From a virus, in the IMG/VR virus record IMGVR_UViG_3300044731_001604, positions 62,001 to 126,000 of that record: a stretch of 64,000 nucleotides of DNA, one strand, 5' to 3'. Positions 1 through 64,000 of this stretch are shown here, in pieces; position 1 is the first letter of the stretch; every line of letters begins with the position of its first letter. The notes beneath the pieces are model-generated. The model made no database searches. It had not been told where the DNA came from and saw only the letters and a program-made list of their open reading frames with translations. Made by a program: the position numbers and the translations under genes.

Positions 1-1007
1 ATTTGTTCTCTAGTTTTTTCTGTAGCACGACCAGCAAAAAAACCGCCAGCGCCACCAATTAAACCACCGAGCAATGTTCCAACTGGACCGCCCATAAATG
101 TACCAGCAACAGCTCCAGCCCCTGCGCCTTGTAAAGCTCTGGCCCAGGCAGTTTGTAATCTTGTTTTTGAGCTAACCATATTTGAATATGCTGGGTCATT
201 GGTAATATTTGCTTCTAATCCAACACCTGATTCTTGTAAAAGTAAGGCAGTTGGGTCGCCTTGCATAGCACCCTGAGCAGCGCCAAGTCTCAGACGTCTT
301 TGCGCTAAGTATGCATCAGTCCCCATAGTATAATCTTGTCTGATGCTTCCTTCATTGTATAAGCCCCAAGCTCTTTCAGCTCCAACATAAGCTCCACCAA
401 CTCCAGCCAATAATCTAGGACCATATTGCATTAATGCGCCACGAGTAGCGTATTCGCCTAAACCAACAGACGACATTGATGAATATAATCTTTCGTTTAT
501 TGGGCTAGCAACTCTAATTTGTTGCTCAAGTTGTTGTTTTTGTTGTGCAATTGCTACAGCAGATGCTTGTGTAGCGGCAAGTTCTTTTTGTCTTAGAGCT
601 TCCCCAGCTTGAAAATCAGATTCAGACATAGACGCTTTTTTAGCTCTAAACTTTTCTAATTCCGCCTCATTATCTTTTAATTTTCTTAAAATTTCGTCTG
701 ATTGCTGCTCGAAGTGTTTGACTTCAATTTTAGCAGCATCAATTATTCCTTTATAGCTTTTTCCTAGGAATTCATTCGATTTACGGGTTAGTTCATCAAA
801 AGCATTAGTTATTCCACCTAGACCGCTTTGAGATTTTGTCAAAGATTCTAATGCTTTAGTGATTGATTGCATTTTTTTGTCAATACCATCAAATGATGTA
901 CCGCCAGCATTACCCAAGCTATTTAGGCGCGACTCAGCCTCTTTTAACAATGTATTCACATTGTCTAAGCCTTCGATTCCTGCTGAAAATGTTAACTTGG
1001 CAGCCAC
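1..1007 (-). CDS. Tape-measure-like tail protein, N-terminal part (runs off left edge)
   Basis: About 335 N-terminal codons are present, starting at GTG 1007 with GAGG eight bases upstream; the rest lies beyond base 1. The first ~200 residues are helical and rich in K, E, Q and S, consistent with coiled coil. Near residues 285-330 there is a glycine/alanine-rich hydrophobic stretch (GAGAGAVAGTF, GGLIGGAGGFFAGRA), the kind of membrane-active segment common in tape-measure proteins. It follows two small genes that sit where tail-assembly chaperones normally lie, downstream of tube and sheath in the general order. Tape measure is inferred from this position and composition; total length, the best test, is not visible. 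Confidence 0.55.
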   Translation of the reverse strand, partial: MAAKLTFSAGIEGLDNVNTLLKEAESRLNSLGNAGGTSFDGIDKKMQSITKALESLTKSQSGLGGITNAFDELTRKSNEFLGKSYKGIIDAAKIEVKHFEQQSDEILRKLKDNEAELEKFRAKKASMSESDFQAGEALRQKELAATQASAVAIAQQKQQLEQQIRVASPINERLYSSMSSVGLGEYATRGALMQYGPRLLAGVGGAYVGAERAWGLYNEGSIRQDYTMGTDAYLAQRRLRLGAAQGAMQGDPTALLLQESGVGLEANITNDPAYSNMVSSKTRLQTAWARALQGAGAGAVAGTFMGGPVGTLLGGLIGGAGGFFAGRATEKTREQ

Positions 1008-1042
1008 GGTTTAACCTCTTTTAATTGTATCTTGTATATATA

Positions 1043-1050
1043 AGATTAGG
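1043..1050 (-). promoter_or_regulatory. CCTAATCT motif, copy 1 (putative late promoter element)
   Basis: Minus-strand CCTAATCT in the 43-base gap before the tape-measure-like gene, 35 bases upstream of its GTG. It is one of twelve intergenic copies described in the findings. Confidence 0.5.
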
Positions 1051-1467
1051 TCAAAATTCATCAGAATCTTGAAATTCTTCAAAAGGTATTTCTTCATTAA
1101 CTTCAACTACTTGGTTTTTATCAAACTCTTTATCTATATTGGCCAATTCTTGTTTATACCATTCGTCATCTTCAAGGTAAACTTGTTCAGCCTCTTCGTC
1201 AAGAACAGAGCCTCTAACTGCATCTTCGATAACTTCTTCAAAGATCTTCTTCTCTTCTTCTGAACCGTTTGCTAGTTTATAAAACTGTTCTTCATAATAA
1301 TTTTGCAGGACAAACTCATACGGATAATCTAATACCGTTTTTAACGGGGTGCTAAATTCTCTGCTAAACCAGCGGCAAATGCTTCTATACCAACTATCAA
1401 AAGTTGGATTTTTAGTGTCAGCAATTGCCGTGTTTTTAATAACTAGGAGTTCGTCCTGAGTAATCAT
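1051..1467 (-). CDS. Tail-assembly-chaperone-like protein, second ORF
   Basis: 138 residues, not recognised by sequence. The N-terminal two thirds is mixed alpha-helical with aromatic residues (FDSWYRSICRWFSREF), and the last 50 residues are strongly acidic. It lies directly between the first chaperone-like ORF and the tape-measure-like gene, the place of gpT in lambda-type gpG/gpGT pairs. ATG 1467 is only two bases after the upstream TAG and has a weak AAAGG ahead of it. It is in the -1 frame relative to the upstream gene, and that frame is open through the upstream gene's end. It could therefore be made both alone and as a frameshift fusion. The function is inferred from position. Confidence 0.45.
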   Translation of the reverse strand: MITQDELLVIKNTAIADTKNPTFDSWYRSICRWFSREFSTPLKTVLDYPYEFVLQNYYEEQFYKLANGSEEEKKIFEEVIEDAVRGSVLDEEAEQVYLEDDEWYKQELANIDKEFDKNQVVEVNEEIPFEEFQDSDEF

Positions 1468-1469
1468 TA

Positions 1470-1847
1470 CTAGCCTTTTGCAAGTTGCTCTAAAGCTTTT
1501 TTGGCTTTATCTTTTAATTCTTCTTTGCGTTTTTTCTCTTCTTTTAAACATGCTTCAAAAAGAAGTGGGATAAGATTTTCATCTACTAAATCTAATCCGC
1601 TATTTGAATTTGTCCACCAAGCTGGGGCTTCGAGGATTCTGACAGACAATTCAGCAATCATGTAAGCTTCACCTTGTAAAGCTGGCGGAGCAGCTTGGGA
1701 ATCATTGCCCAATACAAAGCGACGTTTTTCGTCAGAAACAAACTGATCTCTTCTGCTTAGTAAAGTTTTTACTTTGAATTTGCCTTCAAAAATGCTTCCT
1801 GTTTCAGATCCAACTTCACTAAAATTAATGATACCAACTTCTTCCAT
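1470..1847 (-). CDS. Tail-assembly-chaperone-like protein, first ORF
   Basis: 125 residues starting at ATG 1847 with a good CCGGAGG site. The body has short beta-like segments (GIINFSEV, GSIFEGKFKVKTLLSRRD) and a lysine/glutamate-rich helical tail ending KKALEQLAKG. It is the first gene of the leftward tail module. Size, charge pattern and position match the short gpG-type chaperone that coats the tape measure during tail assembly. A run of six A residues (codons AAA AAA) near its end could serve as a -1 slip site into the next ORF. No family was recognised directly. Confidence 0.45.
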   Translation of the reverse strand: MEEVGIINFSEVGSETGSIFEGKFKVKTLLSRRDQFVSDEKRRFVLGNDSQAAPPALQGEAYMIAELSVRILEAPAWWTNSNSGLDLVDENLIPLLFEACLKEEKKRKEELKDKAKKALEQLAKG

Positions 1848-1867
1848 TTAAACCTCCGGTAATATAA

Positions 1868-1922
1868 TATACCACATTATTTAGTTTGAATTTAATTTAG
1901 TTTCAATTTAATTTTGTGGTAT
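1868..1922. promoter_or_regulatory. Divergent control region: inverted repeat plus extended -10 boxes
   Basis: ATACCACA (1869-1876) and TGTGGTAT (1915-1922) form an 8-base inverted repeat. The 38 bases between contain two near-identical copies of TTTAGTTTSAATTTAA. Read outward, each arm gives TGTGGTATA(T), which resembles an extended -10 box (TGnTATAAT). The element lies between the leftward tail genes and the rightward small-gene block, so it probably holds the two divergent promoters and possibly an operator. Confidence 0.5.
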
Positions 1923-1946
1923 ATTTGTTTAATTAAAGGAGAATAT

Positions 1947-2411
1947 ATGTCTGATAGTTTACCTTCAGCTAAGCAAGAGATGTACCACGTAATCATGTTA
2001 ACTCCCGATCAGCAATATTCTTTAAAGTTACTAATGCAAAATCTTTTTTGCCACTTTTTAACAGATGCCATTAAAAAAGTCTACGATAATAATGATGAGT
2101 CTACAGCAGTACATAATACCCACATGTCTATTCTTTATTTTAAAAAATTTAATGATTTAAATGACTTATTGGCTACAGAAGATCAAGTTAGGACAGCTGA
2201 CTCTAAAATATTAACTATACAGCCAAGTATGATGAAATCAATCGTTAAAGCAGTTGAAGGCTATGATAAAGATAATTGTTATTTAAATAACGATGATTTG
2301 AGATGGGTTGAGATACATATCAAAGATTTAACCCAAAAAGTTCAAGAATCTTACCAATTTACATATAGCATGTCTGAGATACAAACTGAAAAGAAACGTT
2401 CTGGAATTTAG
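1947..2411 (+). CDS. Hypothetical protein, 154 aa
   Basis: Start ATG 1947 is chosen over upstream in-frame codons because AAAGGAG lies just ahead of it. The product is mostly helical and contains HMSILYFKKF and RWVEIHIKDLTQKVQESY. It has no signal peptide, membrane segment or recognised motif. It is the first gene of the rightward 1.9-4.8 kb block, whose promoter probably lies in the inverted-repeat region just upstream. I do not recognise the family. Confidence 0.7.
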   Translation: MSDSLPSAKQEMYHVIMLTPDQQYSLKLLMQNLFCHFLTDAIKKVYDNNDESTAVHNTHMSILYFKKFNDLNDLLATEDQVRTADSKILTIQPSMMKSIVKAVEGYDKDNCYLNNDDLRWVEIHIKDLTQKVQESYQFTYSMSEIQTEKKRSGI

Positions 2412-2440
2412 TTGACTTTTGCATTAAAGCAAGGTATAAT
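2412..2440 (+). promoter_or_regulatory. Sigma-70-like promoter
   Basis: TTGACT (2412-2417) and TATAAT (2435-2440) are separated by exactly 17 bases. They sit immediately after the stop codon of the preceding gene and 20 bases before ATG 2460. The -10 box is perfect and the -35 has five of six matches. This suggests host RNA polymerase transcribes the genes from 2460 onward. Confidence 0.8.
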
Positions 2441-2459
2441 TATATTGTCAGGAGGTTAC

Positions 2460-2747
2460 ATGTACTCAAGAGAATTTAGATTAACATTTGAGGCTGATTG
2501 TTTCGGCGATTATGTTAAAAAATTTTATGTTGATGGTTATGTTAACAGAAAAAGAGGCAAAGTGACAATTACAGATGTATATTTAACAGATAAAGAGACC
2601 GGTGTAGAGTTTGCTGGAAAATTGGAACAACAAGATGCTGAGAAATTAGCCAACGAATTAGAGAACTTAAAGGATATGGCTGACGACTTAGACTTTTGGC
2701 ACGATGATTCTTTTGACGAATATGATGAAGACATGGGTGATTTATGA
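2460..2747 (+). CDS. Hypothetical acidic protein, 95 aa
   Basis: The start at ATG 2460 follows a strong AGGAGG site, and the promoter just upstream excludes a longer form. The first ~60 residues read as a small beta-rich domain (FRLTFEADCFGDYVKKFYVDGYVN, shown here only in part as FRLTFEADCFG and KVTITDVYLTDKETG). The C-terminal 30 residues are very acidic (DDLDFWHDDSFDEYDEDMGD). The stop overlaps the ATG of the next gene. Function unknown. Confidence 0.7.
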   Translation: MYSREFRLTFEADCFGDYVKKFYVDGYVNRKRGKVTITDVYLTDKETGVEFAGKLEQQDAEKLANELENLKDMADDLDFWHDDSFDEYDEDMGDL

Positions 2748-2938
2748 TTAATTTAATCGGTTTTGTGGTTTTATTATTTATGGCGTATGTTGTTAGTTCT
2801 ATTTTGTTTTTACGAAAAGAATTAAGCGATTTAGATCTTTTAACACAACAAAGGGTAAGACACCTTAGAAAGCAAGTTGCTGAATTAAAACTTAAAAATT
2901 TAAAAGGTTCTAAGCTAGAGAACGATATCGAGGTTTAA
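2744..2938 (+). CDS. Small membrane protein, 64 aa
   Basis: One N-terminal membrane segment (residues 3-24, LIGFVVLLFMAYVVSSILFL) is followed by a charged helical tail rich in L, R and K that may form a short coiled coil. The ATG overlaps the stop of the preceding gene (ATGA-type coupling), so translation is probably coupled. The topology resembles many unassigned phage inner-membrane proteins, and no specific family is recognised. Confidence 0.65.
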   Translation: MINLIGFVVLLFMAYVVSSILFLRKELSDLDLLTQQRVRHLRKQVAELKLKNLKGSKLENDIEV

Positions 2939-2939
2939 G

Positions 2940-3128
2940 ATGACTAAGCGCGAATTGTCCGCATCTGTTTACATATTGGTTACTTTTATTATATGCTATT
3001 TTGCTTATGGTGTTTATCAGACAAAACAACAAATTTCTCAAGCTTGTGAAGATCAGTGCTACCCGGCGGATGTTAAAGACGCAGATATGCAATATTGTAA
3101 ATGTTTTTACAAAAAAGCTGGGATGTAA
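2940..3128 (+). CDS. Small membrane-anchored cysteine-containing protein, 62 aa
   Basis: A membrane or signal-anchor segment spans residues 9-26 (VYILVTFIICYFAYGVY). The following soluble part has four cysteines (CEDQC...CKC) that could form disulfides in the periplasm. It starts one base after the upstream stop and overlaps the next ATG at 3128. The first residues MTKRE echo the start of the repeat-protein family downstream, but the body does not match. Function unknown. Confidence 0.6.
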   Translation: MTKRELSASVYILVTFIICYFAYGVYQTKQQISQACEDQCYPADVKDADMQYCKCFYKKAGM

Positions 3129-3301
3129 TGGTTAAAAGAGAGCGCATTAGTCTTGGTCTTAATGGTAAAATAAGTTTAGTAATCGGCGATCAAGTCGGAT
3201 ACGATCTATTAAATCATTTGTACACGAAGCTCTATAAAGATTTAAACTATAGTATTGCAATTAAACTACGTTCATACTTATACGAGAAACCCCAAAAATG
3301 A
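3128..3301 (+). CDS. MKKR-family small repeat protein (divergent), 57 aa
   Basis: The start at ATG 3128 overlaps the previous stop. It begins MVKRER and continues with hydrophobic residues about every four positions (NHLYTKLYKDLNYSIAIKL), a degenerate form of the tetrapeptide pattern seen in its paralogues. It overlaps the next family member by four bases. It belongs to the family discussed in the findings, but more weakly than the 11-12 kb copies. Confidence 0.55.
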   Translation: MVKRERISLGLNGKISLVIGDQVGYDLLNHLYTKLYKDLNYSIAIKLRSYLYEKPQK

Positions 3302-3495
3302 ATAAGAGAGATCAACACACCATTTCATTTGATTATGAGCTGAGGACAGTATTTCATAATTATTTTTCAACACAAATGCATGGCGATCTTACAAGAGATG
3401 TGTGGATGGAAATTTGGGAAAAACTCGCCTACCAACTAAAAGATAATATGAAAGATAAAGTTAAAGACGTAATTAAGGACAGAATTTCAAAATGA
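3298..3495 (+). CDS. MKKR-family small repeat protein, 65 aa
   Basis: Begins MNKRDQ. The C-terminal half shows the period-4 pattern (EIWEKLAYQLKDNMKDKVKD), with hydrophobic residues every four positions flanked by K, D, N or Q. Its ATG overlaps the previous stop, and its TGA overlaps the ATG of the exonuclease gene at 3492, so three consecutive genes appear translationally coupled. Function unknown. Confidence 0.65.
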   Translation: MNKRDQHTISFDYELRTVFHNYFSTQMHGDLTRDVWMEIWEKLAYQLKDNMKDKVKDVIKDRISK

Positions 3496-4382
3496 AAAAG
3501 TTTTATGTATTTGATGTTTCAAATCTATTCTATCGTGGTATCTATGGATCTCAATTAACAACGTCTGAAGGTCGTCCTGTACAGGGATTGCACGGATTCA
3601 TCCAAATTTCTCAAGGGATTATAAAAGATCACAAGCCGGATTATATGCTATTTGCATTAGAGGGCGGCAACCAGCTCAGAAAAAGCATCGACCCGAACTA
3701 TAAAGCAAACAGACCTCCACTTGAGGAAGATATCAAATGGCAAAAAGATTTATTACCTGAACTAATATCTGCTATGGGATATCCAAGTTGGTCTAGCCGT
3801 GGGTTTGAGGCTGATGATGTAATTAATGCTATGGTTAAATTAGGACAAAAGCAAAATCTTGAAGTTGTTATAGTAAGCAGCGATAAAGATTTTAATTGTT
3901 TATTGGGCGAAAATGTTTCTATGTATAATTTAGGTGCTGATAAATATGTCACGAGTCAATCCGTCTTAGAGAAGTACGGCATAACTACAAATCAATTCCA
4001 AGATTATCTGGCAATTGTTGGCGATACGGCAGATAATATCAAAGGCGTATCTGGAGTTGGACCAAAAGGAGCCGCCCAAGCTCTTCAGTCATTTGGTACA
4101 TTAGAAAATATATATAACAACATAGGAGCCCTAAAGCCTAGCCTAGCTAAGAAATTTTCTAATTCAATAGAAGACGTTAAATTGGCTAGGAGGCTAGTAG
4201 CATTGCATTGGCCATCGGACATACCTGAAGACTTAGACGTAACGCAATTTGCGTACGGTGAAGTAAATGCCGATAAGCTTAAACCATTGCTTAGAATGTT
4301 AGAATTCAGAGACTTTGAAAAAATATTTTTTGGCGCACAAATTCTTATCCTAAACGGTATAGAATTTGGAACAAGAAAGTGA
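3492..4382 (+). CDS. 5'-3' exonuclease (T5/T4 RNase H flap nuclease family)
   Basis: 296 residues with the metal-binding acidic motifs of phage flap nucleases and polymerase I N-terminal domains. These are FDVSNLFYRG (Asp 8), YKANRPPLEEDI with the helical-arch lysine and arginine, GFEADDVI (about 102-109), SSDKDFNCLL (about 128) and GDTADNIKGVSGVGPKGA, the helix-3-turn-helix DNA-binding segment. It should remove RNA primers and 5' flaps during phage DNA replication. The length is normal for the family. The ATG overlaps the preceding stop. It is the only clear replication enzyme in the window. Confidence 0.9.
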   Translation: MKKFYVFDVSNLFYRGIYGSQLTTSEGRPVQGLHGFIQISQGIIKDHKPDYMLFALEGGNQLRKSIDPNYKANRPPLEEDIKWQKDLLPELISAMGYPSWSSRGFEADDVINAMVKLGQKQNLEVVIVSSDKDFNCLLGENVSMYNLGADKYVTSQSVLEKYGITTNQFQDYLAIVGDTADNIKGVSGVGPKGAAQALQSFGTLENIYNNIGALKPSLAKKFSNSIEDVKLARRLVALHWPSDIPEDLDVTQFAYGEVNADKLKPLLRMLEFRDFEKIFFGAQILILNGIEFGTRK

Positions 4383-4410
4383 TTGAAAATTATTAATTAT
4401 CTGTTACAAT
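4383..4410 (+). promoter_or_regulatory. Sigma-70-like promoter
   Basis: TTGAAA (4383-4388) and TACAAT (4405-4410) have a 16-base spacer and lie directly after the exonuclease stop, 21 bases ahead of the next ATG. The spacing is one base short of optimal, so this is a moderate call. Confidence 0.55.
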
Positions 4411-4431
4411 GACAACTGTGGAGGAACTAAA

Positions 4432-4806
4432 ATGAGACAAGTGTTAATAGAAAAAAATGAATTGATCAATGAGATAAGTGGGTCTAAAATTAAATTTGAG
4501 GTAAACGATATTGAAATCTTGCCGTTTTCGATTGATAAACACGGCGTGATGGTTAGATTTCCTTTTTCTGTCAAATCATTGTCTGGTGGAAAATTAGATT
4601 TAGACTTCTCGTTACCAAAAGATCTTGTTTCTAAAGGTGTTTGCCTAATGGGTGCTTATTGGGAAAATAATGAGATAACTGCATATTTAACAAGCACCTT
4701 AGATAAGGTTGAAGTTGAAAAGAATGACGTGTTTCTAATCGCCACTCTAATTGAAGTAGTTTATTTTAGACAGATCTCTAAGGAAGTGTCTGAGATACGG
4801 GAATAG
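4432..4806 (+). CDS. Hypothetical protein with a possible dUTPase-like fold, 124 aa
   Basis: GGAGG precedes ATG 4432. The length and strand pattern (short beta strands, then GAYWENNEITAYLTSTL, then EVEKNDVFLIATLIEV) resemble the second half of dUTP pyrophosphatases, where a GxxDxxYRGE segment is followed by a GDRIAQL-like strand. The diagnostic catalytic residues are not preserved, so an active dUTPase cannot be claimed. Last gene of the rightward block, converging on the holin-like gene pair. It may be only a structural relative, or unrelated. Confidence 0.3.
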   Translation: MRQVLIEKNELINEISGSKIKFEVNDIEILPFSIDKHGVMVRFPFSVKSLSGGKLDLDFSLPKDLVSKGVCLMGAYWENNEITAYLTSTLDKVEVEKNDVFLIATLIEVVYFRQISKEVSEIRE

Positions 4807-4814
4807 TATTTTAA

Positions 4815-5210
4815 TTATTTTAGTGCTTGTACAATACCAAGAACAGTCGCGATTGCACCGACTAGCCAAATAATGGCTTTTATGCTTATAGAGACCATGC
4901 TTACATGGTCTTCAATTGGCTCCATTCTCTCTTCTAAGAGAGCAGTTCTCTTCATGTGTTCTCTTAAGTTTTCTTCTTGCTTATCTAATAAAACATTATT
5001 TTTTGCTAAAGTTGTGTTAATGTCCTGCAAAGATCTGCTGATATCTGTGATCTCTCTAGCCATCTCAGAATCTGCATCAAAGTGGGCCTCAAGAAGGGTC
5101 GTTTGTTTTACGACAGAATTTGAAATCTCACGTAATTCATCGTGAAACTGATTTTGCATGTCAGTTTGTTTTTGATCTAGAAGTTCTATGCTTCTTCTTA
5201 CGTCATCCAT
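4815..5210 (-). CDS. Coiled-coil protein with C-terminal membrane segment, 131 aa
   Basis: Residues 1-105 form a long heptad-rich helix (SIELLDQKQTDMQNQF, DISRSLQDINTTLAKNNVLL). Residues 108-129 form one membrane segment (SIKAIIWLVGAIATVLGIVQ). This topology, next to a two-segment membrane protein, is common in phage lysis or tail-associated modules; spanin-like or holin-accessory roles are possible. No signal peptide or lipobox is visible, so a classical spanin is not supported. ATG 5210 follows AAAGG. Confidence 0.5.
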   Translation of the reverse strand: MDDVRRSIELLDQKQTDMQNQFHDELREISNSVVKQTTLLEAHFDADSEMAREITDISRSLQDINTTLAKNNVLLDKQEENLREHMKRTALLEERMEPIEDHVSMVSISIKAIIWLVGAIATVLGIVQALK

Positions 5211-5251
5211 TTCAATTACCTTTACTAAAACCCTAATACCTTACAATAAGT

Positions 5252-5259
5252 AGATTAGG
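5252..5259 (-). promoter_or_regulatory. CCTAATCT motif, copy 2
   Basis: Minus-strand CCTAATCT 42 bases upstream of ATG 5210, overlapping the stop codon of the holin-like gene. Confidence 0.5.
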
Positions 5260-5575
5260 TATTAATATTATCGTTTTCAGAGGTATTTTTCTCTTTTTCT
5301 TCTTTATTTGTACCTTCTATGCGGTTACTGCCATTAATCCACGTTCTTCCGAAGTGTAACCCAGCGGAAGCATAGAAGAATTGTAGGGCCTGATTTACGT
5401 CTATTTTAAGGTCTAGGCCGTATTTTCCCACAATACCAATAATTACTAGCAAACTGCTTATAACAACTAAAGTTAGGCTTTCGCTTGCCCTACCCTCATC
5501 CCTAACCATTGGAATTGGAATTCCCTTAGAATTCATATTATTTATTATTTGTAACCATTTATCTTTTAATTTCAT
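5255..5575 (-). CDS. Holin-like membrane protein, 106 aa
   Basis: It has a short N-terminal cytoplasmic part containing GIPIPMVRDEGRASES, then a membrane segment (SLTLVVISSLLVIIGIVGKYG). A second amphipathic segment (NQALQFFYASAGLHFGRTW) follows, then a charged hydrophilic tail. The IP-MxRD...SLTLV...FFYxxAGLxFGR layout is one I associate with small phage membrane proteins annotated as putative holins. It would sit in the inner membrane. No endolysin gene is adjacent, which weakens the lysis assignment. Confidence 0.45.
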   Translation of the reverse strand: MKLKDKWLQIINNMNSKGIPIPMVRDEGRASESLTLVVISSLLVIIGIVGKYGLDLKIDVNQALQFFYASAGLHFGRTWINGSNRIEGTNKEEKEKNTSENDNINT

Positions 5576-5587
5576 TTTAATTATCCT

Positions 5588-7735
5588 TTAATATATCTCT
5601 CGCCATTGTAATCCAGCTGATATATTTGTGGCTTTTGTATCAATATTTTTAACAATTATGACATAAACTTCCGAGTTAGTAGAATCAAAATTTTGCACTA
5701 TATAGTTCTTTTTAGCCGAACTTGGAATTACTGCATTTGAATCGCTTCCAGCCTTACTTCCGCCTTGTGACGCAGATGCTGCAAACCCAACGCTTAGTAT
5801 GTCTGCATTTGTATATCCAGTCGCATTAGCTAGATATTCAACGCCACTTTCAGAGTTAGTACTGGTCCACACTCCAGCTCCACCTGTTAAGTTAGACGCA
5901 TTTTGTAATTTTGCTATAGAAAATTGAACGTTACCAGAATCAGTGAAAACTGTAACTTGTCCTAGTCTAGCTAACATACGATTTAAATATGTTTTATAAT
6001 TATTTTTCAATCTAATTGCTAATATTGGTAAAGTTTGACCTGTGCCCAAAAGTCTTGGTGTGGGACTTGCAAGCGCCCAATCAATTCCAGCCTCAACATA
6101 TCCGCCTTCACTAACAACTGTACTACAAATTTGATCCATATATGCACCAGTTGTAACTCCGGTGTTAAATATTTCGCAGCGAACTGGCAAATTTGGATTA
6201 CTCATATAAACTGTAGTAAGATTATTTTCGCCATCAAAATGATGCGCCTCAATATATTTACCCTCATGAGAAAACCCAACCCTGACTCTTCCCACGCCAA
6301 GCCATTGAAAATCTATAAAAAGCAACTGAGTTTTTGTAATATCTAAGTTTAAAGAACTAATTCCAGTTCCATCGCACTTGTCAACATTCCAATTTAACTG
6401 AGAAACTCTATTTTCATTGACGGCACCATTAATATAGCTTCTTAAGACAATATTTAAGGTTCCGTTTCCGGTTTGTTCAAAGTAAATTCCATTATTATCA
6501 TCAAACAGCCCAGTTCTTTTTGTCACCCCTGAAGTACTTGAATAAAAATTAAAGGATGACATTATTAGCTGGCTTTTTCCTGGCATATAATGATGATAGC
6601 ATTTGGTCTGGTGTATCGCCTTACTATTAACATCACTGCTGGTAGTCAATCTCGCGCATGCTTTATTTGATTGAAATGAAATAGTTCCACCATTTAATGT
6701 ATAGTCTATGAAATTTGGGTCTATTCCGTAGAGATGTTTATAGTCTCCAAGGGTATACGGCTCGCTCACTCTTTGTCTTGCAAAAGCATCTAGTGTGCCG
6801 ACCCCAGGAGTTGTAAAAACAGATCCGGATACTACCCACGGATTTGTTCCTTGATTTGCAGTAACTGTTCCGTTTACAGTTTGAGTTGCCGGGAAATTAC
6901 CAACATCAACTGTTCCGTTTACAGTTTGAGTTGCCGGGAAATTACCAACATCAACTGTTCCGTTTACAGTTTGAGTTGCCGGGAAATTACCAACATCAAC
7001 TGTTCCGTTTACTGTTTGTGTAGCTGGGAAATTACCAACATCAACTGTTCCGTTTACTGTTTGTGTAGCTGGGAAATTACCAACATCAACTGTTCCGTTT
7101 ACTGTTTGTGTAGCTGGGAAATTACCAACATCAATGGAAGAGTTTAAAAAATATACGTCTAACCCAATATCAGTTCCAACAGTATGCGATGTTAAAAAAT
7201 TGGTTCCGTCTCCAAGACGAACAGAATCATTTGTATGTGTAAGATCAACGTCTAGGCTAACTTCTGGCTTAATTGTAATATTTGCATCAACAGCAAGTCT
7301 ATTAACTCCATTTTCATCTGCTACAAATTCTGCATACTGACCATATTTATCTACGAGGATTGATCTTTTTGCATTTATTGGATCTTCTGCATGACTAGCT
7401 CTTTCAAAAATCTCCATTCCCATCGGATTTCTTTGTTGTTCCCAAGCAGTTAAGGTTCCGCCGGAGTACGAAGTAGGATTGGAAAATGTGGCCATGTCTT
7501 TTCCAACTGGACCGACTTGAATCTGAGTGTCAGAGATAACTCTCTTAATTTCAAGCTCTAGTTGTTCTAAGCCTGTTTTATTTAAATATACCAATTGTTT
7601 AGGATGTAATAATCCTTGAGTATCTGGTACTGTAATTATATGATTTGAAACTTGAATCGGATTGGCTAAAAATGTAGGCCACCGTCTATCAAACGACGAA
7701 GTTAACTTGCTCATAATAAAATTTCCCCAACCCAA
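5588..7735 (-). CDS. Putative virion fibre / surface protein with DVGNFPATQ repeats, 715 aa
   Basis: Residues 1-200 are beta-rich. Residues ~201-290 hold six tandem copies of a 15-residue unit (DVGNFPATQTVNGTV). The remaining ~420 residues are a beta-rich C-terminal domain. Runs of VxGNFPxxQ(T/P)VxG units are known in many phage tail and baseplate-associated structural proteins. A receptor-binding or spike-associated role is therefore plausible but not shown. Its start at 7735 follows a CCTAATCT motif by 56 bases, as for other virion genes. The repeats are nearly identical at DNA level. Confidence 0.6.
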   Translation of the reverse strand: MGWGNFIMSKLTSSFDRRWPTFLANPIQVSNHIITVPDTQGLLHPKQLVYLNKTGLEQLELEIKRVISDTQIQVGPVGKDMATFSNPTSYSGGTLTAWEQQRNPMGMEIFERASHAEDPINAKRSILVDKYGQYAEFVADENGVNRLAVDANITIKPEVSLDVDLTHTNDSVRLGDGTNFLTSHTVGTDIGLDVYFLNSSIDVGNFPATQTVNGTVDVGNFPATQTVNGTVDVGNFPATQTVNGTVDVGNFPATQTVNGTVDVGNFPATQTVNGTVDVGNFPATQTVNGTVTANQGTNPWVVSGSVFTTPGVGTLDAFARQRVSEPYTLGDYKHLYGIDPNFIDYTLNGGTISFQSNKACARLTTSSDVNSKAIHQTKCYHHYMPGKSQLIMSSFNFYSSTSGVTKRTGLFDDNNGIYFEQTGNGTLNIVLRSYINGAVNENRVSQLNWNVDKCDGTGISSLNLDITKTQLLFIDFQWLGVGRVRVGFSHEGKYIEAHHFDGENNLTTVYMSNPNLPVRCEIFNTGVTTGAYMDQICSTVVSEGGYVEAGIDWALASPTPRLLGTGQTLPILAIRLKNNYKTYLNRMLARLGQVTVFTDSGNVQFSIAKLQNASNLTGGAGVWTSTNSESGVEYLANATGYTNADILSVGFAASASQGGSKAGSDSNAVIPSSAKKNYIVQNFDSTNSEVYVIIVKNIDTKATNISAGLQWREIY
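6864..7133 (-). repeat. Six tandem 45-bp repeats inside the fibre gene
   Basis: Six head-to-tail 45-bp units encode DVGNFPATQTVNGTV. On the plus strand each begins ACTGTTCCGTTTAC. The three units at 6864-6998 share one sequence variant (ACAGTTTGAGTTGCCGGG) and the three at 6999-7133 share another (ACTGTTTGTGTAGCTGGG). The two variants differ only at silent sites, suggesting recent unit duplication. Confidence 0.9.
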
Positions 7736-7790
7736 TGAAATTATTCATTTATGCCCCACGGCATTACTAAACCAATGTCTAGCTAATTAA

Positions 7791-7798
7791 AGATTAGG
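7791..7798 (-). promoter_or_regulatory. CCTAATCT motif, copy 3
   Basis: Minus-strand CCTAATCT 56 bases upstream of the fibre-like gene, in the 103-base gap after the 7839 gene. The gap holds no other recognisable element. Confidence 0.5.
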
Positions 7799-7838
7799 GT
7801 ACTATTATTTTTTAATTTTAATTAATGTAATTAATGAT

Positions 7839-8036
7839 TTAAATGCGTTTTGAAGTCTGAATATATCTTTGCGCCTGTTCTTTGGTTTCTTTATATAAAA
7901 CATCAAATAACATACTGCCGAGATTTGAATATGATTTTGAATAAATACTATAGGATGGCATGTTGCAATATTTTGAATACAGCCTGCTTCTGAAACTAGT
8001 AAGGTGTGCGCTCCCCAATGCTTCTCGTTTTTCCAT
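7839..8036 (-). CDS. MKKR-family small protein (divergent), 65 aa
   Basis: Begins MEKREA; the body (SRLYSKYCNMPSYSIYSKSY) keeps only a loose four-residue hydrophobic periodicity. It is the last gene of the leftward operon that starts with the MoxR ATPase, one base after the preceding family member. Function unknown. Confidence 0.55.
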   Translation of the reverse strand: MEKREALGSAHLTSFRSRLYSKYCNMPSYSIYSKSYSNLGSMLFDVLYKETKEQAQRYIQTSKRI

Positions 8037-8037
8037 C

Positions 8038-8229
8038 TTATTTGCCTATTTTTTCTTCATATAATTGTTGGTGAGTTTGATCTCTTAATTCGTACCAGAG
8101 CGTGATGTCTTTTAATTGCTCCCAAATTTGGGCATACATTTGATCTGATATTGTGGAATGGAGCCACATATACAGTTCGTCCCTAAATCTCTCTCTTAGT
8201 TTATCCCGAAACTGCTCTCTTTTTCTCAT
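8038..8229 (-). CDS. MKKR-family small repeat protein, 63 aa
   Basis: Begins MRKREQ and carries clear tetrapeptide periodicity from residue 8 (DKLRERFRDELYMWLHSTI, DQMYAQIWEQL). It ends with a charged tail. It lies directly behind another family member in the MoxR/VWA operon, with almost no gap. Its neighbours suggest co-expression with the ATPase pair. Function unknown. Confidence 0.7.
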   Translation of the reverse strand: MRKREQFRDKLRERFRDELYMWLHSTISDQMYAQIWEQLKDITLWYELRDQTHQQLYEEKIGK

Positions 8230-8421
8230 TTATGTATTTTTCTTTTGGGTTTCGTGACAGATTTGTTCACATATTTGATCAATCAATTCTGCATTGATTT
8301 CATATATTTCTTCCCAAGTCCCTTCTAAAACATTATCAATAACGTCACCATATACGTTTCTATCAATCATTTCATATAAATGATCTTTGATTTTTCTATA
8401 TATCTGATGACGTTTTTTCAT
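8230..8421 (-). CDS. MKKR-family small repeat protein, 63 aa
   Basis: The start at ATG 8421 (MKKRHQ) is preferred over an in-frame start 57 bases upstream because every paralogue begins this way, and the longer form would overlap the VWA gene. The period-4 pattern runs through KDHLYEMIDRNVYGDVIDNV and on to the end (ELIDQICEQI). It begins eight bases after the VWA gene stop, so it is probably co-transcribed. Function unknown. Confidence 0.7.
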   Translation of the reverse strand: MKKRHQIYRKIKDHLYEMIDRNVYGDVIDNVLEGTWEEIYEINAELIDQICEQICHETQKKNT

Positions 8422-8428
8422 TGTATGC

Positions 8429-9535
8429 CTACAATCTGATAACTTTGCCGAAATCGCCTGGTGGATTTTGTGACCCAACTCCTACCCAAATAAAGGGAAT
8501 GCCTGGATTTGTCGGCGTGTCTGCGCAATCAAAATCACCGAAATATATAATAGCGTCACATTTTCTTTTTACGCATTCGTCAATTGCTGGTTGATATGCA
8601 GTTCCACCGCTACCAAATCTTTTTGTTAATACACCAGGTTTAGCTTTTCCACCTTTAATTACATCAACTTTTTGCACTTCAGAATCTGCGTGGACTAAGT
8701 AAGTGATCGTAGTATTTTTTGCTATAGATGATATTTCATTTAAGAATGATGAGTAAGCTTCGTCCGAGATTGACCCTGACGAATCAGTACATACACCAAG
8801 TATTAAATTTCTTTTCTTTTTCTTGCCTGGTTGATCTAGCTCAAATCTTCTGTGAGTTTTAAGGCGTGTGCTTTTAGTTTGGACGTCCCTAGCCGATGAA
8901 ACAAAGTTTCTTAAGAGCTGCTTCCAGCTAATTGTCGCTGGTTTATTTAAATTACCAATGATAGACTCTAATCCATTCGGAACAAGCCCACCAGATGCCT
9001 TTATGGCTTGATTAACCTTGTCTTTAATAATCACTCTATCTAAATCGCCTTTTTCGCTTTCGTTCATTTCATCATGATCGCTCATCCACGATGCTACTTC
9101 TTGCTTATCTGCTACTTCTGCCATTTCTTTGTAATAGTATTCCCAAGACTCTTTTGGCAAAAGTTTCTTCTTACACATTTCTTCTGCCCACGCAAGCGTA
9201 ATGCAATCTGATGGTAAATCAGAAATGTGTTGGTTAATAGCGCAATCTTTTGCTATGTTTGTTAATTGATGATTAAGGATATCTCCAGCCCTATTGCCGA
9301 TATGATCTAAAACCGCGTGTAAAACTTCGTGTTTTAACACAGCAATCTGTTGAGCATCGGTTAATGTTGCAAACCAGTCTGGATTTACTTTAAAGTAAAG
9401 CTCTTTGTTCTTAATACCTACGCAAGCTCTTTCAATTTTTGGATCATCATAAACGACTCTAGAGCCTAAAATAAAATTAGCATAGAATCGTTCGGTATTA
9501 ATTAACGTAAAAATTGGCTTTTCTAGTAAACCCAT
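8429..9535 (-). CDS. VWA-like metallopeptidase-type protein (DUF2201 family), 368 aa
   Basis: The N-terminal half carries the zinc-binding motif HEVLHAVLDH (about residues 89-98) in a context (KHEVLHAVLDHIGNRAGD) typical of the putative metallopeptidase domain. The C-terminal half has a VWA-like domain with the MIDAS-type motif CTDSSGSIS, FGSGGTAYQPAI and YFGDFDCAD. This two-domain layout matches the DUF2201 family, which usually pairs with a MoxR AAA+ ATPase, and such an ATPase lies immediately upstream. The pair may remodel a protein complex. Substrate unknown. Confidence 0.8.
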   Translation of the reverse strand: MGLLEKPIFTLINTERFYANFILGSRVVYDDPKIERACVGIKNKELYFKVNPDWFATLTDAQQIAVLKHEVLHAVLDHIGNRAGDILNHQLTNIAKDCAINQHISDLPSDCITLAWAEEMCKKKLLPKESWEYYYKEMAEVADKQEVASWMSDHDEMNESEKGDLDRVIIKDKVNQAIKASGGLVPNGLESIIGNLNKPATISWKQLLRNFVSSARDVQTKSTRLKTHRRFELDQPGKKKKRNLILGVCTDSSGSISDEAYSSFLNEISSIAKNTTITYLVHADSEVQKVDVIKGGKAKPGVLTKRFGSGGTAYQPAIDECVKRKCDAIIYFGDFDCADTPTNPGIPFIWVGVGSQNPPGDFGKVIRL

Positions 9536-9558
9536 GGAAATCTCCTATTATAATAATA

Positions 9559-10617
9559 TTATGCTTTTTCAAACTGAGCTGCGTATTCGGGGTCATTTAA
9601 GAGATCATTTTTTCCATGGAAATTGCCAAGTTTTCCTAATCCGACAAAGGCTTTCATAGCTAACTCAATTGGGATATCTAGTAGAAATTGCTTTAGATTA
9701 TCAATAGACATATCTGCTGAAAGGAGGTGAGGGTTGCTCTCTAGTTTAGCAAATAATTCATCAATTGGCTGATTAAGAACATCCATGCGAACATTGCTAG
9801 CACTTGCCGTGATATCTAATACTTTATTTCTAGCAATTTTTTTGTAGTTTTTAAGAATGTCATTAAGGCTTAATCCTGTTTCTTGCTTAGCTTTGTGTGT
9901 TAATCTAGCCGCTGCTGCAACCGGCCCTACAATACCTGAATATAATTCATATCTTAGACTATCATCTAATCCTTCTTCTAAATCAAGGGCGCCAACGCTT
10001 TCAAGCCAAGCTCTAGGGTCTCTTGTAACCATTGACATATCAAGTCTTCCGCCTTCTTTTGCAGTAAGATTTAACATCTCAGGTTGTTCACGAATAAAAG
10101 AAGCAAGGCTAAATAATCCTCTGCTTTCTGCATAAACTAACCATTCTTCAGTTGTAGGAGTGAAATCAATATGACAGAAACGAGATAGCCAAGCTGAGTC
10201 GCTTGTATCTGTTGTAGTGAATCTTTCTGATTGGTAGTTTCCAGCAGCAGCGATACGCCAACCCGGAGGTAATTTGTGTGTATGAATAGTTCCATTTTGC
10301 ACAAAAGAATACATTGCTTGAATTACATCAGTCGGCGCTCTATTTAATTCATCTAAAAAGATAATTCCTTCACCCTCAGTAGGAAACCATTTAGGTTTTG
10401 CATGATAAACTTCGCCGTTTTCGCCTTTAACTAAGAGGCCAACTAAATCGCCCACATCTTGAGTAGCCGTGTGTAAAACTCTTAATTGTAAGTTGTTCTT
10501 TACGCAATACTGATTCCAAAACTGTGTCTTTCCAACACCTTGACTGCCCCAAAAGAATGGAACAATTCGGTTTTTTAATAGAAAAGGAATAGCTTTGTTG
10601 ATTTCAGAAATATTCAT
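9559..10617 (-). CDS. MoxR-type AAA+ ATPase, 352 aa
   Basis: The start is ATG 10617, with GGAGGTCC ideally placed; an earlier in-frame ATG at 10641 would put that site inside the gene. It has Walker A (GSQGVGKTQF, about residues 26-35), Walker B (GIIFLDELNRAP, about 104-115), a sensor-1-like AAGNYQ and a sensor-2/arginine-finger region near DSAWLSRFCHIDF. MoxR ATPases work with VWA partners as chaperone-like modules, and the VWA gene follows after 23 bases. The pair has its own sigma-70-like promoter. Confidence 0.88.
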   Translation of the reverse strand: MNISEINKAIPFLLKNRIVPFFWGSQGVGKTQFWNQYCVKNNLQLRVLHTATQDVGDLVGLLVKGENGEVYHAKPKWFPTEGEGIIFLDELNRAPTDVIQAMYSFVQNGTIHTHKLPPGWRIAAAGNYQSERFTTTDTSDSAWLSRFCHIDFTPTTEEWLVYAESRGLFSLASFIREQPEMLNLTAKEGGRLDMSMVTRDPRAWLESVGALDLEEGLDDSLRYELYSGIVGPVAAAARLTHKAKQETGLSLNDILKNYKKIARNKVLDITASASNVRMDVLNQPIDELFAKLESNPHLLSADMSIDNLKQFLLDIPIELAMKAFVGLGKLGNFHGKNDLLNDPEYAAQFEKA

Positions 10618-10636
10618 CTGGACCTCCGTTTCAATT

Positions 10637-10665
10637 ATCATAACATTTTATTTTCGGTACGTCAA
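10637..10665 (-). promoter_or_regulatory. Sigma-70-like promoter of the MoxR/VWA operon
   Basis: Minus-strand TTGACG (10660-10665) and TATGAT (10637-10642) are separated by 17 bases, about 20 bases before the ATPase ATG. Both boxes match at five of six positions. This operon therefore looks like host-polymerase (early-type) transcription, and no CCTAATCT motif is present. Confidence 0.75.
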
Positions 10666-10740
10666 CCTAAAAAAACTTATTGCAAATTGTTTTATTTGTG
10701 CTACATTTAATATGTACCATTTAACAAAAAGGAGCATAAA

Positions 10741-11367
10741 ATGGATAACAAAATTACTGAACTTACCCCAGAACAAGAAGCGTTATTTCCAGCTTATTTG
10801 GAAAAATTCAGAAATATCGGCCTATCAACTACTCCAACAAATAGACAAAAGGCTGAAGAGGCTTTAACAAAAGCTTATGCTTATTTATCTAAAACTGATC
10901 CTAATTTATGCGTTCCAAATCCAGAAATCATCTGGGCAGAAAGCCCAATGGCAGGCGCAGTTCTTGCTGCTCAACACGCTAAAGGCGATCTTAACGTAAC
11001 AGATTCAGAAGTGCAAGATCAAGCTTGGCGAGCTTCTTATGGTTCATTCGAGGCATACTGGGTGAGTACTTATTCATTTATCTGCAATGAGCTTCCAGTA
11101 GAAAAAGACGAGCTTATCGACATCGTTATGGAAATCATCAATGAGTGCGGCGTGTACTGGACATATAAAGATTTGGTTATCCTTACTCCAAAGCCAACTT
11201 TTATCGGAATGAAAGACGGAAAATTACACAACTCTAAAGGGCTAGCTTTAGCATATCCAGATGGAAACGGAATCTATGCTGTAAATGGTTCTAGAAAAAA
11301 CTCTTTAATTGAAGCTACGTTAGAACAAAGAGCTAACAGCTTAATTGGTTCAACTTCAGAAGATTAA
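10741..11367 (+). CDS. DUF6745-like protein, 208 aa
   Basis: Several segments match the DUF6745 family as I recall it. The N-terminus LTPEQEALFPAYLEKFRNIG is followed by LSTTPTNRQKAEEALTKAY, then AESPMAGAVLAAQ, YGSFEAYWVSTYSFI, YWTYKDLVILTPKP, KLHNSKGLALAYPDG and IYAVNGSRK. Bacterial members normally carry long tetrapeptide repeats of the (S/D)QL(W/R) type in the middle; here that part is reduced to a few residues. Small proteins made of related four-residue repeats are encoded immediately downstream. AAAAAGGAG precedes the ATG. The function of DUF6745 is unknown to me. Confidence 0.75.
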   Translation: MDNKITELTPEQEALFPAYLEKFRNIGLSTTPTNRQKAEEALTKAYAYLSKTDPNLCVPNPEIIWAESPMAGAVLAAQHAKGDLNVTDSEVQDQAWRASYGSFEAYWVSTYSFICNELPVEKDELIDIVMEIINECGVYWTYKDLVILTPKPTFIGMKDGKLHNSKGLALAYPDGNGIYAVNGSRKNSLIEATLEQRANSLIGSTSED

Positions 11368-11390
11368 AATAAACACGTATGAGGGTCGCC

Positions 11391-11582
11391 ATGAGGCAAA
11401 GAGATCAGATAAATAGAATAAGCAACAAGTATTTTGATCATATTGACGGCGACCTTTATAATGAAAATTTTCATTTAATATCAGATTATCTCCAATACAT
11501 TTTATACATTGAGCGCTCACCAGTCGATAACATTGTTGACGAGCTATCCACATATATTGAGACTATGAATTTGGGGAATTGA
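11391..11582 (+). CDS. MKKR-family small repeat protein, 63 aa
   Basis: Begins MRQRDQ at ATG 11391, with GAGGG ahead; an upstream ATG (11379) lacks a site and breaks the family alignment. The repeat is weaker than in neighbours (KYFDHIDGDLYNENFHLI), but the N-terminus is typical. It is the first of seven consecutive small genes after the DUF6745-like gene. Confidence 0.65.
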   Translation: MRQRDQINRISNKYFDHIDGDLYNENFHLISDYLQYILYIERSPVDNIVDELSTYIETMNLGN

Positions 11583-11587
11583 TTTAA

Positions 11588-11785
11588 ATGAAAAAACGCA
11601 AGCAGATAGACGGAATCCTTTTTACGATTATTGAAAACAATCTTTACCATCAGGTATACTACGATGTCAATTCAAAAAATCGAGAAAAGATCTATACAGG
11701 AATTTACGAACTGCTTATGGATGAACTAAATGTTAAGTTAATAAATATTATTAACGATTTTATTAAATCGAGAAGAGCATCATGA
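11588..11785 (+). CDS. MKKR-family small repeat protein, 65 aa
   Basis: Begins MKKRKQ. Hydrophobic residues recur every fourth position from residue 18 to the end (NLYHQVYYDV, then KIYTGIYELLMDELNVKLIN). The stop overlaps the ATG of the next paralogue (ATGA). No cysteine, signal peptide or long hydrophobic segment. Function unknown. Confidence 0.7.
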   Translation: MKKRKQIDGILFTIIENNLYHQVYYDVNSKNREKIYTGIYELLMDELNVKLINIINDFIKSRRAS

Positions 11786-11979
11786 AAAAAAGGGTTCAGA
11801 TACCTGATTTTTTAAATGAAAACATATGCGATCATCTTAGATATAGCATATATGTTCAAGTTGATGATACTATTTGGCGTGTAATACTATCTGAACTATA
11901 TATAAAACTTCATGATAAGCTTAACAATACGTTAATTAATGAAACCTGGGATTATATTAAAATGGGGCCAAAAATATGA
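11782..11979 (+). CDS. MKKR-family small repeat protein, 65 aa
   Basis: One of the most regular members: MKKRVQ, then twelve near-perfect tetrads from residue 14 onward (NICDHLRYSIYVQVDDTIWR, then VILSELYIKLHDKLNNTLIN). It overlaps both neighbouring family genes by four bases, indicating translational coupling of the array. Function unknown. Confidence 0.72.
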   Translation: MKKRVQIPDFLNENICDHLRYSIYVQVDDTIWRVILSELYIKLHDKLNNTLINETWDYIKMGPKI

Positions 11980-12182
11980 AAAAGCGCATCCAATTTAATG
12001 ATCCTCTATATAATATATTCTATCCTAAAATTAGAGATAGAGTTAGGCTTGAAATAAAATATAAAACTTTTGAAAAGATAAGCAAGAGACTCACTGGTGA
12101 GCTTAATTCGCAATTCTGGGGCCAAATTGGATATCAGATTGGTAAATACATCGAGGATAGGAGTTCAAGTGAGAAGGCGTGA
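11976..12182 (+). CDS. MKKR-family small repeat protein, 68 aa
   Basis: Begins MKKRIQ. Tetrads run through the middle and end (KTFEKISKRLTGELNSQFWG, QIGYQIGKYI). Its 3' end overlaps the GTG-started next member by 14 bases. Function unknown. Confidence 0.7.
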   Translation: MKKRIQFNDPLYNIFYPKIRDRVRLEIKYKTFEKISKRLTGELNSQFWGQIGYQIGKYIEDRSSSEKA

Positions 12183-12351
12183 GCAGATTACTGATCAGCT
12201 TAGGGATAATGTTTGGGAATCTTTAAACGGGCAGCTCCAATATCAAATTGAACCAGATATCTATAATAGGCTGCATGACGTTCTGTGCGAAGAAAAGAGA
12301 TACAGACTCATAAGCCAATTATATTTATATTTAAGGACTAGGGTTAACTAA
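12169..12351 (+). CDS. MKKR-family small repeat protein with GTG start, 60 aa
   Basis: The start at GTG 12169 (reading MRRREQ) is chosen because TAGGAG lies upstream and the N-terminus then aligns with all paralogues; the longer frame has no such support. It has strong tetrads (DQLRDNVWESLNGQLQYQIE, DIYNRLHDVL). Of all copies, it resembles most closely the QLW/QLR repeats recalled from DUF6745 proteins. Confidence 0.68.
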   Translation: MRRREQITDQLRDNVWESLNGQLQYQIEPDIYNRLHDVLCEEKRYRLISQLYLYLRTRVN

Positions 12352-12555
12352 ATGAGGAAACGAGAACAAATCACTAGTCAATTTTCATATCAACTTTGGG
12401 ATAGACTTAGAGATGACATATACGTGCAACTGTATTCCTCATTTAATGAGGACATACACAATAAACTCAGGGACAATCTTTGGCTTGAGCTGCAAATATT
12501 ATTGTACGATAGAACGTATAGCTATTTGCAAAACTATATAGGCAAGAAGCAATGA
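12352..12555 (+). CDS. MKKR-family small repeat protein, 67 aa
   Basis: Begins MRKREQ. It has eleven or so consecutive tetrads from residue 13 (QLWDRLRDDIYVQLYSSFNE, then DIHNKLRDNLWLEL) in which position 2 is always L, I or F and positions 1 and 4 are Q, D, N or S. The ATG directly follows the previous stop. The stop overlaps the next ATG. Confidence 0.72.
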   Translation: MRKREQITSQFSYQLWDRLRDDIYVQLYSSFNEDIHNKLRDNLWLELQILLYDRTYSYLQNYIGKKQ

Positions 12556-12728
12556 AGAAGAATAAAATTATAGAATTTAAATTAAGAGTTAGATTAAAAG
12601 AACAAATCACAAAATCTTGTGGTTCAGATTGTATCAGCACGTCAAGAAAAAAGCTAAGAGAATTATCATCTTACGACTTATATAAAGCGGCTGTTGGAGA
12701 AATTGTCTCTGCTTCTGTGTCAAAATAA
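12552..12728 (+). CDS. Small basic protein at the end of the MKKR array, 58 aa
   Basis: ATG 12552 overlaps the TGA of the preceding family gene. It begins MKKNKI and contains RLKEQITKSCGSDC, then RKKLRELSSYDLYKAA. It lacks the R-x-Q signature and regular tetrads, so it is at most a decayed member. Support for coding is the four-base overlap and an uninterrupted frame. Function unknown. Confidence 0.5.
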   Translation: MKKNKIIEFKLRVRLKEQITKSCGSDCISTSRKKLRELSSYDLYKAAVGEIVSASVSK

Positions 12729-12794
12729 ATATTTTTTAATATTTTTCTTGCTTTTAATATCAGATATTGGTAATCTAGGTTTATTGGAGGCGTT

Positions 12795-13184
12795 ATGAAA
12801 TTCAAAGCCGGAGATAGATTTATAGTTAAGGCAAGCGAGTCTGATTTAGGAGCCACTGGAAAAATAACTGGAATTGGGTTTAATTCTATACGCCAATCTG
12901 ACGAATATAGATATGTTTGGGACCAGCAATTCGGCGGTTCTACTGGGAGCTGTGATACAGAAGTTGGGGATTCTATGTGGGACATTATTGCGGCAGATAT
13001 CCACACACATACATACACACATGTTTACACAATTCCTGAAGACAATTATACAATTTCAGTTGGAAACATCGTTTGGAACAATCCTACTTCCAACTCTACA
13101 AATTGTTCCCACGAATATAAAATGTATAATGGATTTACTGAAAGTTATGAATTTTGCATTAAATGCGATAAAAGAAAGATCTAG
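12795..13184 (+). CDS. Hypothetical protein with C-terminal zinc-ribbon-like motif, 129 aa
   Basis: ATTGGAGG precedes ATG 12795. Residues 1-75 look like a small beta barrel (MKFKAGDRFIVKASESDLG...TGKITGIG), a layout seen in SH3-like phage proteins. The C-terminus carries CSHEYKMYNGFTESYEFCIK plus CDKRK, a C-x-H...C-x-x-C arrangement that may bind zinc. The middle has a histidine-threonine-rich run (HTHTYTHVYT). A small DNA- or RNA-associated protein is possible, but no function is known. Confidence 0.65.
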   Translation: MKFKAGDRFIVKASESDLGATGKITGIGFNSIRQSDEYRYVWDQQFGGSTGSCDTEVGDSMWDIIAADIHTHTYTHVYTIPEDNYTISVGNIVWNNPTSNSTNCSHEYKMYNGFTESYEFCIKCDKRKI

Positions 13185-13188
13185 TAAT

Positions 13189-13407
13189 ATGAGGAAAAGA
13201 GAGCAGCCTAATAATTTGTTTTTTAACCAACTTGTCATAAAGCTTAGGGATCAAGCTGAAAACCAACTTTGTGATAATTTAAGTTATCAACTACATGATA
13301 ATCTTAAGCTTTACAAGATTTGTGAACAGTTTCGCAATACAGCTCTTAATATTATTCGTACACAATCATTAAATGATATTGATAATAAATTAAAAAGAAA
13401 GGTTTAA
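13189..13407 (+). CDS. MKKR-family small repeat protein, 72 aa
   Basis: The start at ATG 13189 gives MRKREQ; an in-frame extension 315 bases upstream would overlap the 12795 gene entirely and is rejected. Tetrads are clear at FNQLVIKLRDQAENQLCDNL and SYQLHDNL. It ends one base before the next ATG. Function unknown. Confidence 0.7.
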   Translation: MRKREQPNNLFFNQLVIKLRDQAENQLCDNLSYQLHDNLKLYKICEQFRNTALNIIRTQSLNDIDNKLKRKV

Positions 13408-13408
13408 C

Positions 13409-13756
13409 ATGGAAAATCTATATCTAGACAAAGAGGCTTTTCTTGAAGATGAATATGTGTCTGAGGTTGTAATCATTGACACGTTACCTGGCGGATTTAA
13501 CCAGAGATCTGAATTATTGCCTGAGCCAATTGAAATTTTGAAATTTGAGAAAGTTAGCAGCAAGTTATCTTTGGAAAGAAAAGTAAGACTATCTGCAAAT
13601 TATATTACTGCAGAGGAGGGTCTTAAAATGATCCAAAAAAGTGAGAGACTACACGCCAAATCTAATAGAAAATGTACTTCTTGTGGAGGATACGTCCCAA
13701 AAGAAAATTTTAGTAGATGCAATACTTGCGTTAAATTAAAAAATGTGGTAGACTAA
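13409..13756 (+). CDS. Hypothetical protein with C-terminal zinc ribbon, 115 aa
   Basis: The C-terminal 35 residues contain CTSCGG...CNTC (two C-x-x-C pairs about 16 residues apart), a treble-clef or zinc-ribbon-like element close to those at the start of phage HNH proteins. The N-terminal 80 residues are acidic and not recognised. It may be a transcription- or nucleic-acid-binding accessory protein, which is inference only. It lies inside the small-gene run. Confidence 0.65.
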   Translation: MENLYLDKEAFLEDEYVSEVVIIDTLPGGFNQRSELLPEPIEILKFEKVSSKLSLERKVRLSANYITAEEGLKMIQKSERLHAKSNRKCTSCGGYVPKENFSRCNTCVKLKNVVD

Positions 13757-13778
13757 TTAGATAAAATAGGTAGTTAAT

Positions 13779-14000
13779 ATGAAGAAACGTAAGCAAATAT
13801 CAGATCATATAAGTAATGATTTAAAGTTTGAGCTTTTTGATAGGCTTGAAGAGCAGGTTGATGGTGAACTTTTTGATCAAATTGATGAGGAACTTTTTGA
13901 GTACGTTACAGGTGGAAGCTACATTGACATAGATGTAAACTTAATAAAAGAACAGTTGTTTTCTCATATTGAAAATATAAATGGCCGAAAGGTTGGTTAA
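13779..14000 (+). CDS. MKKR-family small repeat protein (acidic), 73 aa
   Basis: Begins MKKRKQ. Very regular tetrads (HISNDLKFELFDRLEEQVDG, ELFDQIDEELFEYV) are rich in D and E rather than Q and N. It is the most acidic member. It overlaps the coding start region of the next gene only if that gene used an upstream ATG. Function unknown. Confidence 0.7.
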   Translation: MKKRKQISDHISNDLKFELFDRLEEQVDGELFDQIDEELFEYVTGGSYIDIDVNLIKEQLFSHIENINGRKVG

Positions 14001-14001
14001 A

Positions 14002-14208
14002 ATGAAAAAACGAGAAGGAATGAAGATTTTGCCGAAAGATCAAATTAGTCCTGAAGTTTGGGATAGAATCGTTAGCCAGCTTGAGAATCGTCTTAACGGC
14101 CAAAATAAAGCCATAGAGGCGCCAAAAAAAGAAGGCTTTGTAAGATTTCTTAAATATAAGACATACTTTAATGCAATTAAAAATCTATTTAATAAGAAGG
14201 GCGGTTAA
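14002..14208 (+). CDS. MKKR-family-related small basic protein, 68 aa
   Basis: ATG 14002 gives MKKREG and aligns with the family; an in-frame ATG at 13981 lies inside the preceding gene and lacks a binding site. Only a short tetrad run is present (QISPEVWDRIVSQLENRLNG). The C-terminal half is lysine-rich (FLKYKTYFNAIKNLFNKKGG). Probably a diverged or shortened member. Confidence 0.6.
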   Translation: MKKREGMKILPKDQISPEVWDRIVSQLENRLNGQNKAIEAPKKEGFVRFLKYKTYFNAIKNLFNKKGG

Positions 14209-14209
14209 G

Positions 14210-14452
14210 ATGTCTAAGTTGTTTAAGGCTGCTATGAATCTTGTGTGGTACAATGTTAAGACGGAACAAATTGTGACCGGACCTTGCCTTACTAATGATT
14301 TAAATGTAACATTTCTTGAGGTTGAGCAAGGGCAATACATTTCCGCAAGGCACTTTAATAAAGAAGACTGGGAACTTATTGGGGATTTGGATTCATCTTT
14401 ATCTGAATCATCAACTCAACAAGCTTTAAAATTACGCAATTATATGAGGTAA
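14210..14452 (+). CDS. Hypothetical protein, 80 aa
   Basis: The start at ATG 14210, one base after the preceding stop, is preferred to an in-frame ATG buried in the upstream gene; GGGCGG lies upstream. It is a small mixed alpha/beta protein (MSKLFKAAMNLVWYNVKTEQ at the start). It has no membrane segment and no recognised motif. Function unknown. Confidence 0.6.
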   Translation: MSKLFKAAMNLVWYNVKTEQIVTGPCLTNDLNVTFLEVEQGQYISARHFNKEDWELIGDLDSSLSESSTQQALKLRNYMR

Positions 14453-14454
14453 TT

Positions 14455-14649
14455 ATGTTTGAGATTATCGGCGCCCTAATAATAGCTTGCAATAACTTAC
14501 AGGCAGTTAATGTTGTGGGTAAGGACGCATCTGTATTTTTAGCTATGAAAAAAGCTGAATGTTCTGAAAGAGTTATAAACTGTATGTATAGCGAGCTTGT
14601 TATTGATAAGAAATTAATTATTAAATGTTCTAAAGAAGTTAAACTATAG
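14455..14649 (+). CDS. Small protein with N-terminal hydrophobic segment, 64 aa
   Basis: The N-terminus MFEIIGALIIACNNLQAVNV is hydrophobic enough for a short signal or anchor. The rest has cysteines (AECSERVINCMYSEL, IKCSKEVKL) that could pair outside the cytoplasm. It starts two bases after the previous stop. Function unknown. Confidence 0.55.
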   Translation: MFEIIGALIIACNNLQAVNVVGKDASVFLAMKKAECSERVINCMYSELVIDKKLIIKCSKEVKL

Positions 14650-14658
14650 GAGTCATAA

Positions 14659-14877
14659 ATGATTACAATAGGCGAATCAGAACTAGCACAGATTAGACGA
14701 CTATCATTGAATACGTTTCAAAAAAATTCCAATTTTCCTAAAGAGAGCAAAGATTTGCAATTGTTTTTATTATTAAGTGGCCTAGAAGAATTTTTAACTT
14801 CTAAGGGAATTGAGCCAAACTTTGAGGTATGTTATACTAAAGAGGGCTCTGAGTACCAATCTCCGGTGGAGGAATAA
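14659..14877 (+). CDS. Hypothetical protein, 72 aa
   Basis: TAGGAG lies ahead of ATG 14659. Likely helical, with LQLFLLLSGLEEFLTSKGIE. The stop overlaps the start of the 39-aa membrane protein. Nothing is recognised. Confidence 0.6.
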   Translation: MITIGESELAQIRRLSLNTFQKNSNFPKESKDLQLFLLLSGLEEFLTSKGIEPNFEVCYTKEGSEYQSPVEE

Positions 14878-14996
14878 TGATGAAAGAATTAAAAGATTTT
14901 GTAATATCTTTAATGAAAATTCTTGGTATAGCATTTTATGCTGTGTATTTTGTTATTGTACTTTACCTAGTTTTAGCTAGTTTTGGTGCAGTATGA
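14877..14996 (+). CDS. Tiny membrane protein, 39 aa
   Basis: The reading frame begins at ATG 14877, with GGAGG seven bases upstream (GGTGGAGGAATA). It overlaps the stop of the previous gene and ends in ATGA overlap with the next. After MMKELKDFVISLMK comes a single membrane segment (LGIAFYAVYFVIVLYLVLAS). The coupling at both ends supports real translation despite the size. Confidence 0.6.
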   Translation: MMKELKDFVISLMKILGIAFYAVYFVIVLYLVLASFGAV

Positions 14997-15382
14997 AGAC
15001 TAAAGTTAAAATCGAATATTTTGCAGGGGATGTAACTAAAATTATTGGCGAACAATGTAACCACATGTCTGATTATGACAAGTTACAAAGCCAAGAAATA
15101 AAAGCGGTTATTAGGAATTATGTCACTAGAAATGCTATTGATTTAGTTCTTAAGGGTGTATCAAAGCGCCCAAAAGCTCCACAATCGTTTTTAAATAATT
15201 ATAATTCGCATAATTTATATACTGTCTCAAAATCTCACATTGAAAAAAGACTTATTGACAGATTGAACGTCATTCTGTTATGCTATTATCAGATGCTTAT
15301 GTATGATGGAATTGATGTAGAGACCTTTTTGGCCCTATGTGATAGTTATGTAGACCATCATATTTTTGAAATTGATTTATAG
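14993..15382 (+). CDS. Hypothetical protein, 129 aa
   Basis: A helical, basic protein containing IEKRLIDRLNVILLCYYQML and DSYVDHHIFEIDL. It overlaps the preceding tiny membrane protein by four bases and is followed by an AGGAGG-led gene. No recognised domain. Confidence 0.65.
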   Translation: MKTKVKIEYFAGDVTKIIGEQCNHMSDYDKLQSQEIKAVIRNYVTRNAIDLVLKGVSKRPKAPQSFLNNYNSHNLYTVSKSHIEKRLIDRLNVILLCYYQMLMYDGIDVETFLALCDSYVDHHIFEIDL

Positions 15383-15392
15383 GAGGTTTACA

Positions 15393-15599
15393 ATGGTTAG
15401 CTTAGATATATTAGCACAAATGATTATGGTTGTTTGTATGTATAAAGCTCCTGGAATTCCTGCTTATGATAAGCTTAATTGTGGAGAATATGTTACTAAT
15501 TGTACGATTGGTCCTGGATATGACAAAATGAATGAAGCAGAAGTTATGGATAGAGTTGTAAGATGCAGCGAGAAAGCTTTAGATAAAGGCGCTAAATAA
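15393..15599 (+). CDS. Small possibly exported protein, 68 aa
   Basis: ATG 15393 has the strong site AGGAGG; the longer frame from 15366 lies inside the previous gene. The first 17 residues (MVSLDILAQMIMVVCMY) are hydrophobic and could act as a weak signal. The remainder has three cysteines (KLNCGEYVTNC, RCSEKAL). Similar in style to the 14455 product. Function unknown. Confidence 0.55.
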   Translation: MVSLDILAQMIMVVCMYKAPGIPAYDKLNCGEYVTNCTIGPGYDKMNEAEVMDRVVRCSEKALDKGAK

Positions 15600-15614
15600 T
15601 TTAAAGGAGCCATG

Positions 15615-15830
15615 ATGAGTAAATTAAAGGTTGATCTTAAAGAGTTAGAGAGAGCCGTTTCTTACTTAAAGAAGAAGCACGATCCAAGTGTTTTAGAACT
15701 AGAAATTACTATTGAAGGCAGATTGCTTGTTAGAAGCACTAACTTTGAAGCAGATCTTTTAACTGTCACTCTTTTCGAGGAGTCTACTAACAAGATGGCA
15801 GAAGTTACTTTAACGGAGAGATTACCATGA
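15615..15830 (+). CDS. Hypothetical protein, 71 aa
   Basis: Two ATG codons are adjacent; 15615 is preferred because AAGGAG is then five bases away, against two for 15612. It is a lysine-rich helix (KVDLKELERAVSYLKKKHDP) followed by a beta-rich part (VLELEITIEGRLLVRS...LLTVTLFEES). It ends in ATGA overlap with the next small gene. Function unknown. Confidence 0.6.
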   Translation: MSKLKVDLKELERAVSYLKKKHDPSVLELEITIEGRLLVRSTNFEADLLTVTLFEESTNKMAEVTLTERLP

Positions 15831-15955
15831 GAAATATTAGAATCGCTGCATGTCTATTGTGGATGTTGGCTGGAGTTATGTCAAATTCTACGCCTGGTTA
15901 TATTTCAGCTTTTGCATCCGTATTGTTTTTATATGCTTTAATTAAAGGACATTAG
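15827..15955 (+). CDS. Tiny membrane protein, 42 aa
   Basis: The start overlaps the previous stop (ATGA), with GGAGAG upstream. Two short hydrophobic stretches (IAACLLWMLAGVM; YISAFASVLFLYALI) suggest a hairpin membrane protein. Coding is supported by the overlap and the GGAGG-led gene 15 bases later. Function unknown. Confidence 0.5.
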   Translation: MRNIRIAACLLWMLAGVMSNSTPGYISAFASVLFLYALIKGH

Positions 15956-15970
15956 AACCTTGGAGGTTTT

Positions 15971-16165
15971 ATGGAGAACGTATTATTTTTAGCAATCGGA
16001 GTAATTATCGGACACGTTTTTGGATATGCGCGTGGACTTGAAAAAGCCAAATCAACATTAATTAAATCTCTAAATAGACGTGGATATGTTAATAATAAAA
16101 TAGAAGAGACTGAAGTTGCTCATAAAGCAATGAAAGAAGCAGTCAGACTTTATATTGCTGAGTAG
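15971..16165 (+). CDS. Small N-terminally anchored protein, 64 aa
   Basis: TTGGAGG precedes the ATG. Residues 3-18 (NVLFLAIGVIIGHVFG) form one membrane segment, followed by a charged helical cytoplasmic domain (LEKAKSTLIKSLNRRG, HKAMKEAVRLYIAE). Function unknown. Confidence 0.6.
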   Translation: MENVLFLAIGVIIGHVFGYARGLEKAKSTLIKSLNRRGYVNNKIEETEVAHKAMKEAVRLYIAE

Positions 16166-16168
16166 GAC

Positions 16169-16417
16169 ATGAGAGCTAGAGATCAGATTGGTCACTTCAC
16201 AAGTAGCCAGTATATTCATTTTTTAAAACAAATAAATAAATCAAATTGTTTTGGCACAGTGAGTGTTGCATCTGTGTTTGTTGGCCATCGAACAATCCAA
16301 GTTAAAGCTGGAAGTTTTATATTAGACAAGCTTTCCACTATCGCTGATGAATGCCCAAGTCTAAGACATCATATAATGGACCACATAATAGAAAATTCTT
16401 ACGGAAACTGCAAATAA
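16169..16417 (+). CDS. Hypothetical protein with MKKR-family-like N-terminus, 82 aa
   Basis: It begins MRARDQIGHF, like the MKKR family, but the rest (GTVSVASVFVGHRTIQVKAG, then LRHHIMDHIIENSYGNCK) has no tetrad pattern. Either a shared leader on a different body or a strongly diverged paralogue. It is the last gene of the rightward block, five bases ahead of a strong terminator. Confidence 0.55.
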   Translation: MRARDQIGHFTSSQYIHFLKQINKSNCFGTVSVASVFVGHRTIQVKAGSFILDKLSTIADECPSLRHHIMDHIIENSYGNCK

Positions 16418-16421
16418 AAAA

Positions 16422-16442
16422 GGGCTCAATCGAGCCCTTTTT
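16422..16442. terminator. Bidirectional rho-independent terminator
   Basis: GGGCTC (16422-16427), loop AATC, GAGCCC (16432-16437), then five T on the plus strand and a run of A before the stem that serves as the T-run on the minus strand. It lies between convergent genes (16417 stop and 16468 stop) and should end both transcripts. Confidence 0.9.
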
Positions 16443-16467
16443 AATTCTTAACTTTTAATGTAAAAAA

Positions 16468-16971
16468 TTAGATACCGTCTGTAATTTTAGCTGCAGTAGC
16501 AGACTCATCATCTCCGCCGCCAGCGATTCCAGTTTCATCTTCGCCTTTAAGTGCTACGATTTCAATTCTGATATCAGAAACACCTCTAGAAGCTACTCCA
16601 GATGACCATGAAGTTACTTTACAACCTACAGCTCTAAAGATAACTTTGTTATTGTTTGCTCTATCTAAAACTTCTACTGTGAAATCCTCTTCTTCTAAAA
16701 GATCTTTAAGTAAAGTTGCATTAGCTACAGCGTATGGTCCAGCGTCTACTACTCTGTATCCAGATAAAGATAAAGAGACAGCTTCTTGGCTTGTTCCAAC
16801 GATTTCTGCTGGAGAGTATCTACCCAATACAAATAAAGGCTCTTTTGCTTGTCTGATAGACCAAGAGCAGTTGCTGAATAATCCAACTGTGTGGGAAGAA
16901 GGCTTTCCGCCTACATTTTTAGTGATTTGAATTTTGGCCCGTGCGCCGACCAATGTTTTTGCTTTTGCCAT
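16468..16971 (-). CDS. Tail tube protein (putative), 167 aa
   Basis: It lies 12 bases downstream of the sheath gene, the usual order sheath then tube. The size and beta-rich content (GLFSNCSWSIRQAKEPLFVLGRYSPAEIV in the middle, quoted here as SWSIRQAKEPLFVLG and YSPAEIVGTSQEAVSLSLSG) fit contractile-tail tube proteins. The final ~25 residues are an acidic, glycine-rich tail (GEDETGIAGGGDDESA). It would form the inner tube through which DNA passes. The call depends on position and fold-like pattern. Confidence 0.7.
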   Translation of the reverse strand: MAKAKTLVGARAKIQITKNVGGKPSSHTVGLFSNCSWSIRQAKEPLFVLGRYSPAEIVGTSQEAVSLSLSGYRVVDAGPYAVANATLLKDLLEEEDFTVEVLDRANNNKVIFRAVGCKVTSWSSGVASRGVSDIRIEIVALKGEDETGIAGGGDDESATAAKITDGI

Positions 16972-16983
16972 AAATACTCCCTA

Positions 16984-19719
16984 TTAAGCTGTTTGTTCTA
17001 CTTGAGAAATGGTCATTGAGATTGGAACGAAGTAAATTAAACCAGCGAGTTTGATCTCTACGCTGACTTCACATACAGGTCCAGTGATTTTAACTGTAGC
17101 GTTTTTATAACCCTTAGTTGCATCATCTGATTGAGCAATCCATTTAAGTCTCAAGAAGTTAAACATTTCAGTGTCTAAGATACTTAAAGCAGCCGCTGCA
17201 GAGATATCAGCTACAGATTTACCAACTACTAAGCGATCAAAACGGTCGATTAGAGTAAGTACGATTAAATCTGAGATATAAACAGCTTGCATGCTATTGT
17301 AAACGAAATTGTTATCAGCAGAATATGTGCTTTGATCAGATACCCATCTGAATCCGCCAGTTGGAACTTTTTCCATGAACAACAATCCAGCTTTTAATGC
17401 ATCTTCTCTATCACCTTGAAGAGAAGTGTCGAAATCGCCAGAAGTCATAGAAATTCCGCTTACAGAAGCGAATTTTTTAACGATACCTTTGTATCCTGCA
17501 GCAGCCTGCATTCCAGCAGCTGTGATCGCAGACATCCAAGGTTGGTATAAAGTAGATCCGATTTTAGCGTTTTGGAAGCAGAGGTACATTCTGTATGAAG
17601 AAAGTTCTCCAGACATCTCTTTAACGTTTGCATAAGTATCAATTACAGATGCAAAACCTTGTCTATTCTTTTTAGCTTTAATTTGGCTCATTTTATTAAC
17701 GTGAGCTTTAAGGTAAGCATTGATAGAAGAGATAGTATAAGTAGAAGAGCTTTCAGTTTCTTCAGCCGCGATATCTGCAGTAGCATCTTGTGAGAATAAT
17801 GGAACGATAAAGTTAGTATCCAATTTTTCACATGCATCAATTGCAGTAACAACGATTGCTGAAGTTGTTCCAGCTTTAGTTCCATCAGATAAGAATTGGA
17901 AAGAAGCAGTAGCTTCAGGCAATCCAGCAGCAAGAACTTCAAAAGAAGCATAAGCGCTACCGTTCATTGTTTCAGAGAAATCAGAAGCATCTTTTTTAAG
18001 TCTAGCATTGTTTGCAATACCAGAAGCTCCATAAGTTCCCATATCTAATTTAGAAGGAGCAACAGAACTGTACTTAGCAGAAACAACTGAAGCTGTCCAG
18101 TTAGTTTGTGAGTTAACAAAATCAGCTAAATCAGTTAATGTTTTATATTGTTTATAAGTAGCTGAGAATACCATTGTAGAAGCTACATAGAAATCAACAC
18201 TTTCTGTTCCAACATCAACTGTTGCATCTTCTTCAGAGCAACCGATAGTTATAACAATGTCACCACCAGCTTGGAGGATTTCAGAGTTAGTTCCTTGAGT
18301 GATTGTCATTTGATTTTTGTATTCAGCAGCAGACACTAATTGTTTATAGCTTAGACCTGCATCTGTTCCAGCGTCTGTTTTGAAGATTTCGCTAGTTGAG
18401 CTTTCAATTGCCAATGTTTTTCCCAATCCAGACATAACTGGAGCAAGAACTACTAGAGGTTCCGTGCCAGAGCTATATGCTGCAGAAGCAGGAACTGAAG
18501 CAATTGAAGATCCTTCAGAAAGTCTAGAAGCAGTAATTGATGTAGCAGTTGCAGCAGTGATTTGATAGAAACCAGCGGCTACTGTTCCAAAAGTAGCAGC
18601 AACTTTCATGATGTCGCCGATACTTGGAGTAACATTTAAATTAGCTGGTGCGTCGATTTTTACGCTTGATCCAGTGTTAATAGATACTGTATAAGTACCG
18701 AAAACATCTTGAACAGCTTGTCTTTCGTCGCCAGTCATATTTTTAATTTCGATTTTAGAATAGAACACAAGGTCACGTTTATCAACAGACACTGATCCAG
18801 AAGCAGATGTTAAAGCTGCTGCAGAGTAAACTTTTTTCAAAGTTACTGTAGCTGAAGAAGAAGTGTTTGTAGCTGCTGTAACGATGTACGTTCCAACGTT
18901 TTCTTGAGAAGATCCAGCAATCGCTGAATTTTGAGCAGCAGAGTAATCACCATTTGCAGGGATTACAGCTACGTCTCCAACGCTTGGAATAGTTGTCCAC
19001 AATTTAGTAGCTTGTAAAGTTACTAAAAGAGTACTTGCGTCAAGTGCAGATGCAGAGAATGTAGATGTAGTTGGCAATAAGATTTTTTCTTGTCCACCAG
19101 TTGCCAATACGCCTTCTGCGATATTTTCTAATGCTGCAACTAATGCATCTGGAGCCATTTTAGGAGTAACAGTGTGAGACATTTTTGCTCCACCGTTAAT
19201 TCTTAAATCAACATAATTTGTGTCAGATAAAGTTGGAGTATAGCAAATTTCTCCAGTTGTAGGTGCAGTTTCTGCTCTAGCAACATCTGATTTTTGTTTA
19301 ATTAAGTTTCCGTCAGTTCCTTCTTTTTTAGCTAAAACATTAGCATAAGTAGGAGTGTCTTTAACTTTTTGAGTCATCGTAGCGGCTGCTTTAGTTGACA
19401 TATTAGTTTTAATAATTCTTACCGCACCAACAGAACCTAAAATGTTAGGGTCATTTGCAGCAGAAACTAATTGTTTAAAAGCATCAACGATGTGACCACT
19501 TTTATATTTAGACTGTACTTTGCTGTACTGGTCTGGAGTGAATATATTTGCTGTAAGATCTGATTCATCTAAGAATCCTGGACCGGCATCAGCTTCACCA
19601 ATAAGTGTAACTACTCCAGCAGAAGCGATTGCACCCTGGCCACCTTGAACAGATACTGAAACTACTGCACCTGGTTCAATTAATGTAATTCCATCTTGGG
19701 TCGTAAATTTTTGACTCAT
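16984..19719 (-). CDS. Contractile tail sheath protein, 911 aa
   Basis: The N-terminus has the sheath-type start (PGAVVSVSVQGGQGAIASAG, VVTLIGEADAGPG), and the C-terminal ~200 residues contain GKSVADISAAAALSILD and MFNFLRLKWIAQ, then a beta strand end domain (KLAGLIYFVPISMTISQVEQ). These ends interlock in known sheaths. At 911 residues it is larger than typical (about 400-700). The extra length comes from beta-rich insertions (about residues 150-650), probably surface domains. It starts after a CCTAATCT motif, with AAGGAG at the ATG. Confidence 0.82.
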   Translation of the reverse strand: MSQKFTTQDGITLIEPGAVVSVSVQGGQGAIASAGVVTLIGEADAGPGFLDESDLTANIFTPDQYSKVQSKYKSGHIVDAFKQLVSAANDPNILGSVGAVRIIKTNMSTKAAATMTQKVKDTPTYANVLAKKEGTDGNLIKQKSDVARAETAPTTGEICYTPTLSDTNYVDLRINGGAKMSHTVTPKMAPDALVAALENIAEGVLATGGQEKILLPTTSTFSASALDASTLLVTLQATKLWTTIPSVGDVAVIPANGDYSAAQNSAIAGSSQENVGTYIVTAATNTSSSATVTLKKVYSAAALTSASGSVSVDKRDLVFYSKIEIKNMTGDERQAVQDVFGTYTVSINTGSSVKIDAPANLNVTPSIGDIMKVAATFGTVAAGFYQITAATATSITASRLSEGSSIASVPASAAYSSGTEPLVVLAPVMSGLGKTLAIESSTSEIFKTDAGTDAGLSYKQLVSAAEYKNQMTITQGTNSEILQAGGDIVITIGCSEEDATVDVGTESVDFYVASTMVFSATYKQYKTLTDLADFVNSQTNWTASVVSAKYSSVAPSKLDMGTYGASGIANNARLKKDASDFSETMNGSAYASFEVLAAGLPEATASFQFLSDGTKAGTTSAIVVTAIDACEKLDTNFIVPLFSQDATADIAAEETESSSTYTISSINAYLKAHVNKMSQIKAKKNRQGFASVIDTYANVKEMSGELSSYRMYLCFQNAKIGSTLYQPWMSAITAAGMQAAAGYKGIVKKFASVSGISMTSGDFDTSLQGDREDALKAGLLFMEKVPTGGFRWVSDQSTYSADNNFVYNSMQAVYISDLIVLTLIDRFDRLVVGKSVADISAAAALSILDTEMFNFLRLKWIAQSDDATKGYKNATVKITGPVCEVSVEIKLAGLIYFVPISMTISQVEQTA

Positions 19720-19741
19720 TTTTATCTCCTTAACAATAAAA

Positions 19742-19749
19742 AGATTAGG
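19742..19749 (-). promoter_or_regulatory. CCTAATCT motif, copy 4
   Basis: Minus-strand CCTAATCT, 23 bases upstream of the sheath ATG and just after the stop of the 83-aa gene. Confidence 0.55.
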
Positions 19750-20001
19750 CTAAACGTTATAGCCAAAATCTCTTAAACCAGCTTTGAAATCTCTAGAATC
19801 TGTGATTCCTTTAGCTTCAAAATGTTTCTTGATTGATTCTTTTAATTCAGCTTTAAAACCATATTTACTAGCAGTTACAATCCACCATGCATCAAAAGAA
19901 ACAGGTATATGGATTTCTTCTTTTTTAGCTGGTGTTTCTGCTTGAGCTTGATCTTGGCCAACTACTTGAAATGATTTTTTATTTTCTTTTCTTTTAGCCA
20001 T
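19750..20001 (-). CDS. Hypothetical protein, 83 aa
   Basis: A lysine-rich N-terminus (MAKRKENKKSFQVVGQDQAQ) is followed by a compact C-terminal domain (SFDAWWIVTASKYGFKAELK, then KGITDSRDFKAGLRDFGYNV). It starts two bases after the upstream stop, between a repeat-rich virion protein and the sheath. The aromatic FDAWW...GLRDFG pattern occurs in small proteins of other myovirus tail modules as I recall, but no function is known. Confidence 0.6.
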   Translation of the reverse strand: MAKRKENKKSFQVVGQDQAQAETPAKKEEIHIPVSFDAWWIVTASKYGFKAELKESIKKHFEAKGITDSRDFKAGLRDFGYNV

Positions 20002-20003
20002 TT

Positions 20004-21734
20004 TTAGTCCTTTTTAAACTTTGGTTGCCAAGGTTTCTTAAGATCTTCCATAATTTCAGCTTTTGTCATTTTGTATGAACAAGATTCTTCGCTTTTTTCT
20101 TCTTTTTTCATCTCAGATTTAGGAAGATTCGGTTTAGGCATTGCTTTTTGTTCAGCAATTACTTTATGATGTTCCTCTTTTGCTTCATTGATGTGTTTAT
20201 TTCCTAATTTATTTGCCAATTCTCCAGTAACAAGACCACGAGGAGCTTCATTGTGATATACTTTAGTTTTATTATACGATGTTCCTAAAGTAGCTCTACT
20301 TCCAGCAGAGCTTCGGCCTTTATCAGTTGAATAATAGTATCCTTCTTTATCTACAGAAGGTTTATGAATACCTTTTTGGTGTTCAAGATTGCCAGAACTT
20401 TCTTTTAATCCAGCCTTTTCCATCTCTTCTTTTTCTTTTTCTTCATGCTCTTTAGATTCTTTAGCCTCATGTTCTTTAGACTCATCTTCTTCAGATTCAT
20501 CTTTTTCTTCTTTCATTACAGTAGGTGCAGGTTTTAATTGCATAGTAGCTGTAGGCTTAGGAATTTTAGGCTTTGGAATACTAGGAGCTGTAGGCTTAGG
20601 CATTCCCATTGGAATAGATGTTGCCTTCATCAATTCTTCAAATTGCTCTGGATTTTCTTGAGCAATTTTAAGTAATTCTTTAGCTAATTCCAATGCTGAT
20701 TTATCCGCTTTTTTCATTTCTTTCTCCATTGATTCTTCTGACTTAGGGAGGTTTGGCTTAGGCATAGCTTTTAATTCTTTGAGTTTAGAAACATGATGGC
20801 CTTTTGCCGCTTGAATATTTTTGCTTCTTACGGCAGATCCTGCATAAGATCTACCAGTGTGATCGAGTAGATGTTTTCCTGCTTTAGGGATTTCTTTAGT
20901 AGTGGCATCTGATACAGGTTTATGAACACCCTTCATATCAACATTTGGATGAGCTGCACCTTTTTCCATCTCTTCTTTTTTCATTTCAGATTTAGGAAGG
21001 TTTGGCTTAGGCATAGCTTTTAATTCTTTGAGTTTAGAAACATGGATTTCTTTTGCAACTTTTGGAGACCTTTCATACTCGTCAAAAGTAGACGGATCGT
21101 GAGCCTCTCTTGTTTTAATTCCTGCATAAGAAATTCCGTGTTGTGTTTTTCCATTTTTAATATATTGAGTGCTATAGCTTGGTTGATGTACGCCTTTTTC
21201 TTCTTTAGCCATTTCTGACTTAGGAAGGTTTGGCTTAGGCATTTGTTTTAAATCGTACATTACTTTTTTATGCGATTTAACAGACTGATCTTTTGGCAAA
21301 TCAGAATATGCACTTGGAGATCGGTGAATACCCTTATCTCTTTGTGGCCACATTTCTTCATTTCTTTTTTGGCGAGCAGAAACTTTTTGTTTTGAGGTCT
21401 TGCCTTCGTCAATGCGAGCTTTTTCCATTGCTTCTTCTTTGCCAGCTTCTTCATTTTCTGGAGAGCGCAATTCAGCTTCATCTTGCAATGTTCTTAAATG
21501 CTCAAACATTTTCTTTTGTTTTTCAGGAGTATCTAAGATAGACAAAGCGTGTTTAATACTTTCGTCTTCTTCTACAATATCATGAGCTTTATCTTCAGGA
21601 GAATTTGGAGAGTGAGGCATATCATCTTTAACCATTAGAGGTGCTGCAACATCTGAAGGAATGTTCTTTTTAGCTGTTTCTTTAACAGCTTTTAAAAGTT
21701 CTTTTGCTTTTTCTAATGCCGATTTTTCGCTCAT
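20004..21734 (-). CDS. Repeat-rich charged virion-associated protein, 576 aa
   Basis: Low-complexity, rich in K, E, P and S. Four copies of a segment ending (A/Q)MPKPNLPKSE(M/E) alternate with four copies of KG(V/I)H(K/R/Q) motifs, giving modules of roughly 85-100 residues with internal SYAG/YAGS turns. Helical SALEKAKELLKAVKETAKKN at the start is echoed by SALELAKELLKIAQENPEQF mid-protein. The KSE tetrapeptide recurs in other virion proteins here. It may be an internal head or tail protein processed during maturation; function unknown. The ATG follows GAGG and a CCTAATCT motif. Confidence 0.6.
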   Translation of the reverse strand: MSEKSALEKAKELLKAVKETAKKNIPSDVAAPLMVKDDMPHSPNSPEDKAHDIVEEDESIKHALSILDTPEKQKKMFEHLRTLQDEAELRSPENEEAGKEEAMEKARIDEGKTSKQKVSARQKRNEEMWPQRDKGIHRSPSAYSDLPKDQSVKSHKKVMYDLKQMPKPNLPKSEMAKEEKGVHQPSYSTQYIKNGKTQHGISYAGIKTREAHDPSTFDEYERSPKVAKEIHVSKLKELKAMPKPNLPKSEMKKEEMEKGAAHPNVDMKGVHKPVSDATTKEIPKAGKHLLDHTGRSYAGSAVRSKNIQAAKGHHVSKLKELKAMPKPNLPKSEESMEKEMKKADKSALELAKELLKIAQENPEQFEELMKATSIPMGMPKPTAPSIPKPKIPKPTATMQLKPAPTVMKEEKDESEEDESKEHEAKESKEHEEKEKEEMEKAGLKESSGNLEHQKGIHKPSVDKEGYYYSTDKGRSSAGSRATLGTSYNKTKVYHNEAPRGLVTGELANKLGNKHINEAKEEHHKVIAEQKAMPKPNLPKSEMKKEEKSEESCSYKMTKAEIMEDLKKPWQPKFKKD

Positions 21735-21768
21735 ACAATCCTCTAAGTAATTAAAATACCCAACCTTT

Positions 21769-21776
21769 AGATTAGG
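21769..21776 (-). promoter_or_regulatory. CCTAATCT motif, copy 5
   Basis: Minus-strand CCTAATCT 35 bases upstream of ATG 21734, in the 51-base gap following the 1025-aa gene. Confidence 0.5.
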
Positions 21777-21785
21777 TTAGATATT

Positions 21786-24700
21786 TTAATCCTTCTTCTT
21801 AACCGAAAGCTTCTTAATATCATTAAAGCTTAATTTGTTAGTTTTAGGAGCAAAAATGGCATCTAGTCTAGCCTTTTGCTCTTTTATGTCTGCAGCCTTA
21901 AACCGACCTTTATTTCTTCTGTGTTCTGCCTTAATGTCTTGGTAGTTTAAAGCGCTTGGAGCTTGCGGAGTTTTAAGATGTTCTGGTACCTCTTGTCCCT
22001 TAGCGTCATAAAAAGCCTTTAGATCAGCTTGGCGCTGAGTTTCTTTGGCTTGTTTTCTTTTATTCATCATATCTCTAAATGCAGAATTTGGCTTAAGAAT
22101 TTCGTTTTTCATAACATTTTCTCCTAAATTGGTCTTGGTTGACCAGGAAGTTGTGTTAGAATCTCGCCCGTCGGCATTATATATTCCGTTAGAATCCAAT
22201 TCGATCCCCGAAACTTTACTATCTTCTGCAGAGGTATCTTGTTTTTCAGCCTCTTTTTTAGATAAGCTCTCTCCTGCTTGGAGAATGTGCTTGTATAATC
22301 GTCTAAATACATTAGTACTAGTTCCAAAAGCTGTTCTTCGTTCATTCTTTTCAACATTTCCACTTGAAACTCCCTTAAACGATATTTTTATCGGTGGCAG
22401 TCCTTGGTTTTTACCTTGGCTATGAGAATGTCTTGTAATGGTTAAAACGTCTGGATTACTAGAATCTAGTGTAACACCGTCTTGACCAGAAAGCAAGGAT
22501 TTTATGTGTCTCGCACGAAGTTTTTGTACACCATTTTCTTCAGTTGGAATAAAGTGTCTATTTGGATCTTTTTTAATTGAATTTATAATACCTCTAAAAA
22601 GGGCTTGGTGGCGCTTAGGTAGGGTATTTGCAAAATGATCTATCCTATTAGTATTATTTAGGATTTCATCGTCTTTATCTGCTTTTTGTTTATCAGAATG
22701 CCACATTGTTACACCATTTGGATGTTTTGCAGCAATCCAAGGTTGTTCGGGGTGTTTTTCCCCTATAGCTCTAGGTATGGCTTTTTCTAAAGTGTACGAC
22801 TCTGGGTCATTGATAATGAAAATTATTTCAGATTTATTTATAAGTTTTTTGAAATATTTATTAGCAGCTCTTGCCCTTGCATTAATTTTAGAATCAATTG
22901 ACGTGCCTTTAACCCACGTATTTTTATTTGGGTCAAATGCAAGTTCTCCAGAATCAATCATGTCAGTTCTTTCTTTCATCTCTGGAGAAAGTAATTTTCC
23001 TGATTTAAGCTGATCTACCAACTGACCTTTTTTGTCTTCATATCTTACTGCAGCCGGCTGATCTTCTGTTCCTATGACTATTCTTTTAGGTTCATTTTCT
23101 TTAACTTTTACATTGGTTGTAAGTGGTGGCAATCCCATTCTTCTTCTTAATGGATTTTCTACTGCACGTGCTTGAACTTCACTTGGGTGTTTAAAAGACG
23201 CCGTTGGTCCTCCACCCATTTTAACAGATTCTCCAACTTCTTTATCCATCACAGTTTGATGTTGATGAGGAGTTCTTCCTTCTGGCATCTGTTCTAAGTG
23301 ACCAAACTCATGGGTAATTGCGCCAGGATTCCATTGAGATTCTAAATTTCCGCCTCTCCAATCTGGCTTGTCTGTACCCTCAATAGAGCCAACTTTTCTT
23401 TCACCTGTTTTTTGATTTATTTTACCTTTTGACGGAACAATATCTTTTTTATATCTTAGTTGCGAAAATTTCTTTTGTTGTTCGATTTGTTTTTGGCCAA
23501 ATTTAGATTTAGGATTTGGATTCCCTTGAGTGCCAAAAAGTTTCTTTCTTTGTGCTTTAATATTTTTAGAAGTTTTCTCTAAATCCTCTGATTTATTTAA
23601 AAGATCTTTGAAGTATGATTCTGATTTGCCAAATTTATCAGCAGCCACTTTGAGATTTTCAGAATTAGGTATCCAATTGCCGAAAGCCTCTGGGGTCAGA
23701 TTTTGCGCATATTCGTAAGATTTTTGATGACCTTGTTTTAAGTTTTTAATGTGCTTATCATAGTGATCATTTGGATTATCTCTAATTGTTCTGGTAAGAT
23801 AATTTTTAAAGCTTTTTCTTTTTTCAGCATTTACTAGCAAGTCTCTTGCGTGTGTAAGTAGCTCCTGGTTAAAAGATCCTCTATTTCTTTTATACCCTCT
23901 GTTTTCAACCCAGTCAGATAAAGTTTTAAGGGTGTCTGGGCTATACTGATTCAATAAATCTTTTACGACTTTTCCGTAAACATGAGAACCGTATTTTCTT
24001 TCAACTTGTCCTAATAAACCATGTAAGGCTTCGTGCTCTATTGTAGAGTCTACGGCTTGACCTCTAGCCTTAATTTGTTCTGGGGACAAATCTTTTGTCT
24101 CAACCTTCTTTTTTGATGGTTTTCTAGGTGCTGTTGGCATCTTTGGTCGTTTAGCAATGTGGTTATAGTACTCAGTAGAGCCAGGCGCGTAGTTACTTAC
24201 TTCTTTACGCCATTTATCGTAATCATCAAAAGATTTTGTTTTAGCTTCTTGGTATTTATCCGCGTTGTCTTTTATTTTTTGAGAGTACTCTTCGTCTGGA
24301 GCTTCGTATTTACTTCTAGCTTTTCCTGCAAGTGCGCCAGAGATATCGCGAGTATCTAAGGAATAATTTAATCCTAAAGTATCTCTACCAAGCCGTCTTG
24401 CTGGTGCGCCAGAAAGTCTTTTCATTTCTTTTGTTCTATTTTCTGGCTTTAGCTTTATACCTTTTTTATTTTCAAAATCTTTAATCTGTTGATCTGCTAT
24501 TTTTCTTCCAAACAATTTAACTTGTTGGGGTTCTTCTAAAAGTTGCACATTTTGATCTGGTCTTGTGTCTAATCCCATTTTAGGAAAGGTAATCCTTGGT
24601 CTAGACATTTTTTCTAGGTTATTAGACTTATTTAAAATAGCTTTTTCTAATTTCTTTTTGAAATATTTTTTAGATTCGATAGCTTTTAACTTCTTGTAAT

Positions 24701-24863
24701 AATTAGGATCTTCTAAGAGATGATCTCTAGCTATTTCTGAGGCAACTTGTTTGTTTTCGGTATGCTCTTTTTCATGGGTAGCTCCTTCGTCCAATTTCTC
24801 TTGGTCAAAGTCTTTTTTAGGAATATTGTCTGCTGCCCCACCGGGAAGTATGTCTTTAGTCAT
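21786..24863 (-). CDS. Multidomain virion-associated protein with two HExxH motifs, 1025 aa
   Basis: Two separate zincin-type motifs are visible: STIEHEALHGLLGQ (HEALH, 277-281) and AITHEFGHLEQMPEG (HEFGH, 518-522). Each is followed by further histidines and acids, so two metallopeptidase-like domains are likely. Linkers containing YFKK(K/L)L or YFKDLL followed by NKS or AILNKS occur near 66, 417 and 670. The C-terminal third (from about 700) has WIAAKHPNGVTMW and a helical basic end and is unassigned. It is a polyvalent-type architecture, probably packaged or tail-associated. The ATG is only seven bases after a CCTAATCT motif and has no ribosome binding site. Confidence 0.6.
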   Translation of the reverse strand: MTKDILPGGAADNIPKKDFDQEKLDEGATHEKEHTENKQVASEIARDHLLEDPNYYKKLKAIESKKYFKKKLEKAILNKSNNLEKMSRPRITFPKMGLDTRPDQNVQLLEEPQQVKLFGRKIADQQIKDFENKKGIKLKPENRTKEMKRLSGAPARRLGRDTLGLNYSLDTRDISGALAGKARSKYEAPDEEYSQKIKDNADKYQEAKTKSFDDYDKWRKEVSNYAPGSTEYYNHIAKRPKMPTAPRKPSKKKVETKDLSPEQIKARGQAVDSTIEHEALHGLLGQVERKYGSHVYGKVVKDLLNQYSPDTLKTLSDWVENRGYKRNRGSFNQELLTHARDLLVNAEKRKSFKNYLTRTIRDNPNDHYDKHIKNLKQGHQKSYEYAQNLTPEAFGNWIPNSENLKVAADKFGKSESYFKDLLNKSEDLEKTSKNIKAQRKKLFGTQGNPNPKSKFGQKQIEQQKKFSQLRYKKDIVPSKGKINQKTGERKVGSIEGTDKPDWRGGNLESQWNPGAITHEFGHLEQMPEGRTPHQHQTVMDKEVGESVKMGGGPTASFKHPSEVQARAVENPLRRRMGLPPLTTNVKVKENEPKRIVIGTEDQPAAVRYEDKKGQLVDQLKSGKLLSPEMKERTDMIDSGELAFDPNKNTWVKGTSIDSKINARARAANKYFKKLINKSEIIFIINDPESYTLEKAIPRAIGEKHPEQPWIAAKHPNGVTMWHSDKQKADKDDEILNNTNRIDHFANTLPKRHQALFRGIINSIKKDPNRHFIPTEENGVQKLRARHIKSLLSGQDGVTLDSSNPDVLTITRHSHSQGKNQGLPPIKISFKGVSSGNVEKNERRTAFGTSTNVFRRLYKHILQAGESLSKKEAEKQDTSAEDSKVSGIELDSNGIYNADGRDSNTTSWSTKTNLGENVMKNEILKPNSAFRDMMNKRKQAKETQRQADLKAFYDAKGQEVPEHLKTPQAPSALNYQDIKAEHRRNKGRFKAADIKEQKARLDAIFAPKTNKLSFNDIKKLSVKKKD

Positions 24864-24870
24864 ATTAATT

Positions 24871-24878
24871 AGATTAGG
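24871..24878 (-). promoter_or_regulatory. CCTAATCT motif, copy 6
   Basis: Minus-strand CCTAATCT with only seven bases (AATTAAT) before ATG 24863 and no Shine-Dalgarno sequence. If this is a -10-type element, the mRNA would be nearly leaderless. Confidence 0.55.
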
Positions 24879-24922
24879 TAGTTGTAATGTTTATAGTTTC
24901 TTTATATTCTATACCATAAAAA

Positions 24923-25849
24923 TTAATACGTTTTAATAACTTTATGGCCATTTTTAAGTTCAGCCGGATGAAATTTTAAATTAACATCTTTTGCTGAAAA
25001 AGAAGGTCCTAATTTAGAGAATTGGTCCCACATTTCTTTATCAACAGAGATGTGCGGCAGGAAGTGTGAGAACTTAGGTCCCATATCTTTTGCGTGTTCT
25101 CTAATTTGGTGAATTCTATTTGGTAATCCATAAACCAATAGTACATGGTGTGTTGCGCCATCTAATCCTTGTAACTTGTGTGGCATTAAGGTTATTTTGC
25201 TTGTGTCTATTGGCTTATGCAAATTATGATCATTTAAAATATTGTGAACTTGGTTTATATCGGCATTATTTCCAAATGCTTTAACTGTCATGTGAATTGG
25301 ATAGTTATTTTCTTGCCTAACAGATTTATTACCAAATGACACCGGATGGAAGAGAATGGTTGAATTGCTTATATCGGCAGGTTTAACGCTTTTTAATAGT
25401 AATTCATTGAATTCTGGATGTTCATGCAATTGTTTTGCTTTTTTTTCAAATTCTGCTTTTTTTATTTTAGCCATTCGACCTTCATTAAAGGCTTTTGCAT
25501 CAGGAGTTTGGTCGGGCGACGGTATGTAATCCTTGCCAGACAATTTCATTGCTGCGTTTACTAAAGAGGTTCCATGACCCTGCCTTCTGTGGTCTTCATG
25601 AACTTCTATGTTAATTGGCATAATTCCTGCTTTTTTATGAGTCACAGCAAGGAAGCCAATTTTGTTATTATTTTTATGAATTTTAACAATAAAATCATTT
25701 TGTTTTGGATCAAACTTTTTTGCTCCAAGCATAAACGGTTCTACAGTTATTTTTGTTTTTGATTTTTCAGATTTAGCGATTTCTTCGTTTATTTTTAAAT
25801 CTTTTAATTCGTTAATGTATTCTTGGGTATGTCTTTTAAAATTTCTCAT
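24923..25849 (-). CDS. GNAT acetyltransferase-like plus 2H phosphoesterase fusion, 308 aa
   Basis: The start is ATG 25849, overlapping the upstream TGA, rather than GTG 25858, because GGAAAG is better spaced. The N-terminal half shows the GNAT acetyl-CoA loop (INIEVHEDHRRQGHGTSLVN, about residues 80-98). The C-terminal half (about 155-308) has the two H-x-(S/T) motifs of 2H phosphoesterases, PIHMTVKAFG (His 186, Thr 188) and LPHISVD (His 266, Ser 268), about 80 residues apart as in LigT-like enzymes. The second domain could cleave cyclic or 2',5'-linked nucleotides. Phage Acb1, an anti-CBASS enzyme, belongs to this superfamily. Its place among virion genes suggests delivery with DNA. Confidence 0.72.
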   Translation of the reverse strand: MRNFKRHTQEYINELKDLKINEEIAKSEKSKTKITVEPFMLGAKKFDPKQNDFIVKIHKNNNKIGFLAVTHKKAGIMPINIEVHEDHRRQGHGTSLVNAAMKLSGKDYIPSPDQTPDAKAFNEGRMAKIKKAEFEKKAKQLHEHPEFNELLLKSVKPADISNSTILFHPVSFGNKSVRQENNYPIHMTVKAFGNNADINQVHNILNDHNLHKPIDTSKITLMPHKLQGLDGATHHVLLVYGLPNRIHQIREHAKDMGPKFSHFLPHISVDKEMWDQFSKLGPSFSAKDVNLKFHPAELKNGHKVIKTY

Positions 25850-28305
25850 TGGTGCCACTTTCCGTTGATAATTTCATTTGGCATAAGCCCAGCTTTTTGT
25901 TCTGCGTAAATTGTATTTGCTGGATTTGCTTTGTTATGTGCAGCATTTTTACCATAATTTACAACACTGTTTTGGCCCATTGTTTCTGAAGCCAAAGCTT
26001 TTTGAGCCAATGGAGAAAACATTTCTTTATGTGCCAAGTAGCTCGTGTGTTCACCCTTTGGACCAAACGTGCTATTAGTTAACCCATGGCCAAAAGCATC
26101 GTGGACAATTCTAAAGACATCGTTAGCTAGCATTGGCCTATTTTCGTGCATAAATTGAGTTTGCTGTAACAATGGGTGGTTTTTGCTTTGCTCATTAGAT
26201 CCATATCCTTGTTCTGTAGGATAATACCATAGATGATTGTTGACATGCAGATCATGTAGCATGTCCTTTGAGGTTTTGTATGGATTTTCTTGATTGGGTT
26301 GCATTTTAGAAATTTTAAGCCCATTATTAATTAAATGATTAAACTGCTTTCCAGTCTCATTAATTAGAGCGCCGTACGCTGCTTTAACGTCTGGATGTTC
26401 TGGATTATGTGGCATTGCTTCGTACGCCGCAGCTATTTTAGATCCATGTTCTGGATTTAAACTTACATTATAATTATGGCTTAATTTCATTCCGTTTAAG
26501 TTGGCATAATCTTCTGCCACATTTTTAATATGACTACTTGTTTTAATCAAATTAGATTTAATTAATTTTTTGAAATAACTTTTAACTTTCTTTTCCATTG
26601 GATAACCAACATCTAAAGAAAACCTTACCATTTTCCCATTTGGAAGTTTTATTTCTGAATAGTTATCATTTAGGTGAGACCCTATGACATGGCCAGACCC
26701 ACCTTCTGGTGGATTATAATCAGCATGCTTAGTAGTATGTTCTTTGTGGCTTCCAGACGTAGATTGTATATGAGCTTTTTGTTTATATTTATCTGCCAAT
26801 TCAGACGCATCTTTTGTTGATAAGTTGTGTACCATTACACTTGGCTCGGCATCTGTTCCAAACCATTTTCCACCGACTGGCGTATAACTATAACCCTTTT
26901 GATTTAGTTCATTTAAAAGATTGTTATGGTTTTGTTGCGACTGCTCAGGAGTCATTGTATTTGTATGGCCAGTTAATAAAGAGAAATTGCCATTTTTAAG
27001 ATATTTATCTACATCTTGTTCGTTTTGAAATGGACTAATTTCGGTTTTTTTTAATTCAGATTTTAAAACTTGCTCTTCATGTACTGGATGTGTATGATAT
27101 AATTGTACCACTTGCGTTTCTGGTCTCATCGACCATTTTACGCCATTATATCCATTCTGCTTTAAAAGTCCATGAAATAAATCCTCGTTCCATGCACCTT
27201 GATTGCTTTGTAAAACTTGTTGAGCGTAATTATTTGGATCTTTGTCATAATCATATACGTTTTCTGGCATCTTAACAGTATATTTAGATTTAGCATTTTG
27301 TGTGACTAAATCCTCTGGTTTTGAATCTTGGGTATAAAAAAATGATGATTTATTCTCTGGAACGCCTCTTTTGTATTGAGCGCCCTTGACACCAGATCCC
27401 ATTTTAAGTGGGTCTATTTGTTTTAGACCACTCTGTGAGCTATAATGAATTAAATTCGGATTATTCTGATTATGAGACGAGTCCTTAGCTAATGATTTTA
27501 AGGATTTGTATCCTTTTTCTGAAGCTGCTAATTTTTCTGTCTTATTGGTGGTTTTAAGGCCCTGACTTGCAGCCTTTTTAATATCGCTATCAGAATGTTT
27601 TTCCCAATAGCTGGCGTGTTGCCAAAGGTCCCATTTACCGCCATGGCCAACTTTATTAAATTCTTTTTCTCCAACATCATCATGTTTAACTTTGATTTTG
27701 TGCTTTGTCTTATCTTCAGTTTTTGTCGCCGTTACAACCCCAGTCTTTGGAATACTTCCAGGTAGTGCGGATTTCTCTTTTACTTTATCGCCTGCTTTAA
27801 ATGGATGAGGAGTTTTTACTTTTTTTTCTTCTGATTTAGTAATTGTAGGAGGCAGAGAATGCTCTTCTTCTTTTGGACCTTCTACAGAACCATCTGGGTC
27901 TGGTGGTCTAGAGCCACTTTTTTGCCAATCAATAAGTATATTATTGGTAGGAAACTTCATTGAATCGTGGTTATTTGGGTCTAGAAATTTATGCGACACA
28001 AATTCTTGATCTGGATCTTTTGATGCGTCAAACTTATAATCTTTTGGGCAAATTCCGTGAAAAAGAGTTACGTAAGAGTCGCCGTATTCGCCCTCATGAA
28101 CCTTATCAAGTTTAATGCCAGACAGTCCTGCCTCTTCTTCAAGTTCTCTATGTGCCGCTTCTAGTGGAGTCTCTCCGTCATTAGAATGGCCACCTGGCAA
28201 AGTCCAAGTAGATTCTTTTCTATCTAGACCGTGCATATAAAGATTTGGAGCATCTGGGTGCTGTAAAGCTATAACTGAGACTTTTTTATGATATTGATCA
28301 CTCAT
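25846..28305 (-). CDS. Multidomain virion effector: Nudix, ART-like, DUF3293-like and a conserved phage C-terminal domain, 819 aa
   Basis: Residues 1-130 are a Nudix hydrolase with an intact box (GGHSNDGETPLEAAHRELEE, continuing EAG, residues 38-60). Residues ~168-218 are SH3-like. Residues ~284-405 (NLIHYSSQSGLKQIDPLKMG, VYDYDKDP, NGYNGVKW) match the ADP-ribosyltransferase-like domain often attached to phage Mu-F proteins. Residues ~420-515 (FSLLTGHTNTMTPEQSQQN, then EPSVMVHNL) resemble DUF3293. A YFKKLIKS linker (577-584) precedes a C-terminal domain with VHDAFGHG and SETMGQNSVVN, known to me from many phage polyvalent proteins. Coupled by ATGA to both neighbours. Enzymatic activity is inferred. 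Confidence 0.75.
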   Translation of the reverse strand: MSDQYHKKVSVIALQHPDAPNLYMHGLDRKESTWTLPGGHSNDGETPLEAAHRELEEEAGLSGIKLDKVHEGEYGDSYVTLFHGICPKDYKFDASKDPDQEFVSHKFLDPNNHDSMKFPTNNILIDWQKSGSRPPDPDGSVEGPKEEEHSLPPTITKSEEKKVKTPHPFKAGDKVKEKSALPGSIPKTGVVTATKTEDKTKHKIKVKHDDVGEKEFNKVGHGGKWDLWQHASYWEKHSDSDIKKAASQGLKTTNKTEKLAASEKGYKSLKSLAKDSSHNQNNPNLIHYSSQSGLKQIDPLKMGSGVKGAQYKRGVPENKSSFFYTQDSKPEDLVTQNAKSKYTVKMPENVYDYDKDPNNYAQQVLQSNQGAWNEDLFHGLLKQNGYNGVKWSMRPETQVVQLYHTHPVHEEQVLKSELKKTEISPFQNEQDVDKYLKNGNFSLLTGHTNTMTPEQSQQNHNNLLNELNQKGYSYTPVGGKWFGTDAEPSVMVHNLSTKDASELADKYKQKAHIQSTSGSHKEHTTKHADYNPPEGGSGHVIGSHLNDNYSEIKLPNGKMVRFSLDVGYPMEKKVKSYFKKLIKSNLIKTSSHIKNVAEDYANLNGMKLSHNYNVSLNPEHGSKIAAAYEAMPHNPEHPDVKAAYGALINETGKQFNHLINNGLKISKMQPNQENPYKTSKDMLHDLHVNNHLWYYPTEQGYGSNEQSKNHPLLQQTQFMHENRPMLANDVFRIVHDAFGHGLTNSTFGPKGEHTSYLAHKEMFSPLAQKALASETMGQNSVVNYGKNAAHNKANPANTIYAEQKAGLMPNEIINGKWHQ

Positions 28306-28847
28306 ATCTTGCTACCCTTTGATAAATTATCCTTAGAAGATAGAATTTGTAAATTCCACGGAACGTGTAATCCACATCCTATATGATCACCATTTTCGTT
28401 TTTAAGAGTGAGTGGATATATATGGTCAACATGAAAAACAGTATCAGATTTACTTAATTCATTGGCAGTTTTATAATACCCTTTAATATGTTTTTTTTGA
28501 ACTTTATTTAGCCATATAGGGGTGGCTATTTTAAATCTTTTCTTTCTTATTCTAACATCTACTCGGAACTGTCCTCTTCTTGAGGCGTTTGCCTTTTCTC
28601 TTTGTTTCTTAGCCCACTCTGGATTTTTTTCTTTATACAGCCTATTGTTTTTTAAAATACTATTATAATTTTTTTCTCTGTATAATTTAGAAAAAGCTTT
28701 TCTTATTTCTATAGATTTCTCTCTATTCTTAATAACCCATTTTAGTCTAGAAATATTTCTATTTTCTGCAAAGCATGCGTCACAGAACATTTTGTGTGTT
28801 CCTTTAGACTTTGAAAATTTAAAACATTTATTACACAGTATAGTCAT
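28302..28847 (-). CDS. HNH endonuclease, 181 aa
   Basis: The N-terminus has zinc-ribbon cysteines (CNKCFKF...FCDACF). The middle is a long basic helix, and the C-terminus carries the HNH motif (HVDHIYPLTL, then GLHVPWNLQILSSKDNLSKG). This is a free-standing, homing-type endonuclease that would nick or cut DNA. It is inserted between virion genes, and its stop overlaps the next start by four bases (ATGA). The basic middle segment and AT-rich codons match the second HNH gene at 57359. Confidence 0.85.
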   Translation of the reverse strand: MTILCNKCFKFSKSKGTHKMFCDACFAENRNISRLKWVIKNREKSIEIRKAFSKLYREKNYNSILKNNRLYKEKNPEWAKKQREKANASRRGQFRVDVRIRKKRFKIATPIWLNKVQKKHIKGYYKTANELSKSDTVFHVDHIYPLTLKNENGDHIGCGLHVPWNLQILSSKDNLSKGSKI

Positions 28848-28849
28848 AT

Positions 28850-29809
28850 CTAATCTTTTTCTGTTTTCCAGCCTTGTTTTTGAGCAAGGCTTTGGTATGC
28901 TTCTGGTGTTCTAGGTCCATCAATTATTTTTACGCCGCCAGTAACTTTTCCTAGTTTAGGAGCAGCATATCTAATAAATGTGGCTTCAACTACACATTCA
29001 AGTTGGGCCATACAAGTAAAAATTAATTCAATACCATCAAATGACGGATTAACATCAACCGAACCTACAGAAAAAGTACTAAGCTCTAATCCGCGTCTCT
29101 CTAAGTATGCTTCTTTGTATCTTAAAAATATATATTGTATTATTTGTCTAAGCCATAAAACTTGTTGAGTGTCACTTTGTGCGTGAAGTCCTATAGAAAA
29201 AGTTTCATGAAGGTAAGTTACCCCTTGCTCTAAATTCCACAAAGATAATGCAGGTACGATATAGCAATTAGTGAAATCGTCATTTGTATTATCTGCTATT
29301 TTAAAAGTTGTATCGTCTATAACTTTTTCTATTACATATGCTTTTGATGATTTTTTAGAAACCAAGAATTGGCCTGGAGAAACAGCAAACGTAGTTAATC
29401 CAGTTGGCAATGAAACTTCGCCAATTGATTTGTTATATGCTTTAGGAGTGAATTGATCAATTACATTAACAATTTGTCTATTAATTGACTGTGGCTCAAT
29501 CTCTTCAGTATAAATTTGATCATCTGCCAATGAGGTTCTATCTAATGCTTCTCTAGATGATGTTCTAACTACTGTGATACATGGCATTTTAGGGGTGTCG
29601 ACTCTATTATTGAAATAGACTGGAATTGATGTTTCCATAAACCAAGATTTAGCAGCATATACTTCAGCATAGCCAGAATCTTTTGATGTTAGCGGATCGT
29701 TTGCAAGACCTGCAAAAATATCCTCTAATATCCAGCTGTTAGACCTTAAATCGGCTAATGCTGCCTCTATTGCTGATTTTACTGCTAGATCTGAAGCTAA
29801 AATGCCCAT
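28850..29809 (-). CDS. Tail-associated structural protein (tail-terminator or sheath-end candidate), 319 aa
   Basis: The N-terminal helix (LASDLAVKSAIEAALADLRS) is followed by beta-rich segments (DTPKMPCITVVRTSSREALD; LHETFSIGLHAQSDTQQVLW, then LRQIIQYIFLRYK). The last motif, helices plus RRGLELSTFSVGSVD, resembles proteins that cap contractile tails or join them to the neck. It precedes a neck-protein-like gene in the operon. The specific role is inferred from position and fold-like pattern; no catalytic motif. GTGGAGA precedes the ATG. Confidence 0.5.
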   Translation of the reverse strand: MGILASDLAVKSAIEAALADLRSNSWILEDIFAGLANDPLTSKDSGYAEVYAAKSWFMETSIPVYFNNRVDTPKMPCITVVRTSSREALDRTSLADDQIYTEEIEPQSINRQIVNVIDQFTPKAYNKSIGEVSLPTGLTTFAVSPGQFLVSKKSSKAYVIEKVIDDTTFKIADNTNDDFTNCYIVPALSLWNLEQGVTYLHETFSIGLHAQSDTQQVLWLRQIIQYIFLRYKEAYLERRGLELSTFSVGSVDVNPSFDGIELIFTCMAQLECVVEATFIRYAAPKLGKVTGGVKIIDGPRTPEAYQSLAQKQGWKTEKD

Positions 29810-29832
29810 TGTTTACGTCTCCACCTAAACTA

Positions 29833-29840
29833 AGATTAAG
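29833..29840 (-). promoter_or_regulatory. CTTAATCT motif, copy 7
   Basis: Minus-strand variant CTTAATCT, 24 bases upstream of ATG 29809, after the stop of the neck-like gene. Confidence 0.45.
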
Positions 29841-29872
29841 ATTTTATATAACACTTATATTATAGCAGGTTT

Positions 29873-30769
29873 TTAGCTTCTTGACAATTCGTTTTCTATT
29901 TCTTTTACCATTTTTTCAAATCGTTGATTTGCAAAATCATATGCATCATCAAAGAGCTTAGCGCCGTCTACTTTAGGGTACATCCACCTAAAGCCCCTGT
30001 GCTTCTCCGAAATAACTCTAAATACCACCGTTTCTTTTACTGGGTTGCCTTCTTTGTTCAATTTTTGAGTTATAACCAAACCTTTTAGTTTGTATATACC
30101 AGAATGTTGACCTAAGCCTGTTGCCATAGCTTCTTCAAATCCTCTTGGTTTGGAATATAAGCTAGGTGCTTGCTGTTGAGTAAATTTAGGTTTAATGTTT
30201 AATTTATGTATTACACCAATTTTTGGGTTTCCATTATCATCGAGTACTGTTTCATGTAAATCAATATTAGATTTTTCCAAGGCTTTTTTAACAACTTCAG
30301 CAAGTCCAGGACTTGCTCCTGGCGCTGTTTTTTTACCTCTAGTTTGAACAAATGGTATAACTGCGTATTTACTACCATCTTTTGCAGTTTTAGCCGATTT
30401 TCCAGTGAGAAGCCAATCCATAAATCTTGATTCTGCTCCTGTTTCTAACCATTGCGCTTTTGGATCTAAATCTACTACCCACAATCCTCTGGTTATCTCT
30501 GTCCATACTAAAAATTTTGTACGTCTATCTATCATTGGGTGTGGCGTACCTTTTACGGTTGCGCCTTTTCCAAATTTTCCGAGTCCTAGGTACATTTGTC
30601 TTTTTACTTCATCACGTGCAAAATATTCATTTGCCGCATTTAGAATAAATTCATGTGTTTGAAGTGAGATATTTTTAATTCCTTCTACTACTCTATTTTG
30701 AATTAAATCTCTAGTAGTTTTTAGCTTTTCTGCTAATTCTGATATATCTACTTGTATTCTAAAGCCCAT
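29873..30769 (-). CDS. Neck / gp10-like head-tail joining protein, 298 aa
   Basis: An N-terminal helix (DISELAEKLKTTRDLIQNRV) is followed by DLDPKAQWLETGAESRFMDW and a C-terminal module FRVISEKHRGFRWMYPKVDG with a long helix (AKLFDDAYDFANQRFEKMVK). This combination is typical of HK97 gp10-like or myovirus neck proteins that join head to tail. It lies one base after the preceding virion gene. Which connector ring it forms cannot be decided from sequence alone. Confidence 0.6.
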   Translation of the reverse strand: MGFRIQVDISELAEKLKTTRDLIQNRVVEGIKNISLQTHEFILNAANEYFARDEVKRQMYLGLGKFGKGATVKGTPHPMIDRRTKFLVWTEITRGLWVVDLDPKAQWLETGAESRFMDWLLTGKSAKTAKDGSKYAVIPFVQTRGKKTAPGASPGLAEVVKKALEKSNIDLHETVLDDNGNPKIGVIHKLNIKPKFTQQQAPSLYSKPRGFEEAMATGLGQHSGIYKLKGLVITQKLNKEGNPVKETVVFRVISEKHRGFRWMYPKVDGAKLFDDAYDFANQRFEKMVKEIENELSRS

Positions 30770-30770
30770 G

Positions 30771-31940
30771 CTATTTCTTTTCAGCTACAGTACCAATTTT
30801 GCCATCGTCTGCTGCTGCATTGTGGGAAACTACAGAAATAGCTTGCCCAGTAGTTGGATCTGCAACTTGTCCGGAAGCAACTGATCTCCAAACGGCTTTA
30901 CCATTTATGACCACTTTTTTCTTCCTTCCTTTAACAGACCCTGGAGGTAATTTTAATCTTAACGCTTTATTAAGCTCATCTGTTAAGATCTCTCCCTTTT
31001 TAATTCTATCTTTCTTTGCCATATCTAAAAGCTTGTGAACTAATGACATAGATTGTTTAAATGCAGCTGGGTCTTTAGTTTTAAGATCCATTATTTGTGG
31101 CAATTTTTGTTGAATATTATCTAAGAGTTTTCCAATTTTATTATTAGAATCATCTTCTTTATCTTCTTCAGGTTTTTTTTCTTCAGATTCTTTTTTAGGC
31201 GCAGCTTCTTTTTGTTCCTCTTTGTCCTGTTCTTTTTGGTCAATATGAGAAACAGGTTTATCTGTTTTCTTTTGATCGCCAGACATCGCTTCTAATAAGC
31301 TGCCAGGTTGTTGTTGAGCTTGTTGTTGCATTTGCTGTTGAGCTTGTTGTTGCATTTGTTGGGCAGGTCCCATTAACTGTTGCAATACACCATTTACTAT
31401 TTGAGAATCAGCTTGGATTGATTGATTAATATCTAAACCTGGTACGTAATTCCCAAAATCTTTTTTATCTTTTGTTGGTTTTGGAGGCTCTGGATTAGTT
31501 CTATCAGATAGATTTGGTTGGAAAATTTCTTCGCCTATCTCAATAGATTTCTTCATTTCTTTAATAAAAGAATCTTCAGGATCAAACAGCTCAATTTGAT
31601 TTGTTAAAACAGATTTTTTTGCTGCCATTACTGCTTCATTTGGCGTTAATCCCATGCCAACTGACATTTTAGTAGTGAACACATCTTTGTATCCAGCTAG
31701 TATTAATGGTAATTCTTCTGCCACGGTTACTGGCATTTCTAAAACTTGTCTAGAATACGTTGTAAGACGTACTGTTCCGCCACGCTCAGATATAAGAGAG
31801 TTAATTTTGTCTGATATTGCAAATAACTGATCATTTAAGCTTGTTGCTTCAAAAAACATTCCAGCGTCAATCATTTCATTGATTTTATCTTGAACACCAT
31901 CAGAATTTACTACACACCATACAGAACTTTGAGTACTCAC
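30771..31940 (-). CDS. Degenerate mini-GGDEF-domain protein with Q-rich and charged linker, 389 aa
   Basis: Residues ~8-120 align by memory with minimal GGDEF/palm domains found in phage virion proteins: VNSDGVQDKINEMIDAG, ATSLNDQLFAISDKI, then TKMSVGMGLTPNEAVMAAKK, which corresponds to the conserved SVGxGxxxxEAxxAAK segment. The catalytic GGDE region is replaced (TTYSRQVLEMP), so cyclase activity is unlikely. Residues ~175-275 are Q-rich (QQMQQQAQQQ) then K/E-rich. The C-terminus (residues ~330-375) is basic with KGRKKKVVINGKAVWRSVAS. Probably a virion or scaffold-associated protein. Confidence 0.55.
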   Translation of the reverse strand: MSTQSSVWCVVNSDGVQDKINEMIDAGMFFEATSLNDQLFAISDKINSLISERGGTVRLTTYSRQVLEMPVTVAEELPLILAGYKDVFTTKMSVGMGLTPNEAVMAAKKSVLTNQIELFDPEDSFIKEMKKSIEIGEEIFQPNLSDRTNPEPPKPTKDKKDFGNYVPGLDINQSIQADSQIVNGVLQQLMGPAQQMQQQAQQQMQQQAQQQPGSLLEAMSGDQKKTDKPVSHIDQKEQDKEEQKEAAPKKESEEKKPEEDKEDDSNNKIGKLLDNIQQKLPQIMDLKTKDPAAFKQSMSLVHKLLDMAKKDRIKKGEILTDELNKALRLKLPPGSVKGRKKKVVINGKAVWRSVASGQVADPTTGQAISVVSHNAAADDGKIGTVAEKK

Positions 31941-31954
31941 TTTACACCTCGATA

Positions 31955-33535
31955 TTAAATACCACGTTTTTTGAGTAACAATTTAGTTTTTAGTGTTAGA
32001 AGAAATAACTTAACTGTTTCTGGATCTGCGTCTGGAGCAAATTGCAAAGAAAAGGTTCCATCGTTTTTTTGAATTGCTTCTACGAATTTATACGGTTGAC
32101 CTTTTTCGTTTTTGTTTAAAACTTTAAAGCAAGCACATGGTGTAAATTTTGGTTTGCCTGACTCGTCTTTAGAGAATTCAGGTCTTCCACAATCAAAGCA
32201 AGTTGATTTAAATAATTCTTGACTTGTTGCAACTGCTTTTATTGATTTAGAAATCGAAGATTTATTTAATTTTTTTCTAAAGTATCCTTCAGATTTCATT
32301 GCTGGCATTTTAGGGCCTTGTGGTTTAGGAATACTAGGCACAGCAACTTTTCCTTGTCCAGATGCTTGAGCTTGTTTTGCTGCGGCAGCTTGAGGATTTT
32401 TGCTTTGTGGAACTGGTGGTAGTGGTTTTCCAGGTTGAACCGGTTGACCTGCGCCTCTTGGCATTTCACCCTTACCGATCTCTTCTTTTGAAACTTTTTC
32501 AGGAAGATCCTTCCCTTTTGATTCTTTATCCCAATGCTTTACTTTTTCCTTGCCACCTAAAGCTTTTGTTCCAGCTTCAGTATGAGCCCAACGTCTTTGA
32601 GCATCAGAAGCGTAAGGCTTCATTAGTGGCTCTACTTTTTTAGCGGTTGGTTTAGGGAAAGGTAGGACTTTTTTAGATTCTTTTAAAGACTCTTTGCTCA
32701 ATCCTTGGTTTTCTTTTTCCATTTTATTATCATTTGGAGATGGATATTTTTTAATCTCTGGGATTTCTTGATCTACAGAATCTGTTGTTTTAATTTTATC
32801 CATTTCTTTTTGAGACGCACCTTCTGAAATTATCGCAGGATTATTCTCTTTGTCTTTGATATCTTCTTTTTGTTTTTCTTCTGGGGTTGTAGCTTTTTCA
32901 GGAAAAGACTTGTCCCCATCGACTTCTTTTATAGCCATTTTGTCCAACTCTTCTTCTAATTTGTCGGTTTTAAGTTTTTTACCGATTAAAGCATCAACTA
33001 ATTTACCAATAACGCTTGTTAATTCTTTTGTTGTTTCATGAGCAATTTGCATCTTAGAGGTATCTACATCTTGTTTTTCTGGTATAACCATAGATAGCAT
33101 ATGCTTAATTGCTGAAAAATCTTGTTTTGGCTCTTCTTTTTGCTCAATAGCATTGGTTTTTAAATCGCCTTCATACATCTCGCCAATTGACATGAGATGT
33201 CCAACAATTGCAGGAATTCCTTGCTTATCAAAAGTATGTATTATTTTTCCACCTTGAACAAATTCAGCTCTGAAAACATCCATATCCTGTCTTTCAAAGT
33301 GGATAGTGATTCCTTCGTCGCCTGGGAATTTTACATCTTTATATTCACCAATTTTCATTGGCTTTACAGTTTGAACTACCCAACTTACTAAAGCACGTGG
33401 TGCTACCATTAAAGGTAAGTACATTTCAAGTGGGTCAGAAACAGATCTAGATCTTTGGTGAAAAATAGCCTTTTCGAGAGTTTCAAACCCTCGCTCACCG
33501 ACTAAATCTGTCAAAAACGGCTTGATAGTTTTCAT
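31955..33535 (-). CDS. Virion-associated protein with C-terminal zinc-finger-like segment, 526 aa
   Basis: Residues 1-120 form a mixed domain (PRALVSWVVQTVKPMKIGEY, FERQDMDVFRAEFVQGGK). The middle is K/E/P-rich linker. Residues ~310-350 carry PYASDAQRRWAHTEAGTKAL, a short module seen in other phage head-associated proteins. A YFRKKLNKS linker follows. The C-terminal ~100 residues have CFDCGRPEF...CACF, a four-cysteine cluster likely to bind zinc. It sits between the mini-GGDEF-like gene and a small virion protein. Enzymatic function is not evident. Confidence 0.5.
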   Translation of the reverse strand: MKTIKPFLTDLVGERGFETLEKAIFHQRSRSVSDPLEMYLPLMVAPRALVSWVVQTVKPMKIGEYKDVKFPGDEGITIHFERQDMDVFRAEFVQGGKIIHTFDKQGIPAIVGHLMSIGEMYEGDLKTNAIEQKEEPKQDFSAIKHMLSMVIPEKQDVDTSKMQIAHETTKELTSVIGKLVDALIGKKLKTDKLEEELDKMAIKEVDGDKSFPEKATTPEEKQKEDIKDKENNPAIISEGASQKEMDKIKTTDSVDQEIPEIKKYPSPNDNKMEKENQGLSKESLKESKKVLPFPKPTAKKVEPLMKPYASDAQRRWAHTEAGTKALGGKEKVKHWDKESKGKDLPEKVSKEEIGKGEMPRGAGQPVQPGKPLPPVPQSKNPQAAAAKQAQASGQGKVAVPSIPKPQGPKMPAMKSEGYFRKKLNKSSISKSIKAVATSQELFKSTCFDCGRPEFSKDESGKPKFTPCACFKVLNKNEKGQPYKFVEAIQKNDGTFSLQFAPDADPETVKLFLLTLKTKLLLKKRGI

Positions 33536-33538
33536 GTA

Positions 33539-33937
33539 TTAGTTATTGATTCCAGAATTTGGATTGTAATTTAAGTCGCCTTTAATTTCGTATCCAAAAC
33601 AAGTTGCTGTAGAAGAAATAATATGAGTATCGGTACCCATAGCAATAACTGTATAGCTATTTGGTGGCAAGCAGATACCATCTGCACCGCCAGTTGGAGC
33701 TGTAACGCCAGAAGTTCCAGTTTTAACAAATGCAGTTAACGTACTGTTGTTATAAATAGCAACATTGGCACCTGCCACTGAGATGCTTTTGGCAGTATTT
33801 AAAGCGCCCATAATGGTCACTTTGCCTAAAGTTGGGCCAACAGTTACTAGTCCACCTGCGTATTGGTTAAATGAATAGTCTGTTGAGTCTGCACCAGAGT
33901 ATCTGTTTTCGCTAGCTTTTGATCTTAAATTTCCCAT
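33539..33937 (-). CDS. Small beta-rich virion protein, 132 aa
   Basis: A glycine/serine/threonine-rich beta protein (GGLVTVGPTLGKVTIMGALN, SISVAGANVAIYNNS, ICLPPNSYTVIAMGTDTHII) without membrane segments. The composition and size suit a head-decoration or tail-surface protein. It has its own CCTAATCT motif. Function inferred only from these properties. Confidence 0.5.
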   Translation of the reverse strand: MGNLRSKASENRYSGADSTDYSFNQYAGGLVTVGPTLGKVTIMGALNTAKSISVAGANVAIYNNSTLTAFVKTGTSGVTAPTGGADGICLPPNSYTVIAMGTDTHIISSTATCFGYEIKGDLNYNPNSGINN

Positions 33938-33960
33938 TATTAACCTCTTTTACTATTTAA

Positions 33961-33968
33961 AGATTAGG
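33961..33968 (-). promoter_or_regulatory. CCTAATCT motif, copy 8
   Basis: Minus-strand CCCTAATCT 24 bases upstream of ATG 33937, in the gap after the 302-aa gene. AGAGG lies between motif and start codon. Confidence 0.55.
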
Positions 33969-33971
33969 GTG

Positions 33972-34880
33972 TTACAGCATTCCTGCCGGTCCGGATTTAT
34001 TTCCTGGAGTGTCGTCATCTGAAACTGGCCAAGCTGATTGATATCTATTGTCCATTATATTGCTATTTGGATCTCTATTAACGTCAAATAAAATATGTTC
34101 TCTGATTGCCATGGCTTGATAGGGCATTCTTTCCACTGATCGCTCAAACGTATTAGGGTCTGTTATTTGAGTTACTCGTATCTCGTGTAAAAGTCTTGCA
34201 ATTATATAATATGGGGTATATCTGTATCTAACTGCATAAACTGTACCGCGACCTGTCTTAATGTTAAAACCAGGTCTTTCTTGAGTTAACCACTTAAGCC
34301 AGCCTTCATTTGTAATTTCAAAATGAACTCCACACTTATAGTCTTTTCCATCTGCATCCATAATGCTTTCTACATGAGTTGCTGGATATTGCAATCTATC
34401 AATTCCTGTAGTTGATGCTTCCACATACTGATTTGTTATTGTATGTAATTCAATATTTTTTAAATAAATTCTGTCATATGGAGCAAGGACTACTTCTTTA
34501 TCTGGGCAATCTTCATATGATCTACTGAATGTCATTTGTACAGTATCATGTTTTAATAAACCTTGAGTTTCAATTTCCCAGTTGCTTGAATTAGATGAAA
34601 ATGAAGCCCAGAATGTTCCAGCAGATTTATAGATGTATCCATCCGAACTTGCTCTTCTGGCTTGAACTGCATGGTTGTCACCTCTTGATGCCATTCCACT
34701 TGGGTCTAGGCAAGCTCTCATGTGTTCACACAACACGCCTTGGCTTTTAATTAAAGCGTCAAAAGCGTTCTTATCAAATGATTGTTGAAACTGGCTTAAT
34801 GTAAAATATTGCTGCGTACCTTCGGCATGCTGGCTTTCTCTTTCTCTAGGTCCACCTTTTCTGTTTTGATTTTCTGACAT
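33972..34880 (-). CDS. Conserved phage structural protein, 302 aa
   Basis: The start is ATG 34880, overlapping the upstream stop (TAATG) with AAGGCGG; the longer frame to 34952 lies inside the upstream gene. Segments GVLCEHMRACLDPSGMASRG, VVLAPYDRIYLKNIEL, STTGIDRLQYPATHVESI, RGTVYAVRYRYTPYYIIARL and TFERSVERMPYQAM match a protein I know as conserved and unnamed in virion modules of large phages. Probably part of the neck or baseplate. No enzymatic motif. Confidence 0.6.
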   Translation of the reverse strand: MSENQNRKGGPRERESQHAEGTQQYFTLSQFQQSFDKNAFDALIKSQGVLCEHMRACLDPSGMASRGDNHAVQARRASSDGYIYKSAGTFWASFSSNSSNWEIETQGLLKHDTVQMTFSRSYEDCPDKEVVLAPYDRIYLKNIELHTITNQYVEASTTGIDRLQYPATHVESIMDADGKDYKCGVHFEITNEGWLKWLTQERPGFNIKTGRGTVYAVRYRYTPYYIIARLLHEIRVTQITDPNTFERSVERMPYQAMAIREHILFDVNRDPNSNIMDNRYQSAWPVSDDDTPGNKSGPAGML

Positions 34881-35332
34881 TACGACCGCCTTGAGAAATA
34901 TTTTAATGGTACAGCTGGTTCTGTTAAGGCTAGCGACCTTACTAGGGCCCACTCGCTGATGTTTTTTGAAAGAAGCTCTTCAGAATACATTATTTCTATT
35001 TCAGATTTACTAATATCATATACCGCAAAAAGATTTTCATCTCCAACTGGCTCAGGTAAGCTAGGCATAAATATGGCATCTCTTAGTCTATCAAATAATG
35101 AAATTTCTTCAGATTTTTTAATTTCATTCCACTCTATGTCTTCTTTTTTTTCTGCCAAGAACTTTGCTATTGCTGCATGTGGAGCTGCACCTAATGCAGA
35201 TATTTTACCATCTTCATCTTTGCAAAAGAAGGCATGCAATCCGCCTACAGTTTCTATATAAACCACAGGTCTACCATCTTTGGTCTCCCCAGCTATTTCT
35301 TTTGTTTTTATTTCTTCTGCTGGAATTTTCAT
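34880..35332 (-). CDS. Hypothetical virion-module protein, 150 aa
   Basis: A small beta domain at the N-terminus (KDGRPVVYIETVGGLHAFFC, ALGAAPHAAIAKFLAEKK) is followed by a helical part with two KSE tetrapeptides (IKKSEEISLF, ISKSEIEIMY). It overlaps the upstream gene by four bases and the downstream start by one. Function unknown. Confidence 0.55.
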   Translation of the reverse strand: MKIPAEEIKTKEIAGETKDGRPVVYIETVGGLHAFFCKDEDGKISALGAAPHAAIAKFLAEKKEDIEWNEIKKSEEISLFDRLRDAIFMPSLPEPVGDENLFAVYDISKSEIEIMYSEELLSKNISEWALVRSLALTEPAVPLKYFSRRS

Positions 35333-36378
35333 TTATTGTTCGCCTGTTTAATTTTTGATTTTAATTTTTCTTCACTAGTTAGCATAGAATCTGGCTTAAC
35401 TTCATCTAGTTTATCATCTCTTAGTCTACCTGGATCTAATCCAAAATTTGTAGATCTAGTTGGATTTGCGGTTATTTGATCTTCTCTTAATTTGTACCAC
35501 TTTTTAACTTTTTCAGCAAAGTCTGCGTCGTGGAACACAACATCTGATTTGAACATAAATTTAAAATTAAGCTCATTTGGTTTTTGTGCTTTAAATGGAT
35601 TGTGTTTATCAATTTTTTTATATTTATCTACATAAGTTGAATGTAATAGCTTGTCTTTGGTAATACTTTCTGGATATAAATTGTGGCCATTTAGCCATGC
35701 AAATGCTGCCTTATGCTCATTCCCGTTGTTTCTTGTTAAAACGTGATCTGCTAATTTTCTAGCTAATTCTAATTCTAATTTTGGATTCTTATTAATGTGT
35801 GCTTCTAAGGTGCTATTTGACATCGTTGCAAGCTTGTCTATTTCTGGTCTAGACTTTCCAGATATCTTATATCTGTTAACTATTTCTTTAATAGTTTTTG
35901 GAAGCAATCCCCATTGGCCCATTGCTTTTTCTCCAACAGACAATCCAGTTTTAACTGTTTTATGATTTATATTTTTACCGTTGTTAGACTCTAATACTTT
36001 TAAATTCCACAAAAAAGCATCTCTTGGATGAGATCCAAAGCCAGATAAGTCTATTGGAGAATTTTGTACTTGTGGGACATTGTTTTGTACACCAATATGG
36101 CTAGTCGCTACTGGCGTAATTGCAGCAGCTAATCCTAGACCTAAAGACAAAGCCTTCTCTCTTAGAGATTTAGATAGGTCTGAGCCTTCTACCCAGGCAT
36201 TCATGTTATGCGAAGATAAGTATTCTGCAATGTTGTTTAAAGCATCTTGTAAAGAGTCAGATTCAGTCGCAATATCGTATGTTCTAGGATATAAATCGAA
36301 CAGAGGTTGGAGGTCATCGAATTCATTAATTCTAAAATGTTTTCTTTCTTTATTTATAGATTCAACAAACAGCACCAT
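35329..36378 (-). CDS. Lytic-transglycosylase-like virion protein, 349 aa
   Basis: Residues ~140-235 contain TGLSVGEKAMGQWGLLPKTI, then LELARKLADHVLTRNNG and HKAAFAWLNGHNL. This order, (E)xAxGxxGLxP, a helix with periodic leucines and AxxAWNxG, resembles soluble lytic transglycosylases; Glu in VGEKAMG is a catalytic candidate. Such domains open the peptidoglycan during DNA entry. The N- and C-terminal parts are unassigned. It overlaps the next gene by four bases. Moderate call because the motif is not fully canonical. Confidence 0.5.
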   Translation of the reverse strand: MVLFVESINKERKHFRINEFDDLQPLFDLYPRTYDIATESDSLQDALNNIAEYLSSHNMNAWVEGSDLSKSLREKALSLGLGLAAAITPVATSHIGVQNNVPQVQNSPIDLSGFGSHPRDAFLWNLKVLESNNGKNINHKTVKTGLSVGEKAMGQWGLLPKTIKEIVNRYKISGKSRPEIDKLATMSNSTLEAHINKNPKLELELARKLADHVLTRNNGNEHKAAFAWLNGHNLYPESITKDKLLHSTYVDKYKKIDKHNPFKAQKPNELNFKFMFKSDVVFHDADFAEKVKKWYKLREDQITANPTRSTNFGLDPGRLRDDKLDEVKPDSMLTSEEKLKSKIKQANNK

Positions 36379-36379
36379 A

Positions 36380-38143
36380 TTAACCTGCCTTTTGAGCCAA
36401 ATTGCGTCTAAATAAATTAGACCAATGGCCCAGAATTTCTCGCTTCTCTTTTGGCAGACTGTCTATTACGTCTGCTATTTTAGATTGGTGTTCCAACTTT
36501 TTAGATGGAGTGTCTCCAACCCAATGAGTGTCTGCGAAATGGTTTAACATCATGTTCCTTACATTTAGCTCATTTTGCTTCATAGTTTCACTATTAAAGT
36601 GAGGGTTATGAATAATGCTATTAAAAGTTTGAGCCGCCTGATCAGGATTCATCTTCTCTATTATACCATTTACGGTGCCTGTAATCAAGTCTTTCTGTTT
36701 TGGCGTTAGTTTTTTCTTATTATGCACTATGTCAGAAACAGCGTTTAAGGCCATAGTAGGGTCTTCTGGCAATGACTTCAATTGTGCCGAACTTATTGAT
36801 TGCACTGGTTTTCTAATAACTCTAGTATGTGGAAAACCTTGTCCAAGCTCATCTAAAGAGTACATCTTACTGTCATCTATATCGTTTAGACCTTTGACCC
36901 AGTTATTCATATTGTGCCAACGGTGATTGAAGTTGTCTCTGATATGTTCTCTAGTTGGCTGATCTTTAATTGCGCCTAATTGCTCTTCTAGTTTGTCTTT
37001 AATTTTGTGACCATTATTATGCCACCAGTCAGCCAGATTTTCGTGAGAATGCCACCCTCTTGCTGAATCTTTATACAAGTTTCTGGTTCCATACGAATGT
37101 TTTAAATACGCTTCTGGGGAATCTGGAGTTGCAAAATCTAAATTTGTTGCCCCCACAGTTTTAATATATTGAAAATTTCTTTCATGATCAATACCAAGTA
37201 ATTTATTAAAACCCTCTTCTTTGTTTTTAGATACTAATAAATTACCAGCGTGTCTATCTAAGTTATTCATTAGATAGTCCATTACGCCTATTTTGTGTAA
37301 TTCTTCTGGATTAACATGGGTCTTATTGTTTTTTAAATCTATTGATGTTACTTCATGGTGATTTGGTGCAAATTTGTGTATGGTAAATGGATGTCCATCT
37401 TTTTCATGCATTGACACGTCTTCTGCTAAATGTCCAATTCCGCCGGCGTTATACAATGCTTTTGTGGCCATAGTTGACCATCCAGAAATTGGAGCTTTCA
37501 TAAAAGATCTTGTGGCAGTCTCTAGTTTTTTATGATACGGCTTAGACATAAACGTTGATTCAGATTGTGGCGTTGAAACAAAGCTACCGCCTTCATCTGT
37601 ATAGCCTCTATATAAATGAACGTTTTTAGCAGCTATACCTTGTTGACTCAATGTCTGTTCATTTTTATGTTCAGCTGGATCTAAGTGAATTGATTTATAT
37701 TCCTGTGGGGCTGGAAATTGTTGTAGATGCATAGAATGGTCTACCGTATCTGGCGCCTTGGTATCAATCTTAGATGTCATTTTTTTCCAAGCTTTTGGCT
37801 CAACTGATTTATTCAAATCTGAAGGGATTAAATTTTGTAATTTGAATGCTAGTTCGCCGGCTACTTTCTTAACAGCCTCTTCAATCATTATTTTGTGTAA
37901 ATTTTCTTTTTGTGCATTTAAAATATTTTTCTTAAATTCTGGATTATTAACATAATTAAATACAAAAGATAATGGATCGTTCGTTTGTTTTTGTAATATT
38001 TTAGGGATACTAGTTTCTGAGACAAATTCTTTTAATGAATTTTCCCCAAACTCAGATTTAATCAATGAAAAGACGTCTTCCAATGATGCACTGGAGACTT
38101 GTTTACGGTCATTAATATACTGTTTAAGATTAAGTCTTTTCAT
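36380..38143 (-). CDS. Kinase-like (PI3/4K or HipA-type) virion protein, 587 aa
   Basis: The core motif HKIGVMDYLMNNLDRHAGNL (about residues 283-302) has the D-x6-D-R-H-x2-N catalytic loop of phosphatidylinositol-kinase-like and HipA-like folds. LLGIDHERNFQY (315-326) takes the place of the metal-binding D-x-(D/G) motif. Upstream, VHLYRGYTDEGG and STFMSKPYHKKLE may form part of the nucleotide site. N- and C-terminal ~130-residue parts are helical and unassigned. A second protein with this fold is at 58635. It could phosphorylate host protein or be a structural kinase relic. The ATG is seven bases after a CTTAATCT motif. Confidence 0.62.
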   Translation of the reverse strand: MKRLNLKQYINDRKQVSSASLEDVFSLIKSEFGENSLKEFVSETSIPKILQKQTNDPLSFVFNYVNNPEFKKNILNAQKENLHKIMIEEAVKKVAGELAFKLQNLIPSDLNKSVEPKAWKKMTSKIDTKAPDTVDHSMHLQQFPAPQEYKSIHLDPAEHKNEQTLSQQGIAAKNVHLYRGYTDEGGSFVSTPQSESTFMSKPYHKKLETATRSFMKAPISGWSTMATKALYNAGGIGHLAEDVSMHEKDGHPFTIHKFAPNHHEVTSIDLKNNKTHVNPEELHKIGVMDYLMNNLDRHAGNLLVSKNKEEGFNKLLGIDHERNFQYIKTVGATNLDFATPDSPEAYLKHSYGTRNLYKDSARGWHSHENLADWWHNNGHKIKDKLEEQLGAIKDQPTREHIRDNFNHRWHNMNNWVKGLNDIDDSKMYSLDELGQGFPHTRVIRKPVQSISSAQLKSLPEDPTMALNAVSDIVHNKKKLTPKQKDLITGTVNGIIEKMNPDQAAQTFNSIIHNPHFNSETMKQNELNVRNMMLNHFADTHWVGDTPSKKLEHQSKIADVIDSLPKEKREILGHWSNLFRRNLAQKAG

Positions 38144-38150
38144 AATTAAT

Positions 38151-38158
38151 AGATTAAG
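38151..38158 (-). promoter_or_regulatory. CTTAATCT motif, copy 9
   Basis: Minus-strand CTTAATCT with only seven bases (ATTAATT) before ATG 38143 and no ribosome binding site, the same geometry as copy 6. Confidence 0.5.
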
Positions 38159-38168
38159 GTTCTGTCCT

Positions 38169-38220
38169 GTCTATGTATAAATAGACAAATAGATCTACAA
38201 AGTCTATGTATAGAGAGACT
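38169..38220. repeat. Two small hairpins with a shared GTCTATGTATA core
   Basis: GTCTAT/ATAGAC (38169-38186) and AGTCT/AGACT (38201-38220) form two short stem-loops, and the sequence GTCTATGTATA occurs in both. They lie in the 98-base gap between the 74-aa gene and the kinase-like gene. There is no T-run, so they are unlikely to be terminators; an RNA processing or regulatory role is possible. Confidence 0.45.
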
Positions 38221-38241
38221 TTTGTATATAGGTGCAGGATT

Positions 38242-38466
38242 TCACGATTTTACCTTTCCATTAAGTTTCTTTTGGAAAAGCTCTCTAGCTACCGACTCTT
38301 CAACATCTTTTACGCAGTAGCACCAACTTTTTGCCACTCCGCCTTTTACGTGGCCAGCATAATTATGCTTAAGAATATAAACTCCGAATTTTCCATTAGG
38401 AAGGAGCGCTAGCCCATAAGTTGTGCCAGATTTGTTTTGTGCTTTTTCAATAAATTTTACTTTCAT
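38242..38466 (-). CDS. Hypothetical protein, 74 aa
   Basis: The start at ATG 38466 has AGAGAGG upstream. It is a small beta-rich protein (GTTYGLALLPNGKFGVYILK, GGVAKSWCYCVKDVEESVAR) with a helical basic end. The gene sits alone between the connector gene and the kinase-like gene, followed by two hairpins. Not recognised. Confidence 0.6.
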   Translation of the reverse strand: MKVKFIEKAQNKSGTTYGLALLPNGKFGVYILKHNYAGHVKGGVAKSWCYCVKDVEESVARELFQKKLNGKVKS

Positions 38467-38529
38467 AAGCACCTCTCTGAAATCAGTACATCCTAACTCC
38501 TATCTATAGTCAATGGTGCTTATCTAGTA

Positions 38530-39417
38530 TTAGATGTTGCTAGTAAACATATTTTGTCCATAATATGTTTTTAATTTCTTCATAAGCCCTTGATATCTTT
38601 GATCTAATGTAGTTATTTTTTGAGTTAACACATTTATCATTTGGTCATTGATGCTTTGGCTCATGGCATCAACTGAAAGAGATTGAGACGCCGTTCTATA
38701 CAAAGGAATAAGATTCTCAGCAAGTAACATAGCTGCTGCGCATCCAATTGCTTCATTTACTATTACAGGAAGTTGTCCAGCCGGGTCCATAAGTCCACAT
38801 TCATATTCAACTGTCCAAAATGACGGTATAAACGCACCAACGCCTAAAATTGATAATAATGTAGCGCCGGCTTGAGATGCACTAGTACTGAACGAAATAG
38901 CTCCATAAGCTGGAGATATCGGAATAACGTTTAAAAGGCCCCTTGTTGCGTTAGACGGGTCTACCCATGAGTTTGGTATAGTGTATATTGCTCCACCAGA
39001 TGGGAACTCTTTATCTGCCTCTAAAACGCCTTTTTCGTCAACAACTTGATCGTAGTTTGCTGATGCCAAGGCAAGTCTTACAACTCTTTTAATTGGCTTG
39101 TTCGGTATTTCAAGATGAATGAACTGTTTGTATAGAGCGGCATCAAACGGTAATCTTGAGCGCATTACTTTTGTTTGTATTTGAATTTTAGAGTCAAATT
39201 GAAGTCTAGCCATACCACGTTTGACAAAATCCTCTAGATCTTCTGATTGAATCTTTTCTTTTGTCATAGGTGATATCATTGGTATACCAAAGAAAAACCG
39301 TCTACGGAAAGTATCTGCATCTAATAATGGCTCTACTTCGGCCATTATGCCAGAAGATTCTATTACATTCTGGGGAAATGCTGCGCCGACCGGTTTTTTA
39401 CTATCTGTAAAGTCCAT
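38530..39417 (-). CDS. Head-tail adaptor / connector-like structural protein, 295 aa
   Basis: Recognisable segments are RRRFFFGIPMISPMTKEKIQ, FIHLEIPNKPIKRVVRLALA, GAIYTIPNSWVDPSNATRGL and NVIPISPAYGAISFSTSAS. I recall this order (LxIPxKPIxxVxxLxL...YxxPxxWV) from adaptor or head-completion proteins of large myoviruses. It lies two genes from the neck-like cluster, 9 bases after a small gene. Exact connector identity is not resolved. Confidence 0.5.
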   Translation of the reverse strand: MDFTDSKKPVGAAFPQNVIESSGIMAEVEPLLDADTFRRRFFFGIPMISPMTKEKIQSEDLEDFVKRGMARLQFDSKIQIQTKVMRSRLPFDAALYKQFIHLEIPNKPIKRVVRLALASANYDQVVDEKGVLEADKEFPSGGAIYTIPNSWVDPSNATRGLLNVIPISPAYGAISFSTSASQAGATLLSILGVGAFIPSFWTVEYECGLMDPAGQLPVIVNEAIGCAAAMLLAENLIPLYRTASQSLSVDAMSQSINDQMINVLTQKITTLDQRYQGLMKKLKTYYGQNMFTSNI

Positions 39418-39426
39418 TTTAAATTC

Positions 39427-39834
39427 CTAACAATGAAATCGGCTAGAATCTGTGCTAGAAACTTTGATTCTGCCATCTAGTAAAATTGTTTCTGAAATTC
39501 CATTATCTGTCAAAATTGCCTTAATAGCACCAGAGATTTTATCTGTTGATAGCAAAGTGACTTTAAATATTGATCTGTCGTCATTAGGATATACCATTGT
39601 AGCATATCTTGTGATTTGTAAGGCTTCGTCAAGATTTTCAAACATTACTTGTAGGGTAGCTGATGAGCTTGGCAAAAATCTTAAATTGTCACAATCTTCG
39701 CAACTAGTTGAATTCTTTTGAATAATACGAAAATATAAGTCAGTTTGATTGCCATTAACAACTTCCAGAGTTTTGATTTCACAAAACGAGTTATAACTTG
39801 TAACGCTATCAAGCGATTTTAGCATTTTTTTCAT
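39427..39834 (-). CDS. Hypothetical virion-module protein, 135 aa
   Basis: A beta-rich, cysteine-containing protein (TDLYFRIIQKNSTSCEDCDN, then LRFLPSSSATLQVMFENLDE, IFKVTLLSTDKISGAIKAIL) with an immunoglobulin-like strand pattern. It has its own CCTAATCT motif and GAGG site. Possibly a minor capsid or tail component. No specific match. Confidence 0.5.
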   Translation of the reverse strand: MKKMLKSLDSVTSYNSFCEIKTLEVVNGNQTDLYFRIIQKNSTSCEDCDNLRFLPSSSATLQVMFENLDEALQITRYATMVYPNDDRSIFKVTLLSTDKISGAIKAILTDNGISETILLDGRIKVSSTDSSRFHC

Positions 39835-39851
39835 AAAACCTCACTCTGGAT

Positions 39852-39859
39852 AGATTAGG
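39852..39859 (-). promoter_or_regulatory. CCTAATCT motif, copy 10
   Basis: Minus-strand CCTAATCT 18 bases before ATG 39834, with GAGG between them, in the 33-base gap after the ClpP-like gene. Confidence 0.55.
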
Positions 39860-39867
39860 TGCCTATC

Positions 39868-40665
39868 TTACTTTTTTGAGGCAGTTTTTTTCTTAGCCTT
39901 GCTTTTAGTTTTCTTTGTATCTTCTTTTTTGGCAGCTTCTTCTTTCTTAGCAGCCTCTTCTTTTTTAATAGCCTCTGTTAAGCCATTAATAAGCCCTTGC
40001 TCTAATTTAGATTTTTCTTTCTGCTTTCTTTTTTTCAAAGCCTTTTGAGCTTTAGTTTGATATGGCAAAACGGTAGATAGATACATTTCACCAGGACTAT
40101 AATTTAATCTAGGGATTGCAACGTGGTCAACTAAACCCAAAGTTTGAGCTTCTTGAGCAGTTACGGTCCAATCAGTGTTATGTTTTGAATGGATCATTTT
40201 AGATAAGAACTCTGGTTTTTTACCCATATCTTCAGCTAGATTTTTAATCATTAACGAATTGATTGATTCATAAGTTTTTGCTGACTCTACGATATCGCTT
40301 GCTTTACCACCAGCCATACCAGATACTTGATGGATCATGATCTGAGCATCTTTTGATGCAAACCTAAATCCTTTAGTTCCTGCTGCTAATAATAATGCCC
40401 CACAGCTAAAAGCCATACCAACAGCAACTGTTGCAACTGGTTTGCTTGATGATTTAATTAAATCTCTCATTGCAGTCAAAGAGAATACTTCTCCACCATA
40501 GCTTGAAATATAGACGACTATAATCGGGATATGTGGATTTTTTTCTAATTCTGAAAATTGCTCATAAAATTGTACGGTAGCATCTTGGTCAAAATGCGTA
40601 ACCCAAATTTCGTTGCTGTGTCTACCTGCGCCGCTGAGATCAATTATGTGTCCAGCATTTTTCAT
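39868..40665 (-). CDS. ClpP-like serine protease, 265 aa
   Basis: Residues ~15-185 form a ClpP/crotonase-type fold with IVVYISSYGGEVFSLTAMRD and the nucleophile motif GMAFSCGALLLAAG (Ser at about 92). KDAQIMIHQVSGMAGGKASD supplies the histidine (about 115), and TAQEAQTLGLVD completes the fold. Phage ClpP-like enzymes often mature capsids. Here a distinct prohead-protease-like domain is also present at 58635, so this one may have another target. The C-terminal ~70 residues are strongly basic (KKRKQKEKSKL...KKTKSKAKKKTASKK), unusual for ClpP and suggesting DNA or capsid-interior binding. Confidence 0.82.
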   Translation of the reverse strand: MKNAGHIIDLSGAGRHSNEIWVTHFDQDATVQFYEQFSELEKNPHIPIIVVYISSYGGEVFSLTAMRDLIKSSSKPVATVAVGMAFSCGALLLAAGTKGFRFASKDAQIMIHQVSGMAGGKASDIVESAKTYESINSLMIKNLAEDMGKKPEFLSKMIHSKHNTDWTVTAQEAQTLGLVDHVAIPRLNYSPGEMYLSTVLPYQTKAQKALKKRKQKEKSKLEQGLINGLTEAIKKEEAAKKEEAAKKEDTKKTKSKAKKKTASKK

Positions 40666-40955
40666 AAGTTCTCCATATTTATTTGTTTTGATTCGCTGCT
40701 TAGTTTTTTATCACTTAATGTTAAAGATATTATTTCGCCGACCAATTTTTCTGGCGTTAGCCATACTGAATCGCCTGCTGTTAATCTGAGAGACTCAGGA
40801 TACCCGGTTTTTGCTATTGAGCATCTCCAAACTGGTCCATCATCTACCGCAAAGGTACCTACTAGAACTCCTGAAGTTTCCGAATATATTGGGAAAGTTT
40901 CAAAAGCTGATGACCATCCGTCAAAGGACGTTGTAAATTGTACAAGGTTACTCAT
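40662..40955 (-). CDS. Hypothetical small beta protein, 97 aa
   Basis: The start at ATG 40955 (after GAGGT) is preferred to an in-frame ATG 12 bases upstream. It is beta-rich (YSETSGVLVGTFAVDDGPVW, RLTAGDSVWLTPEKLVGEI), a size and style seen in phage decoration or assembly factors. Its stop overlaps the start of the ClpP-like gene by four bases, so the two are likely co-expressed. Not recognised. Confidence 0.55.
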   Translation of the reverse strand: MSNLVQFTTSFDGWSSAFETFPIYSETSGVLVGTFAVDDGPVWRCSIAKTGYPESLRLTAGDSVWLTPEKLVGEIISLTLSDKKLSSESKQINMENL

Positions 40956-41202
40956 CTGTAACCTCATTTCCGTCTCTATCCAATTTGTAGATAGACATTA
41001 TTTTTTGTATAGCATTTTCATTTAAAAACCATGCCAAAGCTTGGATCGCGGCAATGATTAGAACAACTTTTGAATATATTGGCTTGTCTGATGGAATTGT
41101 AAAGTACCAAAGAACTAACGCAATTGCTAGAAATCTTGAGAATTTACTAGCACTTACAGTTTTTTTAAGTTCTTTTTTAGCCAAATCTTTAAATTCTATC
41201 AT
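40948..41202 (-). CDS. Small membrane protein, 84 aa
   Basis: Two hydrophobic segments (RFLAIALVLWYFTIPS; SKVVLIIAAIQALAWFL) are separated by a short loop, with a charged N-terminus (EFKDLAKKELKKTVSASKFS) and tail. A hairpin inner-membrane topology is likely, and a holin-like role is possible but unsupported. AGAGG precedes ATG 41202. It overlaps the next gene by eight bases. Confidence 0.55.
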   Translation of the reverse strand: MIEFKDLAKKELKKTVSASKFSRFLAIALVLWYFTIPSDKPIYSKVVLIIAAIQALAWFLNENAIQKIMSIYKLDRDGNEVTDE

Positions 41203-41220
41203 TTTACCTCTTACAATATC

Positions 41221-41233
41221 TATACCACATTAT
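41221..41233 (-). promoter_or_regulatory. TGTGGTATA extended -10-like box
   Basis: The 13 bases TATACCACATTAT (plus strand) are identical to those at 1868-1880. On the minus strand they read ATAATGTGGTATA, an extended -10-like sequence 19 bases ahead of ATG 41202. Confidence 0.4.
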
Positions 41234-41766
41234 CCATTAGTTTTATTAGTGTTTTCTTTATATTTTTTATTTAATTCTTTTCTTTTTTGTTTAACTTGCG
41301 CATTACTTGGATATTCATCGTGTTCATAATAATGGTAATATATAAATATATCTAGTTCGATGTCAACTTTTATTTTCCAAGTTGGAATTTTAATGCCAAT
41401 CTCATGCGCAATGGTTTCTCTATATACAGAGTCATCCCTCTCTTCTTTAAAGACAGCATATCTTTCTTTTTTAGTTAGAGGTGAACCGTCATGATTTTTA
41501 TTTAAGATTCGAGATAACTCGCTAGAGAACGATCTTTCTTGATAAACCCAGGCCATGTGATGAGCTAGCTCATGCAAGAAGTTTAAAATCATTTGAGTTT
41601 TACTTTGATTTTTCCAAGCAAATAGGGTAAGCTCGACAGTATTGTCTTCTGCAACTGTCCATGTAGCGCCTGCAGAACCAGGCTTATGTTTTTTAAAAAA
41701 CAGCTTGATTCCCAGACCTTCTGCGTATTTTATTAATCTTTCGATTTCATTATCTCTTATGCCCAT
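41230..41766 (-). CDS. HExxH zinc-metallopeptidase-like protein, 178 aa
   Basis: The motif ILNFLHELAHHMAWVYQE (HELAH, about 64-68) is the zinc-binding and catalytic signature of small metallopeptidases such as ImmA/IrrE or SprT types. A later ETIAHEIGIKI could give a third ligand. The C-terminal 30 residues are basic and Q/K-rich. ImmA-type enzymes cleave repressors and SprT-type act on DNA-bound proteins; the sequence does not decide between them. It has its own CCTAATCT motif. Confidence 0.65.
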   Translation of the reverse strand: MGIRDNEIERLIKYAEGLGIKLFFKKHKPGSAGATWTVAEDNTVELTLFAWKNQSKTQMILNFLHELAHHMAWVYQERSFSSELSRILNKNHDGSPLTKKERYAVFKEERDDSVYRETIAHEIGIKIPTWKIKVDIELDIFIYYHYYEHDEYPSNAQVKQKRKELNKKYKENTNKTNG

Positions 41767-41794
41767 ATCGTATTGCCGCCTTGTGATCCTATTA

Positions 41795-41802
41795 AGATTA
41801 GG
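41795..41802 (-). promoter_or_regulatory. CCTAATCT motif, copy 11
   Basis: Minus-strand CCTAATCT 28 bases before ATG 41766, in the 68-base gap after the exonuclease gene. Confidence 0.5.
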
Positions 41803-41834
41803 AATAAGACCGTTGTTTAAAAACTTTAATTAAA

Positions 41835-42416
41835 TTAAACACTTAGCATTACTCTTGCTGCCTCTAAACACAATAAAGCATCGTATTTCGCCGTGTGCAG
41901 CTCTCCCTTTTCTATATCTATTTTTAGGGCCTGAGCTAGCTTGCCCAAAGAGAGATACGTGTTCTTAGGCAACTTCCCTTGTATCTTTAATGCTAGCCCC
42001 AGAGTCACTGTATCTAATGAGTGGTAGCTTATATAATTATTCCACAAAGATTCTTTTAGCAATTGATTAACAATAAATGATATGTCAAATTTTACATTAT
42101 GTCCCATTGGAATCAATTTATTTGTACCGTTATTAGACCTACTTTGAATAAATGTATATAGCGCTCTAGATGCATCTGTTAAAGATAGGGCCTCTGCGTC
42201 ATGTTTTACTAGATCAATTTTATTTACCTTCATGGCCCCAGCAGTGACGTTATATGGGCTGTTGTTATCTGGTTTAATTTTAATATCTAATTCACTATGG
42301 ATAGTCATATTTCCGTCTGAATTTCTTGTAACGATAGCTGCATACATAGACAATAGGCTATTAATCGTTGAATCTAATCCACCAGTTTCAGTATCTAACA
42401 ACAAAAACGTTTCCAT
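41835..42416 (-). CDS. DnaQ/RNase T-type 3'-5' exonuclease, 193 aa
   Basis: ATG 42416 has GGGGAAT upstream; the longer frame to 42437 is inside the kinase gene. The three DEDDh motifs are present: LLLDTETGGLD (Exo I), PMGHNVKFDISF (Exo II) and HTAKYDALLCLE (Exo III, with the catalytic His). It should remove nucleotides from DNA or RNA 3' ends, and could act in proofreading, repair or host RNA decay. It follows a dNMP kinase in a nucleotide-metabolism pair and overlaps no other domain. Confidence 0.85.
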   Translation of the reverse strand: METFLLLDTETGGLDSTINSLLSMYAAIVTRNSDGNMTIHSELDIKIKPDNNSPYNVTAGAMKVNKIDLVKHDAEALSLTDASRALYTFIQSRSNNGTNKLIPMGHNVKFDISFIVNQLLKESLWNNYISYHSLDTVTLGLALKIQGKLPKNTYLSLGKLAQALKIDIEKGELHTAKYDALLCLEAARVMLSV

Positions 42417-42417
42417 T

Positions 42418-43089
42418 TTATTCCCCAAGTAAGGCATCTACTTGCCCATAAAGATAATTTAAAGATCCTTTATTATCTAGTATAGCATCAAAATTATAAT
42501 TATCCAAGTCTCTTTCTGATGAGTCTATATTAGAGGTAGTATCAAATCTATTTACTCTTACAAATTTAATTGTACTTGAAAAATGTTCAAGAAGAGTATT
42601 GGCTTCGTTAATAAACCTTAAATCTGTTATTACTATGTTTCCAGACATAGTTTTTATTTTATTAATTCCGACGTCTACCCAATAATTTGGGTTAACAGAT
42701 CTGGCCATGGCTCCTTGTATTAAAAGGAGTGACCTTGGCGTGTGAAATAGCTTTTTCATGCCGTCTGCGAAAAAGCCCTCCATTGATCCGGTTGTTTTAT
42801 TTAGCATTATGTTAACTGCTTTTTTGTTATCGCTTGTTTTAAAGTGTTGAACCAGTTCATTGCAGACTAATTTTGAAACTCCGTCTTGCGGTACGACTGG
42901 ATATTTTTCCAGCGCCGAGTCTTTCAATAGTCTATCGTCAAAATAATTTCTTGGAATTTGAAAAGTTTTTGATGTAGCATCTTTGAGGGTATCTGCAAAC
43001 GATACTCTAGCATAGCCATAATTGTTAACCAGATAGTCGGCCACTGTATCTTTACCAGATCCTGCCCACCCACTTAATGCTATAATCAT
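42418..43089 (-). CDS. Deoxynucleoside monophosphate kinase-like, 223 aa
   Basis: The Walker A-type loop ALSGWAGSGKDTVADYL (residues 4-20) is followed by RVSFADTLKDATSKTFQIP. A C-terminal ITDLRFINEANTLLEHF segment has the conserved DxR(F/Y)xxE pattern of T4 gp1-type dNMP kinases. It would phosphorylate dNMPs to supply precursors for phage DNA synthesis. The length is normal (about 220-240). It is the first gene of a short nucleotide-metabolism pair with the exonuclease. Confidence 0.82.
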   Translation of the reverse strand: MIIALSGWAGSGKDTVADYLVNNYGYARVSFADTLKDATSKTFQIPRNYFDDRLLKDSALEKYPVVPQDGVSKLVCNELVQHFKTSDNKKAVNIMLNKTTGSMEGFFADGMKKLFHTPRSLLLIQGAMARSVNPNYWVDVGINKIKTMSGNIVITDLRFINEANTLLEHFSSTIKFVRVNRFDTTSNIDSSERDLDNYNFDAILDNKGSLNYLYGQVDALLGE

Positions 43090-43119
43090 GCCAACCTCTG
43101 TTTATTTAAAAATTTTATT

Positions 43120-43311
43120 TTATTTTTTATTTATAATGTGAAAATATATTTGCATGAAGAGCGTGGTATAATGCTCTTCGTATATTTTATACCTAATCCC
43201 ATAATAAATATCTTTGCTACGTATGTTTTCATCAACTTGATGATGAGTTTGTATCTTCAATTGTTCATAAATGAAGTTGCTAAAATTTTCAAATTGCTCG
43301 CGCTTTTTCAT
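43120..43311 (-). CDS. MKKR-family small repeat protein, distant copy, 63 aa
   Basis: Begins MKKREQ and has clear tetrads (NFIYEQLKIQTHHQVDENIR, then DIYYGIRYKIYEEHYTTLFM). It is isolated from the main array by about 27 kb, on the opposite strand, between a dNMP kinase and a small SH3-like gene. This shows that the family disperses as single genes. Function unknown. Confidence 0.7.
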   Translation of the reverse strand: MKKREQFENFSNFIYEQLKIQTHHQVDENIRSKDIYYGIRYKIYEEHYTTLFMQIYFHIINKK

Positions 43312-43319
43312 TTAATGCC

Positions 43320-43547
43320 CTATACGGAATCACTTTTAACTAATTCAAAACAACTTGTATACCACCAGTCTTCATTTCCAAGTTCATTTTTTTCTATATA
43401 CAACTGGTCTTTATATTTACAGTCTACATGTTTTACGACTTTAGATACTTTGTAGATGCCATTTTCTTTAATAGTTACACCGAAACGAGATTCAAAACCT
43501 TCTGGCTCTATGCATTTAACGATGTCTCCAACTTTAAATTCACTCAT
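43320..43547 (-). CDS. Small SH3-like hypothetical protein, 75 aa
   Basis: It opens with FKVGDIVKCIEPEGFESRFG followed by TIKENGIYKVSKVVKH and strands ending WWYTSCFEL, a pattern typical of small beta-barrel phage proteins. GGAGG precedes ATG 43547, and a sigma-70-like promoter sits just upstream. Function unknown. Confidence 0.6.
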   Translation of the reverse strand: MSEFKVGDIVKCIEPEGFESRFGVTIKENGIYKVSKVVKHVDCKYKDQLYIEKNELGNEDWWYTSCFELVKSDSV

Positions 43548-43565
43548 AAAACCTCCGATATTTAT

Positions 43566-43594
43566 ATAATATCAAAGTATGATTTAAAATGCAA
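43566..43594 (-). promoter_or_regulatory. Sigma-70-like promoter
   Basis: Minus-strand TTGCAT (43589-43594), 17 bases, TATTAT (43566-43571), with ACTTTGA just before the -10. The same ACTTTGATATT sequence recurs in the promoter at 46851. It starts transcription toward the SH3-like and MKKR genes. Confidence 0.65.
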
Positions 43595-43652
43595 GAATTA
43601 TTTTGAAAAAAGAACTGGCCGGTCGCTACCCCAGCAATACACTTACTAAAGT

Positions 43653-43769
43653 TCAATATAATTGAGTATTTATACGATTACCTTTGCATTCAGCGCAGTC
43701 TATTGTCTTTCCCATGCGTTCTAGCAGTATCTTTTTGATACTACAGCTTCCGCATCTCAGTTCTAAAAT
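43653..43769 (-). CDS. Com-like zinc-ribbon peptide, probable ATT start, 38 aa
   Basis: Directly after the lipoprotein stop, in frame, the sequence reads (ATT)LELRCGSCSIKKILLERMGK then TIDCAECKGNRINTQLY. Two C-x-x-C knuckles 16 residues apart and the opening x-L-E-L-R-C-G-x-C match the Mu Com / zinc-ribbon peptides, which begin M-x-x-I-R-C-x-x-C. No ATG, GTG or TTG gives this N-terminus; ATT at 43769 does. If real, it is a 38-residue nucleic-acid-binding or translational regulator. Confidence is limited by the rare start codon and weak ribosome binding site. Confidence 0.5.
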   Translation of the reverse strand: MLELRCGSCSIKKILLERMGKTIDCAECKGNRINTQLY

Positions 43770-43991
43770 TTATTTCTTTTCAATAATACCCTGCATAGCA
43801 GAGCAATAACTATAGGCTAAGTCAGACGATATGGCAGGATTCTCTCTTTTATAGCTATTAATACAATTAACTAGGCTAAAATCCATTTTTGTTGGTTCTG
43901 ATGAACAGCCTGCTATAAGCGTTGCGATTACTACTATGAGCGCAATTGAGAACAGAATTGCTGCTATTGGGGCTACTATATATCTTTGCAT
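43770..43991 (-). CDS. Phage-encoded lipoprotein, 73 aa
   Basis: The start at ATG 43991 has AGAGG upstream. The signal peptide MQRYIVAPIAAILFSIALIV ends in VIATLIAGCSSEPT, where LIAG-C is a lipobox, so Cys would be lipidated after cleavage. The mature part of ~43 residues has two more cysteines. Small phage lipoproteins can block superinfection or act as outer-membrane spanins; nothing here decides. A TGTGGTAT box lies about 25 bases upstream. Confidence 0.7.
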   Translation of the reverse strand: MQRYIVAPIAAILFSIALIVVIATLIAGCSSEPTKMDFSLVNCINSYKRENPAISSDLAYSYCSAMQGIIEKK

Positions 43992-44013
43992 TTTAAACCT
44001 CTTTATATTATCA

Positions 44014-44022
44014 AATACCACA
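44014..44022 (-). promoter_or_regulatory. TGTGGTATT extended -10-like box
   Basis: Minus-strand TGTGGTATT upstream of the lipoprotein gene, overlapping the end of the previous gene's downstream gap; it matches the boxes at 1868-1922 and 41221. Confidence 0.35.
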
Positions 44023-44023
44023 A

Positions 44024-44308
44024 TTAATATTCATCTGCTAATTTATGTAGTTTTTTAGACAATTGCCATAAATCACTTTGTGTTCGTTTATAGCACAGCT
44101 TATAGAACGCTGAGACTAATCTATCATCAAAGTCATGTGAGACATCTCTACATAATCTTCCAGATTTGTTTATTGAAAGTGCTGGAATATCTCTACAGAT
44201 TGTTTTTTTTAGGTTTTTTTCTGGAATATAGCAGGGCCATGCACCTTCTTCTAGGAAGTGGTGCAAATATCCATAATATTTGTATGCCAATTTATCATAT
44301 TTAGTCAC
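44024..44308 (-). CDS. Hypothetical protein, 94 aa
   Basis: Helical, tyrosine- and lysine-rich (MTKYDKLAYKYYGYLHHFLE, then SDLWQLSKKLHKLADEY) with three cysteines. No membrane segment. It belongs to the run of small genes at 43-47 kb. Function unknown. Confidence 0.55.
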   Translation of the reverse strand: MTKYDKLAYKYYGYLHHFLEEGAWPCYIPEKNLKKTICRDIPALSINKSGRLCRDVSHDFDDRLVSAFYKLCYKRTQSDLWQLSKKLHKLADEY

Positions 44309-44323
44309 AAAAGCCTCTTTTGA

Positions 44324-44719
44324 TTATTTACTCTCTATCTCTAATTGTGCGCTGTTAATATTATATATAGGATAGTATTTTCCATCGCCATCAATAAAAA
44401 AGCCTCTTTCAAAGCAATAGGACAAATACTTTTCTGCGCGTCTTTTGCTAGTAAGCCTAATGTTGTGCGGTTCGCCAGTCTTTGTGTTTCTTGGCTCAAA
44501 ACCAGTAACATGCTTTGTTTGTACGCCGTCTTTAGTTTCAAAAGAAACGCAATATTTCGGTTTTAATTTTTCTTCTTCTAACCACTGTTCATCTTCTCTT
44601 CTTATTTTTTCTCTATCTGGATTTTCAATCCGAATTATGTAATATATGCGTCCAGCTAAAGTTATTAAAAATGCAAATGCAGCCAATGTGAAGTATATTA
44701 CAAATGTATAAAAGTCCAT
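44324..44719 (-). CDS. N-terminally anchored membrane protein, 131 aa
   Basis: Residues 4-28 (YTFVIYFTLAAFAFLITLAG) form a membrane anchor; the following ~100 residues are charged (RIENPDREKIRREDEQWLEE) then beta-rich (KYCVSFETKDGVQTKHVTGF). It is probably attached to the inner membrane with a soluble domain. It overlaps nothing and starts one base after the next gene's stop. Function unknown. Confidence 0.55.
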   Translation of the reverse strand: MDFYTFVIYFTLAAFAFLITLAGRIYYIIRIENPDREKIRREDEQWLEEEKLKPKYCVSFETKDGVQTKHVTGFEPRNTKTGEPHNIRLTSKRRAEKYLSYCFERGFFIDGDGKYYPIYNINSAQLEIESK

Positions 44720-44720
44720 A

Positions 44721-45095
44721 TCAACCTTCCTTTAAAAGGATGCCATTAAGATAATTCTTACATTTAATTAGTTCGTTGTCAATATAATTCTTATTATTTA
44801 GAAGTCTGTTTCTTGGTGACGGGTGTGGTAGTTTAAAGTGTTCTATTTTGAGACTTTCCAGTACTTTTGATGAATTGTTTCCAAGGGCGATACATTTAAA
44901 TCCCTGAGATGCTAGGTCGAATATTTTCGACTTGTCTGCATCTGTATGGCTATTGAGTAGTAAGTATCCAGGTATACCCATATAATGGGTCCATTTTATT
45001 AAATTGGAATGTGATTTAGTACCAACAAACGGTACTTTTTGGTCTAAATTCTTTGAACTTGGTCTATCTCCAATAAAAACAATTTTATGTTTCAT
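44721..45095 (-). CDS. Uracil-DNA-glycosylase-superfamily-like protein, 124 aa
   Basis: The N-terminus KIVFIGDRPSSKNLDQKVPF followed by VGTKSHSNLIKW resembles motif 1 of family 4/5 and phage UDG-like proteins (GxxPS...PFVGxxxxxL). KLPHPSPRNRLLNN resembles motif 3 (HPSPxN). The middle (IALGNNSSKVLESL) fits the family. It may recognise or process modified or uracil-containing DNA. It lacks the larger C-terminal part of active family 4 enzymes (about 200 residues), so activity is uncertain. Confidence 0.6.
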   Translation of the reverse strand: MKHKIVFIGDRPSSKNLDQKVPFVGTKSHSNLIKWTHYMGIPGYLLLNSHTDADKSKIFDLASQGFKCIALGNNSSKVLESLKIEHFKLPHPSPRNRLLNNKNYIDNELIKCKNYLNGILLKEG

Positions 45096-45291
45096 TTTTT
45101 AATAAATCCTGTGGCTCGATCCAAGCTTTTAATTGGATTTCTAATTCCACTATACCACATTCTTCCCAACAAGGTCTAGCTTTTTTAAGCTCTTCTATAC
45201 TAGAATATAGCGGCATTTTGCCCTCAAGATCTGGGGCTTCGCCAATTTCGCACTGCCAATCAATGCCGCAAGCATACAGCTTTCTACTCAT
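45085..45291 (-). CDS. Hypothetical protein, 68 aa
   Basis: A small soluble protein (KLYACGIDWQCEIGEAPDLE...LELQ-type end ELEIQLKAWIEPQDLL). It overlaps the UDG-like gene by 11 bases and the upstream gene by eight. A TGTGGTATA box occurs within its coding sequence at 45151-45160. Function unknown. Confidence 0.5.
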   Translation of the reverse strand: MSRKLYACGIDWQCEIGEAPDLEGKMPLYSSIEELKKARPCWEECGIVELEIQLKAWIEPQDLLKNET

Positions 45292-45505
45292 TTTCTGGTT
45301 CCCACTGGTTTACATGTTCAACATAGCTAAAAATATGATTTGGATCTTCCTTCTTTTCAAGAACTACTTTTCTTTTGATTTTAGGTGGCTCTGCGCCGAC
45401 CTCTTCCATTTTTTGTAAAATCTTTTTTGCCAATTCATTAGGAGTAACTGCACCAAATGCAGAACATTGCGCTTTAATAATTTCGATCATCTCACTTCTC
45501 TTCAT
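45284..45505 (-). CDS. MKRSE-type small helical protein A, 73 aa
   Basis: The start at ATG 45505, after GGGAGG, aligns with the neighbouring paralogue. It begins MKRSEMIEIIKAQCSAFG and contains KKILQKMEEVGAEPPK, the same MKRSExIExI...IL...M...G(A/M)EPPK skeleton as the next gene. A tandem duplicate pair of helical proteins. Function unknown. Confidence 0.6.
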   Translation of the reverse strand: MKRSEMIEIIKAQCSAFGAVTPNELAKKILQKMEEVGAEPPKIKRKVVLEKKEDPNHIFSYVEHVNQWEPENE

Positions 45506-45719
45506 CCTCAGCCTCCCATTCATTACCGCAGCCAATTTCAGAACATTTTCCAGTATCGCACTTTGATGGCGGCTCCATTCCAAAACCAAGCAGCATATCT
45601 AATATGCCAGAAGCTTTACGCTTATAATATGCCTGTTCTGTTTCGTTACTGTATTTTCTACTGGCAGCGGCATCCACCATCTCAGCAGCAATATGTTCAA
45701 TTATTTCACTTCGTTTCAT
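45492..45719 (-). CDS. MKRSE-type small helical protein B, 75 aa
   Basis: Begins MKRSEIIEHIAAEMVDAAAS and contains GILDMLLGFGMEPPSK, paralogous to the downstream gene (45284). The C-terminus has four cysteines (KCDTGKCSEIGCGN is three of them with spacing C-x4-C-x4-C), which the partner lacks. It overlaps the partner by 14 bases. Function unknown. Confidence 0.6.
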   Translation of the reverse strand: MKRSEIIEHIAAEMVDAAASRKYSNETEQAYYKRKASGILDMLLGFGMEPPSKCDTGKCSEIGCGNEWEAEDEEK

Positions 45720-45722
45720 AAT

Positions 45723-45860
45723 CTACCTTTTACTTCCGCAAGTTGCCCAATAAACTTGGGTTTCTCTTTTTTCAAATTTAATTAAACACGGAGCATCTGG
45801 AAAATGAACTGAACAATTCTTTTTTGCTGTTTGTAAATTTTGTGTATCAATTCTTGTCAT
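45723..45860 (-). CDS. Small cysteine-containing protein, possibly exported, 45 aa (or longer from ATT)
   Basis: An open frame begins at ATG 45860 (MTRIDTQNLQTAKKNCSVHF) and ends VYWATCGSKR. The same frame is open further upstream, to about 45926, and reads ITLILTISLSCPKTKIIGFN, a hydrophobic leader followed by SC. With an ATT start just after the previous stop, this would be a lipoprotein-like signal peptide. The choice between these starts is open; nothing else occupies 45720-45928. Confidence 0.4.
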   Translation of the reverse strand: MTRIDTQNLQTAKKNCSVHFPDAPCLIKFEKRETQVYWATCGSKR

Positions 45861-45928
45861 ATTATTATTAAAGCCGATAATTTTTGTTTTCGGGCATGAT
45901 AGTGATATTGTTAAAATTAATGTAATCC

Positions 45929-46183
45929 TTACTCGAACTCCATGGCCCTATCTACACAGTATTGTTTCAGTATTTCAATAGGTACAATACTACAATCATT
46001 TGCCCAGCAATTGTAATTAATTGCCATCTCGCAACCCTCTTCATAGGACTCTTTGTTAGATCTTTTAATGACGCCAGCACTTACTTGTTGCTCATCTAAT
46101 GCACCATTTCTAAATCCAAGTTTATAAGCTAAGTTGCCCATAGATATTGTGTATAGTAGCAGTATAATTATATTAGATCTCAT
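45929..46183 (-). CDS. Small exported or membrane protein, 84 aa
   Basis: The N-terminal 18 residues MRSNIIILLLYTISMGNLAY form a signal peptide or anchor. The rest is soluble with four cysteines (YEEGCEMAINYNCWANDCSI, QYCVDRAM), consistent with a periplasmic disulfide-stabilised protein. The gene precedes the cysteine-containing 45723 frame. Function unknown. Confidence 0.6.
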   Translation of the reverse strand: MRSNIIILLLYTISMGNLAYKLGFRNGALDEQQVSAGVIKRSNKESYEEGCEMAINYNCWANDCSIVPIEILKQYCVDRAMEFE

Positions 46184-46190
46184 ATAATGG

Positions 46191-46493
46191 CTATTTTCTT
46201 TTCAAATCTTTTTTTAATTGTTTAAAAATAATCTCAATTCTATTTAAGACTTTATCTATAAAATTTTTATTCTTTTTAAAAGTTCTAATGGTGACATAAG
46301 AATAGAACCCATTTTCTGCTTCCCACGCACCACGCTCTACGTTTTCACTTTGCTCTAATGGAACTTTCCATTTAGCGGCTCTATTTTTAATTTTTCTTTG
46401 TACTAATGGCAACGACATATAGGTCTCTAGCTCTTTTTCAGCCAAGTAGACCCCCGTATATTGGTAAATTTTTGCTTTCAATTTTAAAGACAT
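46191..46493 (-). CDS. Hypothetical basic protein, 100 aa
   Basis: ATG 46493 follows GAGGG; an in-frame ATG 15 bases upstream lacks a site. Lysine-rich (KLKAKIYQYTGVYLAEKELE at the start) with a helical basic C-terminus (FIDKVLNRIEIIFKQLKKDL). It could bind nucleic acid. It has no motif I recognise. It lies between two small membrane proteins. Confidence 0.55.
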   Translation of the reverse strand: MSLKLKAKIYQYTGVYLAEKELETYMSLPLVQRKIKNRAAKWKVPLEQSENVERGAWEAENGFYSYVTIRTFKKNKNFIDKVLNRIEIIFKQLKKDLKRK

Positions 46494-46508
46494 AGGTCCC
46501 TCTTGCAA

Positions 46509-46778
46509 TTATTTATTTGCATTTTTAAGCATTCTTCCAATTTTATTTAATTTGCGATCAACATCTGCTCTAAAAAGAGCTTGGTGCATTCTTTCGTAAT
46601 CCTGTGTCATAATTTCTTGGGAAAGTCTTTCCGCGTCTCTGTCAACACCAAGAGCATTTCTTAAAATAACTTTAAGTTTATTTCTATTTTTATAAAGGAT
46701 AACTACTGCCACAACTTCTGCTAAGATATATAATCCAAAAAGTGTTACAAGTACGAGGTTTAAATCAACTGATTCCAT
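46509..46778 (-). CDS. N-terminally anchored membrane protein, 89 aa
   Basis: Residues 6-29 (NLVLVTLFGLYILAEVVAVV) form a membrane segment. The remainder is a charged helix (NRNKLKVILRNALGVDRDAE, ADVDRKLNKIGRMLKNANK). It begins after AAGGAG, downstream of a sigma-70-like promoter and a structured leader. Function unknown. Confidence 0.6.
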   Translation of the reverse strand: MESVDLNLVLVTLFGLYILAEVVAVVILYKNRNKLKVILRNALGVDRDAERLSQEIMTQDYERMHQALFRADVDRKLNKIGRMLKNANK

Positions 46779-46801
46779 AAAAGTCTCCTTATTAAAAGTT
46801 C

Positions 46802-46844
46802 GTAGACATCTTCCACCTGTAATTCGGCTACATCGCCTGTCTAC
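46802..46844 (-). promoter_or_regulatory. Structured 5' leader (possible cis-regulatory RNA)
   Basis: On the minus strand GTAGACA and TGTCTAC (43 bases overall) form a 7-bp closing stem. Inside it, GGC-GATGTA-GCC is a second short hairpin whose loop (TGTA) could pair with TACA downstream, giving a pseudoknot. It lies between a sigma-70-like promoter and the ATG of the 89-aa membrane protein, a typical place for a cis-regulatory RNA. It matches no riboswitch class I can name. Confidence 0.45.
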
Positions 46845-46850
46845 AAAAAT

Positions 46851-46879
46851 AGAATATCAAAGTTTTAATAAAAAAACAA
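46851..46879 (-). promoter_or_regulatory. Sigma-70-like promoter
   Basis: Minus-strand TTGTTT (46874-46879), 17 bases, TATTCT (46851-46856). ACTTTGATATT around the -10 is shared with the promoter at 43566. It drives the small-gene block 46778 to about 43770 through the structured leader. Confidence 0.6.
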
Positions 46880-46882
46880 GTA

Positions 46883-47563
46883 TTATTTCAATAATTTTTG
46901 GGATGTCTCATTTTGAGACGATTCAGTTACTTTAATTGATTCATTGAAGAGCAGTGCAAACCACAACCAGATAGTTTGGCAAATTTGCTTGTTTGACATG
47001 CCAGTATCCAATTCTGTTTCGTGTACGTTTTCATCAACTATCATTATACTTGGATCTGAAGTATTAACCCATACAAAGCGGTTTATTTGTATATACCGCT
47101 CTCTGAGTTTGTCTATAGTTTCTGAGTATGTAATTGTTTTGGCTAACTCATTAGCCATTGTGATAAACTCTTCTACTGTATCGCCATGTTGCATGTTATG
47201 TTCTGCTAAATCTTCTGCTAATTCTTTTTTAAAATATTCAAGTGTTGCGATAGTGAAGCCGTGAACTTCTTTTGTTAATACTGGGGATTGGCTTTTTTTA
47301 AACAATCTATTAAAGATATTTTTAATAAATGTGAGTGATAACACTGGCACTTTAACTACAAAATACACCTGTGTGAATTGATGACCTTCTTTGCCAGATA
47401 TATTTACTTTTGCTTCGTTGTTTGTAAGACATTTATTAATACTGTCCGAAAAATCTTTGTCACTCTTAAAAAGAACTTGTTTTTTAAGTTGTTCTTTTAT
47501 TGAAATGTTAACTTTGTTGTGTGTATGTTTTTTAGATAAGTGACTATTGGGACCATCGGGCAT
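46883..47563 (-). CDS. Hypothetical protein, 226 aa
   Basis: Soluble, mixed alpha/beta, with KVNISIKEQLKKQVLFKSDK, FTQVYFVVKVPVLSLTFIKN and a C-terminal tryptophan-rich helix (QICQTIWLWFALLFNESIKV). The last could be membrane-associated. It has its own sigma-70-like promoter and no other recognised feature. The promoter points to early expression. Not assigned. Confidence 0.55.
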   Translation of the reverse strand: MPDGPNSHLSKKHTHNKVNISIKEQLKKQVLFKSDKDFSDSINKCLTNNEAKVNISGKEGHQFTQVYFVVKVPVLSLTFIKNIFNRLFKKSQSPVLTKEVHGFTIATLEYFKKELAEDLAEHNMQHGDTVEEFITMANELAKTITYSETIDKLRERYIQINRFVWVNTSDPSIMIVDENVHETELDTGMSNKQICQTIWLWFALLFNESIKVTESSQNETSQKLLK

Positions 47564-47581
47564 ATTTACTCCTGTATTAAT

Positions 47582-47610
47582 ATTGTCTCATACTTAACAG
47601 TTGCCGTCAA
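47582..47610 (-). promoter_or_regulatory. Sigma-70-like promoter
   Basis: Minus-strand TTGACG (47605-47610), 17 bases, GACAAT (47582-47587; four of six -10 matches), 19 bases before ATG 47563 with AGGAG in between. Confidence 0.55.
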
Positions 47611-47645
47611 GAAAAAAAAATAATTGCTGTTTTAAAACAACAAGA

Positions 47646-47721
<76 letters not shown>

Positions 47722-47723
47722 AC

Positions 47724-47750
47724 AAAAAAGCCCAGGCAAACACCTGGGCT
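47724..47750 (-). terminator. Rho-independent terminator of the capsid gene
   Basis: Minus-strand AGCCCAGG, loop TGTTTG, CCTGGGCT, then six T. It lies 26 bases after the capsid stop and directly before the tRNA, so it probably ends the head transcript. Confidence 0.85.
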
Positions 47751-47775
47751 GTCTAACTTTAAATAAAGCTAATAA

Positions 47776-49167
47776 TTAGAACAAGTTATCAATGATAACG
47801 TTCTTACGTGGTTGATATCCAGCTAAAGTCAAGAAACGGAAGTGAGCTTCAGTTTCAGAAAGTTCAGCTTGAGCAAGTTTCATACGGCTGTATGGGCTAA
47901 GCTCATGGAATCCCCATGTATCTTTTTGGATCATGTAACCAGTTACGAAACCTGGAGCTTTGTTTCCAAGGTCAGTAAATACTTGTGATGCAGAACCATC
48001 TGATTTCATTCTTCCGATGAATTTAGCAGTAGCTGCAGAGCTTCCTCTGTAAACGTTGTAATGAGTAGCACCAGCAACGCCAGCGATAGTCAAGTCAACT
48101 CTTTCACCAAGAGTAACAGTTACAGCAGCAGAAGCAGTAGCAACGCCTTCGCCACGTTCATTTTCAGCAGTAACTAAATAGATATAGCTTCCTGCAGGGA
48201 TGATAGCACCAGATCCTGTGTGAGCGCCAGAAACAGTAGCTGGAGCAGCAGGAGATCCGATCATTGGACGTAATGGGCTAGTTTTTCCAGACAAGAAACG
48301 GCTATCTTCGATAGCAACAGTTCCGTTAGAAACCCATTGTCTACGGAGGTCGGCACCAGAAGCATCTTGTGCAGAACCAGCAAGCATAATTCTTTGGATG
48401 CTGTTAGCACCTGTTCCAAGAGCGATAGCTTTATTGTATCCAGAAAGGATAACAGGGTCAACATAAAGAGTTTCAGCTTTACCCATGTTCATGCGTGAAC
48501 GAAGAGCAGCATCTTCAATAATAGGTTGATCTAAAGCACCATTTTTAGAAAGAACTACTGATTGGTTTGATCCGTAAGAAGCAAACATTAAATCTTGTGT
48601 AGAAACAAGAATATCAGACATACGGATGTGAGAATCAACACCCATCATGTTTGGAAGTTCAGGGATAGCATTTGGATTACCGTCGAAAACACCATTGTTA
48701 GAAAAGTGAGCTTTTCCACCGAAAGCGTCGAATTCGATATCAGCAGCAAGTTTGATAGCTGCGTTTTCTGCTTCTCTATCAGCAGCTTTTTTACCGTCAA
48801 TAGTTTCCATCATGTTTGCAGCGATAGTTACACGCTCAATACAAGAATAGAAGCACATTGGAACAGTCGCTCTGATATAATCGCCAACATTAAGATCGCC
48901 TACTGCGCCTTCACGTTGAGCAGATCCGCCGAAGCGTCCATAAGAAAGCTGTCTGTTGAATTGAACCAACAAAGACTTAGCTTTTTTAACTGGGAAGAGC
49001 TTTTGTAATTTAATGTGACTATCATCAAATGTCACATTGTGCATTACAGGCTCAAGGTTTTCGATTTGGAGGGCAGAACCTTGAACAAGTTGCGAAGGAG
49101 CAACGTTGTAGTTTCCAGCCTCAAGAGTTTTGACCAGACCCTCTAGAGTCTTAACTAGGTCATTCAT
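47776..49167 (-). CDS. Major capsid protein, 463 aa
   Basis: HK97-fold type features: an N-terminal segment (KTLEAGNYNVAPSQLVQGSA, residues 13-32), then NLEPVMHNVTFDDSHIKLQK, GRFGGSAQREGAVGDLNVGD and the C-terminal YQPRKNVIID. Residues ~303-402 (VSGAHTGSGAIIPAGSYIYL, then THYNVYRGSS) form an inserted Ig/FN3-like domain, probably exposed on the capsid. The gene follows a scaffold by ATGA overlap, has a strong GGGGGT ribosome site and ends at a strong terminator. This is the expected order and expression style for the main head protein. Confidence 0.88.
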   Translation of the reverse strand: MNDLVKTLEGLVKTLEAGNYNVAPSQLVQGSALQIENLEPVMHNVTFDDSHIKLQKLFPVKKAKSLLVQFNRQLSYGRFGGSAQREGAVGDLNVGDYIRATVPMCFYSCIERVTIAANMMETIDGKKAADREAENAAIKLAADIEFDAFGGKAHFSNNGVFDGNPNAIPELPNMMGVDSHIRMSDILVSTQDLMFASYGSNQSVVLSKNGALDQPIIEDAALRSRMNMGKAETLYVDPVILSGYNKAIALGTGANSIQRIMLAGSAQDASGADLRRQWVSNGTVAIEDSRFLSGKTSPLRPMIGSPAAPATVSGAHTGSGAIIPAGSYIYLVTAENERGEGVATASAAVTVTLGERVDLTIAGVAGATHYNVYRGSSAATAKFIGRMKSDGSASQVFTDLGNKAPGFVTGYMIQKDTWGFHELSPYSRMKLAQAELSETEAHFRFLTLAGYQPRKNVIIDNLF

Positions 49168-49991
49168 TTATTACCCCCTTTAGAGTTAATTAATTTTTCG
49201 ATTTCTTGTTGACCTTCTCCGTATAAGAAGAAAGTGTTTATCATTTCACGTTCATTTTTTGTTAAAGAAGCGTTTCTGCTGAGCTTAGTAGCTTCAGCTT
49301 TAACTTCTTCTTTGCTTAATTGTTTATTGCTATTCATTTCTGATTTAGCAACAAATTGGATATCTGTAATTGATTTTCTAGAAGGTTTAGCTAGAACTTC
49401 AAAAGCTTTAGTAATTTGAGCTAAAGCGTGAGCTTGTTCTTGAACTTGTTTTTCTAGAGCAATAATTTTTTCAGATTTTTCCATTTCATCTTGTTGTTCC
49501 GGTTGTTCTTGTTCTTCAGGTTGTGCAGGAGTTTCTTCAGGTTGCTCTTGTGGAGCAGCTTGTTGGTCCTCTTGTCCATAAGCACTTTGCAATGCTTGTC
49601 TGATTACAGAATAATGCCGTTCTAACTCTTGATGATCCATGCTACCATAAATTTGACTAAGCTCTTCATCAGTAAGAGGAGCATCTTCTTGCTCTTCTTC
49701 TAATTGTTGATCAGGTTGCTCTTCAGGTTGTTCTTCTGGTTGTTCTTCTGGTTGTTGTTCCTGTTCAGGTTGAGCTTCTTGCTCAGGTGCTTGTTCTTGC
49801 TCAGGAGCAGCCATTTCTGGTTGTTCTTCAGCAGGAGCTGGAGCAGCTTCCTCTTCAGGTTGAGCTTGATCTTCTTGTGGAGGCATATCATCTTTTCTTA
49901 ACGAGCTTTTTGACAAAAAAGATGCTTTAGCAAGGACTTCATCAACCCCTGCAATCAATGCATCTAATTCGCTTTCGCTGTAATTTTTCAT
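49164..49991 (-). CDS. Head scaffolding protein (putative), 275 aa
   Basis: The middle (about residues 35-165) is extremely E/Q/P-rich (EQQPEEQPEEQPEEQPDQQ), flanked by helical ends (LDALIAGVDEVLAKASF; KIIALEKQVQEQAHALAQIT). The C-terminal ~70 residues contain PSRKSITDIQFVAKSE and KEEVKAEATKLSRNASLTK. An acidic, helical gene directly upstream of the capsid gene is the usual place for the scaffold. Stop and capsid start overlap by four bases. Confidence 0.7.
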   Translation of the reverse strand: MKNYSESELDALIAGVDEVLAKASFLSKSSLRKDDMPPQEDQAQPEEEAAPAPAEEQPEMAAPEQEQAPEQEAQPEQEQQPEEQPEEQPEEQPDQQLEEEQEDAPLTDEELSQIYGSMDHQELERHYSVIRQALQSAYGQEDQQAAPQEQPEETPAQPEEQEQPEQQDEMEKSEKIIALEKQVQEQAHALAQITKAFEVLAKPSRKSITDIQFVAKSEMNSNKQLSKEEVKAEATKLSRNASLTKNEREMINTFFLYGEGQQEIEKLINSKGGNK

Positions 49992-50020
49992 GTTATATCT
50001 CCTCTTATTACTTCTAATTA

Positions 50021-50449
50021 TTAATTAGAAGTTGTAAGTGGATTGATTTCGTCGCTAGGTAATTCACAAACTGTAGTTGCAGCAGCGAAAGCAGCGTCAA
50101 AAGTAGCAAGTGTTGCTGGTGAAATACTAGCTTCACGGATTTTGATTTTGCAACCCATTTTAGCAACTGCAGCAGTCATTTTAGCTGTAAGAACTGTATC
50201 AGCTGGAGTTTCTTGCAACATTTCGATAATGTGTGGACTGTAAACACGTTGTGGAAGACCGAGACCATCTACACGACCTGCGTTGCCATCAGTTACGATT
50301 TTAACAAGAGCTGTAGCAGCTCCAAGCGTTACTTCTAAAGCAGGAAATCCATCTGCATCTAGAGCTTCTCTAAATGTAGCAGTTGGCATTACTAGAGCCA
50401 GTCTTTGTTTTAATTCTCTTTCTTTGGCTTGAGCCGCGAAAACTGACAT
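50021..50449 (-). CDS. Conserved head-module protein, 142 aa
   Basis: Contains GFPALEVTLGAATALVKIVT and VDGLGLPQRVYSPHIIEMLQ, a segment I recall from a small protein regularly found beside capsid and scaffold genes in this kind of phage. It has helical alanine-rich ends (AAFAAATTVCEL). Possibly a decoration or head-assembly protein. It is read leftward just before the scaffold gene. The specific role is not known. Confidence 0.55.
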   Translation of the reverse strand: MSVFAAQAKERELKQRLALVMPTATFREALDADGFPALEVTLGAATALVKIVTDGNAGRVDGLGLPQRVYSPHIIEMLQETPADTVLTAKMTAAVAKMGCKIKIREASISPATLATFDAAFAAATTVCELPSDEINPLTTSN

Positions 50450-50504
50450 TTTACTCTCCTTTGTTATTTGAGTTATTAATGTTGATTCTTTCTCAACTAT
50501 AAAT

Positions 50505-50512
50505 ACATTAGG
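50505..50512 (-). promoter_or_regulatory. CCTAATGT, degenerate motif copy (weak)
   Basis: In the 143-base gap between 50449 and 50593, the minus strand reads ATCCTAATGTATTTATAG, resembling CCTAATCT with one change in the core, about 56 bases upstream of ATG 50449. A CAAATC/GATTTG inverted repeat lies slightly further upstream. Confidence 0.3.
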
Positions 50513-50592
50513 ATTCTTCTCGAAAATATGGGCAGCTCAAATCCTATATATTAGATTTGGCAAATTAATTTCAATTAATTATTAGACAATAA

Positions 50593-51000
50593 TCAATTTT
50601 TCAATTTGAGGGAGCCAACACACAAACCTTCTGGTTGTGACCCAAAGATCACATAGGATGGCGCATTGCTTGATTTATTTAACGAAGCTTCAACAGGTAA
50701 TAGGCCCCTTCTTTTTGCCCATTCCATCGCTTTTTGTTTTACTTTTTCGTCTGTGTTTTTTCCGAAATCTAATCTTACTGATTTGTTTTCGTAAACACTT
50801 GCAAGTATTTCATTTTTCTTAAGAGAATTACGCTCTTCCAAGCTTTTTGCGACATTTGATACGGCAACTTTGGTTCTTTTAACACCAAATTTTTTATACC
50901 AAGACTGTAAGCGATACGCCAACTTAGGTGGAAGTTTTTTCTCTAAACTTTCCTCTGTTAGCATTTCAGTTAATTCTACCGATAACTCATCAATTGTCAT
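50593..51000 (-). CDS. Hypothetical protein, 135 aa
   Basis: A helical protein with MLTEESLEKKLPPKLAYRLQ, then KRTKVAVSNVAKSLEERNSL and a C-terminal PSYVIFGSQPEGLCVGSLKL. It lies between the giant 2116-aa gene and the head module. Not recognised; possibly a virion component, since all its neighbours are. Confidence 0.5.
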   Translation of the reverse strand: MTIDELSVELTEMLTEESLEKKLPPKLAYRLQSWYKKFGVKRTKVAVSNVAKSLEERNSLKKNEILASVYENKSVRLDFGKNTDEKVKQKAMEWAKRRGLLPVEASLNKSSNAPSYVIFGSQPEGLCVGSLKLKN

Positions 51001-51011
51001 AAAATCCTCTA

Positions 51012-54000
51012 CTATTCTTTTAGTTTAGGCTTTCTTGGCTTTTTTACTTTTGCAGTTTTTTCTTTAGCTTGAACTGGCTCATCAGTTAAGCTTAAGGCCC
51101 AGCAATGAGTAGGCAGTCCTTTTTTTCTTGTTTCATTTAATGTATCTACACTTTTATGAGGATAGTCTGTATAATCTACTTTTGTAAATCCATATTTTTG
51201 TGCTGTACCATCGTAAATATCTGTAATTCTTGGGTTAATAAAATCTTTATTATATTCTCTTAATTGGCCATTTACCATAGATCCGCCAGACATGTGGCTT
51301 CTAATTCCTGCTCCGTGCATATAAAGAGTTTTAACTCCTTGTGCTTTTGCGTTTTCTATAACTGTATTCATACCAGCTTTTGACCATTCACCTAGTTGAG
51401 CATCAATCTTTTTGATATAATCTTTTATTTCTTTTGGAGAAAGTTTGTGACCATCAATTTCTAATCCATTAGGAGAGTTAGCCAAGATAGTTCTAATATT
51501 TTTTCTAAACTTTTGCGCAAAATCAGATTGAAATTCTTCTATAATCCAACCATCTTTATTAGAACTTGTATCAACTCTTGACCAAGCTACCATTTGTGGC
51601 GTAGTTGGGTGCAGCCCAATAGATGATTCTCTAATACCATTAGTTTCTTTTAAAACCATTTGATATAATGCCCACAATTTTGGATCTTGAGACATTTCTT
51701 TTTCAGACTTTTCGGAATTGTTTAATTGAAAAACTAATGATGGCTTATTTGCATGTTGTTGTAACTTTAAATCAAAAATAGAATACGTCATGTGGTATTC
51801 TTTTGCCTTATCTTGTATCTCTGCTGATTGCATAGCATTTACAAAATCTTCTGGCACAACTGGTTTATTGTTTTTTGACATAAAAATATTTTTAATAACT
51901 TTGTTGTTTTCTAGTTCTGGGTTCATTTTTTTGAAATCTGCCCACATGATACCATCTGCAGGTACTTTATTCATTGTATTTTGTAATACATCGACATCTT
52001 TATCATGAACCGACACAGATTTAACTAATTTTTCTTCGCTTATTGTTTTTTTAAATTCTGACGGTAAAGCTGGCGCGAACTTTCTCATTAAATATCCGCC
52101 CCAAGTTGGATTTGCAAATGCTGGATGATACTGTCTACTTGGCAAGAATACTACTTGTTTATCATTTGAAGTCTCTTCGTATAATCTTTCTACAGACTCT
52201 TTTGATAAATTTGGATGTTTTAACAATACCATTGCTAAACTACTTGATTCTTGTTTATTAAGATTGTTATATCCACTTTTATGATTCTCTATTAAAATAT
52301 TTGATATTTTATCTAATGAGGATACATCAGTTCTATAATTTCTTAATAACTTGTCAACAATTTCTGTTGATTTTAAATCTTTTTCCCAATTATTAACAAT
52401 TTCATTTGAGTGTTTTTTGTCTATAAATAAAGACGATGCGTATACTTCGTCTACGCCACGCTCTTTTACGTACGAGTCGGCCAGGTCTTGGCCGCCAACA
52501 CCATATTGTAATGCTATTGCTTGCGTATTGTATTTTTGAGCATGATCAAGATCTTGAACTAGATCTTGAAATTCACTATAAGATACTTTATCTCCAAGGG
52601 CTTTAAACGGTGCTGACAAATCTGGTGGAGTTACATCTGGATCTGTAAAAACGTTAACAACTTTAGACAGTACACCTTTTCCGTATTTATCTAATGTGTT
52701 ATCGTCCATTCTTCCAATCATTTTGACGGCAGAGTGTACGGCTGATTGCGGATCAGCTTCATAAGCTTTTTCAAATGAATAAGCTCCTAATACATTAGAG
52801 TTTAATTCTTGAACGCCATCTAAACAGAAGTTAAACTCTGGATGTTTTTCAAAATGTATTTGCCAATCTGATAACTGAGCGTCTTTTGCTCTGTTAATTA
52901 ACTTTTTGTAATCTCTTATGTCTACTGGATATGAAAGACTTATATCATATCCACCTTGTTTTGACATACTGATTATATTGCTTATATGGTTTAAATCTTC
53001 ATTGCTTATGTCTAAGCTTGAATAAGTAACATCTCTTAGCACTTCGCTTGCGATTTCTGCATTTTTTTTGACATCTTCTGGTTTGCTATTTTTTAAAATA
53101 GTGCCTAAATGTTTGTCTAAGCTTTCGTATACTTTGCTATATGTTTGTAATTTACTTTTAACATCAGTAGAGCTTTCGTCAAAGAAAGTTCCGCCAACAA
53201 ATTTAGCTAGTGGTGTTAAATGTTTTTTAATTTCGGATAAATGTGACTCGCTAAGATATTCGCTTCCAAAGTACGGAGATCCTTCGTCTTGTGGTACCAT
53301 TAGCTTGTCTAATTCATCAATTTTAGATTCTACAAGCTGATGTAACGCTGTACTTAATGAATTTAATTTTTCTTTAATACCTGATTTAGATAAAGAGAAT
53401 ATAACGCCTATTTGAGCAGAGTACACGTTGTGTGGTATTGACCTTCCAAGTTTTGCTAGAGACTCTGGGGAAACAACTGGGTTCGTAGATAAATCACCAA
53501 ATGCAGTTATTCTGTCACTTTCATTTATTTCATTATCTAAAAATAATCTATTAGTAACTACATCTATATTTTGTTTTGTCAATTTCCCAAAATTTTCTGA
53601 GTCAGACAGGAACTTTCTTAGCTTATGCCCTGTTATATTTTCCAAAATATCTGGATTGTTTGTATCTAAATTTCCATATTCGATATTATTAGCTATCTCT
53701 GGTGTATTTGGTAAATTTTTAAATATACTTGTCTTTTCTTCTTTAGGAATCTTTGAGTATAGCATTTTTGCTAGACTTTTATTAGCATATTCAGATGTAA
53801 TAGGGTCTTCGCTAAGAGTGTGCTTTTTAAGAAAATTTGTAATACTTTGTAATTTTGACTGATCTTCAGTGTGCGCTTGAGAAAGTCTAGTAAAAAGGTT
53901 TTTTTGCTTGTCATAATCTTTATGTTGATCTATACTTTTTTGGGCTTCTTTATCTAAAGTATTAACGAAAGTTTCTGCTAATTTTTGATTAGAATCATCA

Positions 54001-57000
54001 TGTCCTATGGAAGTAGCACCTGATAAAAGCGTACCAGATCCGAAAGATTCTGGGGACGTTTGTAACATATTAATCAAATGTTTATTATATGTTGATGGTA
54101 GAATTTTTTTATCTATCATATCGTATAACAAATCTCCATTTTTATTTGAGATTGTGCTATCTACCATTTTTTTGGCCAAATCTTTTACTTGTTTTACTGG
54201 TCCTAAGCTTTCGTAAACTTTTTTAAAAAATCTATCTTTTAGGGCGTTAAGCCCTTCGTTCGACCAATTTTGTAAATTGTTAATTTTTTCAAACAATGGA
54301 TTGATTAAATTTGGTAATATTTTTTTTGTGTTACTATCTAAATCAGTGTCAAATAGTTTAGTTATATAGAATGCTTTATCATCATCTGCAACATGATCAA
54401 AAAAGTTTAACATATCGTTAGATACTTCTTCATGATCATTGTTAAATTTATGATTATAAAGATACATATCTGGTTGAAATTGGTTTACAGCAGCTTCAAA
54501 ATCAGGTTGAGATAGGCTTTTACCTTTAACAGAATTAAGAATGTAATCCATTTTTTTAGAATGTTCTATTGAATCTAATTTTTCCGTAAAGCTTTTTTTA
54601 CTTTCTAATTCTGCTTTTTTCTCTTCAGATAACAAACCATCTTTTAGTAAAATCCGATTTAGTTCGTTTCCTTGTTCTGATCCACTAGAATCAACTAAAT
54701 CATCAAATACTTTTCCAGCCTTATTAGCGACTCTTGTGGATGCTCTGCTATATAGTATGTCTTTCCATGTTTTTGTAATATAATCCTGTTTTTCTTGTGG
54801 ATTTTCTATTTTATCTGCATGTGATTTAATAAAATCTTTTAAATTAGATACAACACCTTGAAGTTTATCTGCTCCAGAATGTTCATTTTCAAGCAAATGC
54901 TCTATTGCGGCAGTTGTTCCAATAGACTCTACTTTATCTTCTGGTACAATATTAAGGATATTTTTATGTTTTTTAAAATCTCGATCTAGACTTGATATTA
55001 TACTATTAGATTTACTATCTTCTGAATTCTTAATTGTATCTTTTAAAATTGAGACATGAGATTTATTTGAGGGGCTCATACCGCTTATAACTGATTTTTC
55101 TAAATTCCCTAAAATATGTCTAGGTTTCATGTCTTCCGGAAGAAGATCGTTATAGTGACCAGATAGTATTTTTTTATTTTCTTCATGGTTGTTTAAATCG
55201 TGTGGATTAAAATAGTATTTTCCACCAGTTACTAAGTCATGTTTTTCTGGTGGAGTTAATTTATCCCAAAGCTCATTTTTTACTTTTTCTGGAGTATTTT
55301 TTGTCGCTATTATTAGCGGCGCAGCTCCTCCATTTGAGATTTCTAATAAATCGTTAATATTTTTTTCTTTTTCAGAATCGCTCATGTCTTCAAACTTATC
55401 TGAGAGCCAAGTTTGATTTTCGTTATTTTTTGATCCCCAGTCATGAGTATCAAGAACACCAGGATAGTCTTTAACTATTTTTTTAACAGTACCCATTGAT
55501 GAATAGTCATTGTGTATTAATTTCCATGCGTCAGACGAATATTTATCTGGCATTCCATATTGATCATATATTTGTGTATTATTTTCTTTATTTGCTTTAT
55601 CTGCATCATAAAGCTTGTCTAAGAAACTTGCCGATGTCCTAGATTTACTATCTAGTAGATCTTTAGTTAATCCTGGGTGTTGTAAAGCAAAATCCTCTGC
55701 TTTTTTATTGCCATTTGATATTAAGTCTTTTACTGATTGTTTTAAATCTAACTTGTGTTCCTGTGAAGAATAGTACCCAGATCTTGGGTCATTTCCACTA
55801 TATATGCTCATGTTTTTTGGATGAGACTCAGAAAACATTTGTAAAAGATCATCCGTATTTGAATCTCTTTCATCTTGTGATAGTTCTGGGCTTTTAATTA
55901 AATCAAGTTTATTTTGAACAACATCACTTAAGCTTTGCTTGCTTTTTTTGGAAATTTCTTCTAGATCTGTTCCTTTAAGCTTTTCATGCATGGTTCTTAG
56001 AGATAGGTGCTTATCTTCTGGCGACATTTTGTCCCAAGCTTCCATAGCCTTACTATCTTTCCACATGTCATGTAGATTTCTTTTTCCTTGCTTAAATTCA
56101 TTTGTATATATATCATGTCCAGCTAGTGGGTGCTGTTTGGCTGCTTCGTATACATCTAAAGCTTTTCTTTTTAATGCAGTGTCAACTACATCTTTATTAA
56201 CATTTTTATGTTTCAATGCATCTATTGCGATATTTTTACTTTTATGATTAACAATTTCTTTTAAAACATCGGGTGGTAAATTTTTATAGCCAAGCATTTT
56301 TCTTGCTGCGTCGGTATCTTTACTGCTTAAATCCCAAGCTTTTTTAATTGAATCTGGATTCGTATTTTTATGACCTAAGAATTCTTTGTGGCCATTAGAC
56401 ACCAGTTTATCTATTTGGTCTGGCGATAAATTTTCATTAAGATTTAGGGCCTCTTTTTCGTGCCAATCTAATTCTGGTTTTTCTACTACGGAGCTTAAAA
56501 CTTCATTTGGCAAATTTGAATGCCCTAATGCGTGTCTCAATAAGCTTCTTTTATTATGATCTGATTCTTCTGAATTATAAGTCTTAACAATTTTTCCTAA
56601 AAGCGTCGGATCGGCATTTTTATGGGAAACAATGGAGCTAATCGTGTTTGGATAATCTTTTGATGAACTTTCATAAACATTGTGTAATCTATTTAATTGA
56701 TCTTTTGATAAATCATTGTTACCTATAAAATCAGACACAAGATCATCAGAATCAATTGTGCTAGACGGATTAGTTGGGGCGTTAAATCCATATATTGGGC
56801 CCTTTTCAAAAATTTTTACGCCTCTTTCAATTGAATCAGGTGTGTGATGCTTTGTTGTTGCATAACCAAGACGAACTATTTCATCTTCGTTGTCTGTTTT
56901 TGCATTAGGCTCATCTTCTGTGTGATTTTTTCTATTGTTTAATAAATTTTCGTAGAACTCTGGCGTTAAATTTTTAACAGGTGGTCTTGATCCGTATGTT

Positions 57001-57362
57001 TCATTAATATATTTATTGGCTCTATCTTCAAGAACTTTTGTGTCAACATTTGGGTGTACGCTTGCCCCTTTTGACCTGTAAGCTGTATCGTTCATAGCAA
57101 TATGGTTAACTACATCTGACGGTGTATTTGGATTATTAAGCATGCCATCAACAATTGAGTTGATCTCATGTTCTCCTACTTTTGGAGCAATATGGTTATA
57201 TAATTTAGAGATAGACTCTTTTGGCGCATTCGCATGTTCTGCAATATCAGACATAAAAGCATGATCGTATATGGTTTTATCCTCATGCGGAGTATTAATA
57301 TAATTTTCAACATGAGAATTTAGAACATCTGATGGCGTATCTGTAGTTAATTCTTTGCTCAT
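51012..57362 (-). CDS. Giant helical-repeat protein with C-terminal EEIQSD-like domain, 2116 aa
   Basis: The first ~450 residues contain repeated helical units with a shared pattern (TPSDVVNHIAMNDT, LPNEVLSSVVEKPEL, LPPDVLKEIVNHKS, VNKDVVDTALKRK). The spacing resembles HEAT- or LRV-type repeats. The middle ~1,300 residues are helical and unassigned. Near residues 1890-2060 lie AWSRVDTSSNKDGWIIEEFQ, SDFAQKFRKN and a region ending LYMHGAGI. This matches the (I/F)EEIQSD domain known to me from phage polyvalent proteins. It may be an internal virion protein ejected with the DNA. The ATG overlaps the stop of the HNH gene. Confidence 0.6.
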   Translation of the reverse strand: MSKELTTDTPSDVLNSHVENYINTPHEDKTIYDHAFMSDIAEHANAPKESISKLYNHIAPKVGEHEINSIVDGMLNNPNTPSDVVNHIAMNDTAYRSKGASVHPNVDTKVLEDRANKYINETYGSRPPVKNLTPEFYENLLNNRKNHTEDEPNAKTDNEDEIVRLGYATTKHHTPDSIERGVKIFEKGPIYGFNAPTNPSSTIDSDDLVSDFIGNNDLSKDQLNRLHNVYESSSKDYPNTISSIVSHKNADPTLLGKIVKTYNSEESDHNKRSLLRHALGHSNLPNEVLSSVVEKPELDWHEKEALNLNENLSPDQIDKLVSNGHKEFLGHKNTNPDSIKKAWDLSSKDTDAARKMLGYKNLPPDVLKEIVNHKSKNIAIDALKHKNVNKDVVDTALKRKALDVYEAAKQHPLAGHDIYTNEFKQGKRNLHDMWKDSKAMEAWDKMSPEDKHLSLRTMHEKLKGTDLEEISKKSKQSLSDVVQNKLDLIKSPELSQDERDSNTDDLLQMFSESHPKNMSIYSGNDPRSGYYSSQEHKLDLKQSVKDLISNGNKKAEDFALQHPGLTKDLLDSKSRTSASFLDKLYDADKANKENNTQIYDQYGMPDKYSSDAWKLIHNDYSSMGTVKKIVKDYPGVLDTHDWGSKNNENQTWLSDKFEDMSDSEKEKNINDLLEISNGGAAPLIIATKNTPEKVKNELWDKLTPPEKHDLVTGGKYYFNPHDLNNHEENKKILSGHYNDLLPEDMKPRHILGNLEKSVISGMSPSNKSHVSILKDTIKNSEDSKSNSIISSLDRDFKKHKNILNIVPEDKVESIGTTAAIEHLLENEHSGADKLQGVVSNLKDFIKSHADKIENPQEKQDYITKTWKDILYSRASTRVANKAGKVFDDLVDSSGSEQGNELNRILLKDGLLSEEKKAELESKKSFTEKLDSIEHSKKMDYILNSVKGKSLSQPDFEAAVNQFQPDMYLYNHKFNNDHEEVSNDMLNFFDHVADDDKAFYITKLFDTDLDSNTKKILPNLINPLFEKINNLQNWSNEGLNALKDRFFKKVYESLGPVKQVKDLAKKMVDSTISNKNGDLLYDMIDKKILPSTYNKHLINMLQTSPESFGSGTLLSGATSIGHDDSNQKLAETFVNTLDKEAQKSIDQHKDYDKQKNLFTRLSQAHTEDQSKLQSITNFLKKHTLSEDPITSEYANKSLAKMLYSKIPKEEKTSIFKNLPNTPEIANNIEYGNLDTNNPDILENITGHKLRKFLSDSENFGKLTKQNIDVVTNRLFLDNEINESDRITAFGDLSTNPVVSPESLAKLGRSIPHNVYSAQIGVIFSLSKSGIKEKLNSLSTALHQLVESKIDELDKLMVPQDEGSPYFGSEYLSESHLSEIKKHLTPLAKFVGGTFFDESSTDVKSKLQTYSKVYESLDKHLGTILKNSKPEDVKKNAEIASEVLRDVTYSSLDISNEDLNHISNIISMSKQGGYDISLSYPVDIRDYKKLINRAKDAQLSDWQIHFEKHPEFNFCLDGVQELNSNVLGAYSFEKAYEADPQSAVHSAVKMIGRMDDNTLDKYGKGVLSKVVNVFTDPDVTPPDLSAPFKALGDKVSYSEFQDLVQDLDHAQKYNTQAIALQYGVGGQDLADSYVKERGVDEVYASSLFIDKKHSNEIVNNWEKDLKSTEIVDKLLRNYRTDVSSLDKISNILIENHKSGYNNLNKQESSSLAMVLLKHPNLSKESVERLYEETSNDKQVVFLPSRQYHPAFANPTWGGYLMRKFAPALPSEFKKTISEEKLVKSVSVHDKDVDVLQNTMNKVPADGIMWADFKKMNPELENNKVIKNIFMSKNNKPVVPEDFVNAMQSAEIQDKAKEYHMTYSIFDLKLQQHANKPSLVFQLNNSEKSEKEMSQDPKLWALYQMVLKETNGIRESSIGLHPTTPQMVAWSRVDTSSNKDGWIIEEFQSDFAQKFRKNIRTILANSPNGLEIDGHKLSPKEIKDYIKKIDAQLGEWSKAGMNTVIENAKAQGVKTLYMHGAGIRSHMSGGSMVNGQLREYNKDFINPRITDIYDGTAQKYGFTKVDYTDYPHKSVDTLNETRKKGLPTHCWALSLTDEPVQAKEKTAKVKKPRKPKLKE

Positions 57363-58024
57363 ACTCTACTCCCCTTTTTAAGATTATCAGCGGCCCACAG
57401 CGGTTGTAAATTAGTATAATGACACAATTTAATCATATCTTCTGGTGTTTTTGCCGAGCTTAATGGAACAATGTGATCTACATGCCAACCATTACTTGAC
57501 CAATTTTCCCAAGTCATACCTGGTTGAAATTTTGACTCTAAATAATTTTTTAAAAAATCACTAGTACATCCAATATCTTTTATTGCTGATCCAATTTTTT
57601 TATATCCAGTTGCCTTTAAAAAATTATTAAGTCTTGCCCTTAGAGTTTTTGCTAATCTATACATAATATCTTTTTCTTTTCTAATTCTATGTATCTCTCT
57701 GCGTCTTTCAAGAACTTTTGGATGATTCTGCTTTAATTTTCTAAGTATTGGATTTTCTCTATCTCTCTTTTTTTTATTTTTTTCTCTAGACAGTTTAGGA
57801 TTTTCCCAATACCTATCTCTGTATCTTTTTCTTTCTGACTCTAAATTTTTAAGTCTCCAAATTCTTGAATATTCTCTAGCTTTTTCTCTGTTATTTGAAT
57901 TTTTCAAATTTTGTCTTAAATTAATACACTTTTTACACTGAGAAACGCGGCCACTTTTTTTATGTTTGTCCTTAGAAAACTCACTTTCATTTTTTTCAAT
58001 TTTACACTTGGTACAAGTCTTCAT
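57359..58024 (-). CDS. HNH endonuclease, 221 aa
   Basis: The N-terminal zinc ribbon (CTKCKIEKNESEF...CKKC) is followed by a long basic helix. The C-terminus holds HNH (GWHVDHIVPLSSAKTPEDMI, then TNLQPLWAADNLKKGSRV). A homing-type endonuclease related to the one at 28302 by layout. It overlaps the 205-aa gene upstream and the 2116-aa gene downstream by four bases each, so it is fully embedded in the operon. Confidence 0.85.
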   Translation of the reverse strand: MKTCTKCKIEKNESEFSKDKHKKSGRVSQCKKCINLRQNLKNSNNREKAREYSRIWRLKNLESERKRYRDRYWENPKLSREKNKKKRDRENPILRKLKQNHPKVLERRREIHRIRKEKDIMYRLAKTLRARLNNFLKATGYKKIGSAIKDIGCTSDFLKNYLESKFQPGMTWENWSSNGWHVDHIVPLSSAKTPEDMIKLCHYTNLQPLWAADNLKKGSRV

Positions 58025-58638
58025 TGGTCCAACCTAGATGGACTGGACCCATACTTCATTTTATATAAAATTCGTTTTACGTAGTTAGGAGATTCAGCGC
58101 CGCGATAATCCCCTGACTCAATTTCATAGTCATATTCTGGTGTGCTTAATTTCCCAGCTTCAATCGCTTGTTTTTGTTCTTTTCTAATGTTATCTAAAGC
58201 AGCTTTGGATATAAAGTTTTTTTCTTGTTTTCTTTCTGTAGGTTTAATAGACGGCATAATTGGGTAAGGTTGCGTTCCATCAGTTTTTCTAGTTACAGAT
58301 ATTTCTCCACGCTTAATTGCTGCAAATAACGCATCTTTTTCTTCTGGATCTAACATTTTACCATTTAAGATACAAGTGTGCCCGTCAGAAGATATCTCAG
58401 CTACGTCACCGTTGCTTAAAATATATCTAAACATTGTTATGGAAGATTTGGTAGGTTCTTCCAAAGAAAGGTGGGACGATGCAGATACTTTTCTAGAAAG
58501 CTCTTTAAAAGAATTATTAGCCATTTTTGGCACAAAGCCATTAGAATTATCAACTATAAATTCAATCTGGTCTCCCTCAACTCTAATTTCAGCTAATGGT
58601 ACTTTAGATTGCGTGGATTTTACTACATAGATTTTCAT
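58021..58638 (-). CDS. Hypothetical head-module protein, 205 aa
   Basis: The N-terminal half is beta-rich (KVPLAEIRVEGDQIEFIVDN, FRYILSNGDVAEISSDGHTC), and the second half is helical and charged (EKNFISKAALDNIRKEQKQA). It overlaps both the protease-kinase gene (start) and the HNH gene (stop) by four bases. Nothing specific is recognised. It may serve as a virion or assembly component. Confidence 0.5.
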   Translation of the reverse strand: MKIYVVKSTQSKVPLAEIRVEGDQIEFIVDNSNGFVPKMANNSFKELSRKVSASSHLSLEEPTKSSITMFRYILSNGDVAEISSDGHTCILNGKMLDPEEKDALFAAIKRGEISVTRKTDGTQPYPIMPSIKPTERKQEKNFISKAALDNIRKEQKQAIEAGKLSTPEYDYEIESGDYRGAESPNYVKRILYKMKYGSSPSRLDQ

Positions 58639-60305
58639 TTGTCATCTCCTGGCAATAAAAGACTTTTTTGATTAATTGTGTCACTTACAGCTTGGGCTCT
58701 GTCCCATGCGTTTTGCATAGTGATCGGTCTTTTAGAGTCTGCCTGATATGATTTTAACACACCTAGAGACTTTTGTATAGTTTTTTTATCAAAACCATGA
58801 TGTTTCATGCGTAAAGCCAATACTTTAGGGTCAACGCTTTGAATCCATTTAGATGCTTCTGGGTGTATTGCTGAACTATCATTTTCTAAATAATCTGGCT
58901 TCATATACACATGGCTAAAAGCATAATCATTATCAATATTTAAAAGATGCCCGTCTGGATGAATTAAAACATTACCAAGGTGTCTGTCGCTATTTTGAAG
59001 AACGTGGTCTAATATCGCTAATTTATGCAGACTTCCATCTTCCGTAGCTTTTTTATGCGCATTGTCCCAAGCTTCTTGGGACTCTAGTGGAGTTTTAGAC
59101 CCCTTGATATACTCCACTGCTTGAGTTGAAAGCCCACCATGTACTTCTGGGTGCTTAATGGCTGCAGTTGTAGGAACATGTTTTTCCATGCCAAATACAT
59201 TTCTTGCAATATCAGAATAGTGTGAGGCATTGTGATTTTGAGATTCCTGATTTTCGCCCATTGATAAACTGCTTGGGCCTTTTAAAAATACATCTTGCCC
59301 ATTGTCGTTTCTTAAAATATGTAATTGTTTATCTGGACGGTATGAATCATGTCCAGGTGAGAATTTTTGCTTATTATCAAAATACAAACCTTCAACCAAG
59401 TTTTTTTGATCATGATTTGCATTAATATGAGAATGAGTTTGATTAATTCTAGTTAACTTAGGCTCGCCTTTTTTTAGAGCAAGGTCTTCAGCAACATCAG
59501 CAAAGTGTTCTATATAAGTATCAGATATTTCAGGAAGAGCCGCCTTAAGAACTTCTTTAAGTGGTCTTTTTCTGTCCCAATCTCTAATTGCCGCTTTGAT
59601 TTTATTCTTATTGGTTTTATTAACTATTTGTTCTCTAACTAAAGCTGCGCCGCCTGTAAGTTGTCCTGGTGCGACATTACCCATTCCGGCTTCTAGAGTT
59701 TTATTAAGCTCGTCAATAGCCTTTTTCATATCAGTAAAGTCTATTGCATCATCAGATAGAACGATTGAGTCGATTGTTACTGTTGAAATTGATGAGCTTT
59801 CAAATTTTTTAACGATCTCTTCTGATTCTTTGTCAGTCATAACATCAATCCAGCATTGCTTATTACATGGAGTTAATGTGATCGCTACCTTTTTCATCAT
59901 AGCTCTTTTAAGGATATTGCCATCTCGCTCAAGAGTCACGCCTTCGATTGAGGCTCCAACTTGGATTGGTTCTTTTTTATTATGAAAGTAACGAATCATT
60001 GCTGCAATTGCCAAAGCTCCATGGTGTTCTTCTTCATCAAAAAGCTCAAGTGCCCCATAGATAAACGGAACTTTTACTTGATCCCAGAATTTACGTTGAC
60101 GATCAGTTTCACAATCGCCCTTTTTTAAAATTTTTTTTGCATATTTAAATACGCCAATTGCTGCAACTTCAGGAGAGTCGTTTTTGTGTTCAAAATTGGC
60201 AAACACTTGCCCTTTTTCAACAAGAGATATGTCTACGTTTTCAATTAATAGCGATTCGCCACTAGAATCAATAGCTTGTGTCGCAATAGGCATGTCTATT
60301 ATCAT
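58635..60305 (-). CDS. Prohead-protease-like / kinase-like fusion protein, 556 aa
   Basis: Residues ~20-155 resemble the myovirus prohead protease: VFANFEHKNDSPEVAAIGVF (His 40), KVPFIYGALELFDEEEHHGA, VGASIEGVTLERDGNILKRA (Ser 119) and VAITLTPCNKQC. Residues ~200-224 (NKTLEAGMGNVAPGQLTGGA) repeat the capsid N-terminal segment. Residues ~300-535 have kinase-like motifs DVFLKGPSS, ILDHVLQNSDRHLGNVLIHP (433-450) and LLNIDNDYAF (455-463). Such a protease-plus-kinase fusion is unusual. Protease action in head maturation is likely; the kinase part is inferred. Its CTTAATCT motif is 61 bases upstream. Confidence 0.65.
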   Translation of the reverse strand: MIIDMPIATQAIDSSGESLLIENVDISLVEKGQVFANFEHKNDSPEVAAIGVFKYAKKILKKGDCETDRQRKFWDQVKVPFIYGALELFDEEEHHGALAIAAMIRYFHNKKEPIQVGASIEGVTLERDGNILKRAMMKKVAITLTPCNKQCWIDVMTDKESEEIVKKFESSSISTVTIDSIVLSDDAIDFTDMKKAIDELNKTLEAGMGNVAPGQLTGGAALVREQIVNKTNKNKIKAAIRDWDRKRPLKEVLKAALPEISDTYIEHFADVAEDLALKKGEPKLTRINQTHSHINANHDQKNLVEGLYFDNKQKFSPGHDSYRPDKQLHILRNDNGQDVFLKGPSSLSMGENQESQNHNASHYSDIARNVFGMEKHVPTTAAIKHPEVHGGLSTQAVEYIKGSKTPLESQEAWDNAHKKATEDGSLHKLAILDHVLQNSDRHLGNVLIHPDGHLLNIDNDYAFSHVYMKPDYLENDSSAIHPEASKWIQSVDPKVLALRMKHHGFDKKTIQKSLGVLKSYQADSKRPITMQNAWDRAQAVSDTINQKSLLLPGDDK

Positions 60306-60366
60306 CTCAATCTCCTAGATACATATACCATAAAAAGGTTTTTTTATAAGTATTTGTATTACCTAT

Positions 60367-60374
60367 AGATTAAG
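60367..60374 (-). promoter_or_regulatory. CTTAATCT motif, copy 12
   Basis: Minus-strand CTTAATCT 62 bases upstream of ATG 60305, in the gap after the 50-aa membrane protein. A TATGGTATA box also lies between it and the gene, at about 60322. Confidence 0.45.
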
Positions 60375-60383
60375 ATTTTTATA

Positions 60384-60536
60384 TTAAATTGGGAGGGTAA
60401 AGTAAAACGATACTATTAAAAAGGCAAAAAGAGAAGTTAGTATTACAAGGTAATATTTTTCGTCTAAGAGTGGCGTAGAGAAGTATTCGTTACCGTCTTT
60501 ATCTTTAAAGATATAGTCTTTTGTTTCAAATTCCAT
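60384..60536 (-). CDS. Tiny membrane protein, 50 aa
   Basis: ATG 60536 has CGGAGG six bases upstream. The frame reads MEFETKDYIFKDKDGNEYFS, then a single membrane segment (YYLVILTSLFAFLIVSFYFT). The ribosome site and a 17-spaced promoter support it despite the short length. Function unknown. Confidence 0.6.
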   Translation of the reverse strand: MEFETKDYIFKDKDGNEYFSTPLLDEKYYLVILTSLFAFLIVSFYFTLPI

Positions 60537-60555
60537 ACTAGCCTCCGATATAATA

Positions 60556-60584
60556 ATATTACCTCAACTGGAGGCAAAAATCAA
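60556..60584 (-). promoter_or_regulatory. Sigma-70-like promoter
   Basis: Minus-strand TTGATT (60579-60584), 17 bases, TAATAT (60556-60561), just ahead of the GGAGG of the 50-aa gene. Confidence 0.55.
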
Positions 60585-60586
60585 TA

Positions 60587-60838
60587 TTATTTTAAATAAT
60601 TATCAATTCGAGACTTTCCATACGTTAATACGAGATTTCGTAAATGTCTTTCAATATTATATGCTGCAGTGTATCTATCTGATTTTAATATGTTTTCCAT
60701 TTTATCATCATCTTTTTCTACTAAAGCATTGTAATAACTCTTAACAACGGAAAGAGGTACATCGTGACAAATATTGTCAATTTGAATAATAATTGCTTTA
60801 TCTGGCGTTAAAAGACTATCATAAATTGATTTTGACAT
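60587..60838 (-). CDS. Hypothetical protein, 83 aa
   Basis: A helical, charged protein (KAIIIQIDNICHDVPLSVVK, then YTAAYNIERHLRNLVLTYGK) without motifs. GGAGG and a good sigma-70-like promoter lie upstream. With the 50-aa gene it forms a small early-type unit wedged inside the head operon, between Mu-F and the protease fusion. Function unknown. Confidence 0.6.
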   Translation of the reverse strand: MSKSIYDSLLTPDKAIIIQIDNICHDVPLSVVKSYYNALVEKDDDKMENILKSDRYTAAYNIERHLRNLVLTYGKSRIDNYLK

Positions 60839-60856
60839 TTTTCCTCCGTTTTAATG

Positions 60857-60885
60857 ATAATACCAGAGGTTTGTTTTAAAGTCAA
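60857..60885 (-). promoter_or_regulatory. Sigma-70-like promoter
   Basis: Minus-strand TTGACT (60880-60885), 17 bases, TATTAT (60857-60862), directly after the stop of the Mu-F-like gene and 19 bases before the ATG of the 83-aa gene. Confidence 0.7.
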
Positions 60886-61764
60886 CTAGTGATTGCATCC
60901 TTCGTGACATTGATGCGGATTTTCTAAATTTTGTGACCATTCTAAGTATTCGTCATAATCCATAAATTGCTCTGCTTTGATTAATCGTTCACCTGTAGGC
61001 TCTTCAGATTTATGTACGCTATAGTATTCAGAGTAATAATCATGCGTAAATGATTTAAAGTCAGAAATACCTTGTTCATTAAAAGTAAAACCTGGGGCAA
61101 CCATGGTCATAGTGTGTCTGCAGTTGGGGTGAGCGCCGTCAAATGGAGTTTTACCATCCCATAACTTTGGCTTAAAATATCCATGTGCTAATTGTGATAA
61201 TTTATATGGTCTTGGTTTTCTAATATTGTTAGGATCATGGTACATCTGTTTGCAATATTTGCAAATTTTATCATCCACCACTCCACGAAAAACTATGGTT
61301 GGATCAGATACGCCAATATCACTTGCGACTCTGGCGATACCTTCTCGGTTTGCATAGGCAATGACACTTCTAGTTTCGTTTCCTGTCAACATTTCGACAT
61401 ATTTACTAGCTTTATCAAAATGATCTTTAACTGATGCCATTGCTTCTTTGTGATCTTTGGCTGCTAAAATAGCGTTTAATATATGATTTTTAACTTTAAG
61501 CTTTTGAGAATCAAAATAATTGCCCGTTATTTCCGCTAAATTTTCTATAGTTTTTTGATCTGGTCTAATACCGGCACCATACATCATAGCTAATGCCCAA
61601 GTATACAAACCTTCAATGCTATCTAATGGATCTGATTGCCCTAATACTTCAAAAATAATATGAGGTCCCTTGAAATATCTTCCAAGAAGTCTAGCTTTTG
61701 TTGTTTCAAAAAGCTTTTCAATTCTTTGTAGAATAGTTTTTCTTTGAGAATCACTTAATTTCAT
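60886..61764 (-). CDS. Mu gpF-like minor head protein, 292 aa
   Basis: The N-terminal ~120 residues are helical. The Mu-F core follows: VEMLTGNETRSVIAYANREG, then TIVFRGVVDDKICKYCKQMY, AHGYFKPKLWDGKTPFDGAH and PNCRHTMTMVAPGF, a pattern with cysteine and histidine ligands (CKYC...HPNCRH). It sits directly downstream of the portal, as Mu-F proteins do, and probably acts in head assembly. The C-terminal tail has KSE and a histidine-rich end (NPHQCHEGCNH). ATG 61764 has GAGGG and a TATAAT upstream. Confidence 0.82.
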   Translation of the reverse strand: MKLSDSQRKTILQRIEKLFETTKARLLGRYFKGPHIIFEVLGQSDPLDSIEGLYTWALAMMYGAGIRPDQKTIENLAEITGNYFDSQKLKVKNHILNAILAAKDHKEAMASVKDHFDKASKYVEMLTGNETRSVIAYANREGIARVASDIGVSDPTIVFRGVVDDKICKYCKQMYHDPNNIRKPRPYKLSQLAHGYFKPKLWDGKTPFDGAHPNCRHTMTMVAPGFTFNEQGISDFKSFTHDYYSEYYSVHKSEEPTGERLIKAEQFMDYDEYLEWSQNLENPHQCHEGCNH

Positions 61765-61779
61765 TGGCCCTCTTATGCT

Positions 61780-61785
61780 ATTATA
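61780..61785 (-). promoter_or_regulatory. TATAAT -10-like box
   Basis: Perfect minus-strand TATAAT 16 bases ahead of the Mu-F-like ATG; no good -35 is visible at 17 bases, so this is a weak call. Confidence 0.35.
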
Positions 61786-61794
61786 CTACAAATA

Positions 61795-63837
61795 TTAATC
61801 TTTTTTATCTTTTAAGATTTTAGACATTTCTTCTAAAGCCTTTTTAGACTCTTCTTTCCACTTATCCATATGATTATTAACTAATTCTTTGTGTCTTCTT
61901 AGTAATTGTCTAGTAAGAGAATTGTGATTATTTTTTAAAGATTTATCTAGTGCCGCATAGTTAACTAATTGAAACTCTGTTTTTTGCATTTGATCTTGTT
62001 CGCCATCCTGTTGTTCTTCTTGTTGTCCATCTTGCTGCTCTTCTGGTTGTCCTTGCGCCATCATTGCTTGTTGCTGCATTTGTTGTTGCATCATCATCTG
62101 TTGTTGCATTGCAGCCTGTGCTTTTTGTAAATCCATTTGTGCTTTTTGGAAATAAAACGGATCTCTTACGTAATTCCATCTAGGGTCTTGAGCCGCACCT
62201 TTGATTTTAAAGAAATTCTCTAGTATAACACCAACCGGAACATATTTATCTAAAATTTGTTGATATTGAGGATTCATTGGCAAATCTGCACCAAGTTCAG
62301 TTGGTACTAAGTTCTTTTCTACTGCCTTCATAATATCATTATATGACATATGAACGGCCATATCTTGTTGCAATCTAGTGTTTTCTTTTTCCGGAGAATC
62401 TTTTTCTAATCCAGTCAAAACTATTTGATGTGTTTTTGCTAATTCTGGGTCAATTTTAGGAAGAATGTGAGTATTAAGGAAATCTTGAAAATCATACAAA
62501 AGAGGTCTGATACCGATATCTCTTGCAGCATTTAATTTCCACTCATTATCACTTTCGCCCAAAGCTTGTGTGTTTGTTCCTCTAGCTAAATATCCCATTG
62601 AAGGAACTTCTTCTGGGGACATTTGGAATGCTGATAATATAACCCTGGCATTATTATCCATTAGATACTGGAATTCAGCATCTCTTCCGCCTTGATCCAT
62701 TTGCTGCCAAGATATTTCATCTTCTTGGCCAACAGCAAATACTGGAGTTCTCCAACTATTGCTTACAGAATTGATTGATTGCTGAAATTGTAGTCTTGTT
62801 CTTTGTAACATTGCTTCATCGGCAGAATCTGATTTAAAAATTAACATACCCTTAGCAGCACGTCCATTTTGGAAGTAAAGCTTATTATGCATAGTTATGT
62901 TAATATGCGTAGTAATGGCATTTAATGCTTGATCAATTGGAGTAAGTGGGTAGCCATTGTGTTCAATATTTGTTGTTGGGTATAAATTGTATACAACTAA
63001 TTCTTCTTCAGTAAAAGCTTGCACTGGCTTAAGATCGACAACTTGAACATATCTATATTCATCTTTTGTGTATTTTTCTACATCAATTTTTTTGTTTTTT
63101 AATTGCTGTAATTGTCTTAAAGCTTCTCTTCTTAAAGATTGGTCTTGTTCTTTTTGTGGCAACATTTTATAAATTGTGCCAGCATCAGCAGCTCTCCATG
63201 CATACAATTCTTTTTGAGCAGTCTTTGGGTTTATATGCCAGATAAACTCTGTAGCAAATCTTCCATAAGCAACGCCATCTCTAGTAGATAGTTTTAAGAA
63301 CTGAGACAAATTCATTCTATCAGTCTCTTCGTCTAGAGTTCCTTTGCCACAATTCCAGAGCATTTTTTTAACTTTTTCTATTTTTTCTTGAAGTATCTTT
63401 TGTTCTTCTGGACTTCTGACGGCATTTTTGTCCATGTCTTGAACGTCAAAACCATTTGAAAATCTATCAATTCTAGGTCTACCAAAAGAAGATACATGAT
63501 TTGATCTGATTTGCAAAATTTGATTAACTAATTCGTCTCCACCTGGGCCTGTAATCTTTTTAATGATTGAATCTGGAGTTAAATTTTGCTTAAGCTTATA
63601 GAAACCCATCGCACCTTGATAATTTGCGTGAGGATCTACTTCAAAAGCCATTCTTTCAACTTGATTAATACTTTGCTGATTAATTGATTTAACTATTTGA
63701 CCTAAAATGCCATATGGTTCATTTTTAGAACCTAAAGCTTCTGCTTCTTCAGCCTTTTTCAATTCAGAAATAGCAACTGGATCAATTGCTATAACTGGCT
63801 GGGCTTTCTTTTTTTCGGTTTTCTTTAAATCAGACAC
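61795..63837 (-). CDS. Portal protein, 680 aa
   Basis: Starts at GTG 63837. The N-terminal ~70 residues are charged. The core includes QILQIRSNHVSSFGRPRIDR, LSTRDGVAYGRFATEFIWHI, NEWKLNAARDIGIRPLLYDF and DFLNTHILPKIDPEL, the order and style of phage portals. The C-terminal ~120 residues are M/Q-rich then charged (MQQQMMMQQQMQQQAMMAQG). It forms the 12-fold head entry vertex for DNA packaging. It is directly upstream of Mu-F, and no terminase is in view; it probably lies further right. Confidence 0.85.
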   Translation of the reverse strand: MSDLKKTEKKKAQPVIAIDPVAISELKKAEEAEALGSKNEPYGILGQIVKSINQQSINQVERMAFEVDPHANYQGAMGFYKLKQNLTPDSIIKKITGPGGDELVNQILQIRSNHVSSFGRPRIDRFSNGFDVQDMDKNAVRSPEEQKILQEKIEKVKKMLWNCGKGTLDEETDRMNLSQFLKLSTRDGVAYGRFATEFIWHINPKTAQKELYAWRAADAGTIYKMLPQKEQDQSLRREALRQLQQLKNKKIDVEKYTKDEYRYVQVVDLKPVQAFTEEELVVYNLYPTTNIEHNGYPLTPIDQALNAITTHINITMHNKLYFQNGRAAKGMLIFKSDSADEAMLQRTRLQFQQSINSVSNSWRTPVFAVGQEDEISWQQMDQGGRDAEFQYLMDNNARVILSAFQMSPEEVPSMGYLARGTNTQALGESDNEWKLNAARDIGIRPLLYDFQDFLNTHILPKIDPELAKTHQIVLTGLEKDSPEKENTRLQQDMAVHMSYNDIMKAVEKNLVPTELGADLPMNPQYQQILDKYVPVGVILENFFKIKGAAQDPRWNYVRDPFYFQKAQMDLQKAQAAMQQQMMMQQQMQQQAMMAQGQPEEQQDGQQEEQQDGEQDQMQKTEFQLVNYAALDKSLKNNHNSLTRQLLRRHKELVNNHMDKWKEESKKALEEMSKILKDKKD

Positions 63838-63840
63838 AAA

Positions 63841-64000
63841 TTACTCCACTGAGAAGAATTTAATATTGCAATTGTTTACTGACTTATTTACAATTTCACA
63901 GCTATAAGAATCGCCCATTTTTGATAAATACCCTTTGAGGTATCTGTCGCCAGATTTTAATGGAGTAATTCTGTTTGAGTCATCAGTTGCATCATTAAAT
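63841..64000 (-). CDS. C-terminal fragment of a protein cut by the right edge
   Basis: The final 52 codons of a leftward gene: beta-like segments (SGDRYLKGYLSKMGDSYSCE, KSVNNCNIKFFSVE) ending at TAA 63841-63843, two bases before the portal GTG region. The 5' part lies beyond base 64000. Not identifiable from this piece; it would be upstream of the portal in the operon. Confidence 0.6.
   Translation of the reverse strand, partial: FNDATDDSNRITPLKSGDRYLKGYLSKMGDSYSCEIVNKSVNNCNIKFFSVE

Follow-up and report, generated by a model that had tools for sequence, protein, structure and literature searches.

Results

The locus and its small genes

The source contig, from IMG/VR, is 157,572 bp long (157.6 kb), and the whole stretch analysed here, bases 62,001-126,000 of it (64,000 nucleotides), is called the window. 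It carries a gene for a 208-aa DUF6745 protein and a family of small genes, named below by their start positions (Table 1; coordinates outside the window are marked "contig"). The earlier note, which was made from the sequence alone, had placed at least sixteen small genes in this family, and all of these open reading frames were confirmed at the positions named (16/16), including 16169, described as having the family N-terminus only, which indeed has no repeat. The count itself was too low, since the family totals about 46 in this phage. The 30 extra copies lie outside the window in one same-strand operon (contig 34,866-40,794), with 4-base overlaps at 19 of 30 junctions and a gene unlike the family within it, at about contig 40,248-40,427. 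Overall, the copies fall mainly into two same-strand blocks and the rest are scattered; in the window they lie on both strands. SD-like motifs precede 13 of 47 small-gene starts, compared with 6% of all ATGs. The further statement that the DUF6745-like gene lies directly upstream of seven small genes held in part: it is followed by a block of six (11391-12555), and then, further on, by 13189, 13779 and 14002.

Table 1. The DUF6745 gene and the small genes of the window.
Feature	Coordinates	Strand	Evidence
Small tetrapeptide-family gene, MVKRER start	3128..3301	+	11/12 in phase; profiles
Small tetrapeptide-family gene	3298..3495	+	14/14 hydrophobic in phase
Small family gene, MEKREA start, moderate repeat	7839..8036	-	period test, family profile
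Small tetrapeptide-family gene, 3' of VWA-like gene	8038..8229	-	period test, profiles
Small tetrapeptide-family gene, 3' of VWA-like gene	8230..8421	-	period test, family profile
DUF6745 protein without tetrapeptide run, 208 aa	10741..11367	+	PF20530 E 5.3e-8; phrog_31813 match; alignment
Small tetrapeptide-family gene, MRQRDQ start, very weak repeat	11391..11582	+	period test, family profiles
Small tetrapeptide-family gene	11588..11785	+	12/14 hydrophobic in phase; family profile 5.7e-16
Small tetrapeptide-family gene	11782..11979	+	period test, family profile
Small tetrapeptide-family gene	11976..12182	+	period test, family profile
Small tetrapeptide-family gene, GTG start, strong repeat	12169..12351	+	period test, profiles
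Small tetrapeptide-family gene, strong repeat, AlphaFold single helix	12352..12555	+	period test, profile, structure prediction
Small tetrapeptide-family gene	13189..13407	+	period test, profile
Small tetrapeptide-family gene	13779..14000	+	period test, profiles
Small family gene, MKKREG start, partial repeat	14002..14208	+	period test, profiles
N-terminal motif only, no repeat	16169..16417	+	period p=0.37; -1.8 bits without residues 1-7
Isolated small tetrapeptide-family gene	43120..43311	-	profiles

A nucleotide search with the window region gave zero matches to named phages. The IMG/VR contigs L012 and L013/L015/L016 are identical or near-identical to the window phage where compared, and so represent the same phage rather than independent evidence.

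The 208-aa protein is a DUF6745 protein without the repeat run

The PF20530 match scores 32.8 bits, above the curated cut-off of 27, and pairs residues 98-184 with positions 8-88 of the 206-position model, the C-terminal half of which is absent. It is the N-terminal half of the protein that matches phrog_31813, and alignment shows that the protein has the N-terminal LTPEQ...SP domain of full-length members, a domain outside the Pfam model. By tblastn the protein aligns to MW202476 (residues 4-184). The full-length relatives, MW584211 gp38 and MW202476 UOF77368, are organized as N domain, tetrapeptide run and C domain, and in most phage DUF6745 proteins the N-terminal domain comprises about 75 residues before the run. 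In the 208-aa protein, the alignment joins the N domain directly to the C domain, with the run absent. Three earlier claims are thereby upheld: that the protein is DUF6745-like, that known relatives carry a long tetrapeptide run in mid-protein (true of MW202476, MW584211 and many viral relatives), and that the gene upstream of the small genes lacks it.

A model of the DUF6745 core had no match in the PDB at E<0.001, and the viral structure library returned only DUF6745-like models at the same threshold. Sequence searches of the PDB gave no credible match, and literature searches found no paper on DUF6745 or its repeat strings and nothing relevant on phage tetrapeptide repeats.

The small proteins share the register of the DUF6745 run

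In 28 members, L, I, V, F or M occupies 59% (234/399) of the positions in phase with residue 7 (7, 11, 15...), versus 21-23% in the other three phases (97/419, 94/414 and 84/402), and periods of 3.5 and 3.6 gave no signal; the claim of a four-residue period with one fixed hydrophobic position therefore held. The period is locked to the MKKRxQI start, which constitutes the first unit. Q directly precedes the hydrophobic residue in 81 of 101 cases (p 1e-22), D follows it at +2 in 84 of 140 (p 1e-10), and Y and R are enriched at +1. The resulting unit, L-[Y/R/W]-[D/N/S]-Q-L, matches the tetrapeptide unit of DUF6745 in register at all four positions, and the small proteins satisfy the DUF6745 register x-[DSG]-[QS]-L (x = W/R/G/Y/D/E).

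The likeness extends well past the first six residues, because a profile built solely from the small proteins of other phages, and scored after removal of target residues 1-7, recognizes 32 of the 46 members (70%) at 10 bits or more, as against 7 of 920 composition-preserving shuffles and 3 of 387 other small ORFs. A lack of similarity beyond the first six residues, which the earlier note had said would refute its idea, was thus not observed. The exceptions are 16169, without a repeat, and 11391, whose repeat is very weak. The Pfam DUF6745 model did not match the small proteins, which resemble the run, a part outside the model's coverage.

At the DNA level the repeat is gone, and in the window phage it is kept only in the protein. 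Outside one copy, 437 of 438 twelve-mers are distinct in the window-phage members, and the degenerate copies use 16 different codons at the hydrophobic position. That one copy (contig 36,753-37,001) is nearly perfect (QLVNQLRYQLVYQL...) and is the sole window-phage copy with a regular DNA repeat; in no other small gene of this phage are the 12-bp units near-identical.

Searching bacterial and archaeal genomes for the pattern MKKRxQ-xxQ-xxQ gave ten matches, all due to chance. Stand-alone tetrapeptide families were found in phages only.

Stand-alone genes accompany most run-less DUF6745 genes

Relatives were gathered from viral contigs with patterns for the C- or N-terminal part of DUF6745, the run being excluded; each locus was then scored for a run and for stand-alone genes, and whole contigs were searched with a profile of the stand-alone proteins. 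The 34 phage DUF6745 loci divide into 25 with the run in cis and nine without it. Stand-alone tetrapeptide genes accompany six of the nine run-less loci (the window phage, L150, L151, L152, L153 and L162) and none of the 25 run-bearing ones (p ~6e-5, kinship ignored). Without the seed loci the figures are 4/6 and 0/21 (p 9e-4, again ignoring kinship). Four of the six positive loci (L150-L153) form one clade, so that the count overstates independence. In the 25 run-bearing records, every profile match either belongs to the DUF6745 frame itself or lies antisense to it or in another reading frame; two of these records, L040 and L204, are contigs of merely 4.9 and 4.5 kb.

In L150, L152, L153 and L162, the gene immediately after the run-less DUF6745 gene is a stand-alone one. 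No stand-alone copies were found with the run-less genes of L164 and L174 (33- and 17-kb fragments) or of the complete Microcystis phage LMM01, whose DUF6745 protein has a non-repetitive linker in place of the run. The search of other phages that the earlier note had proposed thus yielded stand-alone families, all of them with a run-less DUF6745 except in L014 and L041, which have a stand-alone gene and no DUF6745 on their 20-23-kb fragments.

At least two losses of the run

On a tree of DUF6745 cores, the run-less label needs four changes, and the supported branches force at least two; the run has therefore been lost at least twice. The L150-L153 clade is sister to the run-bearing L154, and the 208-aa protein of the window is a long branch of unsure placement. 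The L162 core falls among SSL-type proteins, and the stand-alone proteins of its phage have SSL-type repeats too; in the QL lineages, the stand-alone proteins are QL-type. The phage of L162 has about ten stand-alone genes with the shared leader MKKVEMKPL, scattered over both strands as in the window. The same split is thus present in at least two unrelated phage lineages.

Runs in cis are nearly uniform except at one or two codons

We compared 722 units of 12 bp from 29 cis arrays, each with its own array consensus. Within an array the units are nearly identical, hypervariability being confined to one or two codons. Departures from the consensus stay below 1% at eight of the twelve bases, with synonymous third positions counted, and reach 48% at base 1, 16% at base 2, 7% at base 3 and 20% at base 5. 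In almost all arrays a single codon serves for Q/S and another for L, the choice differing between arrays. The order of units is random in most arrays, with longest repeated substrings about as in shuffles, subject to the caveat that assembly may favour arrays without long repeats and that several contigs end inside the run. The isolate MW584211, a Mycobacterium prophage, has the same array pattern. L031 and L161 are 99.9% identical apart from an apparent difference of one five-unit block. Diversity driven by a retroelement (a diversity-generating retroelement) was rejected, as the reverse transcriptase PF00078 is absent from 25 contigs, some of them fragments.

Predicted structures

AlphaFold models the 67-residue protein 12352 as one helix (residues 2-66, pLDDT 96). 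The regular run of L154 is modelled as helical at pLDDT 45-60 only, so this fold is tentative. By our geometric reasoning, residues spaced exactly four apart would trace a stripe that turns round an alpha helix rather than along one face, and a simple coiled coil is therefore no guide to the partners.

Discussion

The identity of the parent, its loss of the run, the resemblance of the small proteins to the run and the recurrence in other lineages are shown. With about 46 copies, a parent without the run and the same split in at least two lineages, the module has apparently been excised and diversified as separate proteins. That the repeat module left its parent DUF6745 and multiplied as small proteins, as the earlier note had inferred, is likely on sequence and comparative evidence, and is supported by the co-occurrence test; no target, no physical or functional partnership with the 208-aa protein and no function has been demonstrated.

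Our fuller reading goes beyond the split. Most phage DUF6745 proteins have a long arm of four-residue repeats between the N-terminal domain and the C-terminal DUF6745 domain; in the window phage, the DUF6745 gene has lost this arm, which very probably now exists as about 46 small proteins, each with the short basic leader MKKRxQI. Each is inferred to be an extended, mainly helical rod presenting variable side chains, and the set may serve as an arm repertoire, docking on the arm-less core in trans or binding the same targets alone. Diversity resides in one hypervariable codon per 12-bp unit in cis, and comes from many diverged paralogues in trans; that it is kept for contact with varying host factors is a guess. 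Replacement of the arm in trans, selection for variety and host factors as targets are all inferences. We favour the reading as a whole, in which the diversified proteins act with, or instead of, the missing arm, by a modest margin (probability about 0.6), in the absence of binding, expression or function data. Counting against it, the run-less L164, L174 and LMM01 show no stand-alone copies, four of the six positive loci belong to one clade, L014 and L041 have a stand-alone gene and no visible DUF6745, the four-residue hydrophobic period gives no straight stripe on a helix, and the regular run is modelled at low confidence.

The alternative that survives best, and remains possible, is that the small proteins, although derived from the arm, are now unlinked to DUF6745 and are free-standing, self-assembling helical proteins (a filament or coiled-coil scaffold, or independent host-directed binders). 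In its favour are the 46 copies for one core, many distant from the DUF6745 gene, the isolated copies of L014 and L041 without a visible DUF6745, and the one long predicted helix. Against it, phages with stand-alone genes and enough sequence retain a run-less DUF6745, often directly upstream. A bolder reading, which we doubt, casts the arm as a recognition module in which one residue of every four-residue unit is hypervariable, its cis diversity kept by a mechanism that homogenizes nearly all other bases of the 12-bp unit and spares one or two codons. On this view, phages with the split would have swapped diversity within an array for a library of paralogous arm proteins.

Three further alternatives have little to recommend them. 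Selfish or neutral expansion, in which 12-bp tandem repeats slip and spread with open frames as by-products, would suit the near-identical 12-mers of the regular copies (contig 36,753-37,001 and L153) and the open antisense frame of regular arrays; we disfavour it strongly, because most window-phage copies keep period and register without a DNA repeat, and about 30 genes follow one another with ATGA-type overlaps and enriched SD motifs. Convergence, with QL- and SL-type repeats arising easily and the link to run-less DUF6745 coincidental, might be suggested by the many unrelated short QL-rich frames in the pattern scan and the chance matches to the N-terminal pattern in the genome collection, but is hardly tenable given the co-occurrence (6/9 against 0/25), direct adjacency in several phages, unit types that match the lineage and a register that agrees at every unit position. 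The reverse direction, with stand-alone proteins first and later captured into DUF6745, has in its favour only the run-less DUF6745 genes in unrelated places (LMM01, L164 and L174) and is most improbable, as the run-less clade with the best sampling (L150-L153) branches, with good support, from within run-bearing proteins, and stand-alone families were seen in phages alone.

On the preferred reading, a repeat module has left its parent more than once to become a multigene family, a step seldom caught with both its cis and its trans form in view. Hypervariable arrays in cis and a repertoire in trans look like alternative means of maintaining the diversity of one arm, and offer a way into the role of the DUF6745 family.

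Comparison with known systems

Several candidate identities were set aside. An anti-phage defence protein was rejected, as the only PADLOC matches, to type I specificity subunits, were weak and of low complexity, and matches of the run to clumping factor were likewise of low complexity. Kinship with DUF826 (PF05696) was discarded as a low-complexity match: a 27-residue stretch of the L154 run barely exceeds the cut-off (25.3 versus 25 bits), and neither the window phage nor any stand-alone protein has a match above threshold. The MoxR-VWA pair adjoining the window DUF6745 gene was rejected as a partner system, since DUF2201_N (PF13203) occurs in only 4 of 28 contigs and the pairing is thus not general. 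The nearest named phage, judged by a tail sheath with 36% identity along its whole length, is Myxococcus phage Mx1 (OR576727), in which a profile search found no tetrapeptide small proteins.

MW584211 gp38 and MW202476 UOF77368 have the unit (variable, D/S/G, Q or S, L) in common with the small proteins, and their N- and C-terminal domains in common with the 208-aa protein. They differ in that their run lies inside one protein and is nearly identical at the DNA level, whereas the window phage has about 46 strongly diverged genes. The gp38 run starts KREQLWGQLRGQL (KREQL), similar to the MKKREQL of the small proteins; other DUF6745 runs start differently, and so this likeness is a pointer only.

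The closest parallels are the stand-alone families found in this analysis in five phages (IMGVR_UViG_3300028569_000044, _3300032237_001169, _3300023184_000026, _3300027983_001643 and _3300009514_000013). Like the window phage, these have a short leader followed by a tetrapeptide repeat, several copies that overlap or are scattered on both strands, and a run-less DUF6745. They differ in their leaders (MNFTKPI, MKxxKQVELG, MKPIKEQL and MKKVEMKPL) and in their more regular repeats, and one family is SSL-type.

Other features of the window phage

The phrog_1645 protein (see table) carries about six tandem, near-identical copies of DVGNFPATQTVNGTV. The tail sheath has only one named-phage match, Myxococcus phage Mx1, which hints at a possible host close to Myxococcota. 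The MoxR/DUF2201 pair and the DUF6745 gene are transcribed divergently, and three small genes of the family lie immediately downstream of the pair; the DUF2201_N domain is present in just 4 of 28 related contigs.

Features of the window phage and of other contigs or records (L-numbers)
Feature	Location	Strand	Remark
Virion structural protein, 715 aa	window 5588-7735	-	phrog_1645
Gene pair: MoxR-type ATPase, DUF2201 metallopeptidase/VWA-like	window 8429-10641	-	
Tail sheath	window 16984-19719	-	
Antisense open frame, 95 codons	L012:4748-5035	+	LIHQLIPQLI...
Single stand-alone tetrapeptide gene	L014:4446-4634		phage fragment; MKKRKQ start
Single stand-alone tetrapeptide gene	L036		phage fragment; MKRLRHQ start
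Single stand-alone tetrapeptide gene	L041:5363-5635		phage fragment; MIKRKQ start
DUF6745 protein, 1,419 aa	L169:2338-6594		
DUF6745 protein	L194:2506-3576		Nostoc plasmid

Stand-alone genes and repeats in cis

Single stand-alone tetrapeptide genes occur on three other phage fragments; on L014 and L041, the two examined for it, no DUF6745 was seen. The open frame antisense to the most regular small family gene, in a copy of the window phage (L012), is likely a by-product of the repeat.

DUF6745 arrays built of 12-bp units were found in L154-L172, L010, L011, L033, L081, L095, L108, L198, L203, L206 and L207. Within each array the units are nearly identical, save for one or two hypervariable codons, which are mostly restricted to G, R, W, D, Y and E. 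The 1,419-aa protein has a very long, degenerate repeat region, with 16 profile matches across about 3 kb. The middle of the Nostoc plasmid protein resembles a degenerate four-residue repeat in cis, closely similar in appearance to the small proteins of the window.
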